A DNA stretch of 64,000 nucleotides. Origin: Clostridiaceae bacterium. GTDB lineage: Bacteria; Bacillota; Clostridia; Lachnospirales; Lachnospiraceae. The notes under the pieces are model-generated. The model saw nothing but the letters and a program-made list of their open reading frames with translations, made no database searches and was not told where the DNA came from. The stretch's first letter is position 1. Each line of letters opens with the position of its first letter. Positions 1 to 64,000 of this stretch are shown in pieces. Location of the stretch: NCBI GenBank assembly GCA_910574345.1, contig CAJSZV010000003.1:124001-188000 (forward strand), given 5' to 3'. Position numbers and translations under genes: made by a program.

Positions 1-14
1 TCCTGGGAGCGGCC

Positions 15-1613
15 ATGAGGCTGGAAGTGACAAGAGGAGGCGTGAACCTGAGCATATGGGGAGGCCTTTTTATGGCTGGCGCCGCCATGCTGCTGGCTGT
101 TATGGTGAGCCCTCTTTTTTATGAGATCACAGGATATTCCATGAAAAGAGGAAAAGATTATGGGAACCGCAGACAGTTAAACCTGGTTTTTTTTCGGGCG
201 TGGGGAATTTTGGCTGTGGGATATCTTCCCTGTATTCTGGCATTTTATCCGGGACTTTACTGCTATGATATGGTGTGGCAGTGGTCCCAGTTTGATGCCT
301 GGCAGTTCACAACCCATCATCCTCTGATTCATACGCTTTTCAGCGGCGGCCTTATAGAGCTGGGCAATATCCTCGGCGGCTCTTACACCAAAGGACTCTT
401 TCTCCATTCCCTGGTTCAGACGATGTTTCTTACGGGGGCCATGGCCTATGGAATCCGGTTTCTGGCAAAGATTGGAACTCAAAGCGCGGGGCTTATATTG
501 ACAGGGCTTTTTTTTCTTTTCTTTCCCTTCTTTTCGGTAATGGGAATCAGCACCACAAAGGATACGGTGTTTGCCGGCTTCTTCCTGATTACCTTTGTAG
601 GTGTCTGTGATATGGCGGCGGAGCGAAAGTTTTATGGAGGATGGCGCCTTGTCCTTTTTGTGGTATCCGCCGTGTCCATGTGCCTGTTCCGCAACAATGC
701 CGTCTATGGCCTGGCAGTGATGGCGTGCTTTTTTGGCTTTGGATGGCTGATTCAGAAGGCCAGGAGGAAGCAGGGAGGGTTGTTTCTGAAAGCCGCAGGC
801 CTTACCTTTTTATGCATCGCGGTGAGCCAGGGCATGTTTTTTGCGCTGGAGAAGGGGCTTGACGCGGAAAAAGGAAGCAGGGCGGAGATGATGAGTCTGC
901 CCATGCAGCAGATGGCCCGCTCCTACGTATACCATCAGGAGGAATTTACTCCAAAGGACAAGGAGGAACTTCTGCGGTTTTTTGACGAATCCTGGCTTCT
1001 GCGGTACAAATATTATGTGTCGGACCCGGTAAAAGCGGGGATGAATATGGAGCAGTTTGAGATGTCAGACTTTCTGAGACTGTGGGTGAGGCTGGGAAGA
1101 CAATTTCCGGGGGAGTATGTGAAATCTCCTCTTTACAACATGATGGGGCTGTGGTATATGGGAGGCGATTCCAGCTGTTATGTGGAGTACAGCATGTCAG
1201 AGCCCTTCGATGAGGCCCACAGGGTGGAGACCAGAAGCAAACTGCCGTGGCTGAAAGCTTATTATTCCTGGTTCACCGACGAAAACCTGCAAACATTCCT
1301 GCCGGGACTGTCCGTCTTTTTTTATACTTCTTTTTATAGCTGGTGTGTTCTCCTGGCGGCAGGTATTCTGCTGGCAAAAAGGAAGTATCTTTATCTGATA
1401 CTTCCTCTGTTCTTGGGCTGCTATGGGTTTACGCTGGTGTTCGGTCCCTGCGTCATCATAAGATATTTTTTAGGAATTATGCTGTGCATTCCCATACTTG
1501 GAATCATGACTTTTCAGACTTTTCCTCAAGAAGGCGAAGATACTCATGGTGGGTCTGAATCAGACGGAATTCAAAGTCCTGCCGATTCTTGCGGATCAGG
1601 GTCTGAAGGATGA
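15..1613 (+). CDS. Polytopic membrane protein (DUF6020-like), possibly 5'-partial
   Basis: Large integral membrane protein with about ten hydrophobic segments and an extracytoplasmic-looking soluble stretch around residues 290-400. The layout resembles DUF6020/GtrII-like membrane proteins, a family that includes putative lipid-linked sugar transferases; its exact function is unknown. The reading frame is open to the left edge of the window with no clear ribosome binding site before the ATG, so the true start may lie upstream. The last hydrophobic segment ends near residue 498. The final ~35 residues are hydrophilic, low in complexity and read through the 3' end of the convergent glycosyltransferase gene, overlapping it by 110 bp. 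That neighbour makes a lipid-linked sugar donor in many genomes, which fits a role in glycan transfer, but this is inference. Confidence 0.7.
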   Translation: MRLEVTRGGVNLSIWGGLFMAGAAMLLAVMVSPLFYEITGYSMKRGKDYGNRRQLNLVFFRAWGILAVGYLPCILAFYPGLYCYDMVWQWSQFDAWQFTTHHPLIHTLFSGGLIELGNILGGSYTKGLFLHSLVQTMFLTGAMAYGIRFLAKIGTQSAGLILTGLFFLFFPFFSVMGISTTKDTVFAGFFLITFVGVCDMAAERKFYGGWRLVLFVVSAVSMCLFRNNAVYGLAVMACFFGFGWLIQKARRKQGGLFLKAAGLTFLCIAVSQGMFFALEKGLDAEKGSRAEMMSLPMQQMARSYVYHQEEFTPKDKEELLRFFDESWLLRYKYYVSDPVKAGMNMEQFEMSDFLRLWVRLGRQFPGEYVKSPLYNMMGLWYMGGDSSCYVEYSMSEPFDEAHRVETRSKLPWLKAYYSWFTDENLQTFLPGLSVFFYTSFYSWCVLLAAGILLAKRKYLYLILPLFLGCYGFTLVFGPCVIIRYFLGIMLCIPILGIMTFQTFPQEGEDTHGGSESDGIQSPADSCGSGSEG

Positions 1614-2469
1614 TGCCGGAAAAGAGAGATAAAAGGGCGGCAATCATGGCAAAGCCGCACACGATCAGCGTGGGATAGCGGGGAACCAGTCCTGTCTGCA
1701 GATATTCTGTAAACACAGGGATGAAAAATAAGGCGGACAGGACAGTGAGGCTCAGAGCGAGGGAGCCGAAAAAGGCCAGGGGTTTGTAGTCCCGGTACAG
1801 GCGCATAATGGTTCTTAATACCTTGGCTCCGTCAGAAAATGTGTTCAGTTTGGAGACGCTTCCGTCAGGACGGTCCCGGTAGTCAATAATCACATTCCGG
1901 ATGCACATATTCTTGTCCACCGCATGGATGCTCATCTCAGTCTCGATCTCGAATCCTTTGGAGAGTACGGGAAAGGTCTTGACAAACTCATAGCTGAAGG
2001 CCCGGTAGCCGGTCATAATGTCGCGAATCTCACTTTTAAACAGACGGTTAATGCTTCCTCTTACAAGGGAGTTGCCGAAATTGTGAAAAGGCCGTTTGTT
2101 TTCCGAGAAATAGGTGGAAGACAGGCGGTCGCCTACCACCATGTCGGCATTGTGAAGCAAAACCTGATCTGCCATGGCCCTTGCCGCATCGGCGGGATAG
2201 GTGTCGTCGCCGTCGATCATAATATAGCACCGGGCATTGATCTCCCGGAACATGCGCCGGACCACGTTGCCCTTGCCCTGGAGAGGCTCATAGCGGACCA
2301 CGGCGCCGGCCAGACGGGCCAGTTCATCGGTGCGGTCTGTGGAGTTGTTGTCATAGACATAGATCACCGCTTCGGGAAGGGCCCTCTTCCAGTCGTTTAC
2401 CACCTTCTGGATGGTACGGCTTTCATTGTAGCAGGGGATCAGAACTGCAATTTTATCCAAATGATTCAT
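1504..2469 (-). CDS. Family 2 glycosyltransferase, dolichol-phosphate mannosyltransferase-like
   Basis: 321 residues. The N-terminal GT-A domain (about 1-225) starts with the usual IPCYNE segment, has DNNSTDRT near residue 41 for nucleotide binding, and the DGDDTYP acidic motif near residue 86 that ligates metal. Two hydrophobic helices at the C terminus (about 230-300) anchor it to the membrane, as in the GtrB/DPM1 group that loads a sugar from a nucleotide donor onto polyprenyl phosphate. Sugar identity cannot be read from sequence. The start codon is the first ATG after an intergenic gap shared with the tmRNA gene on the other strand. Its 3' end is embedded in the tail of the convergent membrane-protein gene. 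Confidence 0.88.
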   Translation of the reverse strand: MNHLDKIAVLIPCYNESRTIQKVVNDWKRALPEAVIYVYDNNSTDRTDELARLAGAVVRYEPLQGKGNVVRRMFREINARCYIMIDGDDTYPADAARAMADQVLLHNADMVVGDRLSSTYFSENKRPFHNFGNSLVRGSINRLFKSEIRDIMTGYRAFSYEFVKTFPVLSKGFEIETEMSIHAVDKNMCIRNVIIDYRDRPDGSVSKLNTFSDGAKVLRTIMRLYRDYKPLAFFGSLALSLTVLSALFFIPVFTEYLQTGLVPRYPTLIVCGFAMIAALLSLFSGIILQTLIRKNRQDFEFRLIQTHHEYLRLLEEKSEKS

Positions 2470-2560
2470 CGAAATAAGGTCTCCGTTTTCGTTTTCTTAC
2501 AATCTATTATACAGATGCAGGTGTTTTTTTTCAACATTTACTTTGACGCCAAAAACGCAT

Positions 2561-2589
2561 TTGACTTTTGAAGGGAAATGTGGTAAGTT
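2561..2589 (+). promoter_or_regulatory. Predicted sigma-A promoter of ssrA
   Basis: TTGACT at 2561-2566 and TAAGTT at 2584-2589 with a 17-base spacer, about 60 bases before the mature tmRNA 5' end. The -35 is strong; the -10 keeps only the critical T, A and final T. Confidence 0.5.
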
Positions 2590-2647
2590 AATTATATGGT
2601 GCCAGGGTCAAAAGACCTTTTGAGCCCAACATCATTAGATTCAGTAA

Positions 2648-2984
2648 GGGGTTGTACTGGTTTCGACGGGGGTCATGCAGCTGGTGAAGCTATCCGCATG
2701 CGGTGCGTTAAACGGCAAACTTAAAATTAGACGCTGAAGATAATTTAGCATACGCAGCCTAAGGGCTGCTGTCAGCCTTAGTGCACTCACACATTAAGAA
2801 TCTGGCATCGACTTTGTGAGAAACGACATATGTTAAGCTTTGCGCATATGGGCGTAACATGAAGCTACTGAAACCATAAGGGTGTCTGTTCCCGTATGGC
2901 GGAGGGAATGTCAAATAACTGACTATGATAGTAGAAGAACAGGGAATTGGTTTTCGGACAGGGGTTCGATTCCCCTCAGCTCCA
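2648..2984 (+). ncRNA. ssrA: Transfer-messenger RNA (tmRNA)
   Basis: Rescues ribosomes stalled on broken mRNAs and tags the nascent peptide for proteolysis. The 5' end GGGGTTG pairs over seven bases with CAGCTCC at 2977-2983, closing the tRNA-like acceptor stem. The conserved 5' block GTACTGGTTTCGACGGGG and the T arm with GGTTCGATTCCCC before the 3' end are both present. The tag frame reads ANLKLDAEDNLAYAA with GCA at 2715 as the likely resume codon and stop TAA at 2760-2762. The terminal CCA is not encoded. The 3' ends of ssrA genes are frequent integration sites for islands, but I see no duplicated 3' segment in this window. Confidence 0.97.
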
Positions 2985-3032
2985 TTTAAGATGCGGTTAA
3001 GCTTATATCTTCAAAAGGACGGTGACCATATG

Positions 3033-3060
3033 AAAGAGCGGATTTGTTCCGTTCTTTTTT
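3033..3060 (+). terminator. Rho-independent terminator after ssrA
   Basis: Nine-base stem AAGAGCGGA / TCCGTTCTT with a short loop, including one G-U pair, followed directly by a T run. Confidence 0.85.
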
Positions 3061-3148
3061 ATTGTTAAGGGAATAAACATTCCTGTTTTGGCATATAATG
3101 GCATTAAATGGACAATCCATAAATATTACGCATACCAGGAGGGCAGGA

Positions 3149-3403
3149 ATGGAAAGAAGACATAGAAGAACAAAAAGAGAGAAGATGGAAGATGAATTGA
3201 GACAGACAGAAGAGGCCATCGAACAGTATAAGGCAGCTATCGCTACTATGGAAGAAAAAAAGCATATGCTGGAAGAGGAATTGGAATCAGAGCATGTGAG
3301 GGAAGTGACAAAATTGCTGAAAGAAAAAAATTTGTCCGTGGAGCAGTTAAAAGAACTGTTAGGAAGCATGATATCAGAGGAACTTGTGGAGCAGGGCGCA
3401 TAG
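3149..3403 (+). CDS. Small coiled-coil protein of unknown function
   Basis: 84 residues, very rich in Glu, Lys and Arg, with heptad-like spacing through most of its length, so it probably forms a coiled coil. No enzymatic motif is visible. I chose ATG 3149 because AGGAGGG at 3137-3143 sits at the right distance; an in-frame ATG 51 bases upstream lacks a binding site. TATAAT at 3094-3099 could be its -10 element. It lies between ssrA and another charged unknown protein. I do not recognise the family. Confidence 0.65.
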   Translation: MERRHRRTKREKMEDELRQTEEAIEQYKAAIATMEEKKHMLEEELESEHVREVTKLLKEKNLSVEQLKELLGSMISEELVEQGA

Positions 3404-3510
3404 GCCCTGTTTCTTTTTGGGCAGTTTGTTAATGAATACATTTATTTAGTCGAAATATATGATAAAAGGTTGCCAGTGGTTTTATGACTCAGAAGAGGCG
3501 GGGTATAGGT

Positions 3511-4161
3511 ATGAAAGTGGTCAGTGATTGGAACTCGTCGGTTATGAAAGCAGGATCCGGGGGAAAGAGCGGCAGCAGCTCGCCGTCAATCCGCAGGAAG
3601 CTTGAACGGATCAAACAGAAGGTAAGGGCGGGAGCCCGCCTCAGCGCTTCGGAAAAGGCATTTTTAAGAAAATATGCACCGGAGCTTTATATGCGGGCCA
3701 TGACTCAGGAGAGAATACGGCTGGAAAATGAGGAATACCTTAAGCAGAAAAAGCAGAGGGAACGAGAAACGGAAAATATACAGTCTGAGAAGAAGGAGAA
3801 ACAAGACAATATGGTAGACTTCGTTGACAGGGAGAAGGAGATTGCCAGACAGCTTGAAGCGGTCATAAAAGAGAAACATATAGAGGAAAGCAGGGTAAAG
3901 GGGAAAGAAGAGGAGGAGCAGATTCTAAAGGAGAGAGTATTGGAAGAGAAGACGGATGATGAGTCCGAGGACATGTACAATAAAAGAATGGTAAAGGAAT
4001 TTGAGGCGGATGTCCGGTTTCGAACACAGAAGCCGGCTTTGCCCCATGAAGCATCCGGGAGGATTCCCGCCTTTGCGCAGGGGAGGACAGCTTACCAGAT
4101 GATAGCAGAATCCCATAAGATTACGGAGAGTGAAGCCGTGCTGCAGCCGAGAAAAGCATAG
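3511..4161 (+). CDS. Charged hypothetical protein with long coiled coil
   Basis: 216 residues. A Ser/Gly-rich N terminus is followed by a basic segment, then about 90 residues dominated by Glu, Lys and Arg that look like a single long helix or coiled coil, then a less charged tail. ATG 3511 is preferred over the in-frame ATG 27 bases upstream because GAGGCGGGG precedes it at a usable distance. The preceding small gene is also coiled-coil, so the two products might interact, but nothing in the sequence proves it. A terminator follows closely. Function not recognised. Confidence 0.65.
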   Translation: MKVVSDWNSSVMKAGSGGKSGSSSPSIRRKLERIKQKVRAGARLSASEKAFLRKYAPELYMRAMTQERIRLENEEYLKQKKQRERETENIQSEKKEKQDNMVDFVDREKEIARQLEAVIKEKHIEESRVKGKEEEEQILKERVLEEKTDDESEDMYNKRMVKEFEADVRFRTQKPALPHEASGRIPAFAQGRTAYQMIAESHKITESEAVLQPRKA

Positions 4162-4169
4162 CGTATCAG

Positions 4170-4216
4170 GATGCCCCTCCCGTGAACAGTAATGAATAGG
4201 AGGCATCACTTTTTTA
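4170..4216 (+). terminator. Predicted rho-independent terminator
   Basis: GATGCC and TCC (two-base bulge) on the left arm pair with GGA and GGCATC at 4199-4207, followed by ACTTTTTT. It separates the unknown genes from the ilvE transcription unit. Confidence 0.7.
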
Positions 4217-4231
4217 TATGGCAAAAACCGG

Positions 4232-4260
4232 TTGACATATGGGGGTTTTTGGCAGATAAT
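4232..4260 (+). promoter_or_regulatory. Sigma-A promoter of the ilvE operon
   Basis: TTGACA at 4232-4237, 17-base spacer, GATAAT at 4255-4260. The transcript would start near 4267, just before a palindrome at 4271-4302. Confidence 0.8.
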
Positions 4261-4270
4261 TGTTGGCAGG

Positions 4271-4302
4271 GGCAGCAGTTTAAAGAATCCGAACCGCTGC
4301 TG
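4271..4302 (+). repeat. Interspersed palindromic element, copy 1
   Basis: GGCAGCAGTT at 4271-4280 and GAACCGCTGCTG at 4291-4302 can fold into a hairpin with one bulge. A closely similar palindrome sits at 29122-29153, and a partly similar one at 63470-63512. Here it lies in the ilvE 5' leader. Confidence 0.6.
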
Positions 4303-4349
4303 ACAAGGTGATGCCGGAAAAGCCGGCAGGGGAAAGGAAGAGTAAGATT

Positions 4350-5417
4350 ATGGAGATAAGAATCGAAAGAACCACATGTCCGAAGGAGAAGCCGGGACAG
4401 GATAATCCGCTGGTGTTCGGAACCATTTTTACGGATCACATGTTTGAGATGGATTATGAAGAGGGGAAAGGATGGCATGACCCCAGAGTGGTGCCGTATC
4501 ACAAATTAGAGCTGGAACCTTCTGCCATGGTATTCCACTATGGGCAGGAGATGTTTGAGGGATTAAAGGCTTACAAGGCGGAGGATGGAAGAATCCTTTT
4601 GTTCCGTCCCGACAAGAACATTGAGAGAGCCAACAGAAGCAACAGAAGGCTCTGTATTCCAATGCTTCCGGAAGATGTGTTTATGGATGCTTTAAAGACC
4701 ATAGTCAGTGTGGATAAGGACTGGATTCCCACAAAGCCGGGAACCTCTCTGTATATTCGTCCTTTTGTCATCGCTACGGATCCGTTTTTGGGTGTGAGGC
4801 CGTCTCACACGTATAAGTTTATGATTATTCTGTCTCCCGTAGGGGCTTATTACGCAAGCGGCCTGGATCCGGTGAAGATCTGGATCGAGGACGAATATGT
4901 GCGGGCCGTCAAAGGCGGCATCGGTGAGGCGAAGACAGGCGGCAATTATGTGGCTTCCTTAGCGTCCCAGGTAAAAGCCCACGATGAGGGATACTCCCAG
5001 GTTCTGTGGCTGGACGGTGTACACCGCAAGTATATTGAGGAAGTGGGAGCCATGAATATTTTCTTTAAGATCAACGGCACTGTGGTGACACCGGAACTGA
5101 ACGGAAGCATCCTTCCGGGAGTCACAAGGGATTCGGTTATCGCTCTGTGCAGAGAGTGGGGGGTTCCTGTGGAGGAGAAGAGAATATCCGTTGAGGAAGT
5201 GGTGGCTGCTGCAGAGTCCGGCGCTATGGAAGAGTGCTTTGGTACAGGTACGGCAGCTGTGATCTCTCCTGTAGGCGAGCTTCGCTATGAAGAGGAGCGC
5301 ATGGCTATCGGCGGCGGTAAGATCGGAGAGCTGACCCAGAGACTTTATGATACCATTACGGGAATTCAGCTGGGCAGGACAGAGGGGCCCAAAGGCTGGA
5401 GCGTAGAGGTTCATTAG
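4350..5417 (+). CDS. ilvE: Branched-chain amino acid aminotransferase
   Basis: Fold-type IV PLP aminotransferase that interconverts branched-chain amino acids with their 2-oxo acids using glutamate/2-oxoglutarate, in the cytoplasm. 355 residues, the usual length of the long (type II) BCAT group. HYGQEMFEGLKAY lies near residue 63. The PLP lysine is K195 in EAKTGGNY. The phosphate-binding GTGTAAV segment lies near the C terminus. ATG 4350 is preceded by GGAAAGGAAGAG; an upstream in-frame ATG at 4308 lacks one. The AEC permease gene starts two bases after its stop, so they are probably co-transcribed. Confidence 0.96.
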   Translation: MEIRIERTTCPKEKPGQDNPLVFGTIFTDHMFEMDYEEGKGWHDPRVVPYHKLELEPSAMVFHYGQEMFEGLKAYKAEDGRILLFRPDKNIERANRSNRRLCIPMLPEDVFMDALKTIVSVDKDWIPTKPGTSLYIRPFVIATDPFLGVRPSHTYKFMIILSPVGAYYASGLDPVKIWIEDEYVRAVKGGIGEAKTGGNYVASLASQVKAHDEGYSQVLWLDGVHRKYIEEVGAMNIFFKINGTVVTPELNGSILPGVTRDSVIALCREWGVPVEEKRISVEEVVAAAESGAMEECFGTGTAAVISPVGELRYEEERMAIGGGKIGELTQRLYDTITGIQLGRTEGPKGWSVEVH

Positions 5418-5418
5418 T

Positions 5419-6339
5419 ATGGCGGGAATCGGAGCAGTACTGATCAAAGCCTTTGCCTTTGTGGCAATCATTGCCATAGGGTACGGTCTGAAAAGGATTG
5501 GTTTTTTTCACGCCCAGGATTTTTACCTGCTGTCCAAGATCAACTTGAAGCTGACCCTTCCCGCTGCGATTATCGCTAATTTCAGTAAGATCAGCATGGA
5601 TGTATCCATGCTGATCGTCTGTGTCATCGGTATCGGGTGCAATGCCGCTACCATGCTGGTGGGATATCTGATCAGTCTGGGAAAGGATAAAAGCGAGAAA
5701 GCCTTTGATATGCTGAATATGTCAGGATACAATATCGGAAGTTTTACCACTCCTTTTGTGCAGAATTTCCTGGGACCTGTGGGCGTGGCGGCGACAAGCC
5801 TTTTTGATACGGGGAATGCGGTGATGTGTACCGGGATTAATTTTACCGTAGCCAGTATGGTAAGCGGAGAGGATGAGAAGCCTTCTCCGGGACGGATTCT
5901 TCGGACTCTGCTTTCATCTGCTCCTTTTGACGTGTATGTGGTTATGACGTGTCTGACGCTGCTGAAACTAAGGCTCCCTGTGGCGGTAGTGACTTTGGCT
6001 GAGACCATCGGAGGGGCCAACGCCTTTATCGCCATGCTTATGATCGGAATCGGATTCGAGATCCGTGCCGACAAGGAAAAATTGAAACTCATGGTGCGGA
6101 TTCTGACGGTACGCTTTGGCATGGCCATTGCCCTTGCAGTGGGATTCTATGTTCTGGCGCCTCTGGAACTGGAAGTGCGCCAGGCTGTCGCAATCTGTGT
6201 CATCGGTCCCATTACCTCCGTGTGTCCGGCCTATGTAGGGCGCCTGAAAGGTGATGTGGAACTGGCAAGCGCCATCAATTCCCTGGCGATTCTTATAGGC
6301 GTGGTGACCACTACGGTGGGATTGGTGATTATGCTGTAA
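5419..6339 (+). CDS. AEC-family transporter (auxin efflux carrier-like permease)
   Basis: 306 residues with about ten hydrophobic segments in two five-helix halves, typical of the AEC/MAE permease family. Members export or exchange organic acids, and substrate cannot be predicted from sequence. The N-terminal segment ends in GYGLKRIGF and is followed by a conserved LPAAI helix, both common in the family. It begins two bases after the ilvE stop codon, so translational coupling is likely; a role in 2-oxo acid or amino acid movement is plausible but unproven. The thrS leader promoter follows 15 bases after its stop. Confidence 0.87.
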   Translation: MAGIGAVLIKAFAFVAIIAIGYGLKRIGFFHAQDFYLLSKINLKLTLPAAIIANFSKISMDVSMLIVCVIGIGCNAATMLVGYLISLGKDKSEKAFDMLNMSGYNIGSFTTPFVQNFLGPVGVAATSLFDTGNAVMCTGINFTVASMVSGEDEKPSPGRILRTLLSSAPFDVYVVMTCLTLLKLRLPVAVVTLAETIGGANAFIAMLMIGIGFEIRADKEKLKLMVRILTVRFGMAIALAVGFYVLAPLELEVRQAVAICVIGPITSVCPAYVGRLKGDVELASAINSLAILIGVVTTTVGLVIML

Positions 6340-6353
6340 AAGACAGTTTGGTC

Positions 6354-6381
6354 TTGACAAAATAAAATCTGATGTTATAAT
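6354..6381 (+). promoter_or_regulatory. Sigma-A promoter of thrS
   Basis: TTGACA at 6354-6359 and TATAAT at 6376-6381 with a 16-base spacer, immediately upstream of the T-box leader. Confidence 0.85.
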
Positions 6382-6387
6382 CAAGAA

Positions 6388-6632
6388 AAGCAATTAGCCA
6401 ATGCGTTGACGGGAACAGTATGTTGCCAGGGGCCGTTCAGAGAGAGATGGGCAGGTGTGAGCATCTTACGGAACCGGTATCGGAAGACCATCCCTGAGCG
6501 GTCCTTAATCGGACACGGTGATTCCGTTATCATCAAAAGAGCGGCCGGGGCAGAAGTCTTCTGGCAAGCAGGGTGGAACCGCGATTCTATGTCGTCCCTT
6601 CTCACAGGAAACTGTGGGAAGGGATTTTTTGC
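6388..6632 (+). promoter_or_regulatory. T-box riboswitch, threonine
   Basis: Leader RNA that senses uncharged tRNA and prevents termination. The T-box core AGGGTGGAACCGCG is at 6570-6583. Stem I has CCGTTCAG pairing with CTGAGCGG at its base. The best specifier candidate is ACC at 6487-6489, preceded by GAAG and followed by A, fitting tRNA-Thr and the downstream thrS. The competing terminator occupies 6593-6630. Stem I is short, the compact form common in Lachnospiraceae. Confidence 0.93.
6593..6630 (+). terminator. T-box-controlled terminator
   Basis: TCCCTTCTCACAG pairs with CTGTGGGAAGGGA around a GAAA loop and runs into TTTTTT. Its left arm overlaps the region needed for the antiterminator. 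Confidence 0.9.
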
Positions 6633-6668
6633 TTCATAGGATTCATGTGTCTTTTGACACCCTGATTG

Positions 6669-6741
6669 CTATAGGAAACCGCTTCCTATAGAACAAAAAC
6701 CATCCGGGGGACGGGCACGGCGGACACATGCTCTGTCCGCC
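6669..6741 (+). promoter_or_regulatory. Two perfect hairpins between T-box terminator and thrS
   Basis: CTATAGGAA (6669-6677) pairs with TTCCTATAG (6683-6691). GGCGGACA (6719-6726) pairs with TGTCCGCC (6734-6741). They lie in the read-through part of the thrS leader and could be mRNA processing or stability elements; no known riboswitch is recognised. Confidence 0.5.
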
Positions 6742-6784
6742 GGTAACAGGAAACAACAAAATTTCACATAAAAGGAGAAGCATT

Positions 6785-8704
6785 ATGAAAGTAACATTGA
6801 AAGACGGAAACATAAAGGAATATTCACAGGCCATGTCTGTAATCGACATTGCGGCAGATATCAGCGCCGGACTGGCCAGAATGGCCTGCGGCGGGGAGAT
6901 CGACGGGGAGAGTGTGGATCTGAGGACCGTGGTGGACAAAGACTGTGAACTGAACATTCTCACGGCAAAGGATGAGAAGGGACTGGCTGCTCTGCGTCAT
7001 ACGGCAAGCCATGTGATGGCTCAGGCGGTAAAACGGCTGTATCCTGATGCAAAGCTGGCCATCGGACCCTCCATTGCAGACGGGTTTTATTATGATGTTG
7101 ACTTTGCAGCTCCGATTACGGCGGAGGATCTGGAGAAAATTGAGGCGGAGATGAAGAAGATCATCAAGGAGGCGCTGCCCTTAGAGCGTTTTACCTTGCC
7201 CAGGGAAGAGGCTCTCTCCCTTATGGAGGAGAAAGAGGAGCCCTATAAGGTGGAACTTATTCAGGATCTTCCGGAAGGAGAGGAGATCAGTTTCTACAGG
7301 CAGGGAGAATTCACGGATCTCTGTGCCGGCCCCCATCTGATGAACACAAAGGATGTAGGAAAGGCTTATAAGCTGACAAGTATAGCAGGCGCTTATTGGA
7401 GGGGGAATGAACACAACAAGATGCTTACCCGTATCTACGCCACTGCATTTGCCAGGAAGGAAGAGCTGGAGGCCTACATTACCATGATGGAGGAGGCCAA
7501 AAAGCGGGATCACAGGAAACTGGGCAGAGAGCTGGGACTTTTCATGATGCATGACGCAGGTCCGGGATTCCCCTTCTTCCTTCCAAAGGGAATGGTGCTT
7601 AAGAATACGCTTATGGAGTACTGGAGAGAGATCCACAAGAGAGCCGGCTATGTGGAGATTTCCACCCCTATTATCTTGAACAGAAGTCTGTGGGAGACTT
7701 CCGGCCATTGGGATCACTATAAAAACAATATGTATACCACAGTCATTGACGAACAGGATTATGCCATTAAGCCCATGAACTGTCCGGGCGGCGTCCTTGT
7801 GTATGCCTCGGAGCCCCGCTCTTACCGCGATCTGCCTCTCAGGCTGGGAGAGGTGGGCCTGGTTCACCGCCATGAGAAGTCGGGACAGCTTCACGGCCTT
7901 ATGAGGGTGCGGTGCTTTAACCAGGACGATGCCCATATCTTCATGACTCCGGAACAGATCAAAGAAGAGATCATGGGAGTGGCCAGACTGATCAATGAGG
8001 TATATACTCTGTTCGGATTCAAGTACCATGTGGAATTGTCCACAAGGCCGGAGGACAGCATGGGAAGCGACGAGGATTGGGAGATGGCTACGGAGGGCCT
8101 TAGAAGCGCCCTGGATGAACTTGGCCTTGACTATGTGGTCAATGAGGGGGATGGCGCCTTCTACGGTCCGAAGATTGACTTCCATCTGGTAGACGCCATC
8201 GGCAGAACATGGCAGTGCGGTACGATTCAGCTTGATTTCCAGCTGCCCCAGCGGTTTGAGCTGGAGTACCAGGGAGCAGACGGGGAGAAGCATCGTCCCA
8301 TTATGATCCATCGTGTGGCATTTGGTTCCATCGAACGGTTTATCGGAATCCTTATTGAGCATTTTGCAGGAGCATTCCCCACATGGCTGGCTCCGGTACA
8401 AGTGAAAGTTCTGCCTATTTCCGATAAGTTTATTGATTACGCGGAAGGCGTAAGAAAGCAGCTTGATGAAGCAGGGATCCGCGTGGAGCTGGATACCCGT
8501 TCTGAGAAGATCGGCTACAAGATCCGCGAGGCTCAGATGCAGAAGATCCCTTATATGCTCATCGTGGGACAGAAGGAGCAGGAAGAGGCAAAAGTCTCTG
8601 TGAGAAGCAGATTTGCAGGAGACGAGGGACAGAAAACTCTCAAGGAGTTTATGGAGGCTTTGAAGGAAGAGATTGCTTTAAGGACAGCACGGGCAGCAGA
8701 GTAA
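6785..8704 (+). CDS. thrS: Threonine--tRNA ligase
   Basis: Class II aminoacyl-tRNA synthetase that charges tRNA-Thr. 639 residues, normal length. Domains in order: TGS (about 1-60); N2 editing domain with a His-rich HTASHVMAQA motif; the catalytic core with motif 1 (GPGFPFFLPKG), motif 2 (RHEKSGQLHGLMRVR) and motif 3 (RVAFGSIERF); and the C-terminal anticodon-binding domain. The zinc-site Cys lies in MNCPGG. ATG 6785 has AAAGGAG eight bases upstream and follows the threonine T-box leader, so expression should rise when charged tRNA-Thr is scarce. A hairpin without a T run follows the stop. Confidence 0.98.
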   Translation: MKVTLKDGNIKEYSQAMSVIDIAADISAGLARMACGGEIDGESVDLRTVVDKDCELNILTAKDEKGLAALRHTASHVMAQAVKRLYPDAKLAIGPSIADGFYYDVDFAAPITAEDLEKIEAEMKKIIKEALPLERFTLPREEALSLMEEKEEPYKVELIQDLPEGEEISFYRQGEFTDLCAGPHLMNTKDVGKAYKLTSIAGAYWRGNEHNKMLTRIYATAFARKEELEAYITMMEEAKKRDHRKLGRELGLFMMHDAGPGFPFFLPKGMVLKNTLMEYWREIHKRAGYVEISTPIILNRSLWETSGHWDHYKNNMYTTVIDEQDYAIKPMNCPGGVLVYASEPRSYRDLPLRLGEVGLVHRHEKSGQLHGLMRVRCFNQDDAHIFMTPEQIKEEIMGVARLINEVYTLFGFKYHVELSTRPEDSMGSDEDWEMATEGLRSALDELGLDYVVNEGDGAFYGPKIDFHLVDAIGRTWQCGTIQLDFQLPQRFELEYQGADGEKHRPIMIHRVAFGSIERFIGILIEHFAGAFPTWLAPVQVKVLPISDKFIDYAEGVRKQLDEAGIRVELDTRSEKIGYKIREAQMQKIPYMLIVGQKEQEEAKVSVRSRFAGDEGQKTLKEFMEALKEEIALRTARAAE

Positions 8705-8717
8705 TTCCTAAGGATTC

Positions 8718-8741
8718 AGGCGGGCATCTTTCTGCCCGCCT
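8718..8741 (+). terminator. Hairpin after thrS, possible transcript end
   Basis: Perfect nine-base stem AGGCGGGCA / TGCCCGCCT with a six-base loop. No T run follows, so it may stabilise the 3' end rather than terminate by itself. Confidence 0.5.
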
Positions 8742-8888
8742 GTGACGGATAAAGGCCGGGAGGTGAAGGAAGACTGTAGGAAGAGGTTTTTCTGCGGGGA
8801 TGAAGGCTGGAAAGAGATATCTGTTAGGTGTAAAATTCCGAATTGGAAAAGATAACCAAAAAAACCAGGAGAAAAAATGTGGTTTGTA

Positions 8889-8917
8889 TTGACTTTTCGC
8901 GAATTTCATAGTAATCT
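8889..8917 (+). promoter_or_regulatory. Predicted promoter of polysaccharide locus 1
   Basis: TTGACT at 8889-8894, 17-base spacer, TAATCT at 8912-8917. It is the best promoter in the 510-base gap before the first locus gene and would give a leader of about 290 bases. Confidence 0.65.
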
Positions 8918-8924
8918 TATAGAC

Positions 8925-9215
8925 GTTTAAACAAAAGAATCGGCAGACCAAAAGGTATATTTTCTTGTGAATCTCATTTTTGACATGTCGTGCCGGCTTT
9001 GCTTTGCTGCAAGCCATTCTTGGCGACATGTAGTTTTATGATTAAAAAACTTCAAATAATACATAATAATAGAATATATTGAAAAAAATCCTATACGGTT
9101 TCCAAGTCTCTGCAAGTATAGGCATAAAACTTCAAATAATAAAAATTATCACAATATAATATTCGGCTGCCGAAAATTATTTATCAGTAACTTAAGAAGA
9201 CAGGAAAGAATATGT
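8925..9215 (+). promoter_or_regulatory. Structured AT-rich leader of polysaccharide locus 1
   Basis: No gene is visible. ACATGTCG (8983-8990) pairs with CGACATGT (9024-9031), enclosing a second stem GGCTT / AAGCC. CTATAC (9091-9096) pairs with GTATAG (9116-9121). A 16-base direct repeat AAAACTTCAAATAATA occurs at 9046-9061 and 9126-9141, exactly 80 bases apart. It resembles no riboswitch I know. Confidence 0.45.
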
Positions 9216-9665
9216 ATGAAAGTTTGTTTGGTTGGGTCCTCAGGCGGGCATTTGACCCATCTGTATATGTTAAAACTTTTTTGGCAGGATAAAGAGCGCT
9301 TTTGGGTGACATTTGATAAAGATGACGCCAAAAGTTTGCTGAAAGATGAAAAGGTGTATTCTTGCTATTATCCTACAAACCGCTCAATAAAAGGGTTAAT
9401 TATCAATACAAGGCTGGCGTGGAAGATACTGCATAAAGAAAAGCCGGATCTGATTATTTCTTCTGGAGCTGCAGTTGCCGTTCCGTTTTTTTATCTGGGT
9501 AAAATGTTGGGGGCAAAATGTATTTATATTGAAGTATTTGACAGAATTGACCATTCGACTCTGTCAGGAAAGCTGGTATACCCTGTTGCTGATAAGTTTA
9601 TTGTTCAATGGGAAGAGATGAAAAAAATATATCCGAATGCAATTAATCTTGGAAGTATATTTTGA
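9216..9665 (+). CDS. Alg14-like polysaccharide biosynthesis protein (PssD/Cps14F type)
   Basis: 149 residues, the usual length of the Alg14-like half of split bacterial GT28-type glycosyltransferases. It has the N-terminal GSSGGHLTHL nucleotide-binding turn, the PDLIISSGAA motif in the middle, and the conserved GAKCIYIEVFDRI segment. In this family Alg14-like subunits recruit the catalytic Alg13-like partner to the membrane and together add a second sugar to a lipid-linked primer. The partner is encoded directly downstream with coding regions only 25 bases apart. It opens polysaccharide locus 1 after a long leader; no priming sugar transferase precedes it, so the lipid-linked first sugar must come from elsewhere. 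Confidence 0.88.
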   Translation: MKVCLVGSSGGHLTHLYMLKLFWQDKERFWVTFDKDDAKSLLKDEKVYSCYYPTNRSIKGLIINTRLAWKILHKEKPDLIISSGAAVAVPFFYLGKMLGAKCIYIEVFDRIDHSTLSGKLVYPVADKFIVQWEEMKKIYPNAINLGSIF

Positions 9666-9690
9666 CCATATTGTTATTAGAGGTGAAGAA

Positions 9691-10194
9691 ATGTTATTTG
9701 TTACAGTTGGAACTCACGAACAGCAGTTCAACAGGCTGGTGGAATATATGGATCATTTAGCCAGAGACGGTCAAATAGCAGAAGAAGTAATCATACAGAC
9801 AGGTTTTTCTACATATATCCCCCGGCATTGTAAATGGAGCAAATTATTTCCTTATTCCGAGATGCAAAAGTATATTCAAAGTGCCCGGATCGTTATTACC
9901 CATGGAGGTCCTTCGAGTTTTATCGCTCCATTGCAGATTGGAAAGATTCCCATTGTTGTTCCGAGGAAAAAGGAGTTTGGCGAACATGTAAATGACCATC
10001 AGGTAAGATTCTGCAGGCAGGTGGCTGGCAAAAACGGCAATATCATTGTAGTTGAATCCATTGATGACTTAGGCGGACTGATTAAAAACTATGAAGGTTT
10101 TATATCCGGGCTTCCAACTGAAATGAAAAGTAACAATTTAAATTTTTGTAATGGGCTGAGAGACATAGTTGAAGAAATAATGCAGGAGATTTAA
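9691..10194 (+). CDS. Alg13-like glycosyltransferase subunit (PssE/Cps14G type)
   Basis: 167 residues, matching the catalytic C-terminal half of GT28 enzymes. It starts with the family-typical LFVTVGTHEQQFNRL and has the donor-binding motif THGGPSSF near residue 70, followed by the IVVPRKKEFGEHVNDHQ block. ATG 9691 follows GAGGTGAAGAA; an in-frame ATG 54 bases upstream would overlap the preceding gene and lacks a binding site. It should work with the Alg14-like subunit just upstream as a heterodimeric transferase for the second sugar of the repeat unit. The gene ends two bases before the next glycosyltransferase. Confidence 0.89.
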   Translation: MLFVTVGTHEQQFNRLVEYMDHLARDGQIAEEVIIQTGFSTYIPRHCKWSKLFPYSEMQKYIQSARIVITHGGPSSFIAPLQIGKIPIVVPRKKEFGEHVNDHQVRFCRQVAGKNGNIIVVESIDDLGGLIKNYEGFISGLPTEMKSNNLNFCNGLRDIVEEIMQEI

Positions 10195-10196
10195 AA

Positions 10197-11333
10197 ATGC
10201 TTTTATATATTTCAGGGAGTTTTCCGGATAATCAGGAGGGTATAGCAGAAGGCGCCAAAGTGCTGTTGGATGCCATGCTTGAAATAGTTGAAAAGGATAA
10301 GATTGTCTTATTAACTACCAATACACCGATTATATCGGAGCACATAAAACAAAATATATCCGTAAATTACAGAATGATGGACAACTGGAAAGTGACAACG
10401 GGAAATATAAAAAAATTTTATTCCATATTGGATGAATATGATATTACGGCTATACATATGGAATATCCCGGAGATTTGTACGGCAAGACTTTCCTGGCAA
10501 GCTTTTTGCCGTGGTTTATAAAGCACTACAACCTTAAAAGGAATAAGAAAATAACATTCAATGTGAGACTGCATGAATTTACAAGAGCGCGTTTTTTGCG
10601 AAAAGCCGCAATTGTTCCTATTTTGTTATTTGCGGATTCCATATATATTCCCGCCTTAAGGGATAGAAATGCGGCTTCTAAGATCGGAGGAAAACGGGTT
10701 AGGCCCACTACAATCGGAACCAATATAAATACAGTATCAGATGAACTGCTGCCTGGGAAAAAGAAACGGATATCGTACTTTGGTTCTGTATATCCCGGAA
10801 AGGGTATAGAGAGGATGCTGAAGCTTTGGCGGATCATTAGTATTGAGGATACAGAAAAAGAATACGAATTTAAAATTATTGGAGATCTGGGAACAGAACG
10901 GGATAATCATTTTGCTGAATATCACAAACAGGTATGGCGCTTTATAGAGCAGTACGGATTGACGGACAAGATAACAGTGACAGGGTATATTTCAAATGAA
11001 GATGTATCAAAAGCAATACAGGAAACAGCGGTCGCAACACTTCCCTATGAAGACGGTCTCACATTGCGGAGAGGAAGTTTTCTGGCTTACTTAGCCCATG
11101 GAATTCCTGTGGTTACATCCGAGGGAGACAGTGAGGCCCAGGAACTGTTCCGGGAACATAAAGGAGTTTCCATGACAAAATCAGATGATGAGTTTGTAAA
11201 AAGCATTTTGCGGTTTGCCAATCTTTCTGAAGAGGAAAGAAGATATATTTACGACGATAACAAAAGGCTTTCCGACAATTTTAGATGGGACAGGATTGCG
11301 GAACGGTTTTTAAAGGATTACGAAATAATTTAA
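10197..11333 (+). CDS. Family 4 glycosyltransferase (GT-B)
   Basis: 378 residues with a GT-B layout. The C-terminal donor domain shows SYFGSVYPGKGIERML for the beta-strand/loop after the linker, a VTGYISNEDV block near residue 260, and a PYEDGLTLRRGSFLAYLAHG region that resembles the E-x7-E donor site in degenerate form. It probably transfers a sugar from a nucleotide donor to the growing lipid-linked oligosaccharide; donor and acceptor cannot be read. It starts two bases after the Alg13-like gene and is followed by a truncated epimerase fragment. Confidence 0.82.
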   Translation: MLLYISGSFPDNQEGIAEGAKVLLDAMLEIVEKDKIVLLTTNTPIISEHIKQNISVNYRMMDNWKVTTGNIKKFYSILDEYDITAIHMEYPGDLYGKTFLASFLPWFIKHYNLKRNKKITFNVRLHEFTRARFLRKAAIVPILLFADSIYIPALRDRNAASKIGGKRVRPTTIGTNINTVSDELLPGKKKRISYFGSVYPGKGIERMLKLWRIISIEDTEKEYEFKIIGDLGTERDNHFAEYHKQVWRFIEQYGLTDKITVTGYISNEDVSKAIQETAVATLPYEDGLTLRRGSFLAYLAHGIPVVTSEGDSEAQELFREHKGVSMTKSDDEFVKSILRFANLSEEERRYIYDDNKRLSDNFRWDRIAERFLKDYEII

Positions 11334-11362
11334 ATACAGGAATCAGAATATGAGGAGTATCA

Positions 11363-11440
11363 ATGAGAGTTTTAGTAACAGGAGCTAATGGGTATTTGGG
11401 CAGCGGCGTAGTAAAATGCCTGCTGGGATTCCAGCGATAA
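11363..11440 (+). pseudogene. Truncated NAD-dependent epimerase start (remnant)
   Basis: Only 25 codons. The translation opens with MRVLVTGANGYLGSGVV, the nucleotide-binding turn of short-chain epimerase/dehydratases, then stops at TAA 11438-11440. A good GAGGAG ribosome binding site precedes it. The rest of the gene (normally about 300 codons) is missing, so this looks like the left edge of a deletion or recombination joint inside the locus. Confidence 0.75.
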
Positions 11441-11495
11441 GACCAGCACTGCCATGCATAAAAAGAAAATAATAAAGGAATAGGTAAATGCCAAA

Positions 11496-12389
11496 ATGAA
11501 GGAAGGGAAAATAGGAGTAGTAATTGTAAATTATAACGGAGCGGCATATCAGAATAAGGCTCTTAAAACAATTTATGATTCCTCATATAAAAATATAGAT
11601 GTAATAATAGTAGACAGTGATTCTAAAGATAATTCTATAGAGCTTGCCCAAAATGCGTATCCGCAGGCACATTATCTGCTACAGAATGAAAACGTCGGCG
11701 TGGCAAAGGGGTATAATATTGGTGCCAGATATGCAATTGATAAACTGGATGCAGAGTATATCCTTTTAATAAATAATGATATAGAACTGGATAATAAAGC
11801 AATAGAAAGGTTGATAAAAAAAGCCGATAAAAGCACCATCACAGTTCCTAAAATCTATTATTATGAACCCCATGATATGATCTGGTTTGCAGGGGGGAAA
11901 ATGTATTGGAAAAAAGGTGAATCAGGGCATATAGGAAACTTTGAAACAGACAAAGGACAGTATGATGAGGAACATATAATAGAATACTCGCCTGCATGTT
12001 GTATGTTGATTCATAGAGATGTATTTGCAAAGGTTGGATATATAGATGAGACAGTATTCATGTATTTTGATGATACGGATCTTTGTGTAAGGATGAATGA
12101 CGCAGGTTTTAAGATTTTGTACGTGCCCAGCGCTTATCTGTGGCATAAAGTGAGCAGTTCCGGAGGCGGTATGGATTCTAAAGTGTATGTATATTATAAC
12201 TTTAGAAATAAGTTTTACTTTATGAATAAGTATAAGGACAGGTTGCAATTCCCAGCAAGGATATTTACCTACACTAAGCTGTTGGCAAAGTTTCTCCTTT
12301 CGCCAGTGTATAAAAAGAATGACAAATATATTTTGAAGGCTTGGATTGATTACCGTCATGGAAGAATGGGAAGGTGTGATGACTTGTGA
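11496..12389 (+). CDS. Family 2 glycosyltransferase (rhamnosyltransferase-like)
   Basis: 297 residues. GT-A fold features: VVIVNYNGA at the N terminus, DSDSKDNS near residue 48, INNDIEL near residue 92 as the metal-binding acidic motif, and a DDTDLCVRMNDAGF block near residue 190 with the usual D-D-L-x-R arrangement. This is the WcaE/RfbF-like group, often rhamnosyl- or related transferases, but the sugar is not determined. It follows a truncated epimerase remnant. A run of six G within the gene (11892-11897) keeps frame here. Confidence 0.87.
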   Translation: MKEGKIGVVIVNYNGAAYQNKALKTIYDSSYKNIDVIIVDSDSKDNSIELAQNAYPQAHYLLQNENVGVAKGYNIGARYAIDKLDAEYILLINNDIELDNKAIERLIKKADKSTITVPKIYYYEPHDMIWFAGGKMYWKKGESGHIGNFETDKGQYDEEHIIEYSPACCMLIHRDVFAKVGYIDETVFMYFDDTDLCVRMNDAGFKILYVPSAYLWHKVSSSGGGMDSKVYVYYNFRNKFYFMNKYKDRLQFPARIFTYTKLLAKFLLSPVYKKNDKYILKAWIDYRHGRMGRCDDL

Positions 12390-12502
12390 ATCTATATTAG
12401 GCTCGCTGAATGTATGCCTGACCTGATCCTTATAGAGGGGATTAATGATTGCATTTTACAGAAAAACTGTAATTCAGGATGAAAAGCAAGGATGTGCGAT
12501 AT

Positions 12503-13609
12503 ATGAAAGATACGATACATTTTGTGACATTATTTCCAAACTGTCCTAATTATGGATTAGTAAAGGATGTAGGACAGATACCTTATGTCCTTGGCAAGTA
12601 TTATGAAAATATAGAAGCAGAATTGGTAAGCAGAGCAATAGATACAGATGGACCCAATATAGATAAAGTTCAAGGATTGAAAATCAGGAAAATTCCCTAT
12701 CTATTTAAAAACGATGCAATTACAGGTGTATATTATCTTTTACGATATAGTAAGAAGATTGACTGGCTAAATGTTTACCATTGTGGAAGGCGTTCTTTTT
12801 ATTGGACAAAGCTGTATAAGCTTCTCAATCCCAAAGGTAAAGTATATTTAAAATTGGATTTGGATTTTGTATGTTGTGATCGGTATGATGAAAACTTAAA
12901 TGAGAGGTGTTTTTTAAAAAAAGCCACACAGGCTATGGATTTAATCTCCATTGAATCAACAGCCACATTGGATAGAATTCAGAAATATATTGATCAGGAA
13001 GTAAAATTGATCAGTAATGGCTATCAAAGTTTGGAGGAAGAAATGGACCTTTCAGTTCCTAAAGATAATATATTTATTACTGTGGGACGTTTAGGAACGA
13101 AACAAAAGGCAACAGATATTTTACTGGAGGCTTTTGCGAAAACCATAGATAAACATAATTGGAAGTTAAAACTGATCGGAACAATTGAACCAGAATTTGA
13201 AACTATTAAAGATAAATTTTTTAATGATTACCCTGGATTGAGAGACAGAGTAATATTTTTGGGGGAAATAAAAGATAGAAAGCTGCTTTATTCAGAATAT
13301 GCCAAGGCAAAAGTTTTTGTGTTACCTTCACGATGGGAAAGTTTTGGCATTGCAGGGGCAGAAGCTTTGGCATGTGGGTGCAGGATAATCATTTCAGAGG
13401 GTGTAGCACCCATGAAAGAAATGACGAATAATAGAAAGTATGGAAATATTATTCCGGTAGATGATATCGACGCATTACAAAATGCTTTATTGAATGCTTC
13501 TTTATATCAATATAGTGCAAAAGAAGCAAAAGAGATTGCTGAATATGCTCAAGAAAACTTTTCGTGGATTAAAATTTGTGAAAAGTTAAATGTGTACTTA
13601 AAAGCTTAG
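12503..13609 (+). CDS. Family 4 glycosyltransferase
   Basis: 368 residues from ATG 12503, which has AAGGA ten bases upstream; an in-frame ATG at 12479 has its only purine run too close. The C-terminal donor domain is clear: FITVGRLGTKQKATDILLEAF, then AKVFVLPSRWESFGIAGAEALACG containing the E-x7-E nucleotide-sugar site (about residues 275-300). The N-terminal acceptor domain is divergent. Cytoplasmic-face enzyme adding one sugar of the repeat unit. The gap before it contains a small TTACAG/CTGTAA hairpin and no gene I can support. Confidence 0.87.
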   Translation: MKDTIHFVTLFPNCPNYGLVKDVGQIPYVLGKYYENIEAELVSRAIDTDGPNIDKVQGLKIRKIPYLFKNDAITGVYYLLRYSKKIDWLNVYHCGRRSFYWTKLYKLLNPKGKVYLKLDLDFVCCDRYDENLNERCFLKKATQAMDLISIESTATLDRIQKYIDQEVKLISNGYQSLEEEMDLSVPKDNIFITVGRLGTKQKATDILLEAFAKTIDKHNWKLKLIGTIEPEFETIKDKFFNDYPGLRDRVIFLGEIKDRKLLYSEYAKAKVFVLPSRWESFGIAGAEALACGCRIIISEGVAPMKEMTNNRKYGNIIPVDDIDALQNALLNASLYQYSAKEAKEIAEYAQENFSWIKICEKLNVYLKA

Positions 13610-13636
13610 AAATGCTGACATAAGGAGAGGAATGAT

Positions 13637-14896
13637 ATGTCTCGTTGCCATTTTGGGACAATTAAAATTAATACAAATTCAAGGACAATAACAGATATCT
13701 TAAACGACCTGTTGATGATCGATATAATCGTATGCTTATATATTGAATTAATTAAATGTTACTCTGGAATTGCGGCATATCTCAATTTTATTCCAGACAT
13801 AAATAATGTAATGGCTATTTTGCTATTATTCAAATCAGGAAAGATCTCAGTACATAAAAAAATATCTTCCATTTCAGCAATATTCTTTATGGCATGGATA
13901 ATAATAAGTTTTCCGAGATCATCATTTGAAATTTTAGTGGGATATAAAAGGTTTCGCTATATTCTATTTGGCCTTTTGGCATATTATATTTGTGTTCACT
14001 ATATGACAAAGTATTATTGGAACAGAATTTTAAAAATTCTGTTTATTACACAAATCATACATACTATTTTGGTAGTAATTCAATTTGCATTTATAAGGAC
14101 AGTTCCAGATATGACAAATGGAGTCTTTGGACATTTGGAATATAATAATTCAGCCCAAGGAGTTTTTTGTCTTGTTATGTCGATGATTGGAATGGAGTAC
14201 TATTTGAAAAGTACAATAGCTGCAAAACACTCTATTGCAATGATTGTAATGTCATGTTTTACTTGCGCGTTAGCAGAGATAAAAGCATTTTATGTTTTGT
14301 TTGTTTTGGGGTCTGCTTTGACGTTACTTTTTAATAAAAAGGATGAGAGAACGATAAAAAGATGCTTTAAATTGATGGCAATTGCTGCTATAGGAATTGT
14401 AATGGCACTTTTATTATTACTAAAGATTATGCCGGAAAATTTATATGCATTTACTGGAATTAAAAATTGGGCAGAATATGAAAGTTATGGGAACAGACTA
14501 AGTGGAATTAATATGGGTAGACTAAATCAGATGTCTTTTGTATTTGAAAATATATTTGAGTGTTCATATTTAAAGGCATTGGTCGGAAAAGGAGTTGGTG
14601 CAAGTGGTGATTTTGCAGTATATGAGATGAGTCATTTGTTCTTTAATTTCGGGCTCATCGGTTTAGGAACATTTTTAGCATTTATAGCAGCTAATGCTGC
14701 AGAGCTTTTTGCATATAGGAAGAAGGTGCCTGAAGCTATGATTAGTATGAATATGTTTGTTCTTACTGTTCCAATTATGATAATGTGGAATGCACCATTA
14801 AACAGAATGGCGCTATTAGTCTTTGTCATATTGGGAATAGGAGCTAAGGGGTGTTTTTATATGGATAGAGGAATACAGGAGATGAGACCTATATAA
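13637..14896 (+). CDS. O-antigen/polysaccharide polymerase (Wzy-like)
   Basis: 419 residues with roughly eleven hydrophobic segments and a large extracytoplasmic loop around residues 275-330, the usual topology of Wzy polymerases that join flipped repeat units on the outer face of the membrane. Sequence conservation in this family is very low, so the call rests on topology, length and location between glycosyltransferases and a Wzx flippase. ATG 13637 has AAGGAGAGG upstream. Strongly AT-rich, like most of this locus and unlike the flanking housekeeping genes. Confidence 0.75.
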   Translation: MSRCHFGTIKINTNSRTITDILNDLLMIDIIVCLYIELIKCYSGIAAYLNFIPDINNVMAILLLFKSGKISVHKKISSISAIFFMAWIIISFPRSSFEILVGYKRFRYILFGLLAYYICVHYMTKYYWNRILKILFITQIIHTILVVIQFAFIRTVPDMTNGVFGHLEYNNSAQGVFCLVMSMIGMEYYLKSTIAAKHSIAMIVMSCFTCALAEIKAFYVLFVLGSALTLLFNKKDERTIKRCFKLMAIAAIGIVMALLLLLKIMPENLYAFTGIKNWAEYESYGNRLSGINMGRLNQMSFVFENIFECSYLKALVGKGVGASGDFAVYEMSHLFFNFGLIGLGTFLAFIAANAAELFAYRKKVPEAMISMNMFVLTVPIMIMWNAPLNRMALLVFVILGIGAKGCFYMDRGIQEMRPI

Positions 14897-14929
14897 ATCT
14901 ATGCTATCTAAAGAAAGGTTGAAAATTGA

Positions 14930-16219
14930 ATGATCAACGTTGCGTTGGAATTGCGAGATAAAGATCTTTATGGTTTGGATCTCTCTCACCCAGAAAATGG
15001 TAATCCAGGTATTGGCGGTTCCGAATGGCTCTTTCTCATGTTAGCCCAATATCTTCAAATTTTTTATGCAAAAAAGTATAGAATTTCAATATTTCATTAT
15101 AGTGATTGCAAAATTCCGGAAGGGATAAAGGATATACGAATAAAGACAGAAGAAGAACTGTTGAAAATGTTGGAAACATCGGGGGATGAAATCATTATAC
15201 ACCAGATTGCAAAAAGCAAAAAATGGTATCAGAGAATAGCAAGAATTAATATTATCGATATACCATGGGCGCATTGCTATATAAAGTATAATGAGGTTAT
15301 GGATATAAACCAATGCACCCGGGTAAAGCGAGTTGTCTTTGTCGGACGAGAAGAATTAGATGCTTATATAGACGATGATATTATAGAAAAATCCGTGTAT
15401 ATTTATAATATGATCAATACAAAAGGACAGCATAAGAACCGAAAAGTAAATTTTAATAAAACGGTTACTTACTTGGGCTCTCTGGTGCCGGAAAAGTATT
15501 TTCATAGGTTAGCTGAAATCTGGCCGGAAATCTTAAAACGAGTGCCGGATGCAAAGTTACAAGTTATTGGAACTGGAAAACTTTACAACAGGGATGCAAA
15601 ACTAGGCAGATTTGGAATTGCACAAAAGGAATATGAAGATTATTTTATGAAATTCCTCACAGATGAAAAGGGAGAAATTTTACCATCTGTGACTTTTCTG
15701 GGGATTGTAGGAGAGGATAAAGAAGAATATTTTACCAAAACTGCCGTAGGTGTGGTTAATCCATCAGGAATAGATGAAACATTTTGCTTAAGTGCAGTGG
15801 AAATGGAGTTGTGCGGAGTTCCGATAGTTACGAAAAAAAAGTACGGATTACTGGATACTGTTTCCCATAAAAGGACAGGTCTGCTTTTTAGATCACGCAA
15901 AGGATTTGTTTATTATATTGTCAAATTATTAAAAGATAAAAAGATAAATGAAATTCTTGGTAATAATGCTTCGCTCTTTGTTGCAAAGCGCTTTGAAGCT
16001 CAAAACGTAATCTGCCAGTGGGATGAACTGTTCCAAAATATATTAGATGGGCATCCAGTTGAATATCAGAAACCGATAAGTAATTTTGGAAATGATCTAA
16101 AATGGTTAAGGATAATAAATCGAAAGTTGCGATTTGATATGGGATGTAGAAAGCTTCCATCTGTAAATCGGGTAAAGTTTATTTTAAGAAAGCTTCTGAA
16201 ATCTGCGAATGGAAAATGA
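14930..16219 (+). CDS. Glycosyltransferase, GT4-like
   Basis: 429 residues. The C-terminal half has a GT-B donor domain: VTYLGSLVPEKYFHRLAEIW near residue 180, then GVVNPSGIDETFCLSAVEMELCGVP around residue 280, holding the E-x7-E pattern. The N-terminal half carries GIGGSEWLFLMLA, the glycine turn for acceptor/donor binding. Probably transfers a sugar in assembly of locus 1 glycan. The last 60 residues are basic and may touch the membrane. Confidence 0.83.
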   Translation: MINVALELRDKDLYGLDLSHPENGNPGIGGSEWLFLMLAQYLQIFYAKKYRISIFHYSDCKIPEGIKDIRIKTEEELLKMLETSGDEIIIHQIAKSKKWYQRIARINIIDIPWAHCYIKYNEVMDINQCTRVKRVVFVGREELDAYIDDDIIEKSVYIYNMINTKGQHKNRKVNFNKTVTYLGSLVPEKYFHRLAEIWPEILKRVPDAKLQVIGTGKLYNRDAKLGRFGIAQKEYEDYFMKFLTDEKGEILPSVTFLGIVGEDKEEYFTKTAVGVVNPSGIDETFCLSAVEMELCGVPIVTKKKYGLLDTVSHKRTGLLFRSRKGFVYYIVKLLKDKKINEILGNNASLFVAKRFEAQNVICQWDELFQNILDGHPVEYQKPISNFGNDLKWLRIINRKLRFDMGCRKLPSVNRVKFILRKLLKSANGK

Positions 16220-16285
16220 ATTAGGAATAAATAAATTTTATTCTAAAACATAGAAGGTTTAATAGAAGATCAGGAGAATCAAACG

Positions 16286-17500
16286 ATGAATTTAAAGGAT
16301 ATAAAGCAGAGTCAGATTTACCAGATGGTAAGAATTATATGGACCTATCGGCTGCCTGATAAAGTAACTAAGATTTTGGCATGGATCACAAGAAACAAAG
16401 AATTAAAAAATATAATTCTAATTGAAAGCCATAATGATTTTGATATGAATGGAGGTGCCTTCTATCACCATTTGATTAACAATGGATATAACAAAAAGTA
16501 TAAGATTGTGTGGCTTATAAAGAATAAGAACATTTTAAAAAGAGTCAGATCCAAAAAATTACCGTTTAATGTAGAAGTTGTCCCTATGTTTTATTTGTCG
16601 GTAAAGAGATCCTACTTTAACTGTATCGCGAGATATGCATTTTTTGACTGCTGCTTTTTAAAAAAGATAAAAGATGGGCAAGTATTTGTATATTTAGGCC
16701 ATGCGACACGAGCAATGAAGAATTGCAGAGGGCTGGTGGATGTCCCGAAAGATATTGATTATATAATCAGTGCATCCGAATTTAATAATATTCTAATGTC
16801 GGATATTTACAAAGCGGATATCAGCAAATTTGTTGTGACTGGTTTTCCGGTAACAGATGTTTTCTATGCTGATAATAAGAAAAGAACAAATATAGATAAA
16901 GAGTTAAAAAATTACAGAAAGATAATCGTATGGATGCCCACATTTAGAAAAACACCATTTGCTGATGGAAGATGTGATGGGAAAGCAAATTATGAGACAG
17001 GATTACCACTTATAAAAAGTAAAGCAGAATTTGAAAGGCTAAATGATAAATTGCAAAAATTAGGCATTAGGTTGGTGATTAAGTTTCATCCAGGGCAGGA
17101 TATGGATGTGATCAGAGTTTCTACTGTATCTAATATCCTTCTGCTGTCGCCAAATGATATAAAAAGGCAAAAGATAAACCCATATGAGTTGATAATAAAA
17201 ACAGATGCTTTAATAAGTGACTATTCGTCTATTTCTTTTGATTATCTGCTGCTTAACAAACCAATTGCGTATGTATTGGATGATTATAACGACTATAAAC
17301 TAGGGTTTGCTGTTGATGATCCTTTGAAATATATGCCAGGATCATACATTTATACGATCAAAGATATGGAAACATTTATTGATATGATTTCAGATGGCAG
17401 GGAGGATAAAGGACATGAAAGAATAAAATTGAGAGATATGATTCATAAATATCAGGACGGAAAGTCGTGTGAAAGAATAGCTGAATTTTTAAGATTATAG
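16286..17500 (+). CDS. CDP-glycerol glycerophosphotransferase family protein (TagB/TagF-like)
   Basis: 404 residues. Motifs of the CDP-glycerol:polyol phosphotransferase family are present: GHATRAMKN with the likely active His near residue 134, ASEFNNILMSDIY, VTGFPVTDVF, WMPTFRKT, KFHPGQD and ALISDYSSISFDYLLLNKP near residue 310, which bind the CDP-polyol phosphate. Such enzymes move glycerol-phosphate, ribitol-phosphate or related groups onto a lipid-linked glycan at the inner membrane face. Because this locus carries a phosphonate module and several nucleotidyltransferases, the donor here could be a CDP-linked phosphonate or polyol rather than CDP-glycerol; that is a hypothesis. Confidence 0.86.
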   Translation: MNLKDIKQSQIYQMVRIIWTYRLPDKVTKILAWITRNKELKNIILIESHNDFDMNGGAFYHHLINNGYNKKYKIVWLIKNKNILKRVRSKKLPFNVEVVPMFYLSVKRSYFNCIARYAFFDCCFLKKIKDGQVFVYLGHATRAMKNCRGLVDVPKDIDYIISASEFNNILMSDIYKADISKFVVTGFPVTDVFYADNKKRTNIDKELKNYRKIIVWMPTFRKTPFADGRCDGKANYETGLPLIKSKAEFERLNDKLQKLGIRLVIKFHPGQDMDVIRVSTVSNILLLSPNDIKRQKINPYELIIKTDALISDYSSISFDYLLLNKPIAYVLDDYNDYKLGFAVDDPLKYMPGSYIYTIKDMETFIDMISDGREDKGHERIKLRDMIHKYQDGKSCERIAEFLRL

Positions 17501-17512
17501 GAGTGTGTTGAT

Positions 17513-18916
17513 GTGTCAAGGGAAGATCAACTGGCCAGGAGTACGATAGTATATTTTATTGGCTCATTTGGAAGCAAATTACTGTCGTTTCTGCTGTTAC
17601 CCGTATATTCGAAGTACCTCACTGCGGAAGCTTATGGCAGTTACGATCTTATTAGTACATTGCTGCAGATTATAAGCCCATTTATAACTTTAATGCTGGA
17701 CAATGCGCTTTATGTATACGTTATAGGAACGGATAACACAAAAGAAAGAGATAATATTATATCCTTTTGTACAAAGGTTATGTTGACGAACAGCTGTGTT
17801 GCTGTTGTGGGATTTTTGGTTTTTAACTATTTTTGCAGTGTCAAATATATTGGATGGATCATTGTATGGCTTGTCAGTTCGAATGTAAATGCTACATGGC
17901 TTCAGATAGCCCGAAGTTTAAAAAAACAAAAGCTGTATTCTTTAACAGGGGTGATCATAACTGCCATCACATTGAGTGGAAATATTATAGGGCTGGTTAT
18001 CTTAGGACAAGATTATAGATTTTTAATGATATCAAATTGTTTAGCCTATACGGTATCCATAGTGTTTCTTGAATCCAGACTGCATGTTGTTGGCTTTGTA
18101 AAAAGGGGCAATGCTTCCAGATCATTAAAACTGAAACTGTTGAAGTATTCAGCGCCTCTTTTGCCAAATCAATTGAGCTGGTGGATTTTGAACGTTTCGG
18201 ACAGGGTGATGATTTCATATTTTTTGGGAACAGGAGCTAATGGAATATACGCAATGGCTTGTAAAATTCCAGGGATCCTGATGGTAGTGCATGGAATATT
18301 TGCTGCTGCATGGTCGGATGATATATTGACATCGGGCAATATGAAGGATACAGAGGTATACGCTGAGCGGATCTATAATATGTATATCCGGGTATTGATT
18401 GGAATTACAGTTGTTTTAATGTCAGCAAATAAATTTCTATTTAAATATATTATTTCAGGCAATTTTATTGAGTCATTTAAATACACTTATTTTTTATATA
18501 TAGGTTTTATATTCAGTTCTTTGGGGAGCTTGCTAGGTGCGTTTTATGGATATTTCAAGAAATCTCTGAATGTTTCGCTGAGTACAATCGTTTCAGCACT
18601 TGTAAATTTTATGATTAATTATTTGTTTTTAGCCAGATATGGTATTGAGATCGCCAGTTTGTCGACCTGCGCTGGTTCTTTTACTATCTGGATAATCAGA
18701 CTGGCCGGGCTAAGAAATATTGTAAGAGTAAGAATTTATAGAGCGACAAAATATATGTTTGCCATACTTATTCCTTTATATTTTCTTAAAGATATAGAAG
18801 GGTTTGTTCAGAATCTTGTACTGATTTTTGCTGGTGTGGCGGTTGCAGTTCTGATTAATATGAAAACAATTATAGAAATAGGAAGCAGACTTTTGATTAA
18901 AATAAAGAGAACTTAG
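17513..18916 (+). CDS. Polysaccharide flippase (Wzx-like, MOP superfamily)
   Basis: 467 residues, twelve to fourteen hydrophobic helices, with the family-typical N terminus (SRSTIV-like segment followed by GSFGSKLLSFLLLPVYSKYL) and the middle LLPNQLSWWILNVSDRVMI block. Moves lipid-linked repeat units across the cytoplasmic membrane for the Wzy polymerase of the same locus. The start is GTG 17513, with AGGAG nine bases upstream. It is followed eight bases later by the first gene of the phosphonate module. Confidence 0.92.
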   Translation: MSREDQLARSTIVYFIGSFGSKLLSFLLLPVYSKYLTAEAYGSYDLISTLLQIISPFITLMLDNALYVYVIGTDNTKERDNIISFCTKVMLTNSCVAVVGFLVFNYFCSVKYIGWIIVWLVSSNVNATWLQIARSLKKQKLYSLTGVIITAITLSGNIIGLVILGQDYRFLMISNCLAYTVSIVFLESRLHVVGFVKRGNASRSLKLKLLKYSAPLLPNQLSWWILNVSDRVMISYFLGTGANGIYAMACKIPGILMVVHGIFAAAWSDDILTSGNMKDTEVYAERIYNMYIRVLIGITVVLMSANKFLFKYIISGNFIESFKYTYFLYIGFIFSSLGSLLGAFYGYFKKSLNVSLSTIVSALVNFMINYLFLARYGIEIASLSTCAGSFTIWIIRLAGLRNIVRVRIYRATKYMFAILIPLYFLKDIEGFVQNLVLIFAGVAVAVLINMKTIIEIGSRLLIKIKRT

Positions 18917-18924
18917 GAGAGATT

Positions 18925-20226
18925 ATGAGAAAAACTGTATTTATATCAATGAGCACAGATATCATTCATGGAGGCCATATTGCTATCATAGAGAAAGCAG
19001 CGGCTTTGGGAGAGGTGACAGTAGGAGTGCTGACCGATGAGGCTGTGGCAAGCTTTAAAAGGTATCCCCTTCTCAGTTATGAGGAGAGAGTAAAAATTAT
19101 CTCACAGATCAAAGGCGTATCAAGGGTAGTACGTCAGAATACAATCAGTTATAAAGAGATTCTGGACAATTACAGGCCGGATGTCGTAGTGCATGGGGAC
19201 AACTGGAGGACAGACCATCTGAAACCGATTAGAACCGAATGCCTGGAAATCCTTGAGTCATATGGGGGAGAACTTGTGGAATTTCCTTATTCCTCAAACA
19301 GTGAATATAAAAAGCTGGATGCATATTTTCGGGATCAGGCTTCTCTTCCAGATATACGGCGGGCCAGATTAAAAAAGGAAATTGCCATGAAGGGACTTGT
19401 CATTGCAATTGAAGCTCATAGCGGACTTACAGGACTGATTGCAGAAAATACAGTAGTTTATGAGGAAAACGGAGGGGCCAGACAGTTTGATGCCATGTGG
19501 GTTTCATCTCTGTGCGACTCCACAGCGAAGGGAAAGCCCGATATCGAACTGGTAGATATGACATCCAGGTTCAGGACCATTGACGATATTATGGAGGTTA
19601 CCACAAAGCCGGTTATTTTTGATGCGGATACCGGGGGAATGACAGAACATTTTGTGTATACGGTCAGAACATTGGAGCGGATCGGTGCATCCATGGTCAT
19701 CATTGAAGATAAAACCGGCCTTAAGAAAAATTCCTTGTTTGGCAATGAAGTGAAACAGACCCAGGCAGCGATTGAAGATTTCTGTGAGAAAATCCGTGCC
19801 GGTAAACATGCATTGAAAACAAATGATTTTATGATCTGTGCCAGAATTGAAAGCCTGATTCTGGAACAGGGGATGGAGGACGCCCTTAAGCGTGCATATG
19901 CGTTTACAGATGCAGGGGCAGACGCAATTATGATACATAGCAGAAAAAAGGATCCGGCTGAGATTTTTGAATTTATAGAAAAATTCCGCGCTGAGGATTC
20001 GTCAACGGTTCTTGTAGTTGTTCCCACATCTTTTAATGAAGTGACAGAGGAAGAGTTCAGGGCACGGGGCGTAAATATTGTGATTTATGCAAACCAACTG
20101 ACGCGGACAGGCTTTCCGGCCATGCAGAGTGCGGCAAGAATGATACTTGAAAATCACAGGGCGAAGGAATGTGATGATATCTGTATGCCGATTAAGGATA
20201 TTATCCGTCTGATACCCGAAGAATGA
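18925..20226 (+). CDS. Phosphoenolpyruvate mutase with N-terminal cytidylyltransferase-like domain
   Basis: Forms the C-P bond by converting phosphoenolpyruvate to phosphonopyruvate. 433 residues in two domains. Residues 1-135 are a CTP-transferase-like domain with the HGGH nucleotide-binding motif at 15-18 and VVHGDNW near 91. Residues ~150-433 are the PEP mutase domain of the isocitrate lyase superfamily, with DSTAKGKPD, DADTGG and the signature EDKTGLKKNS starting near residue 261. This EDKxxxxxNS motif separates PEP mutases from lyases. Reads RBS AGGAGAG. Higher in GC than the upstream flippase. A second copy with the same fusion is at 48783-50078. The role of the N-terminal domain is not certain; activation of the phosphonate product is the obvious idea. 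Confidence 0.95.
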   Translation: MRKTVFISMSTDIIHGGHIAIIEKAAALGEVTVGVLTDEAVASFKRYPLLSYEERVKIISQIKGVSRVVRQNTISYKEILDNYRPDVVVHGDNWRTDHLKPIRTECLEILESYGGELVEFPYSSNSEYKKLDAYFRDQASLPDIRRARLKKEIAMKGLVIAIEAHSGLTGLIAENTVVYEENGGARQFDAMWVSSLCDSTAKGKPDIELVDMTSRFRTIDDIMEVTTKPVIFDADTGGMTEHFVYTVRTLERIGASMVIIEDKTGLKKNSLFGNEVKQTQAAIEDFCEKIRAGKHALKTNDFMICARIESLILEQGMEDALKRAYAFTDAGADAIMIHSRKKDPAEIFEFIEKFRAEDSSTVLVVVPTSFNEVTEEEFRARGVNIVIYANQLTRTGFPAMQSAARMILENHRAKECDDICMPIKDIIRLIPEE

Positions 20227-20248
20227 TCAAACCTATGAGGAGAGTTAT

Positions 20249-21010
20249 ATGAAGGCAATTATATTAGCAGCGGGGAAAGGAAGCCGCATCTCTGATGAGA
20301 TAGGCCCGATTCCGAAGTCAACACTGGAAATTGGGGGAAAACCTATCATCCGCCGTACAGTGGAACTGCTTCAGCAGTATCATATAGAAGTTGCCGTATG
20401 TACGGGATACCGCCGCCGGAAAATAGAAGAGGCCCTGGAAGGCTTGAAGGTGTCATATTTTAACAATCCTTTTTATGACGTAACGAATAATATCGCTTCC
20501 TTGTGGTTTGCGCAGGATTTTTTAAAAGGGGACGACTGTCTTGTTTTGAGTGCAGATGTGATTTTTGATCGAGATCTTTTGGAAAAACTCATGCAGATGG
20601 AAGGCGATCTTATTATGGTCACGGATTCCAGCCGTGTAGCCGACGGAGATTATTTTTTTCATATGGCAGAGGATGGAACGATAGCCGAGTACGGTCCGGA
20701 TATTCCAATGGAGAGAAGAGACTATGAGTATGTTGGTATTGATAAAATATCTAAAGGCAGCATCGACAGCTTTAAGGGTACGCTTCTTACTATGATAGAG
20801 GAAGGGAAGACGCAAGGTTATTTTGAGTATGTATTTTTTTACTATATTGGTCATCCGTACATCAGGCTAACCACGTTGGATATATCTGGTTGTGTGTGGA
20901 GAGAAGTGGATTGTATAGATGATTATAATAAAGCAGTGAAGGAACTTTGCAGAAATGCCCAAGGTGATGGGGTACAAACTGCGAATAAGGAGGAAAAATG
21001 CGGTGAGTAA
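20249..21010 (+). CDS. LicC/PntC-like cytidylyltransferase
   Basis: 253 residues, GT-A-like nucleotidyltransferase fold. The N terminus has the LAAGKGSR nucleotide-binding loop and PKSTLEIGGKP. The stretch NNPFYDVTNNIASLWFAQ near residue 73 matches the pattern of CTP:phosphocholine and phosphonate cytidylyltransferases (LicC/PntC). ADVIFDRD provides the acidic metal site near residue 98. Placed between PEP mutase and the rest of the phosphonate module, it most likely makes a CMP-activated phosphonate for glycan decoration. It overlaps the transketolase start by eight bases, indicating coupled translation. Confidence 0.83.
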   Translation: MKAIILAAGKGSRISDEIGPIPKSTLEIGGKPIIRRTVELLQQYHIEVAVCTGYRRRKIEEALEGLKVSYFNNPFYDVTNNIASLWFAQDFLKGDDCLVLSADVIFDRDLLEKLMQMEGDLIMVTDSSRVADGDYFFHMAEDGTIAEYGPDIPMERRDYEYVGIDKISKGSIDSFKGTLLTMIEEGKTQGYFEYVFFYYIGHPYIRLTTLDISGCVWREVDCIDDYNKAVKELCRNAQGDGVQTANKEEKCGE

Positions 21011-22904
21011 TTACGTCCCAATACCGTTATCTCTAGTGGAAAATATAGCCTGTGACATGCGGCATGATATTCTGAAAATGGTATACAACTGTGGGAAAGA
21101 AAACGGTCATCTTGGAGGGTGCATGTCTGCTGTTGAAGTGCTTGCGGTACTTTACACCCAGATCATGAATATCAATGAAGTCGCCCATTCGGATAGAGAC
21201 TGGTCTGAAAGGGATCGATTTATTATGAGTAAAGGACATGCTGGGATTGCCATGTATGCGGCGATGAAGCATGTGGGGCTTGTTTCACAGGAAATGATCA
21301 GTGGACCGATTCGGGGAGAGACGGCTATCCTTTACCGGCATCCCAAAAGAAATATTGGATATGGAATTGAATGCTCAGTAGGCAGTCTTGGCATGGGTTT
21401 GGGATATGGAAACGGTTTGCAAGAGTCTTTTCGCAGGAGAGGAACAAACCAGAGGGTGTTTGTCATGATTGGTGATGGAGAGTGCAATGAAGGCTCTGTT
21501 TGGGAAAGCGCGGCTTATGCCAGCCACAGAAAACTTGATAATATTACAGTCATTGTGGACATGAATAAGCTGCAGCTTGACGGACCAACGCATGATATTC
21601 TTTCCATGGACAATATGGCTGAGAGATGGACTGCCTTTGGATTTAAAACGGTGGAAGTTGATGGGCATGATATAGAGGCGATTTATAAAGCTTTGCAGAC
21701 AGAGCATGTGGGACAGCCATTAGCAGTCATCGCTCATACGATTAAGGGAAAGGGAATATCGTTTGCAGAAAATAAAACGGAATGGCATGATAATTACTTG
21801 AGTGATGAACTGTATGAGAAGGGAATAAAAGAATTAGGCGGCAGGGATCTTTCAGAAGTGAAAAAACTTGCTGCAGAGAGGTTTGAAACAAGAAGGATAA
21901 AGATAAAAGGAAATTCTGAAGGGCAGGTAATATCCATTCCTGACACGGAGGAGCAGATATTATCTTGGCAAAGTTATGGCATCAAGAATGCTATTGGGGA
22001 GGTTTCTTTTCAGCTGGCAGAACAGGATGAACTTTTCACTCTTATTTACTCAGATTGTGCCAATAGAATCGGGATTAAGAGTCTTCATGAAAAGTATCCT
22101 GAAAAATGTTATGAGGCAGGAATCGCCGAACAGAATCAGATAGTGATGGCAGCGGCTATGGCACATGAAGGTTTTCATGTTTTTGCAGTTGCTTATGCGC
22201 CGTTTATTACTGCAAGAGTTCTGGATCAGATCAGAGTAAATCTCGGATATATGAAGGCACCCGTTTGTTTGATTGGATTGAGCGCGGGTATGGCGGGGAG
22301 TGATCTGGGGGCTACGCACACGGCATTTGAGGATATTGCCAATACAAGGAGCATTCCGAATATACTTGTAACTGCTCCGGCAGATACTTATGAAATGGTG
22401 AAGGGGATGGAGTATTTTGTAAATAATCCGAGACCTATGTATTTAAGGGTGACAGTGGGAGAAGATACTTATTTTAAGCCAGTTGCCTATTCGCCGCTGA
22501 AGGCAGATGTGATCAGGAGAGGGAAGGATATTGCACTTGTTGCAGTGGGGATACTTCTTAAAGAAACGATAAAAGCGGCAGAGATTCTTCATGAAAAAGG
22601 AATAGAAGCCACAGTCATAAACGCAAGAACAGTGAAGCCTTTAGATGAAGAAATGATAGAAACCATTTTATTTTTTGAAACCATAGTAACGATTGAAGAG
22701 CACAGCGTTATCGGTGGTCTAGGAAGTGCGGTTGCTGAGAAGCTGGCGGTCAGGGCAAGGAAAGGAAGACTACATATGGTAGGGGTAAATGATGAATATT
22801 TCTATGGGGAACAAGGAAGAGTACTGTTCAAAAAGAATGGCCTTGCCGCAGATGGAATAGTTGAAAGTATCCTTCATGTTATAAGGCAAGTTGAGAGTGA
22901 GTAA
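21003..22904 (+). CDS. Transketolase family protein
   Basis: 633 residues: an N-terminal thiamine-diphosphate domain with GDGECNEGSVWE near residue 155, a pyrimidine-binding domain beginning near residue 315 with the catalytic Glu in AGIAEQNQ, and the C-terminal transketolase domain. The usual enzyme moves two-carbon ketol units between sugar phosphates. Its place inside a glycan locus, between a cytidylyltransferase and a WavE-like gene, suggests it supplies an unusual sugar or polyol precursor rather than running central metabolism. The start is GTG 21003, with AAGGAGG nine bases upstream; the in-frame ATG 20955 would overlap the previous gene much more. Confidence 0.9.
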   Translation: MSNYVPIPLSLVENIACDMRHDILKMVYNCGKENGHLGGCMSAVEVLAVLYTQIMNINEVAHSDRDWSERDRFIMSKGHAGIAMYAAMKHVGLVSQEMISGPIRGETAILYRHPKRNIGYGIECSVGSLGMGLGYGNGLQESFRRRGTNQRVFVMIGDGECNEGSVWESAAYASHRKLDNITVIVDMNKLQLDGPTHDILSMDNMAERWTAFGFKTVEVDGHDIEAIYKALQTEHVGQPLAVIAHTIKGKGISFAENKTEWHDNYLSDELYEKGIKELGGRDLSEVKKLAAERFETRRIKIKGNSEGQVISIPDTEEQILSWQSYGIKNAIGEVSFQLAEQDELFTLIYSDCANRIGIKSLHEKYPEKCYEAGIAEQNQIVMAAAMAHEGFHVFAVAYAPFITARVLDQIRVNLGYMKAPVCLIGLSAGMAGSDLGATHTAFEDIANTRSIPNILVTAPADTYEMVKGMEYFVNNPRPMYLRVTVGEDTYFKPVAYSPLKADVIRRGKDIALVAVGILLKETIKAAEILHEKGIEATVINARTVKPLDEEMIETILFFETIVTIEEHSVIGGLGSAVAEKLAVRARKGRLHMVGVNDEYFYGEQGRVLFKKNGLAADGIVESILHVIRQVESE

Positions 22905-22970
22905 GATCAAAGATACTGTTAAGCAGACAAGAAAATGATATGATTTCACTCGGAGATGAGAGGTGACATA

Positions 22971-24149
22971 ATGGGAAATGGGACGTCTAATAGAGTGATT
23001 GTAAAAGCCGTTAAAAAAAGTTTGATAAGTATAAATAGTGGTTTTGTAAACATTACTTGTAAAATAGCAAAAATGTGTGGATATGAAGGACTGACGGATG
23101 CGTATATGAAGTCCATGGTTAAGTGTTACGAAAAAAACACAGATTATTATGCTGCATACAAAATCATAGCAAAAAAATCCGAAAAAGTTTTTAGTATAGA
23201 AGAATCAAATGATTATGATAGGCAGGTAGGCATTATTATTCAGGGACCGCTAGTTTTGAAAGATCATTTTACTTTAGAGACGATACGAATTTATCGAAAA
23301 TTATTTCCTTCCGCAAAGGTTATTTTATCAACTTGGGAAAATGAAAACAAAGAGGAACTTGAGTTAATTGCAAAAGAGAAGAATTGTACCATCGTCACAA
23401 GTAAAATTCCTGATGATCCTGGGGTACTCAATGTAAATCTTCAGTGCATATCAACAAGAAGTGGTATTTTAAAAGCAGAAGAACTTGAGTTAAAGTATGT
23501 TGCAAAGACCAGAACGGATTGGAGAATGTACCATCAGGGCGCTATTCGTTTTATGATACATCTGTTGGAAATATTTCCATGTAAAGAATATTTATTCAAG
23601 CAGAAACAAAGAATTATAACAATGGATATAGCAACAGATGAAACCTCCATTTTATTTTATCCATTTTGGATTTCTGACATTTTTCAGTTTGGTGAAATAC
23701 AGGATATGAAAAACTACTGGAATCATCCTGTATCTAAGCAGGGGAAAATGACCAAGGGCGGTCTGGATGAATATATACGTACAAATAAATATTCGTGGAG
23801 CAGGAGGGCAAAAGAAGGATTATTAATTGAGGCAAGGCTTGCAATTGATTATTATAGAAGAATGACTGGTAATGAGCCGATTGTTACGGTAGATGAATAT
23901 TGGAAATTTATGAAAGGGTACTTTATAGTGGTTCCCAGAAGTATGATTGGCGGATATTGGTTTAAATATGAGGAACGCCGCATTTTAGAATCTATGGATT
24001 GGGGAACTTGTTTTAAAAATGACTCTCAGGATAGTCTGCTAACATATAACTTTGATTTTGTTTTTTGGCTTAATCTATTATCAAATGACTTAAATTATGA
24101 TGACAGTTATAAAACAATGTGTGATAGAAGAAGTTATGTATACAGGTAA
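22971..24149 (+). CDS. WavE-family lipopolysaccharide synthesis protein
   Basis: 392 residues resembling the WavE family of surface-polysaccharide genes (first named from Vibrio cholerae LPS core loci). The conserved parts are VGIIIQGPL near residue 85, KVILSTWENE near 117, and KTRTDWRMYH near 185, which together suggest a glycosyltransferase-like fold. ATG 22971 follows AGAGGTGACATA; an in-frame ATG at 22956 is less well placed. An open frame that overlaps its 3' end in another phase (24136-24381) may be a frameshifted C-terminal part of this gene or a fragment of another. Confidence 0.8.
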   Translation: MGNGTSNRVIVKAVKKSLISINSGFVNITCKIAKMCGYEGLTDAYMKSMVKCYEKNTDYYAAYKIIAKKSEKVFSIEESNDYDRQVGIIIQGPLVLKDHFTLETIRIYRKLFPSAKVILSTWENENKEELELIAKEKNCTIVTSKIPDDPGVLNVNLQCISTRSGILKAEELELKYVAKTRTDWRMYHQGAIRFMIHLLEIFPCKEYLFKQKQRIITMDIATDETSILFYPFWISDIFQFGEIQDMKNYWNHPVSKQGKMTKGGLDEYIRTNKYSWSRRAKEGLLIEARLAIDYYRRMTGNEPIVTVDEYWKFMKGYFIVVPRSMIGGYWFKYEERRILESMDWGTCFKNDSQDSLLTYNFDFVFWLNLLSNDLNYDDSYKTMCDRRSYVYR

Positions 24150-24381
24150 TAGGAGGAAGTATGAAGCTAATTATTCCGATGATTTGTTTAACAAAAAATA
24201 TATTGATTCGTTTTTGAAAGGGGCAGGTATAGTTCTGCTTGCTGTGGGGCAGGACCATATATATTTACCAGAATTGTCCGATATGCAGAGAAAAATCATA
24301 CAATGCAAACGTACCAGGATACGAGTCAGTTCTGGGTTCAGAAGAAAAATAAAAAGACTAACAGGAGGCAGTGAAAGGTAG
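24136..24381 (+). pseudogene. Small frame after wavE-like gene; possible frameshifted tail
   Basis: About 81 codons with residues such as FLKGAGIVLLAVGQDHIYLP that look like genuine protein sequence, but no convincing ribosome binding site for ATG 24136. A strong AGGAGG at 24151-24156 instead drives an ATG at 24161 in another frame that ends after 18 codons. This could be the displaced C terminus of the WavE-like protein or a decayed gene. I do not recognise it. Confidence 0.35.
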
Positions 24382-24382
24382 C

Positions 24383-25015
24383 ATGAAGATTTTAGCACAT
24401 AGGGGCTGTTGGGGCAAGGAGGTAAGCTGCAATTCGCCTGAAGCCATAAGGGCTGCCATAGAGCAAGGATATGGTTTTGAATCAGATGTCAGGGATTATA
24501 TGGAGAAAATGGTTATTTCTCATAATATTGCAGATGCATCATGTCAGGATGCAGAGGAAGTATTCAGATGGCTACATGAGTTCGGTGATAAGTGTTGTTT
24601 TGCCATTAATATTAAAGCAGACGGGCTGAAGGATATCCTAAAAGAATATATTGGGAAGTATAAGATTTCAAATTATTTTCTTTTTGATATGTCGGTTCCT
24701 CAGATGGTTGAATTCCGAGACGCAGGACTGAGATTCTATACGCGTCAGAGTGAGGTTGAGCCGTTCCCCAATATGTATGACTATGCCGCTGGGATTTGGA
24801 TCGACGGATTCTGGTCAATGCAATGGATTACGGAAGGGCTTTTGGGGCAGCACATTGCAAACGGAAAAGAGGTCTGCCTGGTTTCCCCAGAGCTGCACGG
24901 AAATCCGTACGAAGCATTTTGGAAGGATATCAAAAAGTGGAGTTTGGATACATCAAAAATGTCTCTATGTACAGATTATCCAGACAAGGCAAAGGAGTAC
25001 TTCTATGGGGAATAA
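24383..25015 (+). CDS. Glycerophosphodiester phosphodiesterase-like protein
   Basis: 210 residues. The N terminus ILAHRGCWG and ESDVRDYMEKMVISHN match the HR...E-D...H pattern of the GDPD TIM-barrel family (catalytic His near residue 6 and 45). The barrel is shorter than the usual ~240-250 residues. In this setting it might hydrolyse a phosphodiester intermediate or act as a carbohydrate-modifying enzyme; in several clostridial loci GDPD-like proteins accompany nucleotidyltransferases and HAD enzymes. It overlaps the next gene by 11 bases. ATG 24383 is favoured over GTG 24371. Confidence 0.72.
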   Translation: MKILAHRGCWGKEVSCNSPEAIRAAIEQGYGFESDVRDYMEKMVISHNIADASCQDAEEVFRWLHEFGDKCCFAINIKADGLKDILKEYIGKYKISNYFLFDMSVPQMVEFRDAGLRFYTRQSEVEPFPNMYDYAAGIWIDGFWSMQWITEGLLGQHIANGKEVCLVSPELHGNPYEAFWKDIKKWSLDTSKMSLCTDYPDKAKEYFYGE

Positions 25016-25637
25016 AATAAAAGGGGTCCTTTTCGATATGGATGGGGTTCTTATTGATGCGAAGGACTGGCATTATGAGGCATTAAACAAGGCTCTTGGT
25101 TTATTCGGTATAGAGATTAGCAGGTACGACCATCTCAATACATTTGACGGTTTGCCAACTAAAGTAAAACTGGAAATGCTGAGCAAAAGATATTATCTGC
25201 CACAGGAACTGCATTCGTTTATTAATGAGATGAAACAATCCTATACAGCAGAGCTGATTCATTTAAAATGTCATCCAGTCTTTAATCATGAGTATGCGCT
25301 TTCGAAACTTCACCATAACGGTTATAAAATTGCAGTATGTTCAAATTCTATAAGGAAGACGATAGAACTTATGATGGAAAAGGCGGATCTCTTACAATAT
25401 CTTGATCTGATTGTATCCAATGAAGATGTAACCAAAGCAAAACCGGATCCCGAGATGTATCAAAAGGCTATTAAAAGATTTGGATTCGCACCAAAAGAGT
25501 GCATTGTCGTGGAAGATAATCCAAATGGGATACAGGCTGGATTGGCATCAGGTGCTTTTGTTCTTGAAGTTGCTACTATATATGATGTGAATTATGAAAA
25601 TATTATAAGAAAAGTACAGGAGGTAGAAGGTGATTAA
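25005..25637 (+). CDS. HAD-family phosphatase (beta-phosphoglucomutase-like)
   Basis: 210 residues. HAD motif I is FDMDGVLIDA near residue 10, motif II is the Ser in AVCSNSIR near 107, the motif III Lys lies in AKPDPEMY, and motif IV is VVEDNPNGIQAG near 170. The cap is of the small helical C1 type found in sugar-phosphate phosphatases and phosphoglucomutases. Probably dephosphorylates or isomerises a sugar or polyol phosphate for the glycan. ATG 25005 has AAAGGAG upstream and overlaps the GDPD-like gene, so expression is coupled. Confidence 0.88.
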   Translation: MGNKIKGVLFDMDGVLIDAKDWHYEALNKALGLFGIEISRYDHLNTFDGLPTKVKLEMLSKRYYLPQELHSFINEMKQSYTAELIHLKCHPVFNHEYALSKLHHNGYKIAVCSNSIRKTIELMMEKADLLQYLDLIVSNEDVTKAKPDPEMYQKAIKRFGFAPKECIVVEDNPNGIQAGLASGAFVLEVATIYDVNYENIIRKVQEVEGD

Positions 25638-26346
25638 CATATTAATACCTGCTATGGGGACATCTACTTTTTATAAAGATAGTTATTTTCCAAAACCTCT
25701 GTATGAAATTAATGGGAAAACCATGTTGGAAATGGTTGTGGAGAATTATAAAGATTTAGACCTAAAGCAATACATATTTGTCTTTTCTGAGGAGGACTGT
25801 CTAAAGTTTCATCTGGATGCTTCGGCAAAGATTCTAACACAAACAAGTCAAGTGATAAAGTTGAGAAATCAGACTGCAGGAGCGCTTTGTACAAGCCTTA
25901 TAGCAGTAGATTATATCAATAATGATATGCCTTTAATTATTGCGAATAGTGACCAGATAATTACTGTAAATTATAGAGATGTGATAAGCTGGTTTGATAA
26001 AGCCAATGTTGATGCTGGAATCATTACATTTCCAAGTATCCATCCCAGATGGAGTTATGCGAGAAAAAAAGGTGATGAAATTGTAGAGGTTGCAGAAAAA
26101 AGACCTCTTTCTAAAGATGCGATTGCCGGATTTTATTATTTCAGAAAAGGATGCGATTTTATCATGGCGGCGAAAAAGGCTTTGATAAAAAGGAACCATC
26201 TGGACGGAAGATATTATATTTCATCATCTATTAATGAATTGATACTATCAGGTAAAAAGGTAGGGTATTTTGATATTGAAAAGGAGCAGTATAAATCATT
26301 TTATTCACCTGCAAAAGTTAAAGAATATGAGGAGAGTTTAAAATGA
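25630..26346 (+). CDS. Nucleotidyltransferase, GT-A-like
   Basis: 238 residues, starting at GTG 25630 with AGGAGGT just upstream and overlapping the HAD gene. The N terminus ILIPAMGTS replaces the usual glycine-rich G-x-G-x-R loop, FPKPLYEINGKTMLE carries the conserved Lys-Pro, and IIANSDQII near residue 100 is the acidic metal site in altered form (N-S-D). Resembles sugar nucleotidyltransferases. Paralogous in layout to the gene at 26673 in the same operon. Because the activating loop is unusual, it could be a catalytically altered member. Confidence 0.75.
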   Translation: MINILIPAMGTSTFYKDSYFPKPLYEINGKTMLEMVVENYKDLDLKQYIFVFSEEDCLKFHLDASAKILTQTSQVIKLRNQTAGALCTSLIAVDYINNDMPLIIANSDQIITVNYRDVISWFDKANVDAGIITFPSIHPRWSYARKKGDEIVEVAEKRPLSKDAIAGFYYFRKGCDFIMAAKKALIKRNHLDGRYYISSSINELILSGKKVGYFDIEKEQYKSFYSPAKVKEYEESLK

Positions 26347-26669
26347 AAAGTGCAAAGATAGGAGATATGAAAGGCGGCTGGTTTATTGGAAATTTTGAAC
26401 CATCTCTTTTTAAAACGAATGATTGCGAAGTGGCTGTAAAGGAATATAAGAGGGGTGACGAAGAAGCAAAGCATTATCATAAAATTGCTACTGAATATAC
26501 CCTAGTTGTAAAAGGAAGCGTACGGATGTTTGATGAGGTATATGGTGCAGGGGATATTATTGTGGTAGAGCCGGGAGATGCAACTGCATTTGAGGCACTG
26601 GAGGATACCGTGAATGTAGTGGTGAAAATTCCTGGTGCTAATAACGACAAATATCTTGTGGAGGATTAA
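26343..26669 (+). CDS. Small cupin-domain protein
   Basis: 108 residues, one beta-barrel cupin. HYHKIATEYTLVVKGSVRMF corresponds to cupin motif 1 with metal-binding His and Glu near residues 42-50, and GDIIVVEPGDATAFEAL to motif 2, in which the second His is missing. Cupins in glycan loci are often sugar epimerases or isomerases, but this one is short and incomplete in metal ligands, so it may be a binding or regulatory subunit. It overlaps the stop of the previous nucleotidyltransferase gene by four bases. Confidence 0.78.
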   Translation: MKSAKIGDMKGGWFIGNFEPSLFKTNDCEVAVKEYKRGDEEAKHYHKIATEYTLVVKGSVRMFDEVYGAGDIIVVEPGDATAFEALEDTVNVVVKIPGANNDKYLVED

Positions 26670-26672
26670 GGC

Positions 26673-27404
26673 ATGTTGAATATAGTGATACCAATGGCTG
26701 GAAGAGGAAATAGATTTGCGCAGGCGGGCTATGAAAGGCCAAAACCACTGATTGATGTATTCGGCCATCCAATGATTGAGTATGTAACAAGAAATATTAC
26801 CCCCAAATGTGATCATAAGTTTATTTATATCTGCCAAGAAGAGCATCTTGTTAAGTATGGGTTAGCAGATGAACTAAATAGGATGTCACCGGGGTGTAAA
26901 ATAGTAACAATTGATCATATTACTGAGGGGGCAGCATGTACAGTTCTTCTAGCTGAGAAATATATTGATAATAATGAGGGATTGATGATTGCGAACTCAG
27001 ACCAGTATGTGGATACGGATATTAATATGTACCTTAGTATGATGGGAGATATGGATGGTCTCATAATGACTATGCCAGCTGACGACCCGAAATGGAGTTA
27101 CATTAAATATGATGAGAATAATTTAGTAACAATGGTCAGAGAGAAGGAAGTGATCTCAGACGAGGCTACTGTAGGAATCTATAATTACAAGCATGGCAAA
27201 GATTTTGTGACATTTGCACACCAAATGATCAAAAAAAATATAAGAGTAAATAATGAGTTTTATGTTGCACCAGTATATAACGAAATGATTGATGCAGGAA
27301 AGAAAATTACTTACTGTGATGTTGGGACAAAGATGTATGGTCTCGGTATACCTGAGGATCTGAACTATTTTATGGATCAGGAGGTGAGCAAACAGATATT
27401 CTGA
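26673..27404 (+). CDS. Sugar nucleotidyltransferase-like protein
   Basis: 243 residues. The N terminus IVIPMAGRGNRFAQAGY holds the classic nucleotide-binding loop, followed by RPKPLIDVFGHPMIEYV with the conserved Lys-Pro. IANSDQYVDTD near residue 108 is the metal-binding acidic site. Closely parallels the protein at 25630 in order of motifs, but with an intact loop. Likely activates a sugar or polyol phosphate as an NDP derivative for locus 1. Confidence 0.82.
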   Translation: MLNIVIPMAGRGNRFAQAGYERPKPLIDVFGHPMIEYVTRNITPKCDHKFIYICQEEHLVKYGLADELNRMSPGCKIVTIDHITEGAACTVLLAEKYIDNNEGLMIANSDQYVDTDINMYLSMMGDMDGLIMTMPADDPKWSYIKYDENNLVTMVREKEVISDEATVGIYNYKHGKDFVTFAHQMIKKNIRVNNEFYVAPVYNEMIDAGKKITYCDVGTKMYGLGIPEDLNYFMDQEVSKQIF

Positions 27405-27433
27405 GTTGAGGGAATGATGAAAGGGAGAAAGAG

Positions 27434-28555
27434 ATGAAAGTTGAAAAATTTATAGAGATTGTCGGAGCAGATTTTTATACGGGAGTACCCGATTCCCAGC
27501 TTAAGCCGCTTTGCAACTACTTGATGGATACTTACGGAATCAATCCAAAGCACCATGTAATTGCAGCAAACGAAGGAAATTGTACGGCGCTGGCGGCGGG
27601 TTACCATCTGGCTACCGGGAAGACACCCGTTGTATATATGCAGAACAGTGGTGAGGGCAATATCATAAATCCGGTTGCAAGCCTTCTGAATGAGAAAGTG
27701 TATGGGATCCCCTGTATATTTATTATTGGATGGCGTGGGGAACCGGGTGTTCATGACGAGCCGCAGCATATTTACCAGGGTGAGATTACAATAAAGCTGT
27801 TGGAGGATATGGATATTAAATCGTTTATTGTAGGGAAAGATACGACGGACGACAAAGTGGAAGCCGTAATGGCAGAGTATCGGGAGCTGCTGGCCATGGG
27901 CAGAAATGTAGCGTTTGTTGTACGCAAAGGGGCTGTTTCCTATGATAGTAAGGTGACATATGAAAATGGGAATACTATGACCCGCGAAGAGGTAATCCGG
28001 CACATAGTGGAAGTGAGCGGTGAGGATCCCATAATATCCACAACCGGGAAAGCCAGTCGTGAATTATTTGAAATCAGGACTGCCAATGGCCAGAGCCATA
28101 AATACGATTTCCTCACAGTAGGTTCTATGGGACACAGCAGCAGCATTGCCCTGGGGGCGGCGCTCAGCAAGCCAGATACACGGATATGGTGTGTGGATGG
28201 AGATGGGGCTGTGCTTATGCATATGGGGGCCATGGCAGTGATTGGTGCAAATAAACCAGAGAATTTAATCCACGTAATAATCAATAATGGCGCCCATGAA
28301 ACCGTTGGGGGGATGCCGACGGTAGCTGGACAGATTGATCTGGCTGCGATTGCAAAAGGCTGTGGGTATCCATACGCAGTCAGTGTTGACAATTTTGATG
28401 ATCTGGATCAGGAACTGCAAGCGGCAAAAGGGAGAAGGGAATTAAGTATGATTGAGATAAAGTGTTCGATTGGTTCCAGGGATAATTTGGGAAGACCAAC
28501 AACCACAGCACTGGAAAATAAGCAGAGATTTATGGAGTATTTGCAAATGCTGTAA
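27434..28555 (+). CDS. Phosphonopyruvate decarboxylase
   Basis: Thiamine-diphosphate enzyme converting phosphonopyruvate to phosphonoacetaldehyde, which makes the PEP mutase step irreversible. 373 residues, normal length. FYTGVPDSQL opens the protein, the catalytic Glu is E47 in NEGNCTA, MQNSGEGN lies near residue 70, and VDGDGAVLMHMGAM near residue 253 is the GDG thiamine-diphosphate motif with the pairing Asn-Asn about 25 residues later. RBS GGGAGAAAG. It closes locus 1, about 7 kb downstream of its PEP mutase, and is a close paralogue of 50100-51221. Confidence 0.95.
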   Translation: MKVEKFIEIVGADFYTGVPDSQLKPLCNYLMDTYGINPKHHVIAANEGNCTALAAGYHLATGKTPVVYMQNSGEGNIINPVASLLNEKVYGIPCIFIIGWRGEPGVHDEPQHIYQGEITIKLLEDMDIKSFIVGKDTTDDKVEAVMAEYRELLAMGRNVAFVVRKGAVSYDSKVTYENGNTMTREEVIRHIVEVSGEDPIISTTGKASRELFEIRTANGQSHKYDFLTVGSMGHSSSIALGAALSKPDTRIWCVDGDGAVLMHMGAMAVIGANKPENLIHVIINNGAHETVGGMPTVAGQIDLAAIAKGCGYPYAVSVDNFDDLDQELQAAKGRRELSMIEIKCSIGSRDNLGRPTTTALENKQRFMEYLQML

Positions 28556-28589
28556 TTAGGAAACCTACAGTCTAAATAACAGAATTTTA

Positions 28590-28618
28590 TTGTCTGGAAA
28601 GAAGAAAGCAGTTATAAT
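28590..28618 (+). promoter_or_regulatory. Predicted promoter of the DUF523 gene
   Basis: TTGTCT at 28590-28595, 17-base spacer, TATAAT at 28613-28618. A GTCTCC / GGAGAC hairpin lies at 28637-28654 in the leader. Confidence 0.65.
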
Positions 28619-28695
28619 TAAAGCAGTTTCTTATATGTCTCCCATAAAGGAGACTCTGTAAACCTCCAAAAGGAATGGCGAAAGGAGAACTGCAA

Positions 28696-29121
28696 ATGGA
28701 ATACATACTAATCAGTGCCTGTCTGCTGGGCATCAATTGCCGATATGACGGGATTGGAAAAATGAATGAGAAAGCAAAAGCGCTTTTGGAGAGAAAGGAC
28801 ATAGTTCTGCTCCCCGTGTGCCCGGAACAGCTTGGAGGAATGGAGACGCCGCGGGAGCCGTCGGAGAGAAAGGGAGACGGGGTGTGGAACCGGAAGGGAG
28901 AAGATGTGACGGAGTATTACCGCAGAGGGGCGCAGGAGGTCTTGAAACTGGCCGGGCTGTATCAATGCAGTCAGGCGATTTTGAAGGAGCGCAGTCCTTC
29001 CTGCGGGAGCAAAAAGATCTATGACGGAAGCTTTAGCAGAACCTTGACAGACGGAGAGGGAGTGACAGCGGAGCTTCTGAGAAAATACGGAATCCGGGTT
29101 GTGGGGGAGAGCGAGATCTAA
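28696..29121 (+). CDS. DUF523 family protein
   Basis: 141 residues, the family's usual length. Conserved features are SACLLGINCRYDG at the N terminus, PVCPEQLGGM near residue 40, and SPSCGSKKIYDGSF near residue 100, with Cys residues that may bind metal or act chemically. Function is unknown in the family. ATG 28696 has AAAGGAG nine bases upstream. It is followed by a palindromic element at 29122-29153 rather than a standard terminator. Confidence 0.9.
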   Translation: MEYILISACLLGINCRYDGIGKMNEKAKALLERKDIVLLPVCPEQLGGMETPREPSERKGDGVWNRKGEDVTEYYRRGAQEVLKLAGLYQCSQAILKERSPSCGSKKIYDGSFSRTLTDGEGVTAELLRKYGIRVVGESEI

Positions 29122-29153
29122 GGCAGCAGTTTAAGAGATATCTGAACTGCTGC
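29122..29153 (+). repeat. Interspersed palindromic element, copy 2
   Basis: CAGCAGTT and AACTGCTG form a perfect eight-base stem. The left arm matches the palindrome at 4271-4302 almost base for base (GGCAGCAGTTTAA). No T run follows, so it is not a normal terminator. Confidence 0.6.
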
Positions 29154-29194
29154 GATCTAAAGAATGTAAATCCATGGAAGCTGCGGCTCATTGC

Positions 29195-29246
29195 TTGACA
29201 GTTCCTCAAAAACATGTTATCCTACATTTAGATAGACATCTAAATG
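29195..29246 (+). promoter_or_regulatory. sdpRI promoter with palindromic operator
   Basis: TTGACA at 29195-29200 and TATCCT at 29218-29223 (17-base spacer), followed by the perfect inverted repeat CATTTAGAT-AGAC-ATCTAAATG at 29225-29246 over the start site. This is the expected binding site for the ArsR-type repressor encoded next. Confidence 0.8.
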
Positions 29247-29276
29247 ATTCCAAAGCCAGGAAAGGATGGATAGGGG

Positions 29277-29552
29277 ATGAGGTTTCAAAAGACATTTAAG
29301 GCTCTGTCAGATCCCACTCGCAGGGGAATATTGAACATGCTCAAAGAAGGTCCTGCGGCAGCCGGGGAGATAGGGGAGCATTTTGCGGTGTCGGGGGCTA
29401 CGATTTCTCATCACTTGTCCATACTGAAAGACGCCGGGCTGATTTTAGATGACCGTCAGGGCAAGTATATCTATTATGAACTGAATATGTCAGTAGTGGA
29501 CGACTTAATCGGCTGGGTGACAGGACTGAAAGGAGAGCATCAGGATGAGTGA
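29277..29552 (+). CDS. sdpR: ArsR-family autorepressor (SdpR-like)
   Basis: 91-residue winged-helix regulator. The recognition helix region is FAVSGATISHHLSILKDAGLI and the wing DRQGKYIYYELN follows. No Cys pairs for metal sensing are present, matching the SdpR branch, in which the repressor is sequestered by the membrane protein SdpI when a toxic peptide is present. An operator-like palindrome overlaps its promoter, and sdpI follows with an eight-base overlap. Confidence 0.9.
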   Translation: MRFQKTFKALSDPTRRGILNMLKEGPAAAGEIGEHFAVSGATISHHLSILKDAGLILDDRQGKYIYYELNMSVVDDLIGWVTGLKGEHQDE

Positions 29553-30222
29553 TAAAAAGCAGAGTATGATCATGGGGAAAAAGCAGATAATGATCTGGAT
29601 GACATCGTTGCTGCCTGTGGCGCTGGCAGCGGCAGTGTATGGAAAGCTCCCGGACCGGATTCCCATGAACTGGGGATTTGGAGGGGAGGTGTCTTATGGA
29701 GCCAAAAGTGATATATGGATAATCGCAGGGATGGCCCCTTTGCTTGCAGGACTGTTTCAGATTCTTCCCTACATTGATCCGAAACGAAGGAATTATCGGA
29801 AGTTTTTGGAGGTATATCAGAGTTTTCAGCTGTTTATGCAGATCTTTATACTGGTTATGGTAGGAATTATATTGACAGAAAGCTTTCGGCCAGGGACCAT
29901 TGAAGTCAGTACCGTAGTTACGGCTATGTGCGGAGTCTTGTTTATGATGATCGGGAATATGGCTCCTAAGTTTCGCCAGAATTTTTTCTGCGGATTTCGA
30001 ACTCCCTGGGCTCTTGCCAATGAGACCGTATGGAATAAGACCCACAGACTTGGCGGCAAGCTTATGTTCGGAGCCGGAATTCTGGGGTTTTTAGGAGCAT
30101 TTTCCCCATGGGAGAAAATGAAATTTGTTATGCTTTTTGTGCCGTTAATGGCTGCTTCCATCATTCCCTATATAATGAGTTATGTGTGGTTTCGCCGTTT
30201 TTCCCAGGAAGAGTCACAATAG
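29545..30222 (+). CDS. sdpI: SdpI-family immunity/signal membrane protein
   Basis: 225 residues with six hydrophobic segments. The N-terminal DUF1648 part carries LPDRIPMNWGFGGEV, and the C-terminal SdpI part has FFCGFRTPWALANETVWNKTHRLGG, a family hallmark. In Bacillus subtilis SdpI protects against the SdpC toxin and captures SdpR. No sdpABC toxin genes are visible nearby, so this pair may defend against peptides from other cells. Confidence 0.92.
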   Translation: MSDKKQSMIMGKKQIMIWMTSLLPVALAAAVYGKLPDRIPMNWGFGGEVSYGAKSDIWIIAGMAPLLAGLFQILPYIDPKRRNYRKFLEVYQSFQLFMQIFILVMVGIILTESFRPGTIEVSTVVTAMCGVLFMMIGNMAPKFRQNFFCGFRTPWALANETVWNKTHRLGGKLMFGAGILGFLGAFSPWEKMKFVMLFVPLMAASIIPYIMSYVWFRRFSQEESQ

Positions 30223-30353
30223 AATGAACGCGTTCAAAGCCATGCTGTGTGATAGGGACGGGAAGGCAGCATATATGTCTCTGAGACAGATGTGTCAGAC
30301 CTGGAATAATAGAGAAGTTGAAAGAATATTCTGTTAAAAAACCAGGAATCAGT

Positions 30354-31553
30354 ATGGAAATATATGTGGTGCGTCCCGGTGATACAGTGGATCAGATTGC
30401 CAGGGAAGAAGGAGCGGATGTCAATTCCATAATTTCGATTAATCAGATCGAGTATCCTTACAGGCTTGCCGTCGGGCAAGCCTTATTGCTGCAGCGTATC
30501 CAGCCAAAGGCATCAGTGACGCCTTTGGCTGGATTTGACGGCAGGCAGCCTGATGTCTCGGAGACAGGGCCAGCAGGGAGAAGGGGGATCTTCAGAAGCG
30601 GTTACGCTTACCCCTTCATCTCTTCTCAGGTGCTGGAAGAGACCTTGCCTTTTCTCTCTGAGATGGCTGTATTTTCTTATGGGTTCACGGCGGAAGGAAA
30701 GTTGATACCGCCTTCTGCGGACGACGAGTGGATGATCCGGCAGGCAGGGAGATTCGCGGCTATGGCGACTCTCACATTGACGCCTTTAGGCGCTGACGGA
30801 AGATTCAATAACAGTCTGGTCAGTGCATTAGTGCGGCAGAAAGATGTGCAGCGCAGGCTGGTGGCCGCTCTTGCGGGAGTGATGCAGGAGAAAGGATACA
30901 GTGCTGTGAATATAGACTTTGAATATGTTCTAAGAGAGGACAGAGACGGATTCACCTCTTTTGTGGCTTATGCCGCCGAAGTACTGAATATGCTGGGCTA
31001 TGGGGTGTCTGTGGCACTGGCACCCAAGTATTCTGATGCTCAGCAGGGACTGCTCTATGAGGGGATGGACTACGGCGGCCTGGGGGCGGCGGCTAACTGG
31101 GTGGTGCTGATGACTTATGAGTGGGGGTATACATATGGCCCGCCTATGGCTGTAGCTCCTATAAACCAGGTCAAACGAGTTGTGGAATATGCTCTCACAA
31201 AAATCCGTGCAGATAAGATATGTCTTGGGGTTCCGAATTATGGATACGACTGGCCTCTTCCCTATGAGCGGGGCTTTACTGCAGCCAGAACCATGGGCAA
31301 TGTGGAGGCTGTGGAGCTGGCGGTTTTCTATGGAGTTCCCATTCTCTTTGACGAGACGGCGCAGTCGCCGTATTTCCGCTATTGGCACTATGGAATTCAG
31401 CACGAGGTGTGGTTTGAGGATGTGAGAAGCTGGAGAGAGAAATTTCGCCTGGTGGAGACCTATGGATTAAGGGGAATTGCCGTGTGGCAGATCATGCGCC
31501 TGTTTCGGGCGGGGTGGGTGCTTTTGGATTCTCTGTTTAGCCAAAAGTTGTGA
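30354..31553 (+). CDS. LysM plus glycoside hydrolase family 18 protein (SleL/YaaH-like)
   Basis: 399 residues. An N-terminal LysM repeat (about 1-46, IYVVRPGDTVDQIA...VGQALLL) binds peptidoglycan. A GH18 TIM barrel follows, with the catalytic D-x-E segment VNIDFEYV near residue 185 and a conserved VVLMTYEWG block near 250. Related proteins are spore-cortex N-acetylglucosaminidases used in germination, which fits a spore-forming clostridium. No signal peptide is visible, as in SleL. ATG 30354 is preferred; a TTG 36 bases upstream is possible. Confidence 0.88.
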   Translation: MEIYVVRPGDTVDQIAREEGADVNSIISINQIEYPYRLAVGQALLLQRIQPKASVTPLAGFDGRQPDVSETGPAGRRGIFRSGYAYPFISSQVLEETLPFLSEMAVFSYGFTAEGKLIPPSADDEWMIRQAGRFAAMATLTLTPLGADGRFNNSLVSALVRQKDVQRRLVAALAGVMQEKGYSAVNIDFEYVLREDRDGFTSFVAYAAEVLNMLGYGVSVALAPKYSDAQQGLLYEGMDYGGLGAAANWVVLMTYEWGYTYGPPMAVAPINQVKRVVEYALTKIRADKICLGVPNYGYDWPLPYERGFTAARTMGNVEAVELAVFYGVPILFDETAQSPYFRYWHYGIQHEVWFEDVRSWREKFRLVETYGLRGIAVWQIMRLFRAGWVLLDSLFSQKL

Positions 31554-31600
31554 AAAAACGGCGAATGGCATCAATAAAACGGCTCCTGTCATGTAAAGAC

Positions 31601-31630
31601 TTGACAAAGGGTAAACATCTCTTTTAAAAT
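31601..31630 (+). promoter_or_regulatory. Predicted promoter of the GH28 operon
   Basis: TTGACA at 31601-31606 and TAAAAT at 31625-31630 with an 18-base spacer. Confidence 0.65.
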
Positions 31631-31652
31631 CGGTAGCAGAGGAGGAAGTTTT

Positions 31653-33731
31653 ATGAACAGACAAGAGCTGAGAGAATCCATCTTAAAGGGGATTCAGCTG
31701 CCGAGGATACCTTCCAGGAAATATGGGGCCAGGGAATTTAGTATCAGGGCTGGCAGTCAGGAGATTCAGACTCAAAAGCTGCAGAATGCTATTGATATCA
31801 TCAGTGAAGCAGGAGGAGGAACGCTGATCCTGCCTTCCGGGTGTTACCGCACCGGAGCCCTTGAACTTAAGAGTAAGGTGGAGCTGCACTTAGAGTCGGA
31901 GGATACGATCCTTTCTTTTGTAAATACGGAACCGGAGAAACATTATCCCCTGGTGTTCTGTCATTGGGAAGCCACTCCCTGCTATAATTACAGCCCTCTG
32001 ATCTATGCCCGGGACGCTGTGGATATTGCTTTGACTGGGAAAGGTGTTTTGGACGGAGGTGCGGATAAGGACCACTGGTGGAACTGGCATCATCAGGTGG
32101 AGAATGCCTGGTCGGAGGATAAGCCGGATCTGCAGATGACGGACCGTATGGAGACGCGGCGTATGAATGAGGAAGGAGTTCCGGTAAAAAAGAGAATTTT
32201 TGGACCGGGCCATTATCTGCGTCCTAATTTTGTGCAGCCCATCCGGTGCGAGCGGGTGCTGTTTCAGGGAGTTACTTTGAAAAACAGTCCTATGTGGCAG
32301 CTGAATCCGGTTATGTGCAAAAGCCTCACTGTGGACGGGGTCACCTTGTCCAGCCACGGGGCCAACAATGACGGCTGCGATCCGGAAAGCTGCAACGGAG
32401 TACATATTGTAAACTGCCGTTTTGACACGGGAGACGACTGTATCAGCCTGAAATCAGGACGTGACCGTGACGGCCGCATGGCTGATACAGCCTGTGAAAA
32501 TGTACTCATAGAGAACAACGAATTTGTAGACGGCCATGGCGGGGTGGCTTTAGGCAGCGAGATGAGCGGCGGCATCCGCCGGGTTCTGGCTGTAAACAAT
32601 CGATTTACCAGCCCCAATCTGACCTATGCCTTAAGGCTGAAGACCAATGCCCGACGGGGCGGCAGAGTGGAAGATATTATCCTGGCAGACAGCGTGATGG
32701 AACATGTTCACGGAGCGGCGGTCCATGGCACTATGCTGTATGAGGATGGGAGAAACGGAGATTATCTTCCCGTATTTCGCAATATTACCATTGAAAACAT
32801 AGTGGCTCATGGAGGGGATTACGGGATTTTCCTGGAGGCATTCCCTGAGGTTCCCATCACCGGGCTGGTCCTTAAGAACATTAAGATTGACGGTGTCTCC
32901 CAAGCCATGAGGAGCATGAACTGGAAAGATGCGGTGATGGAACATGTGGAGATTAACGGAAAGCAGTTTCCTCGTCCAGGATTTGTGCGTATTGAGGGGG
33001 TTCCTTTTGAGGGAGCCAGGGTGAGGGCCGCATGGCAGGCCTGCGGCGGACAGATGGAGTGCAGTTTTGTCTGGCAGGTATCGCGGGACGGGGAAGCCTG
33101 GACAGACAAGGGGCAGGGAGAAGCATTTGTCATTCCTAAGGGACAGATGTTTGTCCGGGTGAAAGCTGCAGATCACCGCGGGAACCGGGAAGGGAGCCGA
33201 AGCTACCGGATTGTTGATGCCGCAGCGGAGGACAAGCCGGGAAGCGGGGCCTACAGCCGAAGGCGTCTTCTGTGCAGAGGAATGCTGGACGGGGCGGAAG
33301 ATGTGGAGGACGGCTCATTTGTCACAAGACGGATTCTCGCTCAGATGATGATGCCTATGGCCGATCCGACCCGTGAGAATCATGAGGGAGAGGAAACATG
33401 CAGCAGGGCCATGAGAATTGCGGTAGGCAATGGATTGCTGGCCCTTAAGGACAAAAAGAGATTCTGCCAGGAAGATCATGTATCCAGACAGGAGATGGCC
33501 ACGGTTGCCATGCAGGCCTGCGGGGTAAACTACCGCAATGCTTCCAGTACCATGCCTGTGTGCGCAGATGGGGATCAGGTAAGCAATAACTATGGAACCA
33601 ATGTGGCCAGGGCTTTGTATTTTGGATTCATGGAACTGGATGAAAAGGGCTGCTTTGATCCGGACAGGCTTGTGACTATGGGGGAAGCTGTGGATATTCT
33701 TAATAAAGTAGCTGATTTTGCAGGAATATAG
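31653..33731 (+). CDS. Glycoside hydrolase family 28 (polygalacturonase-like) with SLH-like tail
   Basis: 692 residues. The right-handed beta-helix carries the GH28 catalytic set: NNDGCDPESC near residue 237, GDDCISLKSG near 259, GHGGVALGSE near 293 and RLKTN near 327. This acts on galacturonan or related pectic fragments. A short fibronectin-like region (about 450-530) is followed by a C-terminal stretch (about 545-692) resembling degenerate S-layer homology repeats, for example FVTRRILAQMM and VTMGEAVDILNKVADF. No signal peptide is visible, which is odd for a protein with surface-binding repeats. RBS GAGGAGG. Confidence 0.87.
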   Translation: MNRQELRESILKGIQLPRIPSRKYGAREFSIRAGSQEIQTQKLQNAIDIISEAGGGTLILPSGCYRTGALELKSKVELHLESEDTILSFVNTEPEKHYPLVFCHWEATPCYNYSPLIYARDAVDIALTGKGVLDGGADKDHWWNWHHQVENAWSEDKPDLQMTDRMETRRMNEEGVPVKKRIFGPGHYLRPNFVQPIRCERVLFQGVTLKNSPMWQLNPVMCKSLTVDGVTLSSHGANNDGCDPESCNGVHIVNCRFDTGDDCISLKSGRDRDGRMADTACENVLIENNEFVDGHGGVALGSEMSGGIRRVLAVNNRFTSPNLTYALRLKTNARRGGRVEDIILADSVMEHVHGAAVHGTMLYEDGRNGDYLPVFRNITIENIVAHGGDYGIFLEAFPEVPITGLVLKNIKIDGVSQAMRSMNWKDAVMEHVEINGKQFPRPGFVRIEGVPFEGARVRAAWQACGGQMECSFVWQVSRDGEAWTDKGQGEAFVIPKGQMFVRVKAADHRGNREGSRSYRIVDAAAEDKPGSGAYSRRRLLCRGMLDGAEDVEDGSFVTRRILAQMMMPMADPTRENHEGEETCSRAMRIAVGNGLLALKDKKRFCQEDHVSRQEMATVAMQACGVNYRNASSTMPVCADGDQVSNNYGTNVARALYFGFMELDEKGCFDPDRLVTMGEAVDILNKVADFAGI

Positions 33732-33810
33732 GGGAACATGACATATGTTCCGGTCACATGGCAGGCGCCGCAGAGCGCCGCGTGCCGATTCATTGAATAA
33801 GGAGGAAAAA

Positions 33811-34656
33811 ATGTTACAGTTAGGATTGCGTCTCCATGACGCGGAGAAACTGCCTATGGAAGAGCTGCTTCCGGTTGTGAAGGAAAAAGGATACAGCTGT
33901 GCCCATTTGGCCCTGAGCAAGGCTATGAAGGAGTATCCATGTACACCTTCCGCGCTGACGCCGGGATATGCTCATTATCTGAAGCATCTTTTTGAGAAAC
34001 ATGAGATGGATATTGCGGTTCTTGGGTGTTATCTGAATCTGGCCAATCCGGATCCGGAGATGATTCGTCAGTTTCAGGAGAAGTACTATGCACACATCCG
34101 TTTTGCATCCCTTTTGGGGTGCGGTATGGTGGGGACGGAAACCGGAGCTCCCAATGCAGCATACGCCTATTGTCCGGAGTGTAAGTCGGATGAGGCGTTG
34201 TCTACATTTATCACCAACTTAAAACCTGTGGTGCGGTGTGCGGAACGGTTCGGCGTGATTCTGGCCATTGAGCCTGTGGCCCGTCATATTGTGTGGAATC
34301 CAAAACGTGCCAGAACCGTATTGGATGAGATCGGCTCCCCGAACCTGCAGATTCTTCTTGATCCGGTTAATCTTTTGGATCTTGACAATGTGGACGGCAG
34401 GGAAGAGCTGTTTGCAGAGGCCATAGAACTTCTGGGGCCTGATGTGGCCATGGTACATTTTAAGGACTTTATCCGGGTCAATGAAGGATATGGGCTGAAA
34501 GCCGTGGGGGCCGGAACAGGGGAGATGGACTTTACACCGATCATGAGATTTATTAAGAAGGAAAAGCCTTTTATTTACGGGACTCTGGAGAATACCACAC
34601 CGGAGAATGCCAAAAGCTGTGGGGAGAAGATGCGGCAGCTGTATGAGAGTGTCTGA
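33811..34656 (+). CDS. Sugar phosphate isomerase/epimerase-like TIM barrel protein
   Basis: 281 residues of the AP endonuclease 2/xylose isomerase-like TIM barrel family. Metal-ligand patterns are visible: GTETGAPN near residue 110, LAIEPV near 150, LLDPVNLLD near 185 and VHFKDF near 215. Usually these enzymes isomerise or epimerise sugars. Its position after a GH28 enzyme suggests catabolism of a pectic sugar or uronate. ATG 33811 follows AAGGAGG; a longer frame upstream has no ribosome binding site. Confidence 0.84.
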   Translation: MLQLGLRLHDAEKLPMEELLPVVKEKGYSCAHLALSKAMKEYPCTPSALTPGYAHYLKHLFEKHEMDIAVLGCYLNLANPDPEMIRQFQEKYYAHIRFASLLGCGMVGTETGAPNAAYAYCPECKSDEALSTFITNLKPVVRCAERFGVILAIEPVARHIVWNPKRARTVLDEIGSPNLQILLDPVNLLDLDNVDGREELFAEAIELLGPDVAMVHFKDFIRVNEGYGLKAVGAGTGEMDFTPIMRFIKKEKPFIYGTLENTTPENAKSCGEKMRQLYESV

Positions 34657-34676
34657 ACAAGGAGGAAAAAGATAAA

Positions 34677-35264
34677 ATGACTACGCCATTGACAAGACAG
34701 CAGGCGTTGGATCTGCTGCACCGGTACAATAAGGAATCCTTTCATATTCTTCATGGACTTACAGTGGAGGGAGTCATGAGATGGTATGCAAAGGAAGAAG
34801 GATTCGGAGACGATGAAGAGTATTGGGGACAGATCGGCCTGCTCCATGATATTGATTTTGAACTGTACCCGGAAGAGCACTGCAAGAAGGCTCCTGAACT
34901 CTTAAGGGAAGGGGGCGTTCCGGAGGATATGATCCGCTCTGTCTGCAGCCATGGCTACGGCCTGTGCAGCGATGTGGAACCGGAACATGAGATGGAGAAA
35001 ATCCTTTTTGCCGCCGATGAACTGACCGGGCTTATCTGGGCCGCCGCTAAGATGCGTCCTTCCAAGAGCGTTATGGACATGGAAGTGTCAAGCCTTAAGA
35101 AAAAGTTTAAGGACAAACGATTCGCAGCAGGATGTTCCCGGGATGTGATCAAAGACGGAGCGGACAGACTGGGGTGGACTCTGGAGGAATTGATGGAGAA
35201 GACCATTCTGGCTATGCGGTCCTGTGAGGAGAAGATTGGGGAAGAGATGGAAGGGATACAGTAA
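34677..35264 (+). CDS. HD-domain hydrolase-like protein
   Basis: 195 residues. LLHDIDFELYPEEH near residue 59 carries the His-Asp pair of HD metal-dependent phosphohydrolases, with CSHGYG near residue 95 as a further ligand. The family includes nucleotidases and (p)ppGpp-like hydrolases, but the substrate here is unknown. RBS AAGGAGG at 34660-34666 precedes ATG 34677, and it lies in a row with the GH28, TIM-barrel and bcp genes. Confidence 0.85.
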   Translation: MTTPLTRQQALDLLHRYNKESFHILHGLTVEGVMRWYAKEEGFGDDEEYWGQIGLLHDIDFELYPEEHCKKAPELLREGGVPEDMIRSVCSHGYGLCSDVEPEHEMEKILFAADELTGLIWAAAKMRPSKSVMDMEVSSLKKKFKDKRFAAGCSRDVIKDGADRLGWTLEELMEKTILAMRSCEEKIGEEMEGIQ

Positions 35265-35302
35265 GGTCCGCACACCAAAGCAGAGAAGGAGAACAAAAAC
35301 CT

Positions 35303-35773
35303 ATGTTGGAGATCAATACAAAAGCACCGTCATTTTCCCTTCCGGATCAGAACGGGAATATGCACAAGCTGGAGGAATATAAAGGTAAAAAGGTGGTGTT
35401 ATATTTCTACCCGAAAGACAACACGCCGGGCTGTACGAAACAGGCATGCGGATTCGGGGAGCTGTATCCTCAGTTTCAGGAAAAGGGAGCCGTGGTTTTC
35501 GGCGTCAGCAAGGACACAGTGGCTTCCCACAAGAAATTTGAGGAAAAATACGGGCTACCCTTTCCCCTTCTTTCCGACCCGGAGCTTACCTGCATCCAGG
35601 CTTATGATGTATGGAAGGAGAAGAAAAATTACGGGAAGGTATCTATGGGAATCGTTCGCACCACCTATCTGATTGATGAGGACGGCATGATCATAAAAGC
35701 TTTCGATAAAGTGAAAGCGGCTGACAATCCGGCCCAGATGCTGGAGGTGCTTGGCGGGTCTGATGAGTCATGA
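35303..35773 (+). CDS. bcp: Thioredoxin-dependent thiol peroxidase (peroxiredoxin Bcp)
   Basis: 156 residues, normal for atypical two-Cys peroxiredoxins that reduce hydroperoxides in the cytoplasm. Peroxidatic Cys44 lies in DNTPGCTKQACGF, and Cys49 five residues later is the resolving residue. The stop codon overlaps the yaaA start (ATGA), linking two peroxide-defence genes. Confidence 0.95.
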   Translation: MLEINTKAPSFSLPDQNGNMHKLEEYKGKKVVLYFYPKDNTPGCTKQACGFGELYPQFQEKGAVVFGVSKDTVASHKKFEEKYGLPFPLLSDPELTCIQAYDVWKEKKNYGKVSMGIVRTTYLIDEDGMIIKAFDKVKAADNPAQMLEVLGGSDES

Positions 35774-36534
35774 AGATCATTATTTCACCTGCCAAAAAGA
35801 TGAATGTGGACACGGATTCCTTTGATACGGACGGACTTCCCGTATTTCTGGAGGACACACGGGTTCTCATGAAGAAAGTGCAGTCTCTGTCCTGCTCTGA
35901 GGCAAAGGCTTTGTGGAAATGTAATGACAACCTCGCCCGCATGAATTACGAACGGTTTCAGGCTATGGATCTGGAGCGGTCGCTGACCCCGGCAGTCATG
36001 GCTTATGAAGGACTGCAATATCAGCATATGGCTCCGGCAGTGATGACTGCCGGGGCTCTTTCCTATGTGGCGGATCACCTATGCATTCTGTCAGGATTCT
36101 ATGGCCTTCTAAAGCCTTTTGACGGAGTTGTGCCTTACCGCCTGGAGATGCAGGCAAAGCTGGCGGTAAAAGGACATAAGGATCTGTATGAATACTGGGG
36201 AGACCGGTTATATAAAGAGCTCATGCTTCTGAATAAAAAGCTGCCGGGGGAAGATCAGGCGGTGATCAACCTGGCGTCCAAAGAGTACTCCCAGTGTGTT
36301 GAAAAGTATATTACGGAAAAAGACCGGCTGATTACCGTGGAGTTTTGTCAGATCACAGACGGCAGGCCAAGGCAGAAAGGAACTCTGGCAAAGATGGCCC
36401 GCGGGGAGATGGTGCGGTTTATGGCTGAGAACCGGATTACGGATCCTGTTGGAATCAAGGGCTTTGACAGGCTGGGGTTTGTCTGGTCAAAGGAGCTGTC
36501 CGGGGAAAACAGGTATGTGTTTGTTATGGAGTGA
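35770..36534 (+). CDS. yaaA: Peroxide stress protein YaaA (DUF328)
   Basis: 254 residues. Begins with IIISPAKKMN, the family's opening motif, and contains YEGLQYQHM, LSGFYGLLKPFD, INLASKEYS, KARG-like RGEMVRFM and GFDRLGFVWS, all characteristic. In Escherichia coli YaaA lowers free iron during peroxide stress and binds DNA. Translationally coupled to bcp by a four-base overlap. Confidence 0.95.
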   Translation: MKIIISPAKKMNVDTDSFDTDGLPVFLEDTRVLMKKVQSLSCSEAKALWKCNDNLARMNYERFQAMDLERSLTPAVMAYEGLQYQHMAPAVMTAGALSYVADHLCILSGFYGLLKPFDGVVPYRLEMQAKLAVKGHKDLYEYWGDRLYKELMLLNKKLPGEDQAVINLASKEYSQCVEKYITEKDRLITVEFCQITDGRPRQKGTLAKMARGEMVRFMAENRITDPVGIKGFDRLGFVWSKELSGENRYVFVME

Positions 36535-36571
36535 TGTATTGTTGAGTAATTTGTTGTTTGCTTTGCCATAA

Positions 36572-36880
36572 CATACTTTTGGTTATCATAAATTTATATG
36601 TGTATCATTAGAAGATGATAAAAAGGAAATTCCTCTACCATCAGAAATAAGTTCATTAGATGTGAATAACGGAACTTTTGCAGAAGATGGAACAACGGTT
36701 ATATCTTTGGTTGATATTGATTCCGAGGAGTACAGAAGGAAAATCGACACAAAAGCAGTTAGAAAAAATGTAACTATCCCTAGTTGGCTCAATTATGAGG
36801 CCGAACATGCTGGAATCAATATATCAAGAGTTTTACAAGAAGCATTGATGAAGGTACTTAATGTACAGCGGAATTTTTAG
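36572..36880 (+). pseudogene. 5'-truncated HicB-family antitoxin
   Basis: The open frame begins right after a TAA at 36569 and encodes about 102 codons of HicB C-terminal sequence: the end of the HicB fold (VSLEDDKKEIPLPS), VISLVDIDSEEYRRK, and the ribbon-helix-helix segment VTIPSWLNYEAEHAGINISR. The N-terminal ~45 residues and the HicA toxin gene are missing, and no start codon with a ribosome binding site is visible at the left edge. It sits at the left border of a decayed island after yaaA. Confidence 0.82.
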
Positions 36881-36992
36881 GATGTAATTAAATAAAGATT
36901 TATAACCAGTTAAGGCATTGGCGGAAATATTCGTTAGTGCCTTTTATAGTGGCTATAAATGCTGGATAAATGAGAAATAGGGAGTGGATAGG

Positions 36993-37151
36993 ATGGTTGA
37001 TAATATGAAGGTTATAGAACGGGTGGTAATGCCAGACGGAACCAAAATTTAATTAGAGGATTGGAGAGAAAGATTCATTCTTACATCACTCTATATCATT
37101 GTACATTTCGGGTTGCCTTATGAAAATGTAATGAAATTTGATATGATGTAG
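36993..37151 (+). pseudogene. Small gene interrupted by an in-frame stop
   Basis: ATG 36993 has GGAGTGGATAGG upstream. The frame reads 19 residues (…VMPDGTKI), meets TAA at 37050-37052, and then continues as plausible protein (LEDWRERFILTSL, GLPYENVMKFDMM) to a second stop at 37149. A single CAA to TAA change would explain it. The family is not recognised. Confidence 0.5.
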
Positions 37152-37232
37152 TATTTTATTTCTTATTTGCATAGTTGCATATTTATCTAAATCCGTATAA
37201 AATTATATAGAATAGTAGATTGGAGAATAGAA

Positions 37233-37940
37233 ATGGCAATATGGAATCCTTGGCGTGGCTGCCATCGTTACAGTGCAGGCTGCAAATTTTGCTACATACA
37301 TAAGGGAGATTATAAAAAGGGAATTGACACAAACATTATTAAGCAAACCGAAAAATTTTATGCCCCTATTGAAAAAAACAAAAATGGAGCTTACAAAATG
37401 AAATCGGGGCAAATGGTTTATGTGTGTTTTTCATCAGACTTCTTGATAGAGGACGCAGATAAGTGGCGTACTGAATGCTGGGAAATGATACGGGAACGCT
37501 CCGACTTACATTTTCTGTTTCTGACAAAAAGAATTGAAAGATTTTTGGATTGTGTTCCGCATGATTGGGAAAGTGGGTACGAAAATGTTACAGTTGGCTG
37601 TACGATTGAAAATCAAGAAAATGCCGATTACCGATTAGACATTTTTTCCAGCCTTCCTATTAGGCATAAAAATATTATTTGCCAGCCATTGATTGAGAAC
37701 GTCAATCTCTCTGCATATTTGCATGATATAGAATTAGTTGTTGTCGGCGGAGAATCTGATAAAAACGCAAGGCCACTTAATTATGACTGGGTATTACAGA
37801 TCCGGGAACAATGTATTTCCCATAACGTACATTTTGAGTTTAGGCAATGCGGTACACACTTTATCAAAGATGATAAATTATATACATTAAAAGTCCGTGA
37901 TTTATGCAATCAGGCAAAAAAAGCAAATATAAACTTCTGA
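37233..37940 (+). CDS. DUF5131 family protein (phage Gp37-like)
   Basis: 235 residues. The N terminus NPWRGCHRYSAGCKFCY has a Cys cluster that resembles an iron-sulfur/radical SAM-like site but not the exact C-x3-C-x2-C motif. FLFLTKRIERF, VTVGCTIENQENADYR and VVGGESDKNARPL are characteristic of DUF5131. The family is scattered on phages and mobile elements, and its function is unknown. Located between a broken small gene and a recombinase remnant in an AT-rich island. Confidence 0.88.
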   Translation: MAIWNPWRGCHRYSAGCKFCYIHKGDYKKGIDTNIIKQTEKFYAPIEKNKNGAYKMKSGQMVYVCFSSDFLIEDADKWRTECWEMIRERSDLHFLFLTKRIERFLDCVPHDWESGYENVTVGCTIENQENADYRLDIFSSLPIRHKNIICQPLIENVNLSAYLHDIELVVVGGESDKNARPLNYDWVLQIREQCISHNVHFEFRQCGTHFIKDDKLYTLKVRDLCNQAKKANINF

Positions 37941-37967
37941 GACTCCCTTTTTCGGGATACAAAAAAG

Positions 37968-38274
37968 ATGTTAGCTACTAAGGAAGTGGCCTACTGCCTG
38001 CGTACATACCGCCATAAGGCCTACTATTCCCGGTGCCTGAAAGGTTTCCACATGAGCGGACAGGCCCCCTATGGCTTCCGGCTGGAGCCGACCACGGTTG
38101 AGGGCATCCCCACAAAAATAATGGTGTCCGACCCAGCAGCAGATTGGTTTGCTGTCCGGCTATCTGGGCGACTGGGAGAATATCAGCTTTGAGGATAAGA
38201 GGAAAGCCACGGACGGCTTGATTTCATCAATCAGCGCAACCAGCGAGTATGTAAAAATAGAGTGGAAAATCTGA
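37968..38274 (+). pseudogene. Large serine recombinase remnant (frameshifted, internally deleted)
   Basis: Two fragments of a transposon-type serine recombinase in different frames. The first holds KGFHMSGQAPYGFRLEPTT, typical of the region after the catalytic domain. The second (about 38158-38274) reads GYLGDWENISFEDKRKATDG and ends in KIEWKI, the usual C terminus. The catalytic N-terminal domain and most of the middle are gone, so the element can no longer move itself. Confidence 0.78.
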
Positions 38275-38284
38275 CTTTTCCACT
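38261..38284. terminator. Perfect palindrome at end of the remnant
   Basis: AGTGGAAAA (38261-38269) pairs with TTTTCCACT (38276-38284). It could terminate in either direction; there is no long T run. Confidence 0.45.
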
Positions 38285-38381
38285 CCGCATATCTGAAACA
38301 TTTTTTTATCCTTTGTAGCTCCTTGTACACCGATGTTTCCGTGGTCTGCTAAAGCCCATTAATGGTGCCTGCCTTTGGTGG

Positions 38382-38759
38382 CTATTCCCCCGGCCTTTGA
38401 CTGCGGTCTGCCTCATGGGGGCTGTCCTGCTGGCTGGCGAGAAGGCCTAAGAGGACGCCGTGGGCGATCCATTTATTCCGTTCTGACAGATCACTAAACA
38501 ATCGATTCATATCTTTGGTGGAAGGGGCAGGATAGGAGATGCCGGCAATCTGATGTTCCGGATACCGGTTTTCTGAGTATCCGACGATATAATCAATGGA
38601 TGCATGAAAAATATCCGCCATTCTCATGAGCAGGTCAATGCTGGGCTCATTTTTTCCGTTTTCATATGCACTGATCATTTTTTGTGAGACATTCAGCTTC
38701 ATTCCCAGGCTGATTTGGCTCATTTTTTTTTCTTTTCTTAACTCTGCAATTCGGTTCAT
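38382..38759 (-). CDS. XRE-family transcriptional regulator
   Basis: 125 residues. The helix-turn-helix spans about residues 4-60, with ISLGMKLNVSQKMISAYENGKNEP as scan and recognition helices (given here only as landmarks around residues 16-40). The C-terminal half is a variable sensing or dimerisation region. AGGGAG lies four bases before its ATG. It is transcribed away from polysaccharide locus 2, and a pair of 21-base-spaced direct repeats overlaps the locus 2 promoter, so it is the obvious candidate regulator of that operon. Confidence 0.9.
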   Translation of the reverse strand: MNRIAELRKEKKMSQISLGMKLNVSQKMISAYENGKNEPSIDLLMRMADIFHASIDYIVGYSENRYPEHQIAGISYPAPSTKDMNRLFSDLSERNKWIAHGVLLGLLASQQDSPHEADRSQRPGE

Positions 38760-38837
38760 TCAGACTCCCTATTCCAATCTCTATATTGCCATGCCGGTGT
38801 TCACATGGTGTTTTTTTATTATTGTAAGAAAAAACCA

Positions 38838-38866
38838 TTGACTAGAATATTCATAAAAGGTATAAT
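38838..38866 (+). promoter_or_regulatory. Sigma-A promoter of polysaccharide locus 2
   Basis: TTGACT at 38838-38843, 17-base spacer, TATAAT at 38861-38866: a near-consensus promoter 75 bases before the first gene. Confidence 0.85.
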
Positions 38867-38891
38867 AATACTCACAAAAAGTATAAATACC
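38852..38891 (+). promoter_or_regulatory. Tandem operator-like direct repeats
   Basis: CATAAAAGGTATAATAATAC (38852-38871) is followed by CACAAAAAGTATAAATACC (38873-38891). The two are offset by 21 bases, two DNA turns, and the first covers the -10 element. Confidence 0.55.
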
Positions 38892-38940
38892 AGAAAAACT
38901 TCTGAATCCTATGATTATTTACATATTAGGAGGGGATATA

Positions 38941-39798
38941 TTGAAAGAGCCCGGACAAGTTTTAAGGGGAATGCCGGATGGATTCATAGACAGTTTCATA
39001 GACAGCCAGGTCATAGGGCGGGGGCTGGATCAACGGACCGGAAAAGCGTACCGTCTGGATCTGGAACATTTTTATAAATGGATGGAGAAGGACGGGACGC
39101 CTGGGGAGATGGACGTGTGGGAGAAGCGGATTGAGCAGTATATCAGCTACCTCTCTCAGGAGAGACGGCTGCGCCCATCCACAATCTCCAGAAAATACAG
39201 GGTGTTCGGGTATTTTTTGGGCTATCTGGTACAGCAGGGAGCGCTTTCAGGGACATATGTGCCAAAACCTCTTAAATCCGCCGGGACACAAAAAGGGCCG
39301 GATTCCCTTTCTAAAGACGAGGTAGATGCTTTTTTTAAGGCCATAAGGCGAGAGCGGGAGGAGCTGGACAGCGATTTCCGCAGGCGCGTCTGTCTTCGCG
39401 ATCAGATTATGATGGAGCTTTTATTTTATCATGGCCTGGAGGTCAGCGAACTTTTGAAAATGGAGGTCTCTGATTATAACCCGGCCAGCGGAAATTTATT
39501 AGTCAGGAAGAAAAAGGGGAAGGTCTGTACTGTTAGGGTGTTTTCCAAGGACTTGAGGAAACAGGTGGAGCAGTGGCTTACAGAGCATGAATACTTTGAA
39601 CATGATGAGGAGTATCGGGAGAGAATGTTTCTGTCTAAGCTTGGAAGGCCTCTCTCTATGAAAATGGTGATCTTGATCTTTGAAAAGTACCGGATACTGG
39701 CAGGAATTGAGAAGGAGTTTACTCCTAAGGATTTGAAAAACAGCCTGGAAAGGTATGGGCGGGAATTGGTGAGGGAGCAGTGTGAAGGGAACGCATAA
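38941..39798 (+). CDS. Tyrosine recombinase-like protein lacking catalytic residues
   Basis: 285 residues. The N-terminal part (about 15-100) is a SAM-like core-binding domain as in XerC/XerD. The C-terminal part keeps the catalytic-domain scaffold (LLFYHG-x-EVSELL). The first catalytic Arg, normally in GLRVSEL, is Glu near residue 167. The HxLRH box is KDLKNS near residue 262. The protein ends before the GH motif and the nucleophilic Tyr. It is therefore unlikely to cut DNA and may act as a DNA-binding regulator. The start is TTG 38941, with AGGAGGGG five bases upstream. The next gene starts four bases after its stop. Confidence 0.85.
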   Translation: MKEPGQVLRGMPDGFIDSFIDSQVIGRGLDQRTGKAYRLDLEHFYKWMEKDGTPGEMDVWEKRIEQYISYLSQERRLRPSTISRKYRVFGYFLGYLVQQGALSGTYVPKPLKSAGTQKGPDSLSKDEVDAFFKAIRREREELDSDFRRRVCLRDQIMMELLFYHGLEVSELLKMEVSDYNPASGNLLVRKKKGKVCTVRVFSKDLRKQVEQWLTEHEYFEHDEEYRERMFLSKLGRPLSMKMVILIFEKYRILAGIEKEFTPKDLKNSLERYGRELVREQCEGNA

Positions 39799-39802
39799 AC
39801 AA

Positions 39803-41074
39803 ATGAAAATTGCAGTTGCAGGTATTGGGTATGTAGGTTTATCTATGGCAGTATTATTAGCCCAGAACCATGACGTTATGGCAGTAGACATTATTGAAGA
39901 AAAAGTAAATCTTTTAAATTCCAGAAGGTCCCCTATACAGGATAAGGAACTGGAAGAATATCTGACTGAAAAGATCGAAGTTGCCGCCCCTCTTAAAAGG
40001 TGCGGCCGCCCAGGTCTGTGGGCGACAACAGACGGAAAGGAAGCATATAAAGATGCCCGGATTGTAGTGGTTGCGGCGCCGACGAATTATGATATTGTAA
40101 AATCTTACTTTGATACATCGGCGGTTGAAACGGTTTTGGACAGTATTATAAAAGTAAATCCTGATGCGGTTATCGTGATAAAGTCAACTATCCCAGTAGG
40201 CTTTACAGAAAGTATGAGGAAAAAATTTCACAGCAGAAAAATCTTATTCAGCCCGGAATTTTTAAGGGAATCCAAAGCGCTTTACGATAATCTTTACCCA
40301 AGCAGAATTATTGTGGGAGTGAACGAAAAAGATAAAGAAGAGACTGAATGGGGACATACTTTTGCAGGGCTGCTTTTGGAGGGCGCTGTGAAGAAAGATA
40401 CTCCTGAACTTTTTATTGGCTTTCATGAGGCGGAGGCTATCAAGCTTTTTGCCAATACCTATCTGGCCATGCGGGTGGGTTTTTTTAATGAATTGGATAC
40501 ATATGCAGAAATGAAAGGATTTAATACACAGCAGATCATTGAGGGGGTATGTCTGGATCCCAGAATTGGAACCCATTATAATAATCCGTCATTTGGCTAT
40601 GGGGGCTATTGCCTTCCAAAAGATTCCAAACAGCTTTTGGCTAATTTTGAAGGAGTACCGGAGAAGATCATAAAGGCTGTTATAGAAAGTAATCATGTAA
40701 GAAAAGATTTTATAGCAGAGCAGGTATTATCAAGGGCAGGATTCGACGGGAAGCAGGATGCGGAAGATTATTTTAAGACAGATAATCCTCAGTGTGTTAT
40801 AGGAATTTACCGGCTGACTATGAAGAGCAACTCTGACAATTTCCGCCACAGTGCTATTCAGGGAGTAATCAAACGCCTGAAATCTTATGGCGCAAAGATT
40901 ATGATCTATGAACCAACATTAAAAGACGGGGAAGAATTTTATGGAGATAAGGTGGTTAATAATCTGAAACTCTTTAAAGAAGAGAGTAATGTAATCGTCG
41001 CCAATCGGTTTGATGCCTGCCTTATGGATGTGAAAGAAAAAGTATACACAAGAGATATTTATCAGAAAGACTGA
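39803..41074 (+). CDS. UDP-glucose 6-dehydrogenase family protein
   Basis: Oxidises a UDP-hexose to UDP-hexuronic acid with two NAD+. 423 residues. The Rossmann loop AGIGYVGLSMA is at the N terminus, the middle domain has NTYLAMRVGFFNELD, and the catalytic Cys lies in GYGGYCLPKDSKQL near residue 269. It resembles the short bacterial UGDH group found in capsule loci. It begins four bases after the recombinase-like gene and supplies either UDP-glucuronate or a related donor to locus 2; the epimerase next door may convert it further. Confidence 0.92.
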   Translation: MKIAVAGIGYVGLSMAVLLAQNHDVMAVDIIEEKVNLLNSRRSPIQDKELEEYLTEKIEVAAPLKRCGRPGLWATTDGKEAYKDARIVVVAAPTNYDIVKSYFDTSAVETVLDSIIKVNPDAVIVIKSTIPVGFTESMRKKFHSRKILFSPEFLRESKALYDNLYPSRIIVGVNEKDKEETEWGHTFAGLLLEGAVKKDTPELFIGFHEAEAIKLFANTYLAMRVGFFNELDTYAEMKGFNTQQIIEGVCLDPRIGTHYNNPSFGYGGYCLPKDSKQLLANFEGVPEKIIKAVIESNHVRKDFIAEQVLSRAGFDGKQDAEDYFKTDNPQCVIGIYRLTMKSNSDNFRHSAIQGVIKRLKSYGAKIMIYEPTLKDGEEFYGDKVVNNLKLFKEESNVIVANRFDACLMDVKEKVYTRDIYQKD

Positions 41075-41087
41075 AGGAGTTAATACG

Positions 41088-42092
41088 ATGCGTATTTTTA
41101 TTACCGGTGTTGCAGGATTTTTAGGGAGCCATCTGGCTGACGCCATGCTGGCGGAAGGTCATGAGGTTTTGGGATGTGATAACCTGATAGGAGGATATAG
41201 GGACAATGTTCCGGAAGGAGTGGAGTTTTATCCGGAAGACTGTAACAGTCTGGAAAGAATGAAGGAACTGCTTGAGGGTGTGGATATCGTTTATCATACG
41301 GCCTGTACAGCTTATGAAGGGTTATCCGTATTTTCGCCGAAACTTGTGGCGGAAAATACATATTTGAATTCCGTTTCCATAGCCAGTGCAGCCATCGCCA
41401 ATGGGGTGAGAAGGTTTGTTACCTGTTCTTCCATGGCCAGATATGGGACCCAGGAGGTTGTGCCCTTTACAGAGGATATGATCTGCAAGCCTCAGGATCC
41501 TTATGGCATATCCAAGTTTTCTGCTGAAAATGTGCTTCGCAATCTGTGTGAGGTACATGGTATGGAACTGGTAATTGCCGTACCACATAACATTATTGGC
41601 CCCCGGCAGAAATATGACGATCCTTTTCGAAATGTGGCTTCTATCATGATCAATATGATGCTTCAGGGCCGTCAGCCTATTATCTATGGGGATGGGAATC
41701 AAAAACGCTGCTTTTCTTTTGTCCAGGATGATATTGACTGTCTGGTGAAACTGGCATTTCAGGATAATGTGGTGGGAGAAGTGATTAACATTGGACCGGA
41801 TGAGGAGTTTGTAACCATTAATCATTTAGCAAAGACTATAGCCGGGCTGATTGATTTTAAATTAGAACCTGTGTATATGCCGGGACGTCCTCAGGAGGTA
41901 AGGCTTGCCACCTGCTGTGCAGATAAGGCCAGAAGGCTTTTGGGATATGAGACAAAGTATACTCTGGAGCAGGGACTGGCAAAGATGATCGACTATATTC
42001 GAATGAGAGGAACAAAACCTTTTATCTATCATTTGCCCCTTGAGATCGTTAACGAGAAGACACCAAAGACCTGGTCAAAGCAGTTATTCTAA
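41088..42092 (+). CDS. NAD-dependent epimerase/dehydratase
   Basis: 334 residues of the extended short-chain dehydrogenase family. GVAGFLGSHLAD is the NAD loop, TCSSMARYG the catalytic Ser region near residue 110, and DPYGISKFSAE holds the Tyr-x3-Lys pair near residue 139. Similar enzymes are UDP-glucose or UDP-glucuronate 4-epimerases. Following UGDH, UDP-galacturonate formation is a reasonable guess, but substrate is not proven. Confidence 0.9.
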   Translation: MRIFITGVAGFLGSHLADAMLAEGHEVLGCDNLIGGYRDNVPEGVEFYPEDCNSLERMKELLEGVDIVYHTACTAYEGLSVFSPKLVAENTYLNSVSIASAAIANGVRRFVTCSSMARYGTQEVVPFTEDMICKPQDPYGISKFSAENVLRNLCEVHGMELVIAVPHNIIGPRQKYDDPFRNVASIMINMMLQGRQPIIYGDGNQKRCFSFVQDDIDCLVKLAFQDNVVGEVINIGPDEEFVTINHLAKTIAGLIDFKLEPVYMPGRPQEVRLATCCADKARRLLGYETKYTLEQGLAKMIDYIRMRGTKPFIYHLPLEIVNEKTPKTWSKQLF

Positions 42093-42155
42093 GGTTTTCG
42101 AACGCCTGCCAGGAAGGCCGGCATGAGACAGGGAAAGAGCGAAAAAGGAAAGCGG

Positions 42156-43361
42156 ATGAAAGCTATGAACAAAGCGGATGAATCAAAAAAACATGTTTTT
42201 ATCATTGGTTCCAAGGGAATTCCGGCGGGGTATGGCGGCTTTGAAACATTTGTTGAGAAATTGACATGGAATCAGATCAATCCATCTATACAATATTACG
42301 TTTCCTGCCAGAGAGATTTCGGGGAATATAAAAGAAAACTGTATAAACATAATGGAGCAGTTTGCTTCCCAGTAAAGGTTCCGAATATCGGACCGGCAAA
42401 GGCAGTATATTATGATTGGCTTTCTATGAAGTGGGCAATCCGTTTTATAGAGAAAAATTGTATAAAGAATGCAGTTGTTTTTGTTTGTGCATGTCGGATT
42501 GGTCCATTCATTGCTATGAGTAAAAAGAAAATGCAGAAATTAGGGATTCGGCTTGTAATTAACCCGGACGGTCATGAATGGCTCAGGGCAAAATGGAACG
42601 CGGTTATCAAGGAATACTGGAAAGTTTCCGAAAGGCTGTGTGTGAAATATGCGGATTTTCTGGTCTGCGACAGCATGAATATTGAGAAATATATCAAAGA
42701 AAATTATGCAAAATATCATCCGGCGACTGGGTTTATCCCTTATGGTTCTGAAACTACTCCGTCTGTTCTGGAGGATAATGATCCGAAGATTATGAACTGG
42801 TATAAGCAATGGGGGGTGGAACCAGGAAAATACTATGTCAATATCGCCCGCCTGGTGCCGGAAAATAATTATGAGACTATGGTAAGGGAATTTATAGCTT
42901 CCCATACGAATAAGGATTTGGTGATTGCCGCTTCTTTGGAGAATAATAAATTTTATGAGAAATTAAAAAGACAGTTTGGAACCGAAAGGGATTCACGGAT
43001 CAAATTCGTGGGCGGGATCTATGATCAGGAACTGCTTAAAAAGATCAGGGAGAATGCATATGGGTATATCCATGGGCATTCCGTGGGAGGGACCAACCCG
43101 TCTCTTTTGGAAGCACTGGGGACTCTTGATCTGAATCTTCTTTATGATGTGGGATTTAACCGGGAAGTGGGGGAAGAGGGAGCATTGTATTGGGGACTTG
43201 GAGAAGGAGAATTAAAAACGCTGATTGAGAAGGCGGACAAGATGAGTACGGAGGAGATTCAAGGACTGGGAGAGAAGGCGAAGATGAGGATTAGGAAGTG
43301 TTATACCTGGGAGAGGATATGCGGTATGTATGAAGAGGTATTCCTCAATATAGAGACTTAG
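42156..43361 (+). CDS. Glycosyltransferase with DUF1972 domain (Cps2T-like rhamnosyltransferase group)
   Basis: 401 residues from ATG 42156, which has AAAAAGGAAAG upstream; an in-frame ATG 33 bases earlier is less supported. IIGSKGIPAGYGGFETFVE near residue 15 is the DUF1972 signature. The donor half has VNIARLVPENNYE near 230 and HSVGGTNPSLLEALG near 310 with the conserved Glu. The group includes beta-1,4-rhamnosyltransferases acting early in capsule repeat assembly, so this may add the second sugar of locus 2. Confidence 0.9.
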   Translation: MKAMNKADESKKHVFIIGSKGIPAGYGGFETFVEKLTWNQINPSIQYYVSCQRDFGEYKRKLYKHNGAVCFPVKVPNIGPAKAVYYDWLSMKWAIRFIEKNCIKNAVVFVCACRIGPFIAMSKKKMQKLGIRLVINPDGHEWLRAKWNAVIKEYWKVSERLCVKYADFLVCDSMNIEKYIKENYAKYHPATGFIPYGSETTPSVLEDNDPKIMNWYKQWGVEPGKYYVNIARLVPENNYETMVREFIASHTNKDLVIAASLENNKFYEKLKRQFGTERDSRIKFVGGIYDQELLKKIRENAYGYIHGHSVGGTNPSLLEALGTLDLNLLYDVGFNREVGEEGALYWGLGEGELKTLIEKADKMSTEEIQGLGEKAKMRIRKCYTWERICGMYEEVFLNIET

Positions 43362-43415
43362 CTTGAGAAAGCAGTACTAGGCTCTGGCACAGCACAGTGG
43401 ATATTGGAGTGTGGG

Positions 43416-44252
43416 ATGATGGAACAATCAACAAAGGAGTTATTAGAACAAATACATAAAATTATTTATGAAATGATGTGCGATATAGATGATTTTTGCA
43501 AAAAGGAGAAGATTACATATTTTCTGTCAGGAGGGACATGTCTTGGTGCTGTCAGGCATCATGGTTTTATTCCATGGGATGATGATGCAGATCTAATGAT
43601 GCCAAGAGAGGAATATAACAAATTTATAAAAGAATTTGGTTTCCTATATAGAGAAAAATACAAAGTAGGCGCCTTGGAGACGGATATTCATTGGACGCGT
43701 CAATATGCTCAGGTATGGAATATTAAGACCAGACTAAGGACGAAAACCTTAAATGAAGAAAGCAAAGGAGTATTTATTGATATATTTCCTATTGATGGAT
43801 TGCCGGAAAGCAAATGGAGACAAAAGTTGTTTTATAAAGGAAGCAAAGCATTAGATGTTTGCAGAAATGCAAGATTAAGAGTAGATTTTCATGCAGATGA
43901 AAAAAACAGAACACTAAAACGGATACTTGGATTTTTGCTTAAACCCTTTAACGCAAGATTTTTAACAGAATTAGAGGACCGATTTTTAAAAAGGTATGAC
44001 CTCAAAAGTTCTGAATATGTAGCGGCCAGTTCAGCAATACATTATGGCTCAAGAGAGACAATCGAACGGAAATATATGATTAAACCTGTATATATGCTTT
44101 TTGAAGACAGACAATTTCCGATTCCGGATGGATATCATCAATATTTGAAAAATTTATATGGCGATTATATGAAAATTCCAGGCGACGGAGAAAAAAACAG
44201 CTATTCGCATTTGGGAGGATGGGATTTGGAAATCCATACGGAGCAGGAGTAA
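43416..44252 (+). CDS. LicD-family phosphotransferase 1
   Basis: 278 residues. The nucleotidyltransferase-fold motif GGTCLGAVRHHGFIPWDDDADLMM near residue 43 carries the metal-binding Asp triad that defines LicD. Known LicD proteins transfer phosphocholine from CDP-choline to glycans. Since this operon makes phosphonates and has cytidylyltransferases but no choline genes, the natural donor may be a CMP-phosphonate or CDP-polyol. The next gene is a second LicD with the same motif, so the two may act on different sites. Confidence 0.9.
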   Translation: MMEQSTKELLEQIHKIIYEMMCDIDDFCKKEKITYFLSGGTCLGAVRHHGFIPWDDDADLMMPREEYNKFIKEFGFLYREKYKVGALETDIHWTRQYAQVWNIKTRLRTKTLNEESKGVFIDIFPIDGLPESKWRQKLFYKGSKALDVCRNARLRVDFHADEKNRTLKRILGFLLKPFNARFLTELEDRFLKRYDLKSSEYVAASSAIHYGSRETIERKYMIKPVYMLFEDRQFPIPDGYHQYLKNLYGDYMKIPGDGEKNSYSHLGGWDLEIHTEQE

Positions 44253-44258
44253 AATATT

Positions 44259-45083
44259 ATGGACAAGGAACTTACAACGAAAGAAATTCAAGGAGTTATT
44301 CTTGAGATTTTAAAAGCAGTCACGGATATTTGTGAAGAACAGTCATATAGATATATGTTGATTTTCGGAACACTTTTAGGTGCTGTCAGACATCATGGTT
44401 TTATTCCGTGGGATGATGATATAGATATTATGATGCCGCGAAAAGATCATGATAAATTTGTGGAATACTTTAAAAATAACCGTGAAAAATATCCCCATTT
44501 TCATCTTTTTATTTATACAGACTGCCCGGATTATCCGTATATGGTTACAAGAGTCAGTGATGACCGATATAAAATAATCATGAAAAATGAAAAAGACTAT
44601 GGCATGGGATTATTTATAGATATTTATCCATTTGACGGAATAGGGAACACATGGAAAGAGGCATCATTACGAGCCAGAAAAGGAGATTTTCTTTCATCTG
44701 TCTGTTTTCAGGCGACACGAAAGCATTTTGCAATTGAAACGACTACTTCAAAGTTTCGAAAATTAATAAAATTTCCTTTTTTTATTTTCTCAAAAATTTA
44801 TGGAAAAAAGCGGGCTATAAAAATACTCCACAAGATGGCCGGCATACACAGTTATGAGACAAGTAAGTATGTGGGATGCATTATATGGCTTTCCGGATAT
44901 AAAAGAGACTGCTTTTTAAGGCGTTGGTTCGAGGAATCAATAAAAGTTGCCTTTGAGCAATATGAATTTAGAATACCAAGGGAGTATAATAAAGTTTTAG
45001 AGCATGACTATGGCGATTATATGCAGCTGCCTCCGGAAAAAGACAGAGTTGGAAATCATAATTATAAAGCATATATAAAATAG
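44259..45083 (+). CDS. LicD-family phosphotransferase 2
   Basis: 274 residues; same fold as its upstream neighbour. The key motif is FGTLLGAVRHHGFIPWDDDI near residue 34, with the Asp-Asp-Asp and following DIMMPR. It shares little with the first LicD outside the motif regions, so this is not a recent duplication. It lies six bases after the previous stop. Confidence 0.9.
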   Translation: MDKELTTKEIQGVILEILKAVTDICEEQSYRYMLIFGTLLGAVRHHGFIPWDDDIDIMMPRKDHDKFVEYFKNNREKYPHFHLFIYTDCPDYPYMVTRVSDDRYKIIMKNEKDYGMGLFIDIYPFDGIGNTWKEASLRARKGDFLSSVCFQATRKHFAIETTTSKFRKLIKFPFFIFSKIYGKKRAIKILHKMAGIHSYETSKYVGCIIWLSGYKRDCFLRRWFEESIKVAFEQYEFRIPREYNKVLEHDYGDYMQLPPEKDRVGNHNYKAYIK

Positions 45084-45109
45084 TATTCAGATTAGGGAGA
45101 AACAAAAAG

Positions 45110-45829
45110 TTGAAGGTATTACTAATGTCTGATGTTCATGGCAATTTATCAGCAATGCAGGCATTCCTGTCTTTAGAGATTAAGGCTGATGCATGTATAC
45201 TGTTAGGTGATTTAATTGATTACGGTATGCATTCCAATGAAATAATAGAAATAGTGAGTGAATTTGTATATCCTGTCATATGTAATATTCGGGGAAACCA
45301 TGAACTAGCCATTATGAAAAATGATTATACACGTTTTTCATCTGAGAGAGGACGTGCATGCGCGCAATATACAGCAAGTATCTTATCGTCCGCCGCAAGG
45401 AAATATATAGATGAAAACATGATTGATAATTGTATATATGAGTTTAAAATTGGAAAAATGCTATGCTTGGCAGTCCACGGAAGTTTGGCTGACGCTGCCT
45501 GGGGCAGTATTAAAGCAGAATATGATTTGTCTGCATATAAAAAGTATGATTATGTTTTTTCGGGACATTCCCACATGCCGCACTTTTTTGAAAAATATTA
45601 CAAGACAGATAATTGTGAGTATCGGAATAGGAAAAAAACAATTTTTATCAATCCAGGCTCTTTAGGACAGCCAAGAAACCATAATCCTATGGCACAATTT
45701 GCTTTGCTGGATACAGAGACAGAACAAATTGTTTTTGAAAAAATATTATATGATGTGGAAAAGGAGCAAAGAGATTATACAGGAGAAGTGGATGAATTTT
45801 ATAAAACCAGATTAAGGAGCGGTGTGTGA
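45110..45829 (+). CDS. Calcineurin-like metallophosphoesterase
   Basis: 239 residues with the full motif set: SDVHGN at residue 7, GDLIDYG near 34, GNHE near 64, VHGS near 120 and GHSHMP near 150. These residues bind two metal ions in YfcE/MJ0936-type phosphodiesterases. It may hydrolyse a phosphate ester or diester arising in the locus 2 pathway. The start is TTG 45110, with AGGGAGAAAC upstream. Confidence 0.88.
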   Translation: MKVLLMSDVHGNLSAMQAFLSLEIKADACILLGDLIDYGMHSNEIIEIVSEFVYPVICNIRGNHELAIMKNDYTRFSSERGRACAQYTASILSSAARKYIDENMIDNCIYEFKIGKMLCLAVHGSLADAAWGSIKAEYDLSAYKKYDYVFSGHSHMPHFFEKYYKTDNCEYRNRKKTIFINPGSLGQPRNHNPMAQFALLDTETEQIVFEKILYDVEKEQRDYTGEVDEFYKTRLRSGV

Positions 45830-46818
45830 TGAGTGACTTGTATGTGATTAGCGGTGTAACGGGAATGACAGGCAATGAGCTAGCCCGTCAGTTAGTAGAA
45901 AAAGGAGACAAGGTAATAGGCTTTGACAATTTTTTTGCTTCGTCATTAAATACAGTAAAGGACATAATAGGTAATAAATCATTTGACTTTTTTGAATATG
46001 ATTTAAATAACAAGGAGCAGATGTCTCTTTTAAAAGAAAAGGTGTTAAAAGAAAAAAATGGAATCCGTCGCTTGGTTTATATTAATTGTGCTGCAGTTGT
46101 TCATACAGAGCATTTTTACCATATAGACAGAACGTTTGCAACAAATGTCATTGGTATGAAAAATATTTTAGAACAGGCAATTGATGTAGGCGCGGATATT
46201 TTTATTAATTGTTCAACATCCGAAGTATACTCTATGATCTCATGGAAAGAAGGTGGAGTAAAGGAATCAGATTTTATTACTATGTCGGATGCAGAACATA
46301 GCCAAAGGACAAGCTATGCAGCGGGAAAGCTTTTGACGGAGTTTTTTATGAAGGATGCTGTGGATAAAGGAAAAATAAAAGGGTGTTCGATTCGCTTTGC
46401 TAATGTATACAGTAGAAATGAACTCTATCCTAAGCATATTATTCCTCATATTCTTAATCAGTTAAAAGAAAAAGGAAGTGTAACATTATTAAAGAACAGC
46501 AAGGTAAATAAAAGAACATTTTTACACAATATAGATAGCTGCAGTGCAGTGATAACATTGATTGATTCGAAGGATGCCTTAGATGGAACTATTTATAATG
46601 TTGCAACTGATGAAGAAATATCTATTGTTGATTTGGTAACATTATGCGGAAAAAAGATGGGTATTATGAATCCCAAAATTGTCTTTGATGGATATCGGGA
46701 ATCTGACCCGGAGCGCCGCATATTAAATACAGACAAAATTCGCCAACGGACAAATTGGATGCCTACAGTTACATTAGATGAGGGAATAGAGGCATGTATA
46801 GAGGAAATGAATAGATGA
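45829..46818 (+). CDS. NAD-dependent epimerase/dehydratase
   Basis: 329 residues. The N terminus VISGVTGMTGNELARQL is the NAD loop (G-x2-G-x2-G with a variant first part), INCSTSEVYSM the Ser region near residue 125, and TSYAAGKLLTE the Tyr-x3-Lys pair near 165. Extended SDR acting on a nucleotide sugar. Overlaps the next nucleotidyltransferase by four bases and follows the phosphoesterase directly. Confidence 0.87.
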   Translation: MSDLYVISGVTGMTGNELARQLVEKGDKVIGFDNFFASSLNTVKDIIGNKSFDFFEYDLNNKEQMSLLKEKVLKEKNGIRRLVYINCAAVVHTEHFYHIDRTFATNVIGMKNILEQAIDVGADIFINCSTSEVYSMISWKEGGVKESDFITMSDAEHSQRTSYAAGKLLTEFFMKDAVDKGKIKGCSIRFANVYSRNELYPKHIIPHILNQLKEKGSVTLLKNSKVNKRTFLHNIDSCSAVITLIDSKDALDGTIYNVATDEEISIVDLVTLCGKKMGIMNPKIVFDGYRESDPERRILNTDKIRQRTNWMPTVTLDEGIEACIEEMNR

Positions 46819-47558
46819 AGATACTGATTGTGACAGCAGCGGGAATGTCTATGCGTTTTAGTAAGTCCATCGGAAGAACTTGTTTGAAATGCTTATATTA
46901 TCAGGATAATATAAGGGAATCGCTGCTTTGGTTTTTGCTTCATCAGGAAGAGGAATTTGACCAATATATTATTGTGGGCGGTTTCATGTTTGACGAGCTT
47001 TGCAAAGCAGTGCAAAGTGATTTTTATGACCTGAATGATAAGATTATTTTAATGAATAACGAAGAATACTGCAGATATGGCTCAGGTTATAGTTTATACA
47101 TAGGGTTAAAGACTGCGATAAAAGCAGGATTTGATGAATTAATCTTTTTAGAAGGAGACTTGTTTTTTGATCAGGATAGTTTTCAGCGTATATATGATTC
47201 GCCAAAGAGTGTGATCACCAGCTCACCAGAAGAAATATTGGCAGATAAAGCAGTAGTGTTTTATTTTAACAAAAATCATAAGATTCATTATATATATGAT
47301 ACTAATCATAGTATGTTAGAAATAAGGGAACCCTTTTTGGGAGTTTTTAATTCAGGACAAGTTTGGAAGTTTAGCAGACCGGATTTGGTAAAATCCGTTT
47401 TTGACTCGATGGATCAAAAGGAATGGGAAGGAACAAATCTAGTGTTTGTGGAAAAATATTTTCAGTCTTTGAATTTTAATGAATATGAAATAATCCGCTT
47501 TTCAAAATGGATTAACTGCAACACTATCAGTGATTTCCAAAGAAAAATGAGTTTATAA
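46815..47558 (+). CDS. Nucleotidyltransferase-like protein
   Basis: 247 residues. ILIVTAAGMSMRFSKS keeps the outline of the nucleotide-binding loop but lacks the Gly-x-Gly-Thr/Ser-Arg core, and FLEGDLFFDQDSF near residue 115 gives the acidic site. RYGSGYSLYIGL near residue 95 recalls the N-N-x-x-S-L block of LicC/PntC cytidylyltransferases. It is upstream of the 391-residue dehydrogenase-like protein and the PEP mutase, so activation of a phosphonate or polyol is possible. Confidence 0.7.
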   Translation: MKILIVTAAGMSMRFSKSIGRTCLKCLYYQDNIRESLLWFLLHQEEEFDQYIIVGGFMFDELCKAVQSDFYDLNDKIILMNNEEYCRYGSGYSLYIGLKTAIKAGFDELIFLEGDLFFDQDSFQRIYDSPKSVITSSPEEILADKAVVFYFNKNHKIHYIYDTNHSMLEIREPFLGVFNSGQVWKFSRPDLVKSVFDSMDQKEWEGTNLVFVEKYFQSLNFNEYEIIRFSKWINCNTISDFQRKMSL

Positions 47559-47583
47559 ACGTAAAGAGAAGGAGAAACTTGCA

Positions 47584-48759
47584 ATGACGACATTAGAAGA
47601 GCGATTGAATATTCTGAGAAGTGAATTAAAGAAAAGAAAGGCCAAAATTATGATTATCGGCCTTGGAAGTGTTGGAAACTATTTGATGGATTATCTGATG
47701 TCAGAATGTGATGAACAAATTGAGATTTGCGCAGTTGGACGCAATAAAGAAAAATTACAATCAGATGTGAATATTGTGAAAGTTGCGTCATTAATCAGGG
47801 GGAAAAACAGAAGCCGAATTAAGATTATAGACGGTGTCGATTTAGATGATGTTTCCAGTATTACGGATGCTTTCGCTTCTTATCAGCCGGATATTGTCAT
47901 AAATGCCAGCCGCGCGTATTCAGGCTTAAAATACGGAAGTATTTCCTGGAAAAATATCCGAGCATACGGTATCTGGGCGCCGCTGGCGATTAAATATGTA
48001 AAAAATATCATGGAGGCCTGGGAGAAATCAGGTTCAAATGCGATTGTGATTAATACATCATATTCTGATGCAGTTATTCCATGGCTTAAGTCGGCAGGCA
48101 AAGCCTATCCGGATTTTGGAAGTGGGAATATTAATCATCTTGTCTATCGATTTAAGCTAGCAGCAGGAGAGCTGGCGGATATCTCTGACTATTGGAATAT
48201 AGATGTTACTTTTGCTACGGCACATTTTCATGATGTCGTCATTAGCAAGGAAGGTCATACAGAAGGCGCTGAATTATTAATTGATTTCCGCTATGGTGAA
48301 AAAAAACTGAATTTAGATATGGCGAAGCTTGTATCACAATGCTGCATTCCGATGCCGGTAGACGGAAAACGAAATATGATGAATGCTTCCAGCAATTTTG
48401 AAATAATCAAATCAATTTTAGAAGTTGTTAGAGACTGCAAAAAAATCAAATTGCATTGTCCGGGAATTTTTGGAGAAATAGGGGGATATCCGGTAATGCT
48501 TGACGGAACAGGAGATAGGATAAAGGCGTCTATCTATGATAAAATGTTTAGCTTGGAAGATATGCGTCAGAAAAATCGGGCGTCTATCTATTTGGATGGT
48601 ATTGAGAATATTAGTGACGGGGTTTTAGTATATACAGATGAATTGCTTAGAAAGGTTAAAACAGCGTTTGGTGTCAATTTAATGAAAAAGGTTTCCTTTG
48701 ATAATATTGAAACAGCAGTAGATCTTATTATCAGAGAAATTATCGAAAAGAACATATAA
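47584..48759 (+). CDS. NAD(P)-binding protein, saccharopine-dehydrogenase-like
   Basis: 391 residues. IMIIGLGSVGNYLMDYL near residue 21 is a Rossmann dinucleotide loop, followed by a conserved PDIVINASRAYSG near residue 100 and a long C-terminal substrate domain. The outline fits saccharopine/homospermidine-dehydrogenase-like oxidoreductases, but no specific family is certain. Position immediately before the PEP mutase raises the possibility that it reduces phosphonoacetaldehyde or a related aldehyde; this is a guess from context. Confidence 0.65.
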   Translation: MTTLEERLNILRSELKKRKAKIMIIGLGSVGNYLMDYLMSECDEQIEICAVGRNKEKLQSDVNIVKVASLIRGKNRSRIKIIDGVDLDDVSSITDAFASYQPDIVINASRAYSGLKYGSISWKNIRAYGIWAPLAIKYVKNIMEAWEKSGSNAIVINTSYSDAVIPWLKSAGKAYPDFGSGNINHLVYRFKLAAGELADISDYWNIDVTFATAHFHDVVISKEGHTEGAELLIDFRYGEKKLNLDMAKLVSQCCIPMPVDGKRNMMNASSNFEIIKSILEVVRDCKKIKLHCPGIFGEIGGYPVMLDGTGDRIKASIYDKMFSLEDMRQKNRASIYLDGIENISDGVLVYTDELLRKVKTAFGVNLMKKVSFDNIETAVDLIIREIIEKNI

Positions 48760-48782
48760 GTTTGGATGACGCGGAGGTAGTT

Positions 48783-50078
48783 ATGAAAAAGGTATATACC
48801 TGTTTCTGTACGGATGTTATTCATGAAGGCCACTTGAATATTATTCATGAAGCTCAAAAATATGGAGAAGTTATCGTCGGAATCTTAAGTGATGAGGCAA
48901 TGATCCGTTTTAATCGGTTTCCTACAATTTCATTTGATGAACGTGTAAGAATTGTTCAGGACCTGGAAACGGTCAGCCGGGTGGTGGTGCAGGATGATGC
49001 AATGTATGATCAGGTGATCAAGGATCTTAAACCAGACTATGTAATACATGGGGATAATTGGAAGAATGGACCAATGAAGGCTATTCGCGATAATGTGAAA
49101 GCTCTTTTGGGGACATATGGCGGAAAGGTTATTGATGTTCCATATACATTTAATGAGAATGTGAAGCGTATTGACAAACGTATTAAAGAAAAACTGGCTA
49201 TGCCAGAGTATAGGAGAAAACGCCTAAGACAACTCATTAAAATTTGTCCGATCGTAAAGGTGCTGGAAGTACATAGTGGATTAACAGGATTAATTGCAGA
49301 AAAAACAATTATTGAAAGCAATGGTGAATTGGATCAGTTTGATGCCATGTGGATTAGTTCTCTTTGTGATTCAACATCCAAGGGAAAACCGGATATTGAG
49401 GTAGTAGATATGTCTTCACGGTTTCGTACAATTGATGATGTGACAGAAGTAACAACAAAGCCAATTATTTTTGATGGAGATACAGGAGGATTGATTGAAC
49501 ATTTTGTATATACAGTTCGTACCTTAGAGCGTATGGGAGTTTCCGCAATTATTATTGAAGATAAAATAGGGCTGAAAAAGAATTCTCTTTTTGGAACGGA
49601 TGTGGAACAGACACAAGATACAATAGAACATTTTTGTAAAAAGATCCAAGCGGGGAAAAAGATTCAATTAACAGATGATTTTATGATAATTGCCCGAATT
49701 GAAAGTTTGATTTTAGAGAAGGGTATAGATAATGCTTTAGAGCGCGCGGATGCATATGTCAATGCTGGTTCTGATGGAATCATGATTCACAGCAGAAAGG
49801 AAGACCCACAGGAAATTTTAGAATTTTGTGATCGATTTAGAGCTAAGAACTCCCATACGCCTCTTGTAGTTGTTCCATCGTCTTTCCATTCTGTAACAGA
49901 ATCGGAATTAATAAAACATGGTGTCAATATTGTAATTTATGCGAATCAATTGACTCGAAGCGCATTCCCTGCTATGGAGCAGACTGCCAGGGATATTTTA
50001 AAATATCATCGGGCTCTTGAAGCGGACAGCCGGCTTATGCCTATTAGAGACATTTTAACATTGATTGACGAACTGTAG
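48783..50078 (+). CDS. Phosphoenolpyruvate mutase with N-terminal cytidylyltransferase-like domain (second copy)
   Basis: 431 residues, same two-domain plan as 18925-20226. The N-terminal domain has HEGH near residue 14 and VIHGDNW near 90. The mutase domain has DSTSKGKPD, DGDTGG and EDKIGLKKNS starting near residue 259. ATG 48783 has GGAGGT five bases upstream; an in-frame ATG at 48762 lacks one. Clearly paralogous to the locus 1 enzyme but AT-richer, so the two were probably acquired separately rather than by a recent local duplication. The decarboxylase follows after 21 bases. Confidence 0.94.
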   Translation: MKKVYTCFCTDVIHEGHLNIIHEAQKYGEVIVGILSDEAMIRFNRFPTISFDERVRIVQDLETVSRVVVQDDAMYDQVIKDLKPDYVIHGDNWKNGPMKAIRDNVKALLGTYGGKVIDVPYTFNENVKRIDKRIKEKLAMPEYRRKRLRQLIKICPIVKVLEVHSGLTGLIAEKTIIESNGELDQFDAMWISSLCDSTSKGKPDIEVVDMSSRFRTIDDVTEVTTKPIIFDGDTGGLIEHFVYTVRTLERMGVSAIIIEDKIGLKKNSLFGTDVEQTQDTIEHFCKKIQAGKKIQLTDDFMIIARIESLILEKGIDNALERADAYVNAGSDGIMIHSRKEDPQEILEFCDRFRAKNSHTPLVVVPSSFHSVTESELIKHGVNIVIYANQLTRSAFPAMEQTARDILKYHRALEADSRLMPIRDILTLIDEL

Positions 50079-50099
50079 GCACCTGAAAGGAAATGAATT

Positions 50100-51221
50100 A
50101 TGAAAATAGAGCGTCTGATAGAAATACTTGATGCAGACTTTTTCACGGGAGTACCGGATTCTCAGCTTAGGACACTTTGTGATTATTTGACTGATCGTTA
50201 TGGAATTAATCCGAACCATCATGTGATAGCTGCCAATGAGGGGAATTGTACAGCACTGGCCTCCGGTTACCATTTAGCTACCGGAAAAATTCCGGTTGTT
50301 TATATGCAGAACAGCGGCGAAGGAAATATGATTAATCCTGCGGTCTCCCTTTTACATAACGAGGTTTATGGAATTCCCATAATTTTTATTATTGGATGGA
50401 GAGGAGAGCCTGGAGCCAGTGATGAGCCGCAGCACATCTATCAGGGGAAAATAACAATAAAGCTCCTGGAAAATATAGATGTGGAGTCCTTTGTCGTGGA
50501 TAAGAGAACAACAGATGAAGAATTAGTTGAGAAAATGTATGAATTTAGAAAGATCCTTTCCTCCGGCAGATCTGTTGCGTTGATTATTCGTAAAAATGCT
50601 TTGGTTTATGATCATAAAGTGATATATGAGAATAAGAACAAGATGATCAGGGAAAAGGTTATTCAACGCATAGTTGATATTTCAGGTAATGATCCTATCA
50701 TTTCTACAACAGGAAAAATCAGCCGGGAGCTTTTTGAAATACGAGAAAGTTCAGGAAAAAATCATAAATGTGATTTCTTAACAGTCGGTTCTATGGGACA
50801 TTGTTCCTCTATCGCATTAGGAGTTGCTTTACATAAGCCAAAAGCAAAAATCTGGTGTATTGACGGAGATGGTGCAGCACTGATGCATATGGGCGCTATG
50901 GCGATAATAGGTACAATTTCACCAGGCAATCTCGTTCATATTATTATAAACAACAGCAGTCACGAATCGGTAGGAGGAATGCCGACAGCGGCAGGGCAGA
51001 TCCATTTGGCGGAAGTTGCAAGAGCATGCGGATATCCATATGCGGTGTGTATCAATAATCATGAAGATCTTGAACAGGAATTGTGTGAAGCTAAGAAGAG
51101 AAGTAAATTAAGTCTGATTGAAATAGGTTGTGCTATAGGTTCCAGAGATGATTTGGGGAGACCTACAACAGCAGCGTTGGAGAATAAGCAGAATTTTATG
51201 GCATATTTAAAGACAATGTAG
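50100..51221 (+). CDS. Phosphonopyruvate decarboxylase (second copy)
   Basis: 373 residues, same length as the locus 1 enzyme, with FFTGVPDSQL, catalytic Glu47 in NEGNCTA, MQNSGEGN, and the thiamine-diphosphate GDG in IDGDGAALMHMGAM near residue 253. Converts phosphonopyruvate to phosphonoacetaldehyde. Unlike locus 1, here it sits directly after its PEP mutase, the classic order. No aminotransferase gene for 2-aminoethylphosphonate follows. Confidence 0.95.
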   Translation: MKIERLIEILDADFFTGVPDSQLRTLCDYLTDRYGINPNHHVIAANEGNCTALASGYHLATGKIPVVYMQNSGEGNMINPAVSLLHNEVYGIPIIFIIGWRGEPGASDEPQHIYQGKITIKLLENIDVESFVVDKRTTDEELVEKMYEFRKILSSGRSVALIIRKNALVYDHKVIYENKNKMIREKVIQRIVDISGNDPIISTTGKISRELFEIRESSGKNHKCDFLTVGSMGHCSSIALGVALHKPKAKIWCIDGDGAALMHMGAMAIIGTISPGNLVHIIINNSSHESVGGMPTAAGQIHLAEVARACGYPYAVCINNHEDLEQELCEAKKRSKLSLIEIGCAIGSRDDLGRPTTAALENKQNFMAYLKTM

Positions 51222-51254
51222 GAAGAAAATAGTATATGCAGGAGAGTTTATATA

Positions 51255-51971
51255 ATGGCTAATATTGCATTGATTATTGCAGGAGGGTCCGGAGCACGAA
51301 TGCACCAGAATATTCCAAAGCAGTTTATAACTGTTAACGAGCGACCGGTTATTGTATATACAATGGAGGCCTTTCAAAATCATCCGGATATTGATATTAT
51401 TTCTGTCGTATGTATTGAGGGGTGGGAACGCATGCTGTGGGCTTATGCGGCTCAATTTAACATTTCAAAATTAAAACATATTATTCAGGGTGGAGAAAAT
51501 GGTCAGTCCTCAATTCGCAATGGTGTGTATGAATTAGAAAAATATTATAAGAATGATGATATTGTATTAATCCATGATGCGATACGTCCCATGGTTTCAG
51601 CTGAAATTATTTCCGATTGTATTGTTACAACCCGAAAATATGGATGCGCAATTGCAACGATTCCCTGTGCAGAGGCTATGATACAAACACTGGACGGGCA
51701 TATATCTACAGGCAGTTATCCACGAAATAATCTAAAGCGGACACAAACGCCACAGGGCTTTCCCATTGGAAAAATTTGTGATCTTCACAGAAGGGCACTA
51801 GAAAAAGGAATAATGGATTCGGTAGCTTCCTGTACATTAATGATAGAAATGGGGGAACAAGTATATTTTTCATCCGGTTCCGAAAAAAATATTAAGCTCA
51901 CTACGGTGGAGGACATAGATATCTTTAAAGCGTTGCTGGCAGCAAAAAGATCAGAGTGGTTAAAGGGTTAA
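51255..51971 (+). CDS. IspD/TarI-family cytidylyltransferase
   Basis: 238 residues. LIIAGGSGARMHQNIPKQF is the CTP-binding loop with the conserved Arg and Lys, LIHDAIRPMVS near residue 105 carries the catalytic Asp-Ala-x-Arg-Pro, and RTQTPQGF near 160 is the second signature. The family makes CDP-methylerythritol (IspD) or CDP-ribitol (TarI). In a glycan operon with an SDR gene next, a TarI/TarJ-like CDP-polyol role is likelier than isoprenoid synthesis. Confidence 0.87.
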   Translation: MANIALIIAGGSGARMHQNIPKQFITVNERPVIVYTMEAFQNHPDIDIISVVCIEGWERMLWAYAAQFNISKLKHIIQGGENGQSSIRNGVYELEKYYKNDDIVLIHDAIRPMVSAEIISDCIVTTRKYGCAIATIPCAEAMIQTLDGHISTGSYPRNNLKRTQTPQGFPIGKICDLHRRALEKGIMDSVASCTLMIEMGEQVYFSSGSEKNIKLTTVEDIDIFKALLAAKRSEWLKG

Positions 51972-51996
51972 CAAATATGATAATGGAGTGGAACAG

Positions 51997-53046
51997 ATGA
52001 ATATATATGAGAGTCGTACGTATATGGCGGATTTAGAAACAGCAATAAATCAAATTGCAGGCAATAAAGAGATGAAGAACAGCTCTTTTTTGATAACAGG
52101 AGCAACGGGAACGATAGGTTCTTTCCTGATAGATCTGCTAATACATAATAACCGAATAAATCATACAGAAATAAAAATATATGCCGTAGGACGCAGTATA
52201 GACCGTCTGTCCAAGAGATTTGATCCTGTCAAAACAGAGAGGCTGGTTTATGTGGAATATGATTTTCAACATCCGTTTGAAATAGAACTGAAGGCTGATT
52301 ATATTATTCATGCTGCCGGAAATGCGTATCCGGGCGCTTTTAACAGTGATCCGGTTGGAACAATTATAGGGAATATTGTCAGCACTTTTTATATGCTGGA
52401 GTATGGAAAACGATGCAAATCAAAAAGATTTTTGTATATTTCATCAGGGGAAATCTATGGTCAGGGGAGTCTGTCCATAAAGGATTTTTCAGAGAATTAC
52501 AGTGGATATATTGATTCTGCATCCGTGCGTTCCTGTTATCCTTTGAGCAAACGGGCAGCGGAGAATCTTTGTGTTGCTTATAGGAAACAATACGGATTAG
52601 ATACAGTTATTGTCCGGCCCAGCCACACATATGGGCCGACAATGACAGAAAAGGATAATCGAGCCAATGTCCAATTTGTTAGAAATGTTTTAGAAGGCAA
52701 AGATATTATATTAAAAAGCGACGGAAAGCAATTGAGATCTTATTGCTATATAGTTGATTGTGCTTCTGCTGTTTTGACTGTATTATTACATGGAAAAAGC
52801 GGAGAAGCCTATAATTGTGCAAATCCAGAAGCACAAGCAACAATTGCCGGTCTGGCGGAATTAATTGCAAAAATTTCAGGAAGAAGAGTAGTATTTGAAG
52901 AGCCGGAAAAGAATGAGATTGCAAATCAGACTCCAATCAGCAAACAGATTTTAAACTGTAAGAAGATAGAATCTCTTGGCTGGAAAGGCCTATTTCCTTT
53001 GGAGAGGGGAATTGAACATATGCTTAAGATTTTGAGTGGTGAATAA
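51997..53046 (+). CDS. NAD-dependent epimerase/dehydratase
   Basis: 349 residues. ITGATGTIGSFLIDLL near residue 35 is the NAD loop; the ~30 residues before it are unusual for the family. ISSGEIYGQG near residue 150 is the Ser region and CYPLSKRAAENLC near 180 the Tyr-x3-Lys pair. ATG 51997 follows TGGAGTGGAAC. Following a TarI-like cytidylyltransferase, it could reduce or epimerise a CDP- or sugar-linked intermediate. Confidence 0.87.
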   Translation: MNIYESRTYMADLETAINQIAGNKEMKNSSFLITGATGTIGSFLIDLLIHNNRINHTEIKIYAVGRSIDRLSKRFDPVKTERLVYVEYDFQHPFEIELKADYIIHAAGNAYPGAFNSDPVGTIIGNIVSTFYMLEYGKRCKSKRFLYISSGEIYGQGSLSIKDFSENYSGYIDSASVRSCYPLSKRAAENLCVAYRKQYGLDTVIVRPSHTYGPTMTEKDNRANVQFVRNVLEGKDIILKSDGKQLRSYCYIVDCASAVLTVLLHGKSGEAYNCANPEAQATIAGLAELIAKISGRRVVFEEPEKNEIANQTPISKQILNCKKIESLGWKGLFPLERGIEHMLKILSGE

Positions 53047-53047
53047 C

Positions 53048-53989
53048 ATGGATATTGGTGTGGTTATTGTTACATATAATCGTATTGCAAAATTAAAAAA
53101 GGCACTTAGGTGTTATGAAAAGCAAATATTACGTCCTGCATATATGCTGGTTGTTGATAATGCAAGCACTGACGGTACAAGAGAATATTTGGAAACCTGG
53201 AGAGCAGAGAACTCCGATTATAAAAAAATTATAATAACAATGACTCATAACACAGGCGGTGCCGGAGGATTTTATGCCGGAATGGAAAAAGCATTGGGAT
53301 TATCTGCTGAATGGATCTGGCTGGCGGATGATGATGCATATCCAAGAACAGACACTTTAAATAGGTTGTCTGAATATTATGAAGCACTGGACTCAGATGA
53401 AAAAAGTGATATTTCCGCAGTATGTTCCGCAGTATATAATTTTGGTAAGATTCATTTCGCACATCGGAATTATCTGGAGGTTACTGCCTTTAAAGTAAAA
53501 ATGACAGAGTCCACTTTGGGAGATTATAAAAAGGAAACATTTGATTTTGATATTTTATCATATGTTGGTTCCTGTATTCGGAAAGATGCACTGTTAAAAG
53601 CCGGATTAGTTGAAAAAAACTATTTTATTTATCGAGATGATCAGGAACATTCCATACGAATAAAAAAGACAGGACGTCTTGTCTGTGTGACCGGAAGTAT
53701 AGTAGATCATGATACGCCGCCCTTTGATGCAGAAGATATTAATTGGGGGAAATTTTATTTTAAAAGAAATGACTTTCTAATGATTAGAAAACATTTTCCC
53801 ATACACTTTTTTTTATTCAGAATAGTAAAAAGGGGAATTCAGGATATTTCTTTCCTTTCGAAGAATTCAAAAGAATTAAAAAAAATGTACTGCTATGCCT
53901 ATAAAGAGGCTGTAATGAACAGGCAAGGTATAAATAAGATCTATAAACCAGGGTGGAAGCCAGAAAGCAAAAAAAACGGAAAGGAGTAA
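53048..53989 (+). CDS. Family 2 glycosyltransferase
   Basis: 313 residues. VVIVTYNRIAKLKKAL opens the GT-A domain, VDNASTDGTREYL follows near residue 37, WLADDDAYP near 95 is the metal-binding motif, and YRDDQEHSIRIKKTG near 195 is the acceptor-side block. It resembles the galactofuranosyltransferase-like branch of GT2, but donor is unknown. Its 3' end carries GGAAAGGAG, a strong ribosome binding site with no well-placed start in the following gene's frame. Confidence 0.88.
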   Translation: MDIGVVIVTYNRIAKLKKALRCYEKQILRPAYMLVVDNASTDGTREYLETWRAENSDYKKIIITMTHNTGGAGGFYAGMEKALGLSAEWIWLADDDAYPRTDTLNRLSEYYEALDSDEKSDISAVCSAVYNFGKIHFAHRNYLEVTAFKVKMTESTLGDYKKETFDFDILSYVGSCIRKDALLKAGLVEKNYFIYRDDQEHSIRIKKTGRLVCVTGSIVDHDTPPFDAEDINWGKFYFKRNDFLMIRKHFPIHFFLFRIVKRGIQDISFLSKNSKELKKMYCYAYKEAVMNRQGINKIYKPGWKPESKKNGKE

Positions 53990-54031
53990 ATATTTCATTC
54001 CATATGCGGATTGTGGTATTTAATAAATCAG

Positions 54032-54724
54032 ATGTTAGAGGCGTTAAAAAAGGCTGTATATATGGCAAATATGGATTTGCCAAAATATGGACTCGTCACA
54101 TTTACCTGGGGGAATGTCAGTGGAATGGACCGGGAAAGCGGATATTTTGTAATTAAGCCAAGCGGAGTACCTTATGAGAAATTAAAGATAGAAGACCTTG
54201 TTGTGATGGATCTGCAAATGCACCAGATTGAAGGAAGTTTAAATCCCTCTTCTGATACGGCAACCCATTGTGAATTATATAAAGCATTTCCTCATATCGG
54301 TGGCATTGTACATACACATTCCTTGTGGGCAGCCAGCTGGGCCCAGGCCGGAAGGGGAATCCCCTGCTATGGAACGACTCATGCAGACTATGTTTATGGT
54401 ACGGTTCCCTGTGTAAGAAACCTGACAAAGGAAGAAATGGAAGATTATGAAACAAATACAGGAAGAATAATTGTAAAATATTTTCAGAACGCAGACCCAC
54501 AGGCAGTCCCCTGTGTTCTGTGTAAAAACCATGGCCCTTTTGCGTGGGGAAAAGATGTAAATGAAGCAGTTCATAATGCTGTAATTCTTGAAGAAATAGC
54601 TAAGATGGCGGCCTTAAGCGAGATCATTAATTCAGAGCTGAAAGAGGCGCCACAGGAACTTCAGGATAAGCATTATTTTCGGAAACATGGAGAATCTGCA
54701 TATTATGGGCAGAAGATTAAGTAA
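54032..54724 (+). CDS. Class II aldolase / L-ribulose-5-phosphate 4-epimerase-like
   Basis: 230 residues. MLEALKKAVYMANMDLPKYG and FTWGNVSGMDRESG open the protein as in AraD. PSGVPYEKL is the phosphate-binding part. HTHSLWAASWAQAG near residue 90 carries two of the zinc-binding His residues, and NHGPFAWG near 165 the third. It could supply or consume a pentose phosphate for the CDP-polyol branch of locus 2. Homology supports ATG 54032, yet no ribosome binding site precedes it; TTG 54011 is the alternative. Confidence 0.87.
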   Translation: MLEALKKAVYMANMDLPKYGLVTFTWGNVSGMDRESGYFVIKPSGVPYEKLKIEDLVVMDLQMHQIEGSLNPSSDTATHCELYKAFPHIGGIVHTHSLWAASWAQAGRGIPCYGTTHADYVYGTVPCVRNLTKEEMEDYETNTGRIIVKYFQNADPQAVPCVLCKNHGPFAWGKDVNEAVHNAVILEEIAKMAALSEIINSELKEAPQELQDKHYFRKHGESAYYGQKIK

Positions 54725-54752
54725 GAAAATGCCGTAGGAAGAGTGCACGAAT

Positions 54753-55949
54753 ATGATTTTAAAAATAAGGCGGACGAATTTGGAACTGCTATTTTATATT
54801 GCCCTGTTTTGTGAAATATTGGCGATGCAGATAAGTTTAACGACATTACCATATAAGGAACCACTGTTTTTGGGGGTTATGAAATGTTTGCGCTATATGG
54901 GATATATTTTGGTATCCATTAAAATTTTATATACGCGTATTGAGTACAAAGAGTTTTTTTTGCTGCTTTTTATTATATGTATGATGGGTGTTCGTATACC
55001 TTTTATCGGGCGGTCAACATTCCTGGCGTTTCTGTTTGTCTATGGAATGAAAGGAGTAAACTATAAAAAACTGGCCGAGTTAATGTGCGTTTGGCTCATT
55101 ACAGGGATTTTGGTTACGATTCTGGGAGGGAGCTTTGGCATTATAGAAAATTGGGGCTACGGTTTGGAATCATCCAGGCCCAGGTTTTCACTGGGATATT
55201 TCTATCCAAGTCATGCAGCCAGTGCGATTTTTTACGCGGTTTTACTTTTATGTTATGTTCTCAGGGACAAATTGAAATTATGGCATGTTATTGTAATTGT
55301 GATATTTGATTGCTGGCAATATAAAAAGACGGATTCAAGGACAGGTACAGTATTGATTATAGCTGCCGTACTTGCTTTTTATTGCTTAAAGACATTAAAA
55401 AGCGAATCTAAGAAAGAAAAAATCTGCAGAGTTATGACGTGGTCTTTCTTAATTTCAGCCTTAATTTCGTTGGGAGGCGCCATGTTTTATGATGACTCAT
55501 CTCCGAGGTGGCTGCAGGTAAATGCATTTGTTAATAACCGGCTGCAATTAGCCCACCGGGCAGTTAATCAATATGGATTCAGCCTTTTGGGACAGCGTAT
55601 TGAATGGATAGGCTATGGAGGCTTGGGACATGTATATCAACAATTAAGGGATACATATAATTATGTGGATTGTTCTTATATTAAAATTTTATTAGATGAG
55701 GGAGTTTTGTTTTGGATATTTATGTTAGTCGGTTTTACAATTGCTGGCAGACAGGCAGCAGAAAAAAAGGATATTTACCTGTGTACCGCTCTGATGTTTA
55801 CCGCCGTATATTCTATTATAGAACCCCGATTGTGTGAAATTGGATTTAATCCATTTATTCTTATGCTGGCGGTGCTGATTGATTATAAAGGGAGTTTTAT
55901 AACCGCGTGCGACAGGAATTATACACAAAGACAGTGGAGAATCAGATAA
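54753..55949 (+). CDS. Polysaccharide polymerase (Wzy-like membrane protein)
   Basis: 398 residues with about ten hydrophobic segments and a larger loop around residues 245-300 that would face outside, as in Wzy polymerases and O-antigen ligase-like proteins. The call rests on topology and on its place just before the Wzx flippase gene. It starts 28 bases after the aldolase gene. Sequence is unrelated by eye to the Wzy-like protein of locus 1, consistent with different repeat units. Confidence 0.76.
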   Translation: MILKIRRTNLELLFYIALFCEILAMQISLTTLPYKEPLFLGVMKCLRYMGYILVSIKILYTRIEYKEFFLLLFIICMMGVRIPFIGRSTFLAFLFVYGMKGVNYKKLAELMCVWLITGILVTILGGSFGIIENWGYGLESSRPRFSLGYFYPSHAASAIFYAVLLLCYVLRDKLKLWHVIVIVIFDCWQYKKTDSRTGTVLIIAAVLAFYCLKTLKSESKKEKICRVMTWSFLISALISLGGAMFYDDSSPRWLQVNAFVNNRLQLAHRAVNQYGFSLLGQRIEWIGYGGLGHVYQQLRDTYNYVDCSYIKILLDEGVLFWIFMLVGFTIAGRQAAEKKDIYLCTALMFTAVYSIIEPRLCEIGFNPFILMLAVLIDYKGSFITACDRNYTQRQWRIR

Positions 55950-55950
55950 A

Positions 55951-57396
55951 ATGCGAAGCCATAAATCTCTGACAATTAACTTTATAATGAATATCATTTT
56001 GACAATGTCTTCTTTTATTTTTCCACTGATAACATTTCCTTATGTTTCTAGAATTCTGCTTCCGGAGGGAATGGGGAAGGTATCTTTTGCTACCTCCATA
56101 ATTTCCTATTTTTCTATGATTGCACAACTTGGAATTCCTACTTACGGAATCCGCGCATGCGCCAGGGTGCGCGATAATGAAGAGGAACTGAGCCGGACGG
56201 TTCATGAGTTGTTTTTGATTAATCTGATTATGAGTGCAGCTGCCCATATGATGCTGTTTGTATGCATTATTCATATACCAAAATTTTGCCAGGAAAAACC
56301 GCTGTTTATGATTATCAGCCTGACCATTGCCTTTAATGCTATTGGTATGGAATGGCTGTACAAGGCATTGGAACAGTATACCTATATCACAGTTCGTTCC
56401 ATTGTATTTAAAGCTATTGCTCTCATTGCCATGTTTCTTTTCATTCATGAAGAGAAGGACTATGTGTGTTATGGCGGGATTACGATTCTTGCCGCTTCTG
56501 CTTCTAATATTTTAAATTTTATTAATATCCGTAAATATATTACTTTAAGATCATTAGGGAATTATAATTTGAAACGGCATATGAAGGCGGTCATTATTTT
56601 TTTTGCAATGTCTTGTGCAGCGACGATTTATACAAATCTGGATACGGTTATGCTGGGGTTTATGAAATCAGATGGAGATGTAGGATACTATAACGCGGCG
56701 GTCAAGGTGAAAACGATTCTTCTTGGTATTGTGACATCTTTGGGAACTGTGTTGCTGCCAAGGGTTTCTTATTATGTTGAGAATGGTTTTTGGGATGAAT
56801 TTTATAGAATAGCGGCAAAAGCCATTAAGTTTGTTTTGCTTATTGCCGTTCCTATCTGTGTTTATTTTATACTTTTTGCAGAGGAGACAATTAGATTTTT
56901 GTCAGGTGAACTCTATTTTTATTCGATTTTTCCGATGCAGATTATCATGCCCACATTAATATTTATCGGGTTGACAAATATTATGGGAATTCAGGTTCTT
57001 GTGCCAATGGGAAAAGAAAAGTATGTTCTGTATTCAGAAATAATAGGAGCTGTTGTTGACTTGTTTATGAATGCGGTACTGATACCCCAATATGCTGCTG
57101 CTGGTGCGGCTATAGGAACACTCGCAGCGGAGGCAGCCGTATGGGCTGCTCAACTTTATTTTTTGAGAATCTCTGTAAAAAAAATATATAGAGAAGTTCA
57201 ATACTTTTTTATTATGGGAGCTGCAGCATTTGCAATGGCAGTTTCCGTTTGGGTGAAATGGATGAACTGGAATGCGTTCATAACATTAGCAGTCTCGGCA
57301 AGTTTTTATGTGGGAGGCTATCTATTATTCTTATACTTGGTAAAAGAACCTTTGATTTTGGAAATTGGAAACAAAGTGAAAAGGATGTTAAAATGA
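55951..57396 (+). CDS. Polysaccharide flippase (Wzx-like, MOP superfamily)
   Basis: 481 residues, twelve to fourteen helices. The N-terminal ITFPYVSRILLPEGMGKVSFATS and the following AQLGIPTYGIRACA block are typical of RfbX/Wzx flippases, here of a different branch from the locus 1 flippase. Exports the lipid-linked repeat unit of locus 2. It starts one base after the polymerase stop and overlaps the acyltransferase start by four bases. Confidence 0.92.
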   Translation: MRSHKSLTINFIMNIILTMSSFIFPLITFPYVSRILLPEGMGKVSFATSIISYFSMIAQLGIPTYGIRACARVRDNEEELSRTVHELFLINLIMSAAAHMMLFVCIIHIPKFCQEKPLFMIISLTIAFNAIGMEWLYKALEQYTYITVRSIVFKAIALIAMFLFIHEEKDYVCYGGITILAASASNILNFINIRKYITLRSLGNYNLKRHMKAVIIFFAMSCAATIYTNLDTVMLGFMKSDGDVGYYNAAVKVKTILLGIVTSLGTVLLPRVSYYVENGFWDEFYRIAAKAIKFVLLIAVPICVYFILFAEETIRFLSGELYFYSIFPMQIIMPTLIFIGLTNIMGIQVLVPMGKEKYVLYSEIIGAVVDLFMNAVLIPQYAAAGAAIGTLAAEAAVWAAQLYFLRISVKKIYREVQYFFIMGAAAFAMAVSVWVKWMNWNAFITLAVSASFYVGGYLLFLYLVKEPLILEIGNKVKRMLK

Positions 57397-58196
57397 GAGA
57401 AAAGTGGATTGACAGGGCTAAGGGTATAGCTATGCTTTTAGTAATAATAGGACATGTAAGCGGAGATTTGGAAGGAGTATGGGATTTTAAATTTGTCTAT
57501 GGTATTCATTTGGTCATGTTCTTTTTACTGAGCGGATATACATTAAAGAAAAAAGAAATTACGAGAAGGTTTATTAATCAGAGATTTGACAGACTAATGG
57601 TTCCATATTTTTACACGTGTGCGGCAATTATACTTACCGATGTATTTAATAGTTATTATCTTAATCGTGATGGTTCTATTGAAACGATTACTGGTATTCT
57701 TGGAAGAGATTTATTAAGAAGTTTTTTTGCTTCCGGTTCATATAAAACATTTGGAACAATCAATCTGGGAACACGAATTGGAGCTATTTGGTTCTTGCCG
57801 GCAATATTTTTTGCCACTCTAATATTTCAACTACTTTTGAAATACATTGCAGATGATGGATATCTTGGGATGATCTCTGGCCTTATTGCTTTTACAGGAT
57901 ATCTTTTGGCGAGATTTATCTGGCTCCCATTTAGTCTTTTGGCAGGTATGATGGCCTGTTTTTTTCTTTGGATTGGTTATGAGATTAAAAGGAAGAAAAT
58001 ACTGGATCGGATAAGATGGTATCATTATATAGCAGCACAGATAGTATTATTCTTGGGAGCTTTCAATGATTATTGTAATGTTGCATTTGTGACAGCTGAC
58101 ATTTCCGATATCTTTATTTCTATACTCGTTGGATTATCCGGATGCCTTATGGTTTATTTGATTTCAAAAAGTGGTTTTGACATGTGGGGGGGGTAG
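57393..58196 (+). CDS. Acyltransferase 3 family protein, N-terminal part (frame broken at G8 tract)
   Basis: 267 residues as read. WIDRAKGIAMLLVIIGHV carries the catalytic His of acyltransferase-3 membrane enzymes, which O-acetylate or otherwise acylate glycans, and HLVMFFLLSGY follows. Eight hydrophobic segments are seen before the frame ends at TAG 58194, immediately after eight consecutive G. The next open frame continues the same domain without loss (VEYIGKISLTVLCTHLYS). One extra G would join both into a 672-residue protein with two acyltransferase domains. So this is either a phase-variable OFF state or a sequencing error. Confidence 0.85.
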   Translation: MREKWIDRAKGIAMLLVIIGHVSGDLEGVWDFKFVYGIHLVMFFLLSGYTLKKKEITRRFINQRFDRLMVPYFYTCAAIILTDVFNSYYLNRDGSIETITGILGRDLLRSFFASGSYKTFGTINLGTRIGAIWFLPAIFFATLIFQLLLKYIADDGYLGMISGLIAFTGYLLARFIWLPFSLLAGMMACFFLWIGYEIKRKKILDRIRWYHYIAAQIVLFLGAFNDYCNVAFVTADISDIFISILVGLSGCLMVYLISKSGFDMWGG

Positions 58197-59410
58197 AATA
58201 TATCGGAAAGATTTCATTAACCGTCCTTTGTACTCATTTGTATTCGTTGGAAACCATGGGATCATACTTTAATGGAATTCTATACAAGACTAATTTAAAT
58301 GGTAACAGCAGAGTATGGATATATATTTTATTAGAAGTTTTTTTTGCAATATTTGCAGCCATTGTTGTAGAAATACTAAAAAAAATAATGGGACCGGTCA
58401 ATGATAAATTGAGAAAAAAATCTTTGAAAAGAGATGTATATAGCTATTGTGGAAGAGATGCCGCTGTAGATGTTGCTAAGGGGATTTTCATAATATCAAT
58501 GTTAGTCGGACATTTTACAATTAATAATATGTTAAGGAGAGTTATTTATTCCTGTCATATGACTGCATTTATATTCTTTTCTGGATATTTTTATAAAAAG
58601 TCCTGCAATCTGTGGGAGACGGTTAAGCATGTGATGAGAAATGTTCTGTTCCCATATGTAATATTTGTGGCTGGTGTCATAGTCATCAATTATAATAATT
58701 TAAATATTGCCTATATCAAAGAGGTATTTATTAAATATTTGATTGGGATGTCCTTTTCAAAAAAAGTATTTTCCGAAGTCTCGTCAGTAGGGCCTGTATA
58801 TTTTATATTAATGCTGTTTATTATTCGTCTTACATATCTGGTTGTAGATTATGTCATTAAAAATGAAAGGTATAAATGGCTAGTTATTGCATGTATATCA
58901 ATTTTTGGAATGGTTCTTGGTGAAAAGGGATTTTGGCTGCCGTGGAGTATTGATATTGCATGTTATGCTATGGTTTTTTATCAACTAGGTGTTTATTTCA
59001 GGAAATATGATTTGCTCTCAAAAGTAAAAAGTTCTCATATATTATATTTTATTTTAACACCTATATGGGTATATATGATTTATTCAGGAAGTATGGAGCT
59101 TGCAGTAAGAAATTATGGACAGTACGGTTTGGTGATAATAGGCTCTGCAGCAGGAGTATTATCAATATACCAATTATCATCTTATATTTCGGATAAGATG
59201 CCTGTGCTTAAGGAAGTATTGCGAATGGCAGGCGAGAGTTCTATGCTTGTTCTTATGATCCATACTTTGATCGGCAGTGAAATAGGCACTGTTGTGTCAT
59301 GCAGATTTGACAGTAGATATATTCCATATCTGATATGTACGGTAGTTTTACAAATAGTTTTATCATGGTTGGTGAAGAAGGCGCTTGGTGCTTTTAGATT
59401 AACAATTTAA
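58184..59410 (+). CDS. Acyltransferase 3 family protein, C-terminal part with second domain
   Basis: Continuation of the gene at 57393 in the +1 frame. The first ~85 codons complete the last helices of the first acyltransferase domain. A second complete-looking domain starts at RDAAVDVAKGIFIISMLVGHF with its own catalytic His near 58513, and FIFFSGYFYKK follows. The GTG inside the G tract has no proper ribosome binding site, so independent translation is doubtful unless coupled to the upstream stop. The last helix ends shortly before the operon terminator. Confidence 0.75.
   Translation: MGGVEYIGKISLTVLCTHLYSLETMGSYFNGILYKTNLNGNSRVWIYILLEVFFAIFAAIVVEILKKIMGPVNDKLRKKSLKRDVYSYCGRDAAVDVAKGIFIISMLVGHFTINNMLRRVIYSCHMTAFIFFSGYFYKKSCNLWETVKHVMRNVLFPYVIFVAGVIVINYNNLNIAYIKEVFIKYLIGMSFSKKVFSEVSSVGPVYFILMLFIIRLTYLVVDYVIKNERYKWLVIACISIFGMVLGEKGFWLPWSIDIACYAMVFYQLGVYFRKYDLLSKVKSSHILYFILTPIWVYMIYSGSMELAVRNYGQYGLVIIGSAAGVLSIYQLSSYISDKMPVLKEVLRMAGESSMLVLMIHTLIGSEIGTVVSCRFDSRYIPYLICTVVLQIVLSWLVKKALGAFRLTI
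58186..58193 (+). repeat. Homopolymeric tract of eight G inside acyltransferase gene
   Basis: G8 between ATGT and TAGAA. With eight G the frame closes at TAG 58194-58196; with nine G it would read on as Gly-Gly-Val-Glu-Tyr into the downstream frame. Length variation here would switch the enzyme on and off. Confidence 0.9.
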
Positions 59411-59462
59411 CCTGCCTTGCCATTTCCACGGTCTCATGATAAAATCATAGATATCACAGGAC

Positions 59463-59499
59463 GAGTGCGCTCCTCTTGCAGGTGGCGCACTTATTTTTT
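59463..59499 (+). terminator. Rho-independent terminator of polysaccharide locus 2
   Basis: AGTGCGC (59464-59470) pairs with GCGCACT (59485-59491), followed by TATTTTTT. Confidence 0.85.
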
Positions 59500-59532
59500 A
59501 GGGGATATATGAGGGAGGGACATGGAGAGGAT

Positions 59533-59821
59533 ATGGGAGTGTATTTGAACAGTAAAAAGTCCGGTGTTGCTTTTAAAACCATGACCCAATCTGTGTACTT
59601 TGTTAAGTTTGCAGATATGGTGCAACGGAAACATTGACGATACGGCAGATAATGCCATAAAACAGATTAAGGACAGGCAGTATGTACTGAATTTTGACGG
59701 CAGGCTGGGAGAGGAACCGAAATGTACAGGGCGTATCCTGGCAGTCGGAATTGCTTATGACAGGAAAGATGAAAAGAAACAGCATGAATGCAAGATCCAG
59801 GTTCTGCGGGAACGATTATAA
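59533..59821 (+). pseudogene. Remnant of AAA-ATPase/PD-(D/E)XK nuclease family gene
   Basis: The first frame from ATG 59533 reads MGVYLNSKKSGVAFKT and SVYFVKFADM, the opening of the common clostridial AAA-like ATPase with a C-terminal DUF1703 nuclease, then stops at 59635. The adjacent frame reads DDTADNAIKQIKDRQY and RILAVGIAYDRKDE, the very end of the same family's nuclease domain, ending at 59821. The ~450 codons between are deleted. Confidence 0.72.
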
Positions 59822-59847
59822 CTGAGAAGAAAGGGAATAAGGCCGAT

Positions 59848-61014
59848 ATGACAAAGATAAACCCCAATATTCTTCCTAAAGAGAAGCATATCCAGACAGA
59901 AAAAGTCCAAAATATTTCCCAATATATTAAGCGTGTGAACGAATATATCAAGGTCCGGGGGATAAAGGACGGTACGGTTGTGTACCGGGGGGAGCCAGAT
60001 GTATATCCGGAGCCCTGCCGCCCCAACATTTTCCGCAGAGGCGTGATGAACGGCAACCGGTTTTTCGAAAAGAGCCTGTTTGACGCCATGAGGCAGAACC
60101 GGCTCACCGGGGAGGTGCGGTATCTTGACAATGCCATTGATGCTCAGCACGGGGAGTTTCCCAGCCGTCTTCTGGATGTGTCCTATAATTGTCTGACGGC
60201 CTTGTATTTTGCGGTGACGCCCTATTACCACCAAAGGGAAGATTCCATGGATACGAAAGACGGGATGGTATTTCTGTTCTTTGTAGACGAGATCTTCAGC
60301 CCAAGCGCGAAGAATACCAATGATAATTATGATGCCATCATCAACCGGGATCAGGAGTGGCATCAGAACCATATCCTTTTTGAAAAGAATCACAAGTTCA
60401 TTGACCATACAAAGCTTAACAGCCGGATTATTGCCCAGCAGGGAGCTTTTATTTTGTTTCAGGGGGATGAGCCGGAGAGTCTTCCGAAATACATGAGTTA
60501 TGGAATTCTGATTCCGGGGGAAGCCAAGGCCGGAATGAGAAAGGAATTAAGGCAGTTGTTCGGCATTCACACAGGAAGTATTTATCCGGAGATTATCAAC
60601 CTGGTAGATGAACTGAGCAGCAAGTCCAGAAAGCTGAACACGGAGGAATTCAGCTGCGGAAATGAACTGGAGTACGCTTTAAGGCAGCTTGACAAGGAGC
60701 TGGATTATTATTTTGAGTATATTGTTGAGAACAGCAAAAATGCAAAGGAGGAGGATATGACACGGATTCTGATGCATGTTGAACATGTGATCGACAGTTA
60801 CCGAAAAGGATTTTTAGAGTTTCAGGAGAATTATGAACGGAGATTTCAAGAAGGGGAAGAGCTGGGAGGACTAAAAAGGCAGGAACTGAACAGGATAATC
60901 GGCAAATACAATGGGGCGGTTCAGGTATTTGCAGATAATCTTAAACAATATGATGCAGGAGAATTTGCGGGACAAGAATTGCAGATTTACATAGAAAAAG
61001 CGGTGGCCGGATAA
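59848..61014 (+). CDS. FRG-domain protein
   Basis: 388 residues from ATG 59848; an in-frame ATG at 59788 overlaps the nuclease remnant. The FRG domain lies at about 20-220: TVVYRGEPDVYPEPCRP near residue 42, then HGEFPSRLLDVSYNCLTALYF near 110 (F-x-T/S-R-x-L-D pattern), and IIAQQGAFILF near 195 (Q-x-G). The name comes from the conserved F/Y-R-G. The biochemical role is unknown; several FRG proteins occur in phage-defence neighbourhoods. The C-terminal ~170 residues are helical and charged. The AIPR gene follows after 14 bases. Confidence 0.87.
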   Translation: MTKINPNILPKEKHIQTEKVQNISQYIKRVNEYIKVRGIKDGTVVYRGEPDVYPEPCRPNIFRRGVMNGNRFFEKSLFDAMRQNRLTGEVRYLDNAIDAQHGEFPSRLLDVSYNCLTALYFAVTPYYHQREDSMDTKDGMVFLFFVDEIFSPSAKNTNDNYDAIINRDQEWHQNHILFEKNHKFIDHTKLNSRIIAQQGAFILFQGDEPESLPKYMSYGILIPGEAKAGMRKELRQLFGIHTGSIYPEIINLVDELSSKSRKLNTEEFSCGNELEYALRQLDKELDYYFEYIVENSKNAKEEDMTRILMHVEHVIDSYRKGFLEFQENYERRFQEGEELGGLKRQELNRIIGKYNGAVQVFADNLKQYDAGEFAGQELQIYIEKAVAG

Positions 61015-61028
61015 AAGGAGGACGGATT

Positions 61029-63440
61029 GTGGGGGTTATGGCACAAAAGACAAAAAGAATAGAGAATATGAAGGATTACATCAATAAAGTGCTGAGAAAC
61101 CAGGAGATTGACTGCGGTGATGAGTGGTGGGACCATAAGGAGACCTGGGATGAACTGCAGGGGCTGGCGGCTGCAGAGAGGGATTATGTGACAGGTTTCT
61201 CAAAACTTAACAAGGAGATCCGGGAGAAAGTGATCGCTGCAGTATTCTGGAGCGATCCGGCGGAAGTGCTGAAAGCTGTCACAAAAAAGGTGGAAGAACT
61301 GGCAAAGGAAGCTTTGACAGGGACAGATAAGGAGGAAGACAAAGAAGAGGGAATCACAGGGATTCAGATCATATTCTTTGTCAGGGACATGAAGAGCAGG
61401 ATCTGTCTGGAGAGGACATTCGCCAAAGAGACGGTGAAGGCTTTAAGGGCAATGGCCAGGAGATGTTCCGGCAACAAGGATTTGGGAATGCACTGCACTT
61501 ATGTTCTTCTGAAAAAGTATGACAGCCAGGAGGTGAAGCTGAAGGGTCTGAGGCGCCACGAGATGATGCAGATGCCGCCTATTCAGGGAAAGATCAACCA
61601 GGAAGGCGGGACGGAGGTTCAGGATGCGGGGGAGAAGCTCAGCGCATTGGTCTTTACCGTGGATCTTTATCAGCTGGCAGGGCTTTACAACCTCATAGGA
61701 GATCGGCTCTTTAAGGATAATGTGCGGCTGGGAATTCGGGAGACTTTGGGAGTTAATGACTCGATACGAAGAACTTTGGAGACGGAACCGGAGCTTTTCT
61801 GGTTTAAAAATAATGGGGTTACAATTCTGGTGGAAGATCCTGATTTCATGCCCAGAACCGTGGAAGAGTTAAAGCTGGGCGAGATCGGGCCGGAAAAGGA
61901 ACCGGATTTTTCCGTAGTAAATGGGGCGCAGACGATCACCGTGGCGGCCAGATGTTTTTTTGACATGGAGTATGACTGTCAGGAAAGCAAGAAGGACTCC
62001 GGGGAACAGACAGAATTCTTAAGAAAGCTGGACTATTCCAAGCAGGCTCAGGTACTGTTAAAAATTATCCGTATTTCTGGAGACAAGAGCGGGGACAGAG
62101 TTTCCGAGACTGTAAAGGAAATCAGCGTGGCGCTGAACCGGCAAAAGCCAATTAAGATGGAGGATATTGCATTTACCTTACCCTTTATAGAAAAACTTGC
62201 AAGGTATCTGGAGCGAAGAGATGCAGGTGATCAGGAAAGATTTCTGTTAGTGCGGCGGGGGGAAGAAAGCGGCATGGGTCAGGAGATGGATCTGGTAGAA
62301 TTCGCCAGGGCCCGACTGGCCTGTATCGGTCGTCCGGGAGAGGCCAGAAGCCAGGGATCGGGAACTCTTTTGAAGATTCAGACAGAAGAAGATGCAGGGG
62401 ATACATTCCAAAGGAAAGATATCTTCGTGCCGGAATGGATGGAGGCAGACGAGGAAGAAGAACCGGATCTGTTTCGACATCATTATGGCGCCTTGTGGTT
62501 TGCCCATGAAACTGCGAAGGAATACGATAAACAGAGAAAGACTGCTGCAAAAGGCGAAAGCAGCCATATTGCCTCTGTCATCAATAACGGGAAATGGTAT
62601 TTTACGGCTGTTTTGGTGCAGATGCTTGGTGAACTGACGGCGGAGGTGGGAGATAAGGGAAGAGAACCATATGATTATTCAAGGTTTGCGGTTCCCTTTT
62701 CTGATGTTCGTGAGAGGATTCCTGAGGCGATGAAGTGTTTTGCCAGGATTGTGGATTGCCTGGCAGAGGGGAAAGAGGAATACAGGGGGCTGAGTTCCAA
62801 CCTGTTTAAGCGGAATGATCTTTACAGGGAGATTATGGGCGAGATCACAGGGGTGTATCGCACTGCCTGGCATGAGGATGAAGAGAGCAGACTGGAGAGG
62901 GAAATACGGAAACTGACAGGGCTTTTCCCCGTGGCCGAGAAGGCTTTTGCACAGGCGGAGGCTGCCGCAGGGATGATGGAAGCCGGGGCAAAACTTATGG
63001 GGGCCGTCCCAGAGGCTTTGGGAGTGAACCCGGATGTTTTGGGAAGATCCGCAGAGGAGACGCCAAAGAGAAAAACCGTGAAAAAGAGGGACACCGGTTT
63101 TCTGATTCTCAATGGAAAGGAATACCGATGGACAAAACTTTCCATGGCCCAGGCCTATATAGCGGAATATATACTGACGAATTATGAGGTTACAGAGGAA
63201 CTGTTAGAAGAAGTTTCCGACTGGATGACTGACCGGGAGGAAGTGGGGACCGGAAAGACAGGATATTTCCGCTCTGTTCAGAAGATAGAGGTGAAGGGAA
63301 AGGCTTACTGGGTTGGAACCTCATCAAATATTGAGGTAAAGTGCCGCCAGGCCAGGCGCCTCTGCCGTGGGGCCGGCGTCAGGGAATACGAGATTCTATG
63401 GTATGTGGATTCATCGGAGAAACCGGTATTTTGTTCATAA
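61029..63440 (+). CDS. AIPR (abortive infection phage resistance) family protein
   Basis: 803 residues. The family core spans about 200-560: LVFTVDLYQLAGLYNLIGDRLF near 200 (landmark only), then LFWFKNNGVTILV near 255, and SVVNGAQTITVAAR near 293, the hallmark of AIPR (PF10592). After it come KQAQVLLKIIRI and a block of basic, helical sequence. The C-terminal ~110 residues form a separate small domain (YRWTKLSMAQAYIAEYIL ... YWVGTSSNIEVKCRQARRL), which may bind nucleic acid. The start is GTG 61029, with AGGAGG seven bases upstream; ATG 61038 is an alternative. Forms a two-gene unit with the FRG protein. Confidence 0.87.
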   Translation: MGVMAQKTKRIENMKDYINKVLRNQEIDCGDEWWDHKETWDELQGLAAAERDYVTGFSKLNKEIREKVIAAVFWSDPAEVLKAVTKKVEELAKEALTGTDKEEDKEEGITGIQIIFFVRDMKSRICLERTFAKETVKALRAMARRCSGNKDLGMHCTYVLLKKYDSQEVKLKGLRRHEMMQMPPIQGKINQEGGTEVQDAGEKLSALVFTVDLYQLAGLYNLIGDRLFKDNVRLGIRETLGVNDSIRRTLETEPELFWFKNNGVTILVEDPDFMPRTVEELKLGEIGPEKEPDFSVVNGAQTITVAARCFFDMEYDCQESKKDSGEQTEFLRKLDYSKQAQVLLKIIRISGDKSGDRVSETVKEISVALNRQKPIKMEDIAFTLPFIEKLARYLERRDAGDQERFLLVRRGEESGMGQEMDLVEFARARLACIGRPGEARSQGSGTLLKIQTEEDAGDTFQRKDIFVPEWMEADEEEEPDLFRHHYGALWFAHETAKEYDKQRKTAAKGESSHIASVINNGKWYFTAVLVQMLGELTAEVGDKGREPYDYSRFAVPFSDVRERIPEAMKCFARIVDCLAEGKEEYRGLSSNLFKRNDLYREIMGEITGVYRTAWHEDEESRLEREIRKLTGLFPVAEKAFAQAEAAAGMMEAGAKLMGAVPEALGVNPDVLGRSAEETPKRKTVKKRDTGFLILNGKEYRWTKLSMAQAYIAEYILTNYEVTEELLEEVSDWMTDREEVGTGKTGYFRSVQKIEVKGKAYWVGTSSNIEVKCRQARRLCRGAGVREYEILWYVDSSEKPVFCS

Positions 63441-63469
63441 TGTGTCCAAAAGTTATACCAGATTCCCTG

Positions 63470-63512
63470 CTATCTGAACTGCCAGGGGGAAACTGGTAAC
63501 AGTTCAGACAGA
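63470..63512 (+). repeat. Palindrome upstream of aspartate kinase gene
   Basis: TCTGAACTG (63473-63481) pairs with CAGTTCAGA (63500-63508), with an inner CCAG/CTGG stem. Its word TATCTGAACTGC is shared with the palindrome at 29122-29153. It lies upstream of the predicted promoter, so it may mark the 3' end of the AIPR transcript. Confidence 0.5.
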
Positions 63513-63516
63513 TATC

Positions 63517-63545
63517 TTGACAGACCAGAGAGATTACGATATTAT
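63517..63545 (+). promoter_or_regulatory. Sigma-A promoter of aspartate kinase gene
   Basis: TTGACA at 63517-63522, 17-base spacer, TATTAT at 63540-63545. The leader of about 110 bases has a CTGTTTT / AAAACAG hairpin (about 63560-63583), but it is too short for a lysine riboswitch. Confidence 0.8.
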
Positions 63546-63663
63546 CATATCTTACATGAGCTGTTTTTTCATGTCTTATAAAACAGCATAACAGGACTAA
63601 TTGAAAGAGGAAGGGTGTCGGGAGATTGGGCTTTCTGGCCCCTATGGCAGAATGGAGGATATG

Positions 63664-64000
63664 ATGAAGAAAGTAGTGAAGTTTGGCGGCAGTTCCCTTG
63701 CCAGTGCCAGGCAGTTTAAGAAGGTGGGAGATATCATCCGCTCCGACAAGTCCAGAAGATATGTGGTTCCCTCTGCGCCGGGGAAGCGCAATGATAAGGA
63801 CGAGAAGGTGACGGATCTTCTGTATCAGTGTTATGATGCCGCCTCTGGGGGAACTTCATATAAGAAGATTCTGGAGAAGATTAAGAAGCGGTATGAGGAG
63901 ATTATCGACGGGCTTAACCTGAATTTGAATCTGGACTCTGAGTTTGACAGGATCGAAGAGAATTTCATCGCCAAAGCGGGCAGGGATTATGCCGCGTCAA
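63664..64000 (+). CDS. Aspartate kinase, 3'-partial
   Basis: Catalyses ATP-dependent phosphorylation of aspartate, the entry to lysine, threonine and methionine synthesis. The N terminus KKVVKFGGSSLASARQF is diagnostic, and VVPSAPGKRNDKDEKVTDLLY follows in the kinase domain (landmarks only). The frame is open to the window edge, so the ACT regulatory domains lie outside. ATG 63661 and 63664 are both possible; GGAGG at 63654-63658 suits 63664 better. Confidence 0.93.
   Translation, partial: MKKVVKFGGSSLASARQFKKVGDIIRSDKSRRYVVPSAPGKRNDKDEKVTDLLYQCYDAASGGTSYKKILEKIKKRYEEIIDGLNLNLNLDSEFDRIEENFIAKAGRDYAAS

Follow-up and report, generated by a model that had tools for sequence, protein, structure and literature searches.

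A putative transketolase-dependent phosphonate branch in a surface polysaccharide locus of a Clostridiaceae bacterium

The window, a stretch of 64,000 nucleotides from the genome of a Clostridiaceae bacterium, harbours a gene cluster (locus 1, positions 18925-28555) which, judged from its sequence, we are somewhat inclined to read as a locus for a phosphonate-decorated surface polysaccharide with a new, transketolase-dependent third step. Our confidence is evenly balanced for the wider reading, namely a previously unreported branch in which a transketolase (TK) would form a C-C bond on phosphonoacetaldehyde and the resulting ketotetrose-like phosphonate would be CMP-activated and displayed on the surface, in a genome with four cassettes in seven loci and with one residue of the cytidylyltransferase NT25 tracking the product. 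Little is known of how surface phosphonates are made beyond phosphonoacetaldehyde, and locus 1 offers a specific case; if confirmed, chain extension by a TK would be a new step for phosphonate biology.

Genes of locus 1 and phosphonate loci of the genome

A preliminary description of this DNA had placed a phosphonate module inside a polysaccharide locus with all genes in a single direction, and both points hold, all locus 1 genes lying on the + strand (Table 1). The PEP mutase (PepM), PntC-like cytidylyltransferase (NT25), TK, WavE, HAD, two nucleotidyltransferases and phosphonopyruvate decarboxylase (Ppd) named there are all matched by profiles. PepM reaches 391.3 bits with TIGR02320 (cut-off 319.55) and shows the EDKXXXXXNS motif as EDKTGLKKNS; Ppd reaches 469.8 bits with TIGR03297 (cut-off 312.5). 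The cupin call has a PF07883 match which stays below its cut-off. For the GDPD-like call Pfam gave nothing, even with the threshold relaxed to E<=1. Upstream, the Wzx-like and TagF-like proteins are supported, but the supposed Wzy has no Pfam support. Because the TK reading frame overlaps NT25, the TK probably starts downstream of 20955.

Table 1. Features of the window with positions, strand and evidence
Feature	Position	Strand	Evidence
TagF-like transferase (CDP-glycerol glycerophosphotransferase family), alternative transferase	16286..17500	+	PF04464, 135.7 bits
Wzx-like flippase	17513..18916	+	PF01943
PepM with N-terminal CTP_transf_like domain (Fom1-type fusion)	18925..20226	+	TIGR02320, PF13714, PF01467
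NT25, PntC/LicC-like cytidylyltransferase	20249..21010	+	PF12804; closest PDB entry 6pd1
Transketolase (TK), full-length	20955..22904	+	PF00456, PF02779, PF02780
WavE-family protein, candidate phosphonate or glycosyl transferase	22956..24149	+	PF07507
GDPD-like ORF, weak motif-only call	24371..25015	+	27% identity to C1 counterpart
HAD phosphatase, beta-phosphoglucomutase-like	25005..25637	+	PF13419
Sugar nucleotidyltransferase-like	25630..26346	+	PF00483, 27.1 bits
Cupin-like small protein	26343..26669	+	PF07883, 19.4 bits, under cut-off 27.2
Sugar nucleotidyltransferase-like	26673..27404	+	PF00483, 36.7 bits
Phosphonopyruvate decarboxylase (Ppd)	27434..28555	+	TIGR03297
Window locus 2, different phosphonate cassette	45110..51221	+	metallophosphatase, SDR, DUF6564, Rossmann protein, PepM, Ppd

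In total the genome has seven PepM and seven Ppd genes above the family cut-offs, and the seven PepM-Ppd loci are of four kinds: two with an AEP aminotransferase (AEPT), one with an iron alcohol dehydrogenase (Fe-ADH), two with an uncharacterised cassette, one of which is window locus 2, and two with a TK. As described before, locus 1 has no AEPT, and TIGR03301 finds none in the window. The same description had proposed a search for an aminotransferase or reductase elsewhere in the genome: the only two aminotransferases passing TIGR03301 lie in other PepM loci (C3:45468-46538 and C16:53290-54357), and an Fe-ADH adjoins PepM and Ppd in locus C11. Locus 1 gave no Fe-ADH match. An Fe-ADH beside PepM and Ppd has a role in 2-hydroxyethylphosphonate (HEP) formation, and C11 is the expected HEP module.

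The HAD protein was considered as a phosphonoacetaldehyde hydrolase (PhnX) and rejected, its TIGR01422 score of 43.3 bits being far under the cut-off of 220. Oxidation to phosphonoacetate, described in the available part of PMC12723261 as another known fate of phosphonoacetaldehyde, was likewise rejected, as no aldehyde dehydrogenase is found in the ten locus 1 genes scanned.

The transketolase and its distribution

The TK has the three TK domains and shares with E. coli TktA all ThDP and catalytic residues checked (H26, H66, H100, D155, E160, N185, H261, E411, F437, H473), but differs from it at five out of five acceptor phosphate/hydroxyl positions (R358K, S385R, H461S, D469L, R520V; position 520 is T in the C1 copy). 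Both canonical TKs of the genome keep all five residues. Its acceptor site reads K/R/S/V plus L where TKs of the pentose phosphate pathway have R358/S385/H461/R520 plus D469, and it does not reach the equivalog cut-offs of TIGR00232 and NF004559; TIGR00204 (dxs) matches its C-terminal half below cut-off. An ordinary sugar-phosphate transketolase was rejected, since two canonical TKs exist elsewhere and their acceptor residues are missing here. According to the available part of PMC5073344, S385 touches the substrate phosphate, and S385, D469 and R520 are the positions that were altered to turn E. coli TK from phosphorylated aldehydes towards others. The changes at 461, 469 and 520 are also seen in TKs without a nearby PepM (L092, L093, G540), and R358K is found in L138 and L089 too, which leaves S385R as the one change confined to the TK loci within the set of aligned TKs.

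A TK search of 392 genomes of the order at 1e-100 gave matches in four, the genome itself, G439, G540 and G552, and the TK stretches of the latter three contain no PepM match in the DNA examined. A TK profile run against 395 relatives at 1e-130 recovered the own genome only, and one scan of an 84,980-genome collection found four relatives, with no PepM match in the surrounding DNA examined.

The second TK locus of the genome, C1, is a 94-98% copy of locus 1 in PepM (97%), NT25 (98%), TK (96%) and WavE (94%), with Ppd at 90%. The flanking genes are less alike (Wzx 62%, TagF 45%), and those lying between WavE and Ppd have counterparts of 22-33% identity in C1 or none, the HAD and the two nucleotidyltransferases having counterparts at just 22-33%. 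Across the five common genes dN/dS is 0.08-0.17, on which grounds a decaying duplicate was rejected. The same order PepM-NT25-TK occurs in G1095, a genome of another genus, with 67, 46 and 59% identity. Its PepM and the window/C1 pair fall on different branches of one clade, which also contains 19 PepMs of Fe-ADH loci; the TK of G1095 is the final gene on the contig, and the assembly (86% complete) has no Ppd over the cut-off. Within this genus only one of five genomes, G1095 itself, has the TK. Recent copying inside one genome accounts for two of the three cases of a TK beside PepM.

The cytidylyltransferase and the phosphonate fate

Entry 6pd1 is the nucleotidyltransferase/aminotransferase of PMC6697681, and the PntC nucleotidyltransferase residues R15, K25 and D106 are all kept in NT25. 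In the available part of that paper Glu104 of T. denticola PntC is described as facing the AEP amine. At this position, two before the catalytic Asp, NT25 carries Ser and not an acidic residue, while a second acidic residue, Glu196, is retained in a MAFFT alignment. As the amine-facing residue, 20 of the 21 AEPT-locus rows have Glu, all 20 Fe-ADH-locus rows have His and the three TK-locus rows, which represent two independent cases, all have Ser; but these groups are also three sequence subfamilies, and therefore the residue may in part reflect descent and not substrate. The AEPT regions L063 and L067 and the Fe-ADH region L125 gave no row for this count. NT25 relatives occur mostly without PepM: out of 31 matches three were already in the set, eight were left out and 20 regions were fetched, 19 of which have no PepM within the DNA examined. 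In four of the 20 the NT25 gene was not recovered, and these enter the PepM tally but not the residue count of the NT25 relatives, in which the PepM-free ones show Asn in 14 of 15 rows and His in the other one. One NT25 residue may track the phosphonate made, and such a candidate Glu/His/Ser rule may allow the phosphonate to be predicted from sequence.

Neighbourhoods of PepM were also compared, including those of the 15 other genomes of the phylum over the PepM cut-off in all but four cases (G964, G699, G989 and G853). A single fate module (AEPT, Fe-ADH, type 4 or Ldh_2) is present in 46 of the 51 other PepM regions, none in five and two in no region. The Ldh_2 query was taken from the sole locus that it matched, and the PepM of the type-4 loci L066 and L068 was detected by tblastn and not by ORF picking.

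Proposed pathway, alternatives and related systems

From the gene families, PepM would convert PEP to phosphonopyruvate and Ppd would convert this to phosphonoacetaldehyde. The TK would then transfer a two-carbon ketol to phosphonoacetaldehyde, with a common sugar phosphate such as xylulose 5-phosphate as the usual kind of donor, and so form 2,4-dihydroxy-3-oxobutylphosphonate (4-deoxy-4-phosphonoerythrulose). This step would take the place of the transamination that yields AEP or the reduction that yields HEP. NT25 would activate the phosphonate as a CMP derivative, WavE or the TagF-like protein may transfer it to the glycan, and Wzx would export the latter. Phosphonoacetaldehyde is the more likely substrate of the TK because the enzyme is shared with C1 as part of a cassette with PepM, NT25 and WavE, recurs beside PepM in G1095 and has an altered acceptor site. 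The product is probably other than AEP, and its CMP activation is likely. The earlier proposal of HEP or another derivative, activated through CMP, is thus retained in its non-AEP and CMP parts, but HEP is less supported, as no Fe-ADH was found in locus 1 and NT25 lacks the His of Fe-ADH loci. An unusual sugar or polyol partner had also been proposed as the product of the TK, HAD and nucleotidyltransferases; the HAD and the two nucleotidyltransferases may indeed belong to a partner sugar, but the TK is less likely to be its builder.

The TK could instead build a ketose or polyol for the polysaccharide, with AEP or HEP supplied in trans by an enzyme of another locus. AEPT and Fe-ADH genes are available for this in other PepM loci, related TKs occur in DNA without PepM, and the HAD and two nucleotidyltransferases could serve sugar activation; yet the TK travels with PepM, NT25 and WavE in both loci while the genes that separate WavE from Ppd differ, 46 of 51 other PepM loci bring their own fate module, and NT25 has neither the Glu of AEPT loci nor the His of Fe-ADH loci, so we regard this as unlikely, though worth keeping in mind. 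HEP made by an unrecognised or distant reductase appears less probable again. The locus 1 PepM does fall within the clade of 19 Fe-ADH PepMs and locus 1 has no aminotransferase, but neither has it an Fe-ADH match, and Ser in NT25 stands against His in every Fe-ADH-locus row. Least probable, to a degree that we give it little weight, is a DXS-like enzyme whose donor would be an alpha-keto acid such as phosphonopyruvate, with the phosphonate part as nucleophile and not acceptor: the sub-cut-off dxs match and the TK of G1095 with no Ppd found would suit it, but His is present at all five true-TK positions 26, 66, 100, 261 and 473, and Ppd is conserved in C1. Among these five, C56, read as the DXS of this genome, differs only at 100 (Phe).

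The phosphonoglycans of Glycomyces and Stackebrandtia (Yu et al. 2014) reportedly carry HEP. Like the proposed product of locus 1 they would represent a non-AEP phosphonate on a polysaccharide, but the expected HEP module in the present genome is the Fe-ADH locus C11 and not locus 1.

Also related are the phosphonyl-tailoring (Pnt) clusters (Rice et al. 2019, PMC6697681), in which, as far as the available part of the paper describes them, PepM, Ppd and a PntC-like cytidylyltransferase are likewise found in surface-glycan loci and the PF01467-PepM fusion, also present in locus 1, is common (23.6%). The characterised clusters there have an aminotransferase, and AEP is made and CMP-activated; locus 1 differs by the missing aminotransferase, by Ser in place of Glu104 and by the added transketolase, a word with 0 occurrences in the main text of PMC6697681.

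For the TK chemistry a known parallel is the sulfo-transketolase SqwGH, which according to the available parts of PMC11659671 and PMC9594981 converts 4-deoxy-4-sulfoerythrulose to sulfoacetaldehyde. In both cases TK chemistry would join an acid-headed C2 aldehyde and a 4-deoxy-4-substituted erythrulose, and SqwGH also has altered head-group residues (RAFDR instead of RSFHR); it differs in acting on a sulfonate, catabolically and in the reverse direction, as a two-subunit enzyme with other substitutions. If the proposed TK step is true, it would form a C-C bond in a new way and would be a phosphorus counterpart, working in the opposite direction, to the transketolase of sulfoglycolysis.

Repeats like those before C16, C11 and C1 were not found in front of locus 1. 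Three of the seven phosphonate loci sit behind apparent invertible promoters, and this together with the number of loci suggests that phosphonate coats undergo diversification in much the way that capsules do.

Transketolase locus 1 and its relatives

All genes named in the preliminary description of locus 1 were found in place on a single strand. PepM (PEP mutase) and Ppd (phosphonopyruvate decarboxylase) both score above curated family cut-offs and the transketolase (TK) possesses the full set of three domains, while the cupin gene is present with a match under its family cut-off and the GDPD-like and upstream Wzy assignments find no support in Pfam. The reported lack of a 2-aminoethylphosphonate (AEP) aminotransferase was borne out, as the only two genes over TIGR03301 in this genome lie in other PepM loci (C3a and C16). 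The N-terminal PF01467 domain of the PepM is not an unusual fusion, because such a domain is present on 23.6% of PepM proteins according to one study (PMC6697681). The sequences directly show the family identities of PepM, Ppd and the PntC-like cytidylyltransferase (NT25), the TK cassette and the residue patterns described below.

PepM and Ppd each score above their cut-offs seven times in the 5.6 Mb assembly, and the contigs that carry them measure 113 to 469 kb. PepM proteins over cut-off occur in 31 of 299 family, 7 of 26 genus and 16 of 398 phylum genomes sampled (this genome counted each time), and the next highest copy number in these samples is three (G640). Clustering of the seven loci gave four types (see table).

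Phosphonate loci of this genome and coordinates of other features
Feature	Location	Remark
Aminotransferase type	C3a	AEP aminotransferase at C3:45468-46538
Aminotransferase type	C16	
Iron alcohol dehydrogenase (Fe-ADH) type	C11	PepM is a 670-residue triple fusion
Metallophosphatase/SDR/DUF6564/Rossmann cassette type (type-4)	window locus 2, 45110-51221	
Type-4	C7	
Transketolase type	window locus 1, 18925-28555, + strand	
Transketolase type	C1	sister locus
Recombinase gene (PF00589)	window 38911-39798	ahead of locus 2
Inverted repeats	L012 6133-6486	locus C16
Inverted repeats	L015 6053-6429	locus C11
Inverted repeats	L016 4820-5525	locus C1
PepM, NT25-type enzyme, Ldh_2	L078 9217-12266	genome G087
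TK with LuxC/LuxE-like genes	L148, C7:65000-84999	this genome

Locus 1 and C1 share PepM, NT25, TK, WavE and Ppd with 97, 98, 96, 94 and 90% identity, respectively, and dN/dS values of 0.08-0.17, whereas the neighbouring Wzx and TagF are only 62 and 45% identical. DNA similarity ends at the end of WavE and restarts at Ppd. C1 encodes counterparts of 22-33% identity to the GDPD-like, HAD and two nucleotidyltransferase proteins, with an alignment of just 49 residues for HAD, and none of the cupin. A third PepM-NT25-TK string (67, 46 and 59% identity) was found at a contig end in G1095, a genome of another genus.

Fate modules and PepM phylogeny

Fifty-one other PepM regions were compared, comprising all 30 of the family sample over cut-off plus one just below, all 10 loci of the genus sample and 10 further ones from the phylum, with four phylum genomes left out. 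Exactly one fate module is present in 46 of them (20 aminotransferase, 19 Fe-ADH, six type-4, one Ldh_2), and two modules together in none of the 51. Five regions have no module, which may reflect truncation since several contigs are short; two of the five possess Ppd (G163, G129). In the G163 region (L083) there is, in addition, another cytidylyltransferase domain encoded separately from the first, beside a pair of adjoining genes that presumably encode radical SAM-like proteins. In our genome both TK loci, and only these, bear Ppd without another fate module.

A quick tree was built from 60 PepM rows. Its first clade (support 96) includes 20 aminotransferase and seven of the eight type-4 rows. 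The other (support 86) includes 19 Fe-ADH, three TK, one Ldh_2 and three unassigned rows; seven rows fall outside both, most on long branches. Because the window/C1 pair and the G1095 PepM occupy separate branches of the second clade, it appears that TK and PepM came together, or that one of them was exchanged, on two or more occasions.

The region of G087 combines PepM, an NT25-type cytidylyltransferase and an Ldh_2 dehydrogenase adjoining PepM. As no Ppd over cut-off was found in this genome, phosphonolactate is the natural guess for the product, and this is a possible phosphonolactate locus.

Proposed substrates of the transketolase and the cytidylyltransferase

The TK of locus 1 would act on phosphonoacetaldehyde to give 2,4-dihydroxy-3-oxobutylphosphonate, which would then be CMP-activated and transferred by WavE or the TagF-like protein, WavE being a candidate since both copies of the cassette include it. 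When E. coli TktA serves as the reference, the examined cofactor and catalytic positions are retained in the TKs of both loci, F434 being Tyr. R, S, H, D and R stand at 358, 385, 461, 469 and 520 of TktA, as they do in this genome's two canonical TKs; the window and C1 enzymes both have K, R, S and L at the first four of these sites, and V (window) or T (C1) at 520. Reading of the G1095 sequence gives Lys, Arg, Ser and Leu at those four sites too, in columns invariant in the alignment. S385, D469 and R520 were altered when E. coli TK was evolved off phosphorylated aldehydes (PMC5073344). Transketolases are known to handle the sulfonate analogue (PMC11659671, PMC9594981), in the breakdown direction, the reverse of that proposed for locus 1. 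The changes at 461, 469 and 520 are common to TKs without a nearby PepM and thus mark a wider subfamily. Some of its members, among them a TK encoded at C7:65-85 kb in the present assembly, adjoin genes which from their sequence we take to encode LuxC/LuxE-type aldehyde-forming enzymes. In L148, L145 and L146 TKs lie beside genes that resemble LuxC/LuxE and SDR genes, which suggests that these enzymes transfer ketol units to different aldehydes.

The AEP amine is within reach of two residues of T. denticola PntC, Glu104 and Glu196, which are positioned to touch it (PMC6697681). Position 104, two residues ahead of the catalytic Asp, is Glu in 20 of 21 rows from aminotransferase loci (the exception being a second enzyme in G1027), His in all 20 Fe-ADH rows and in three loci without recognised module, Ser in all three TK loci and in the single Ldh_2 locus, and Glu, Glu and Cys in three type-4 rows from two loci. 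Ser in both the G087 and the TK-locus enzymes may be due to a P-CH2-CH(OH)-C(=O) part that phosphonolactate and the proposed TK product would have in common. PepM-free relatives of NT25 have Asn (14/15) or His (1/15). Since these residue groups are sequence subfamilies too, the counts do not separate descent from substrate.

Several points count against the TK proposal. Independent TK-PepM cases are few, Ppd was not found in G1095, enzymes of other loci possibly act in trans, and 19 of 20 regions with NT25 relatives have no PepM match in the DNA covered (L165-L184 except L166). Several of these genes lie near what we take to be a HisC/CobD-type aminotransferase-like gene; such enzymes perhaps CMP-activate non-phosphonate phospho-compounds. 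Within the open-access literature, subscription literature being outside the scope, phosphonoacetaldehyde and transketolase occurred together in a lactobacillus transcriptome study alone, as far as the text available for searching goes, and phosphonate, Lachnospiraceae and pepM together in nothing.

Type-4 cassettes and inverted repeats

The type-4 cassette of locus 2 and C7 was also found in L064, L066, L068, L118, L120 and L124. It consists of a calcineurin-like phosphoesterase, an SDR epimerase, DUF6564 (PF20202), a Sacchrp_dh-like Rossmann protein and PepM, without aminotransferase or Fe-ADH; Ppd is present in most, and was not found in L064.

A recombinase gene precedes locus 2, and no inverted repeat like those of C16, C11 and C1 was found in the window. 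This recombinase gene is related to the tyrosine recombinase-like genes near which, at the head of these three loci, inverted repeats of 20-27 bp with TTTCGCAGATT/AATCTGCGAAA ends lie about 300-340 nt apart. These are likely invertible, phase-variable promoters.
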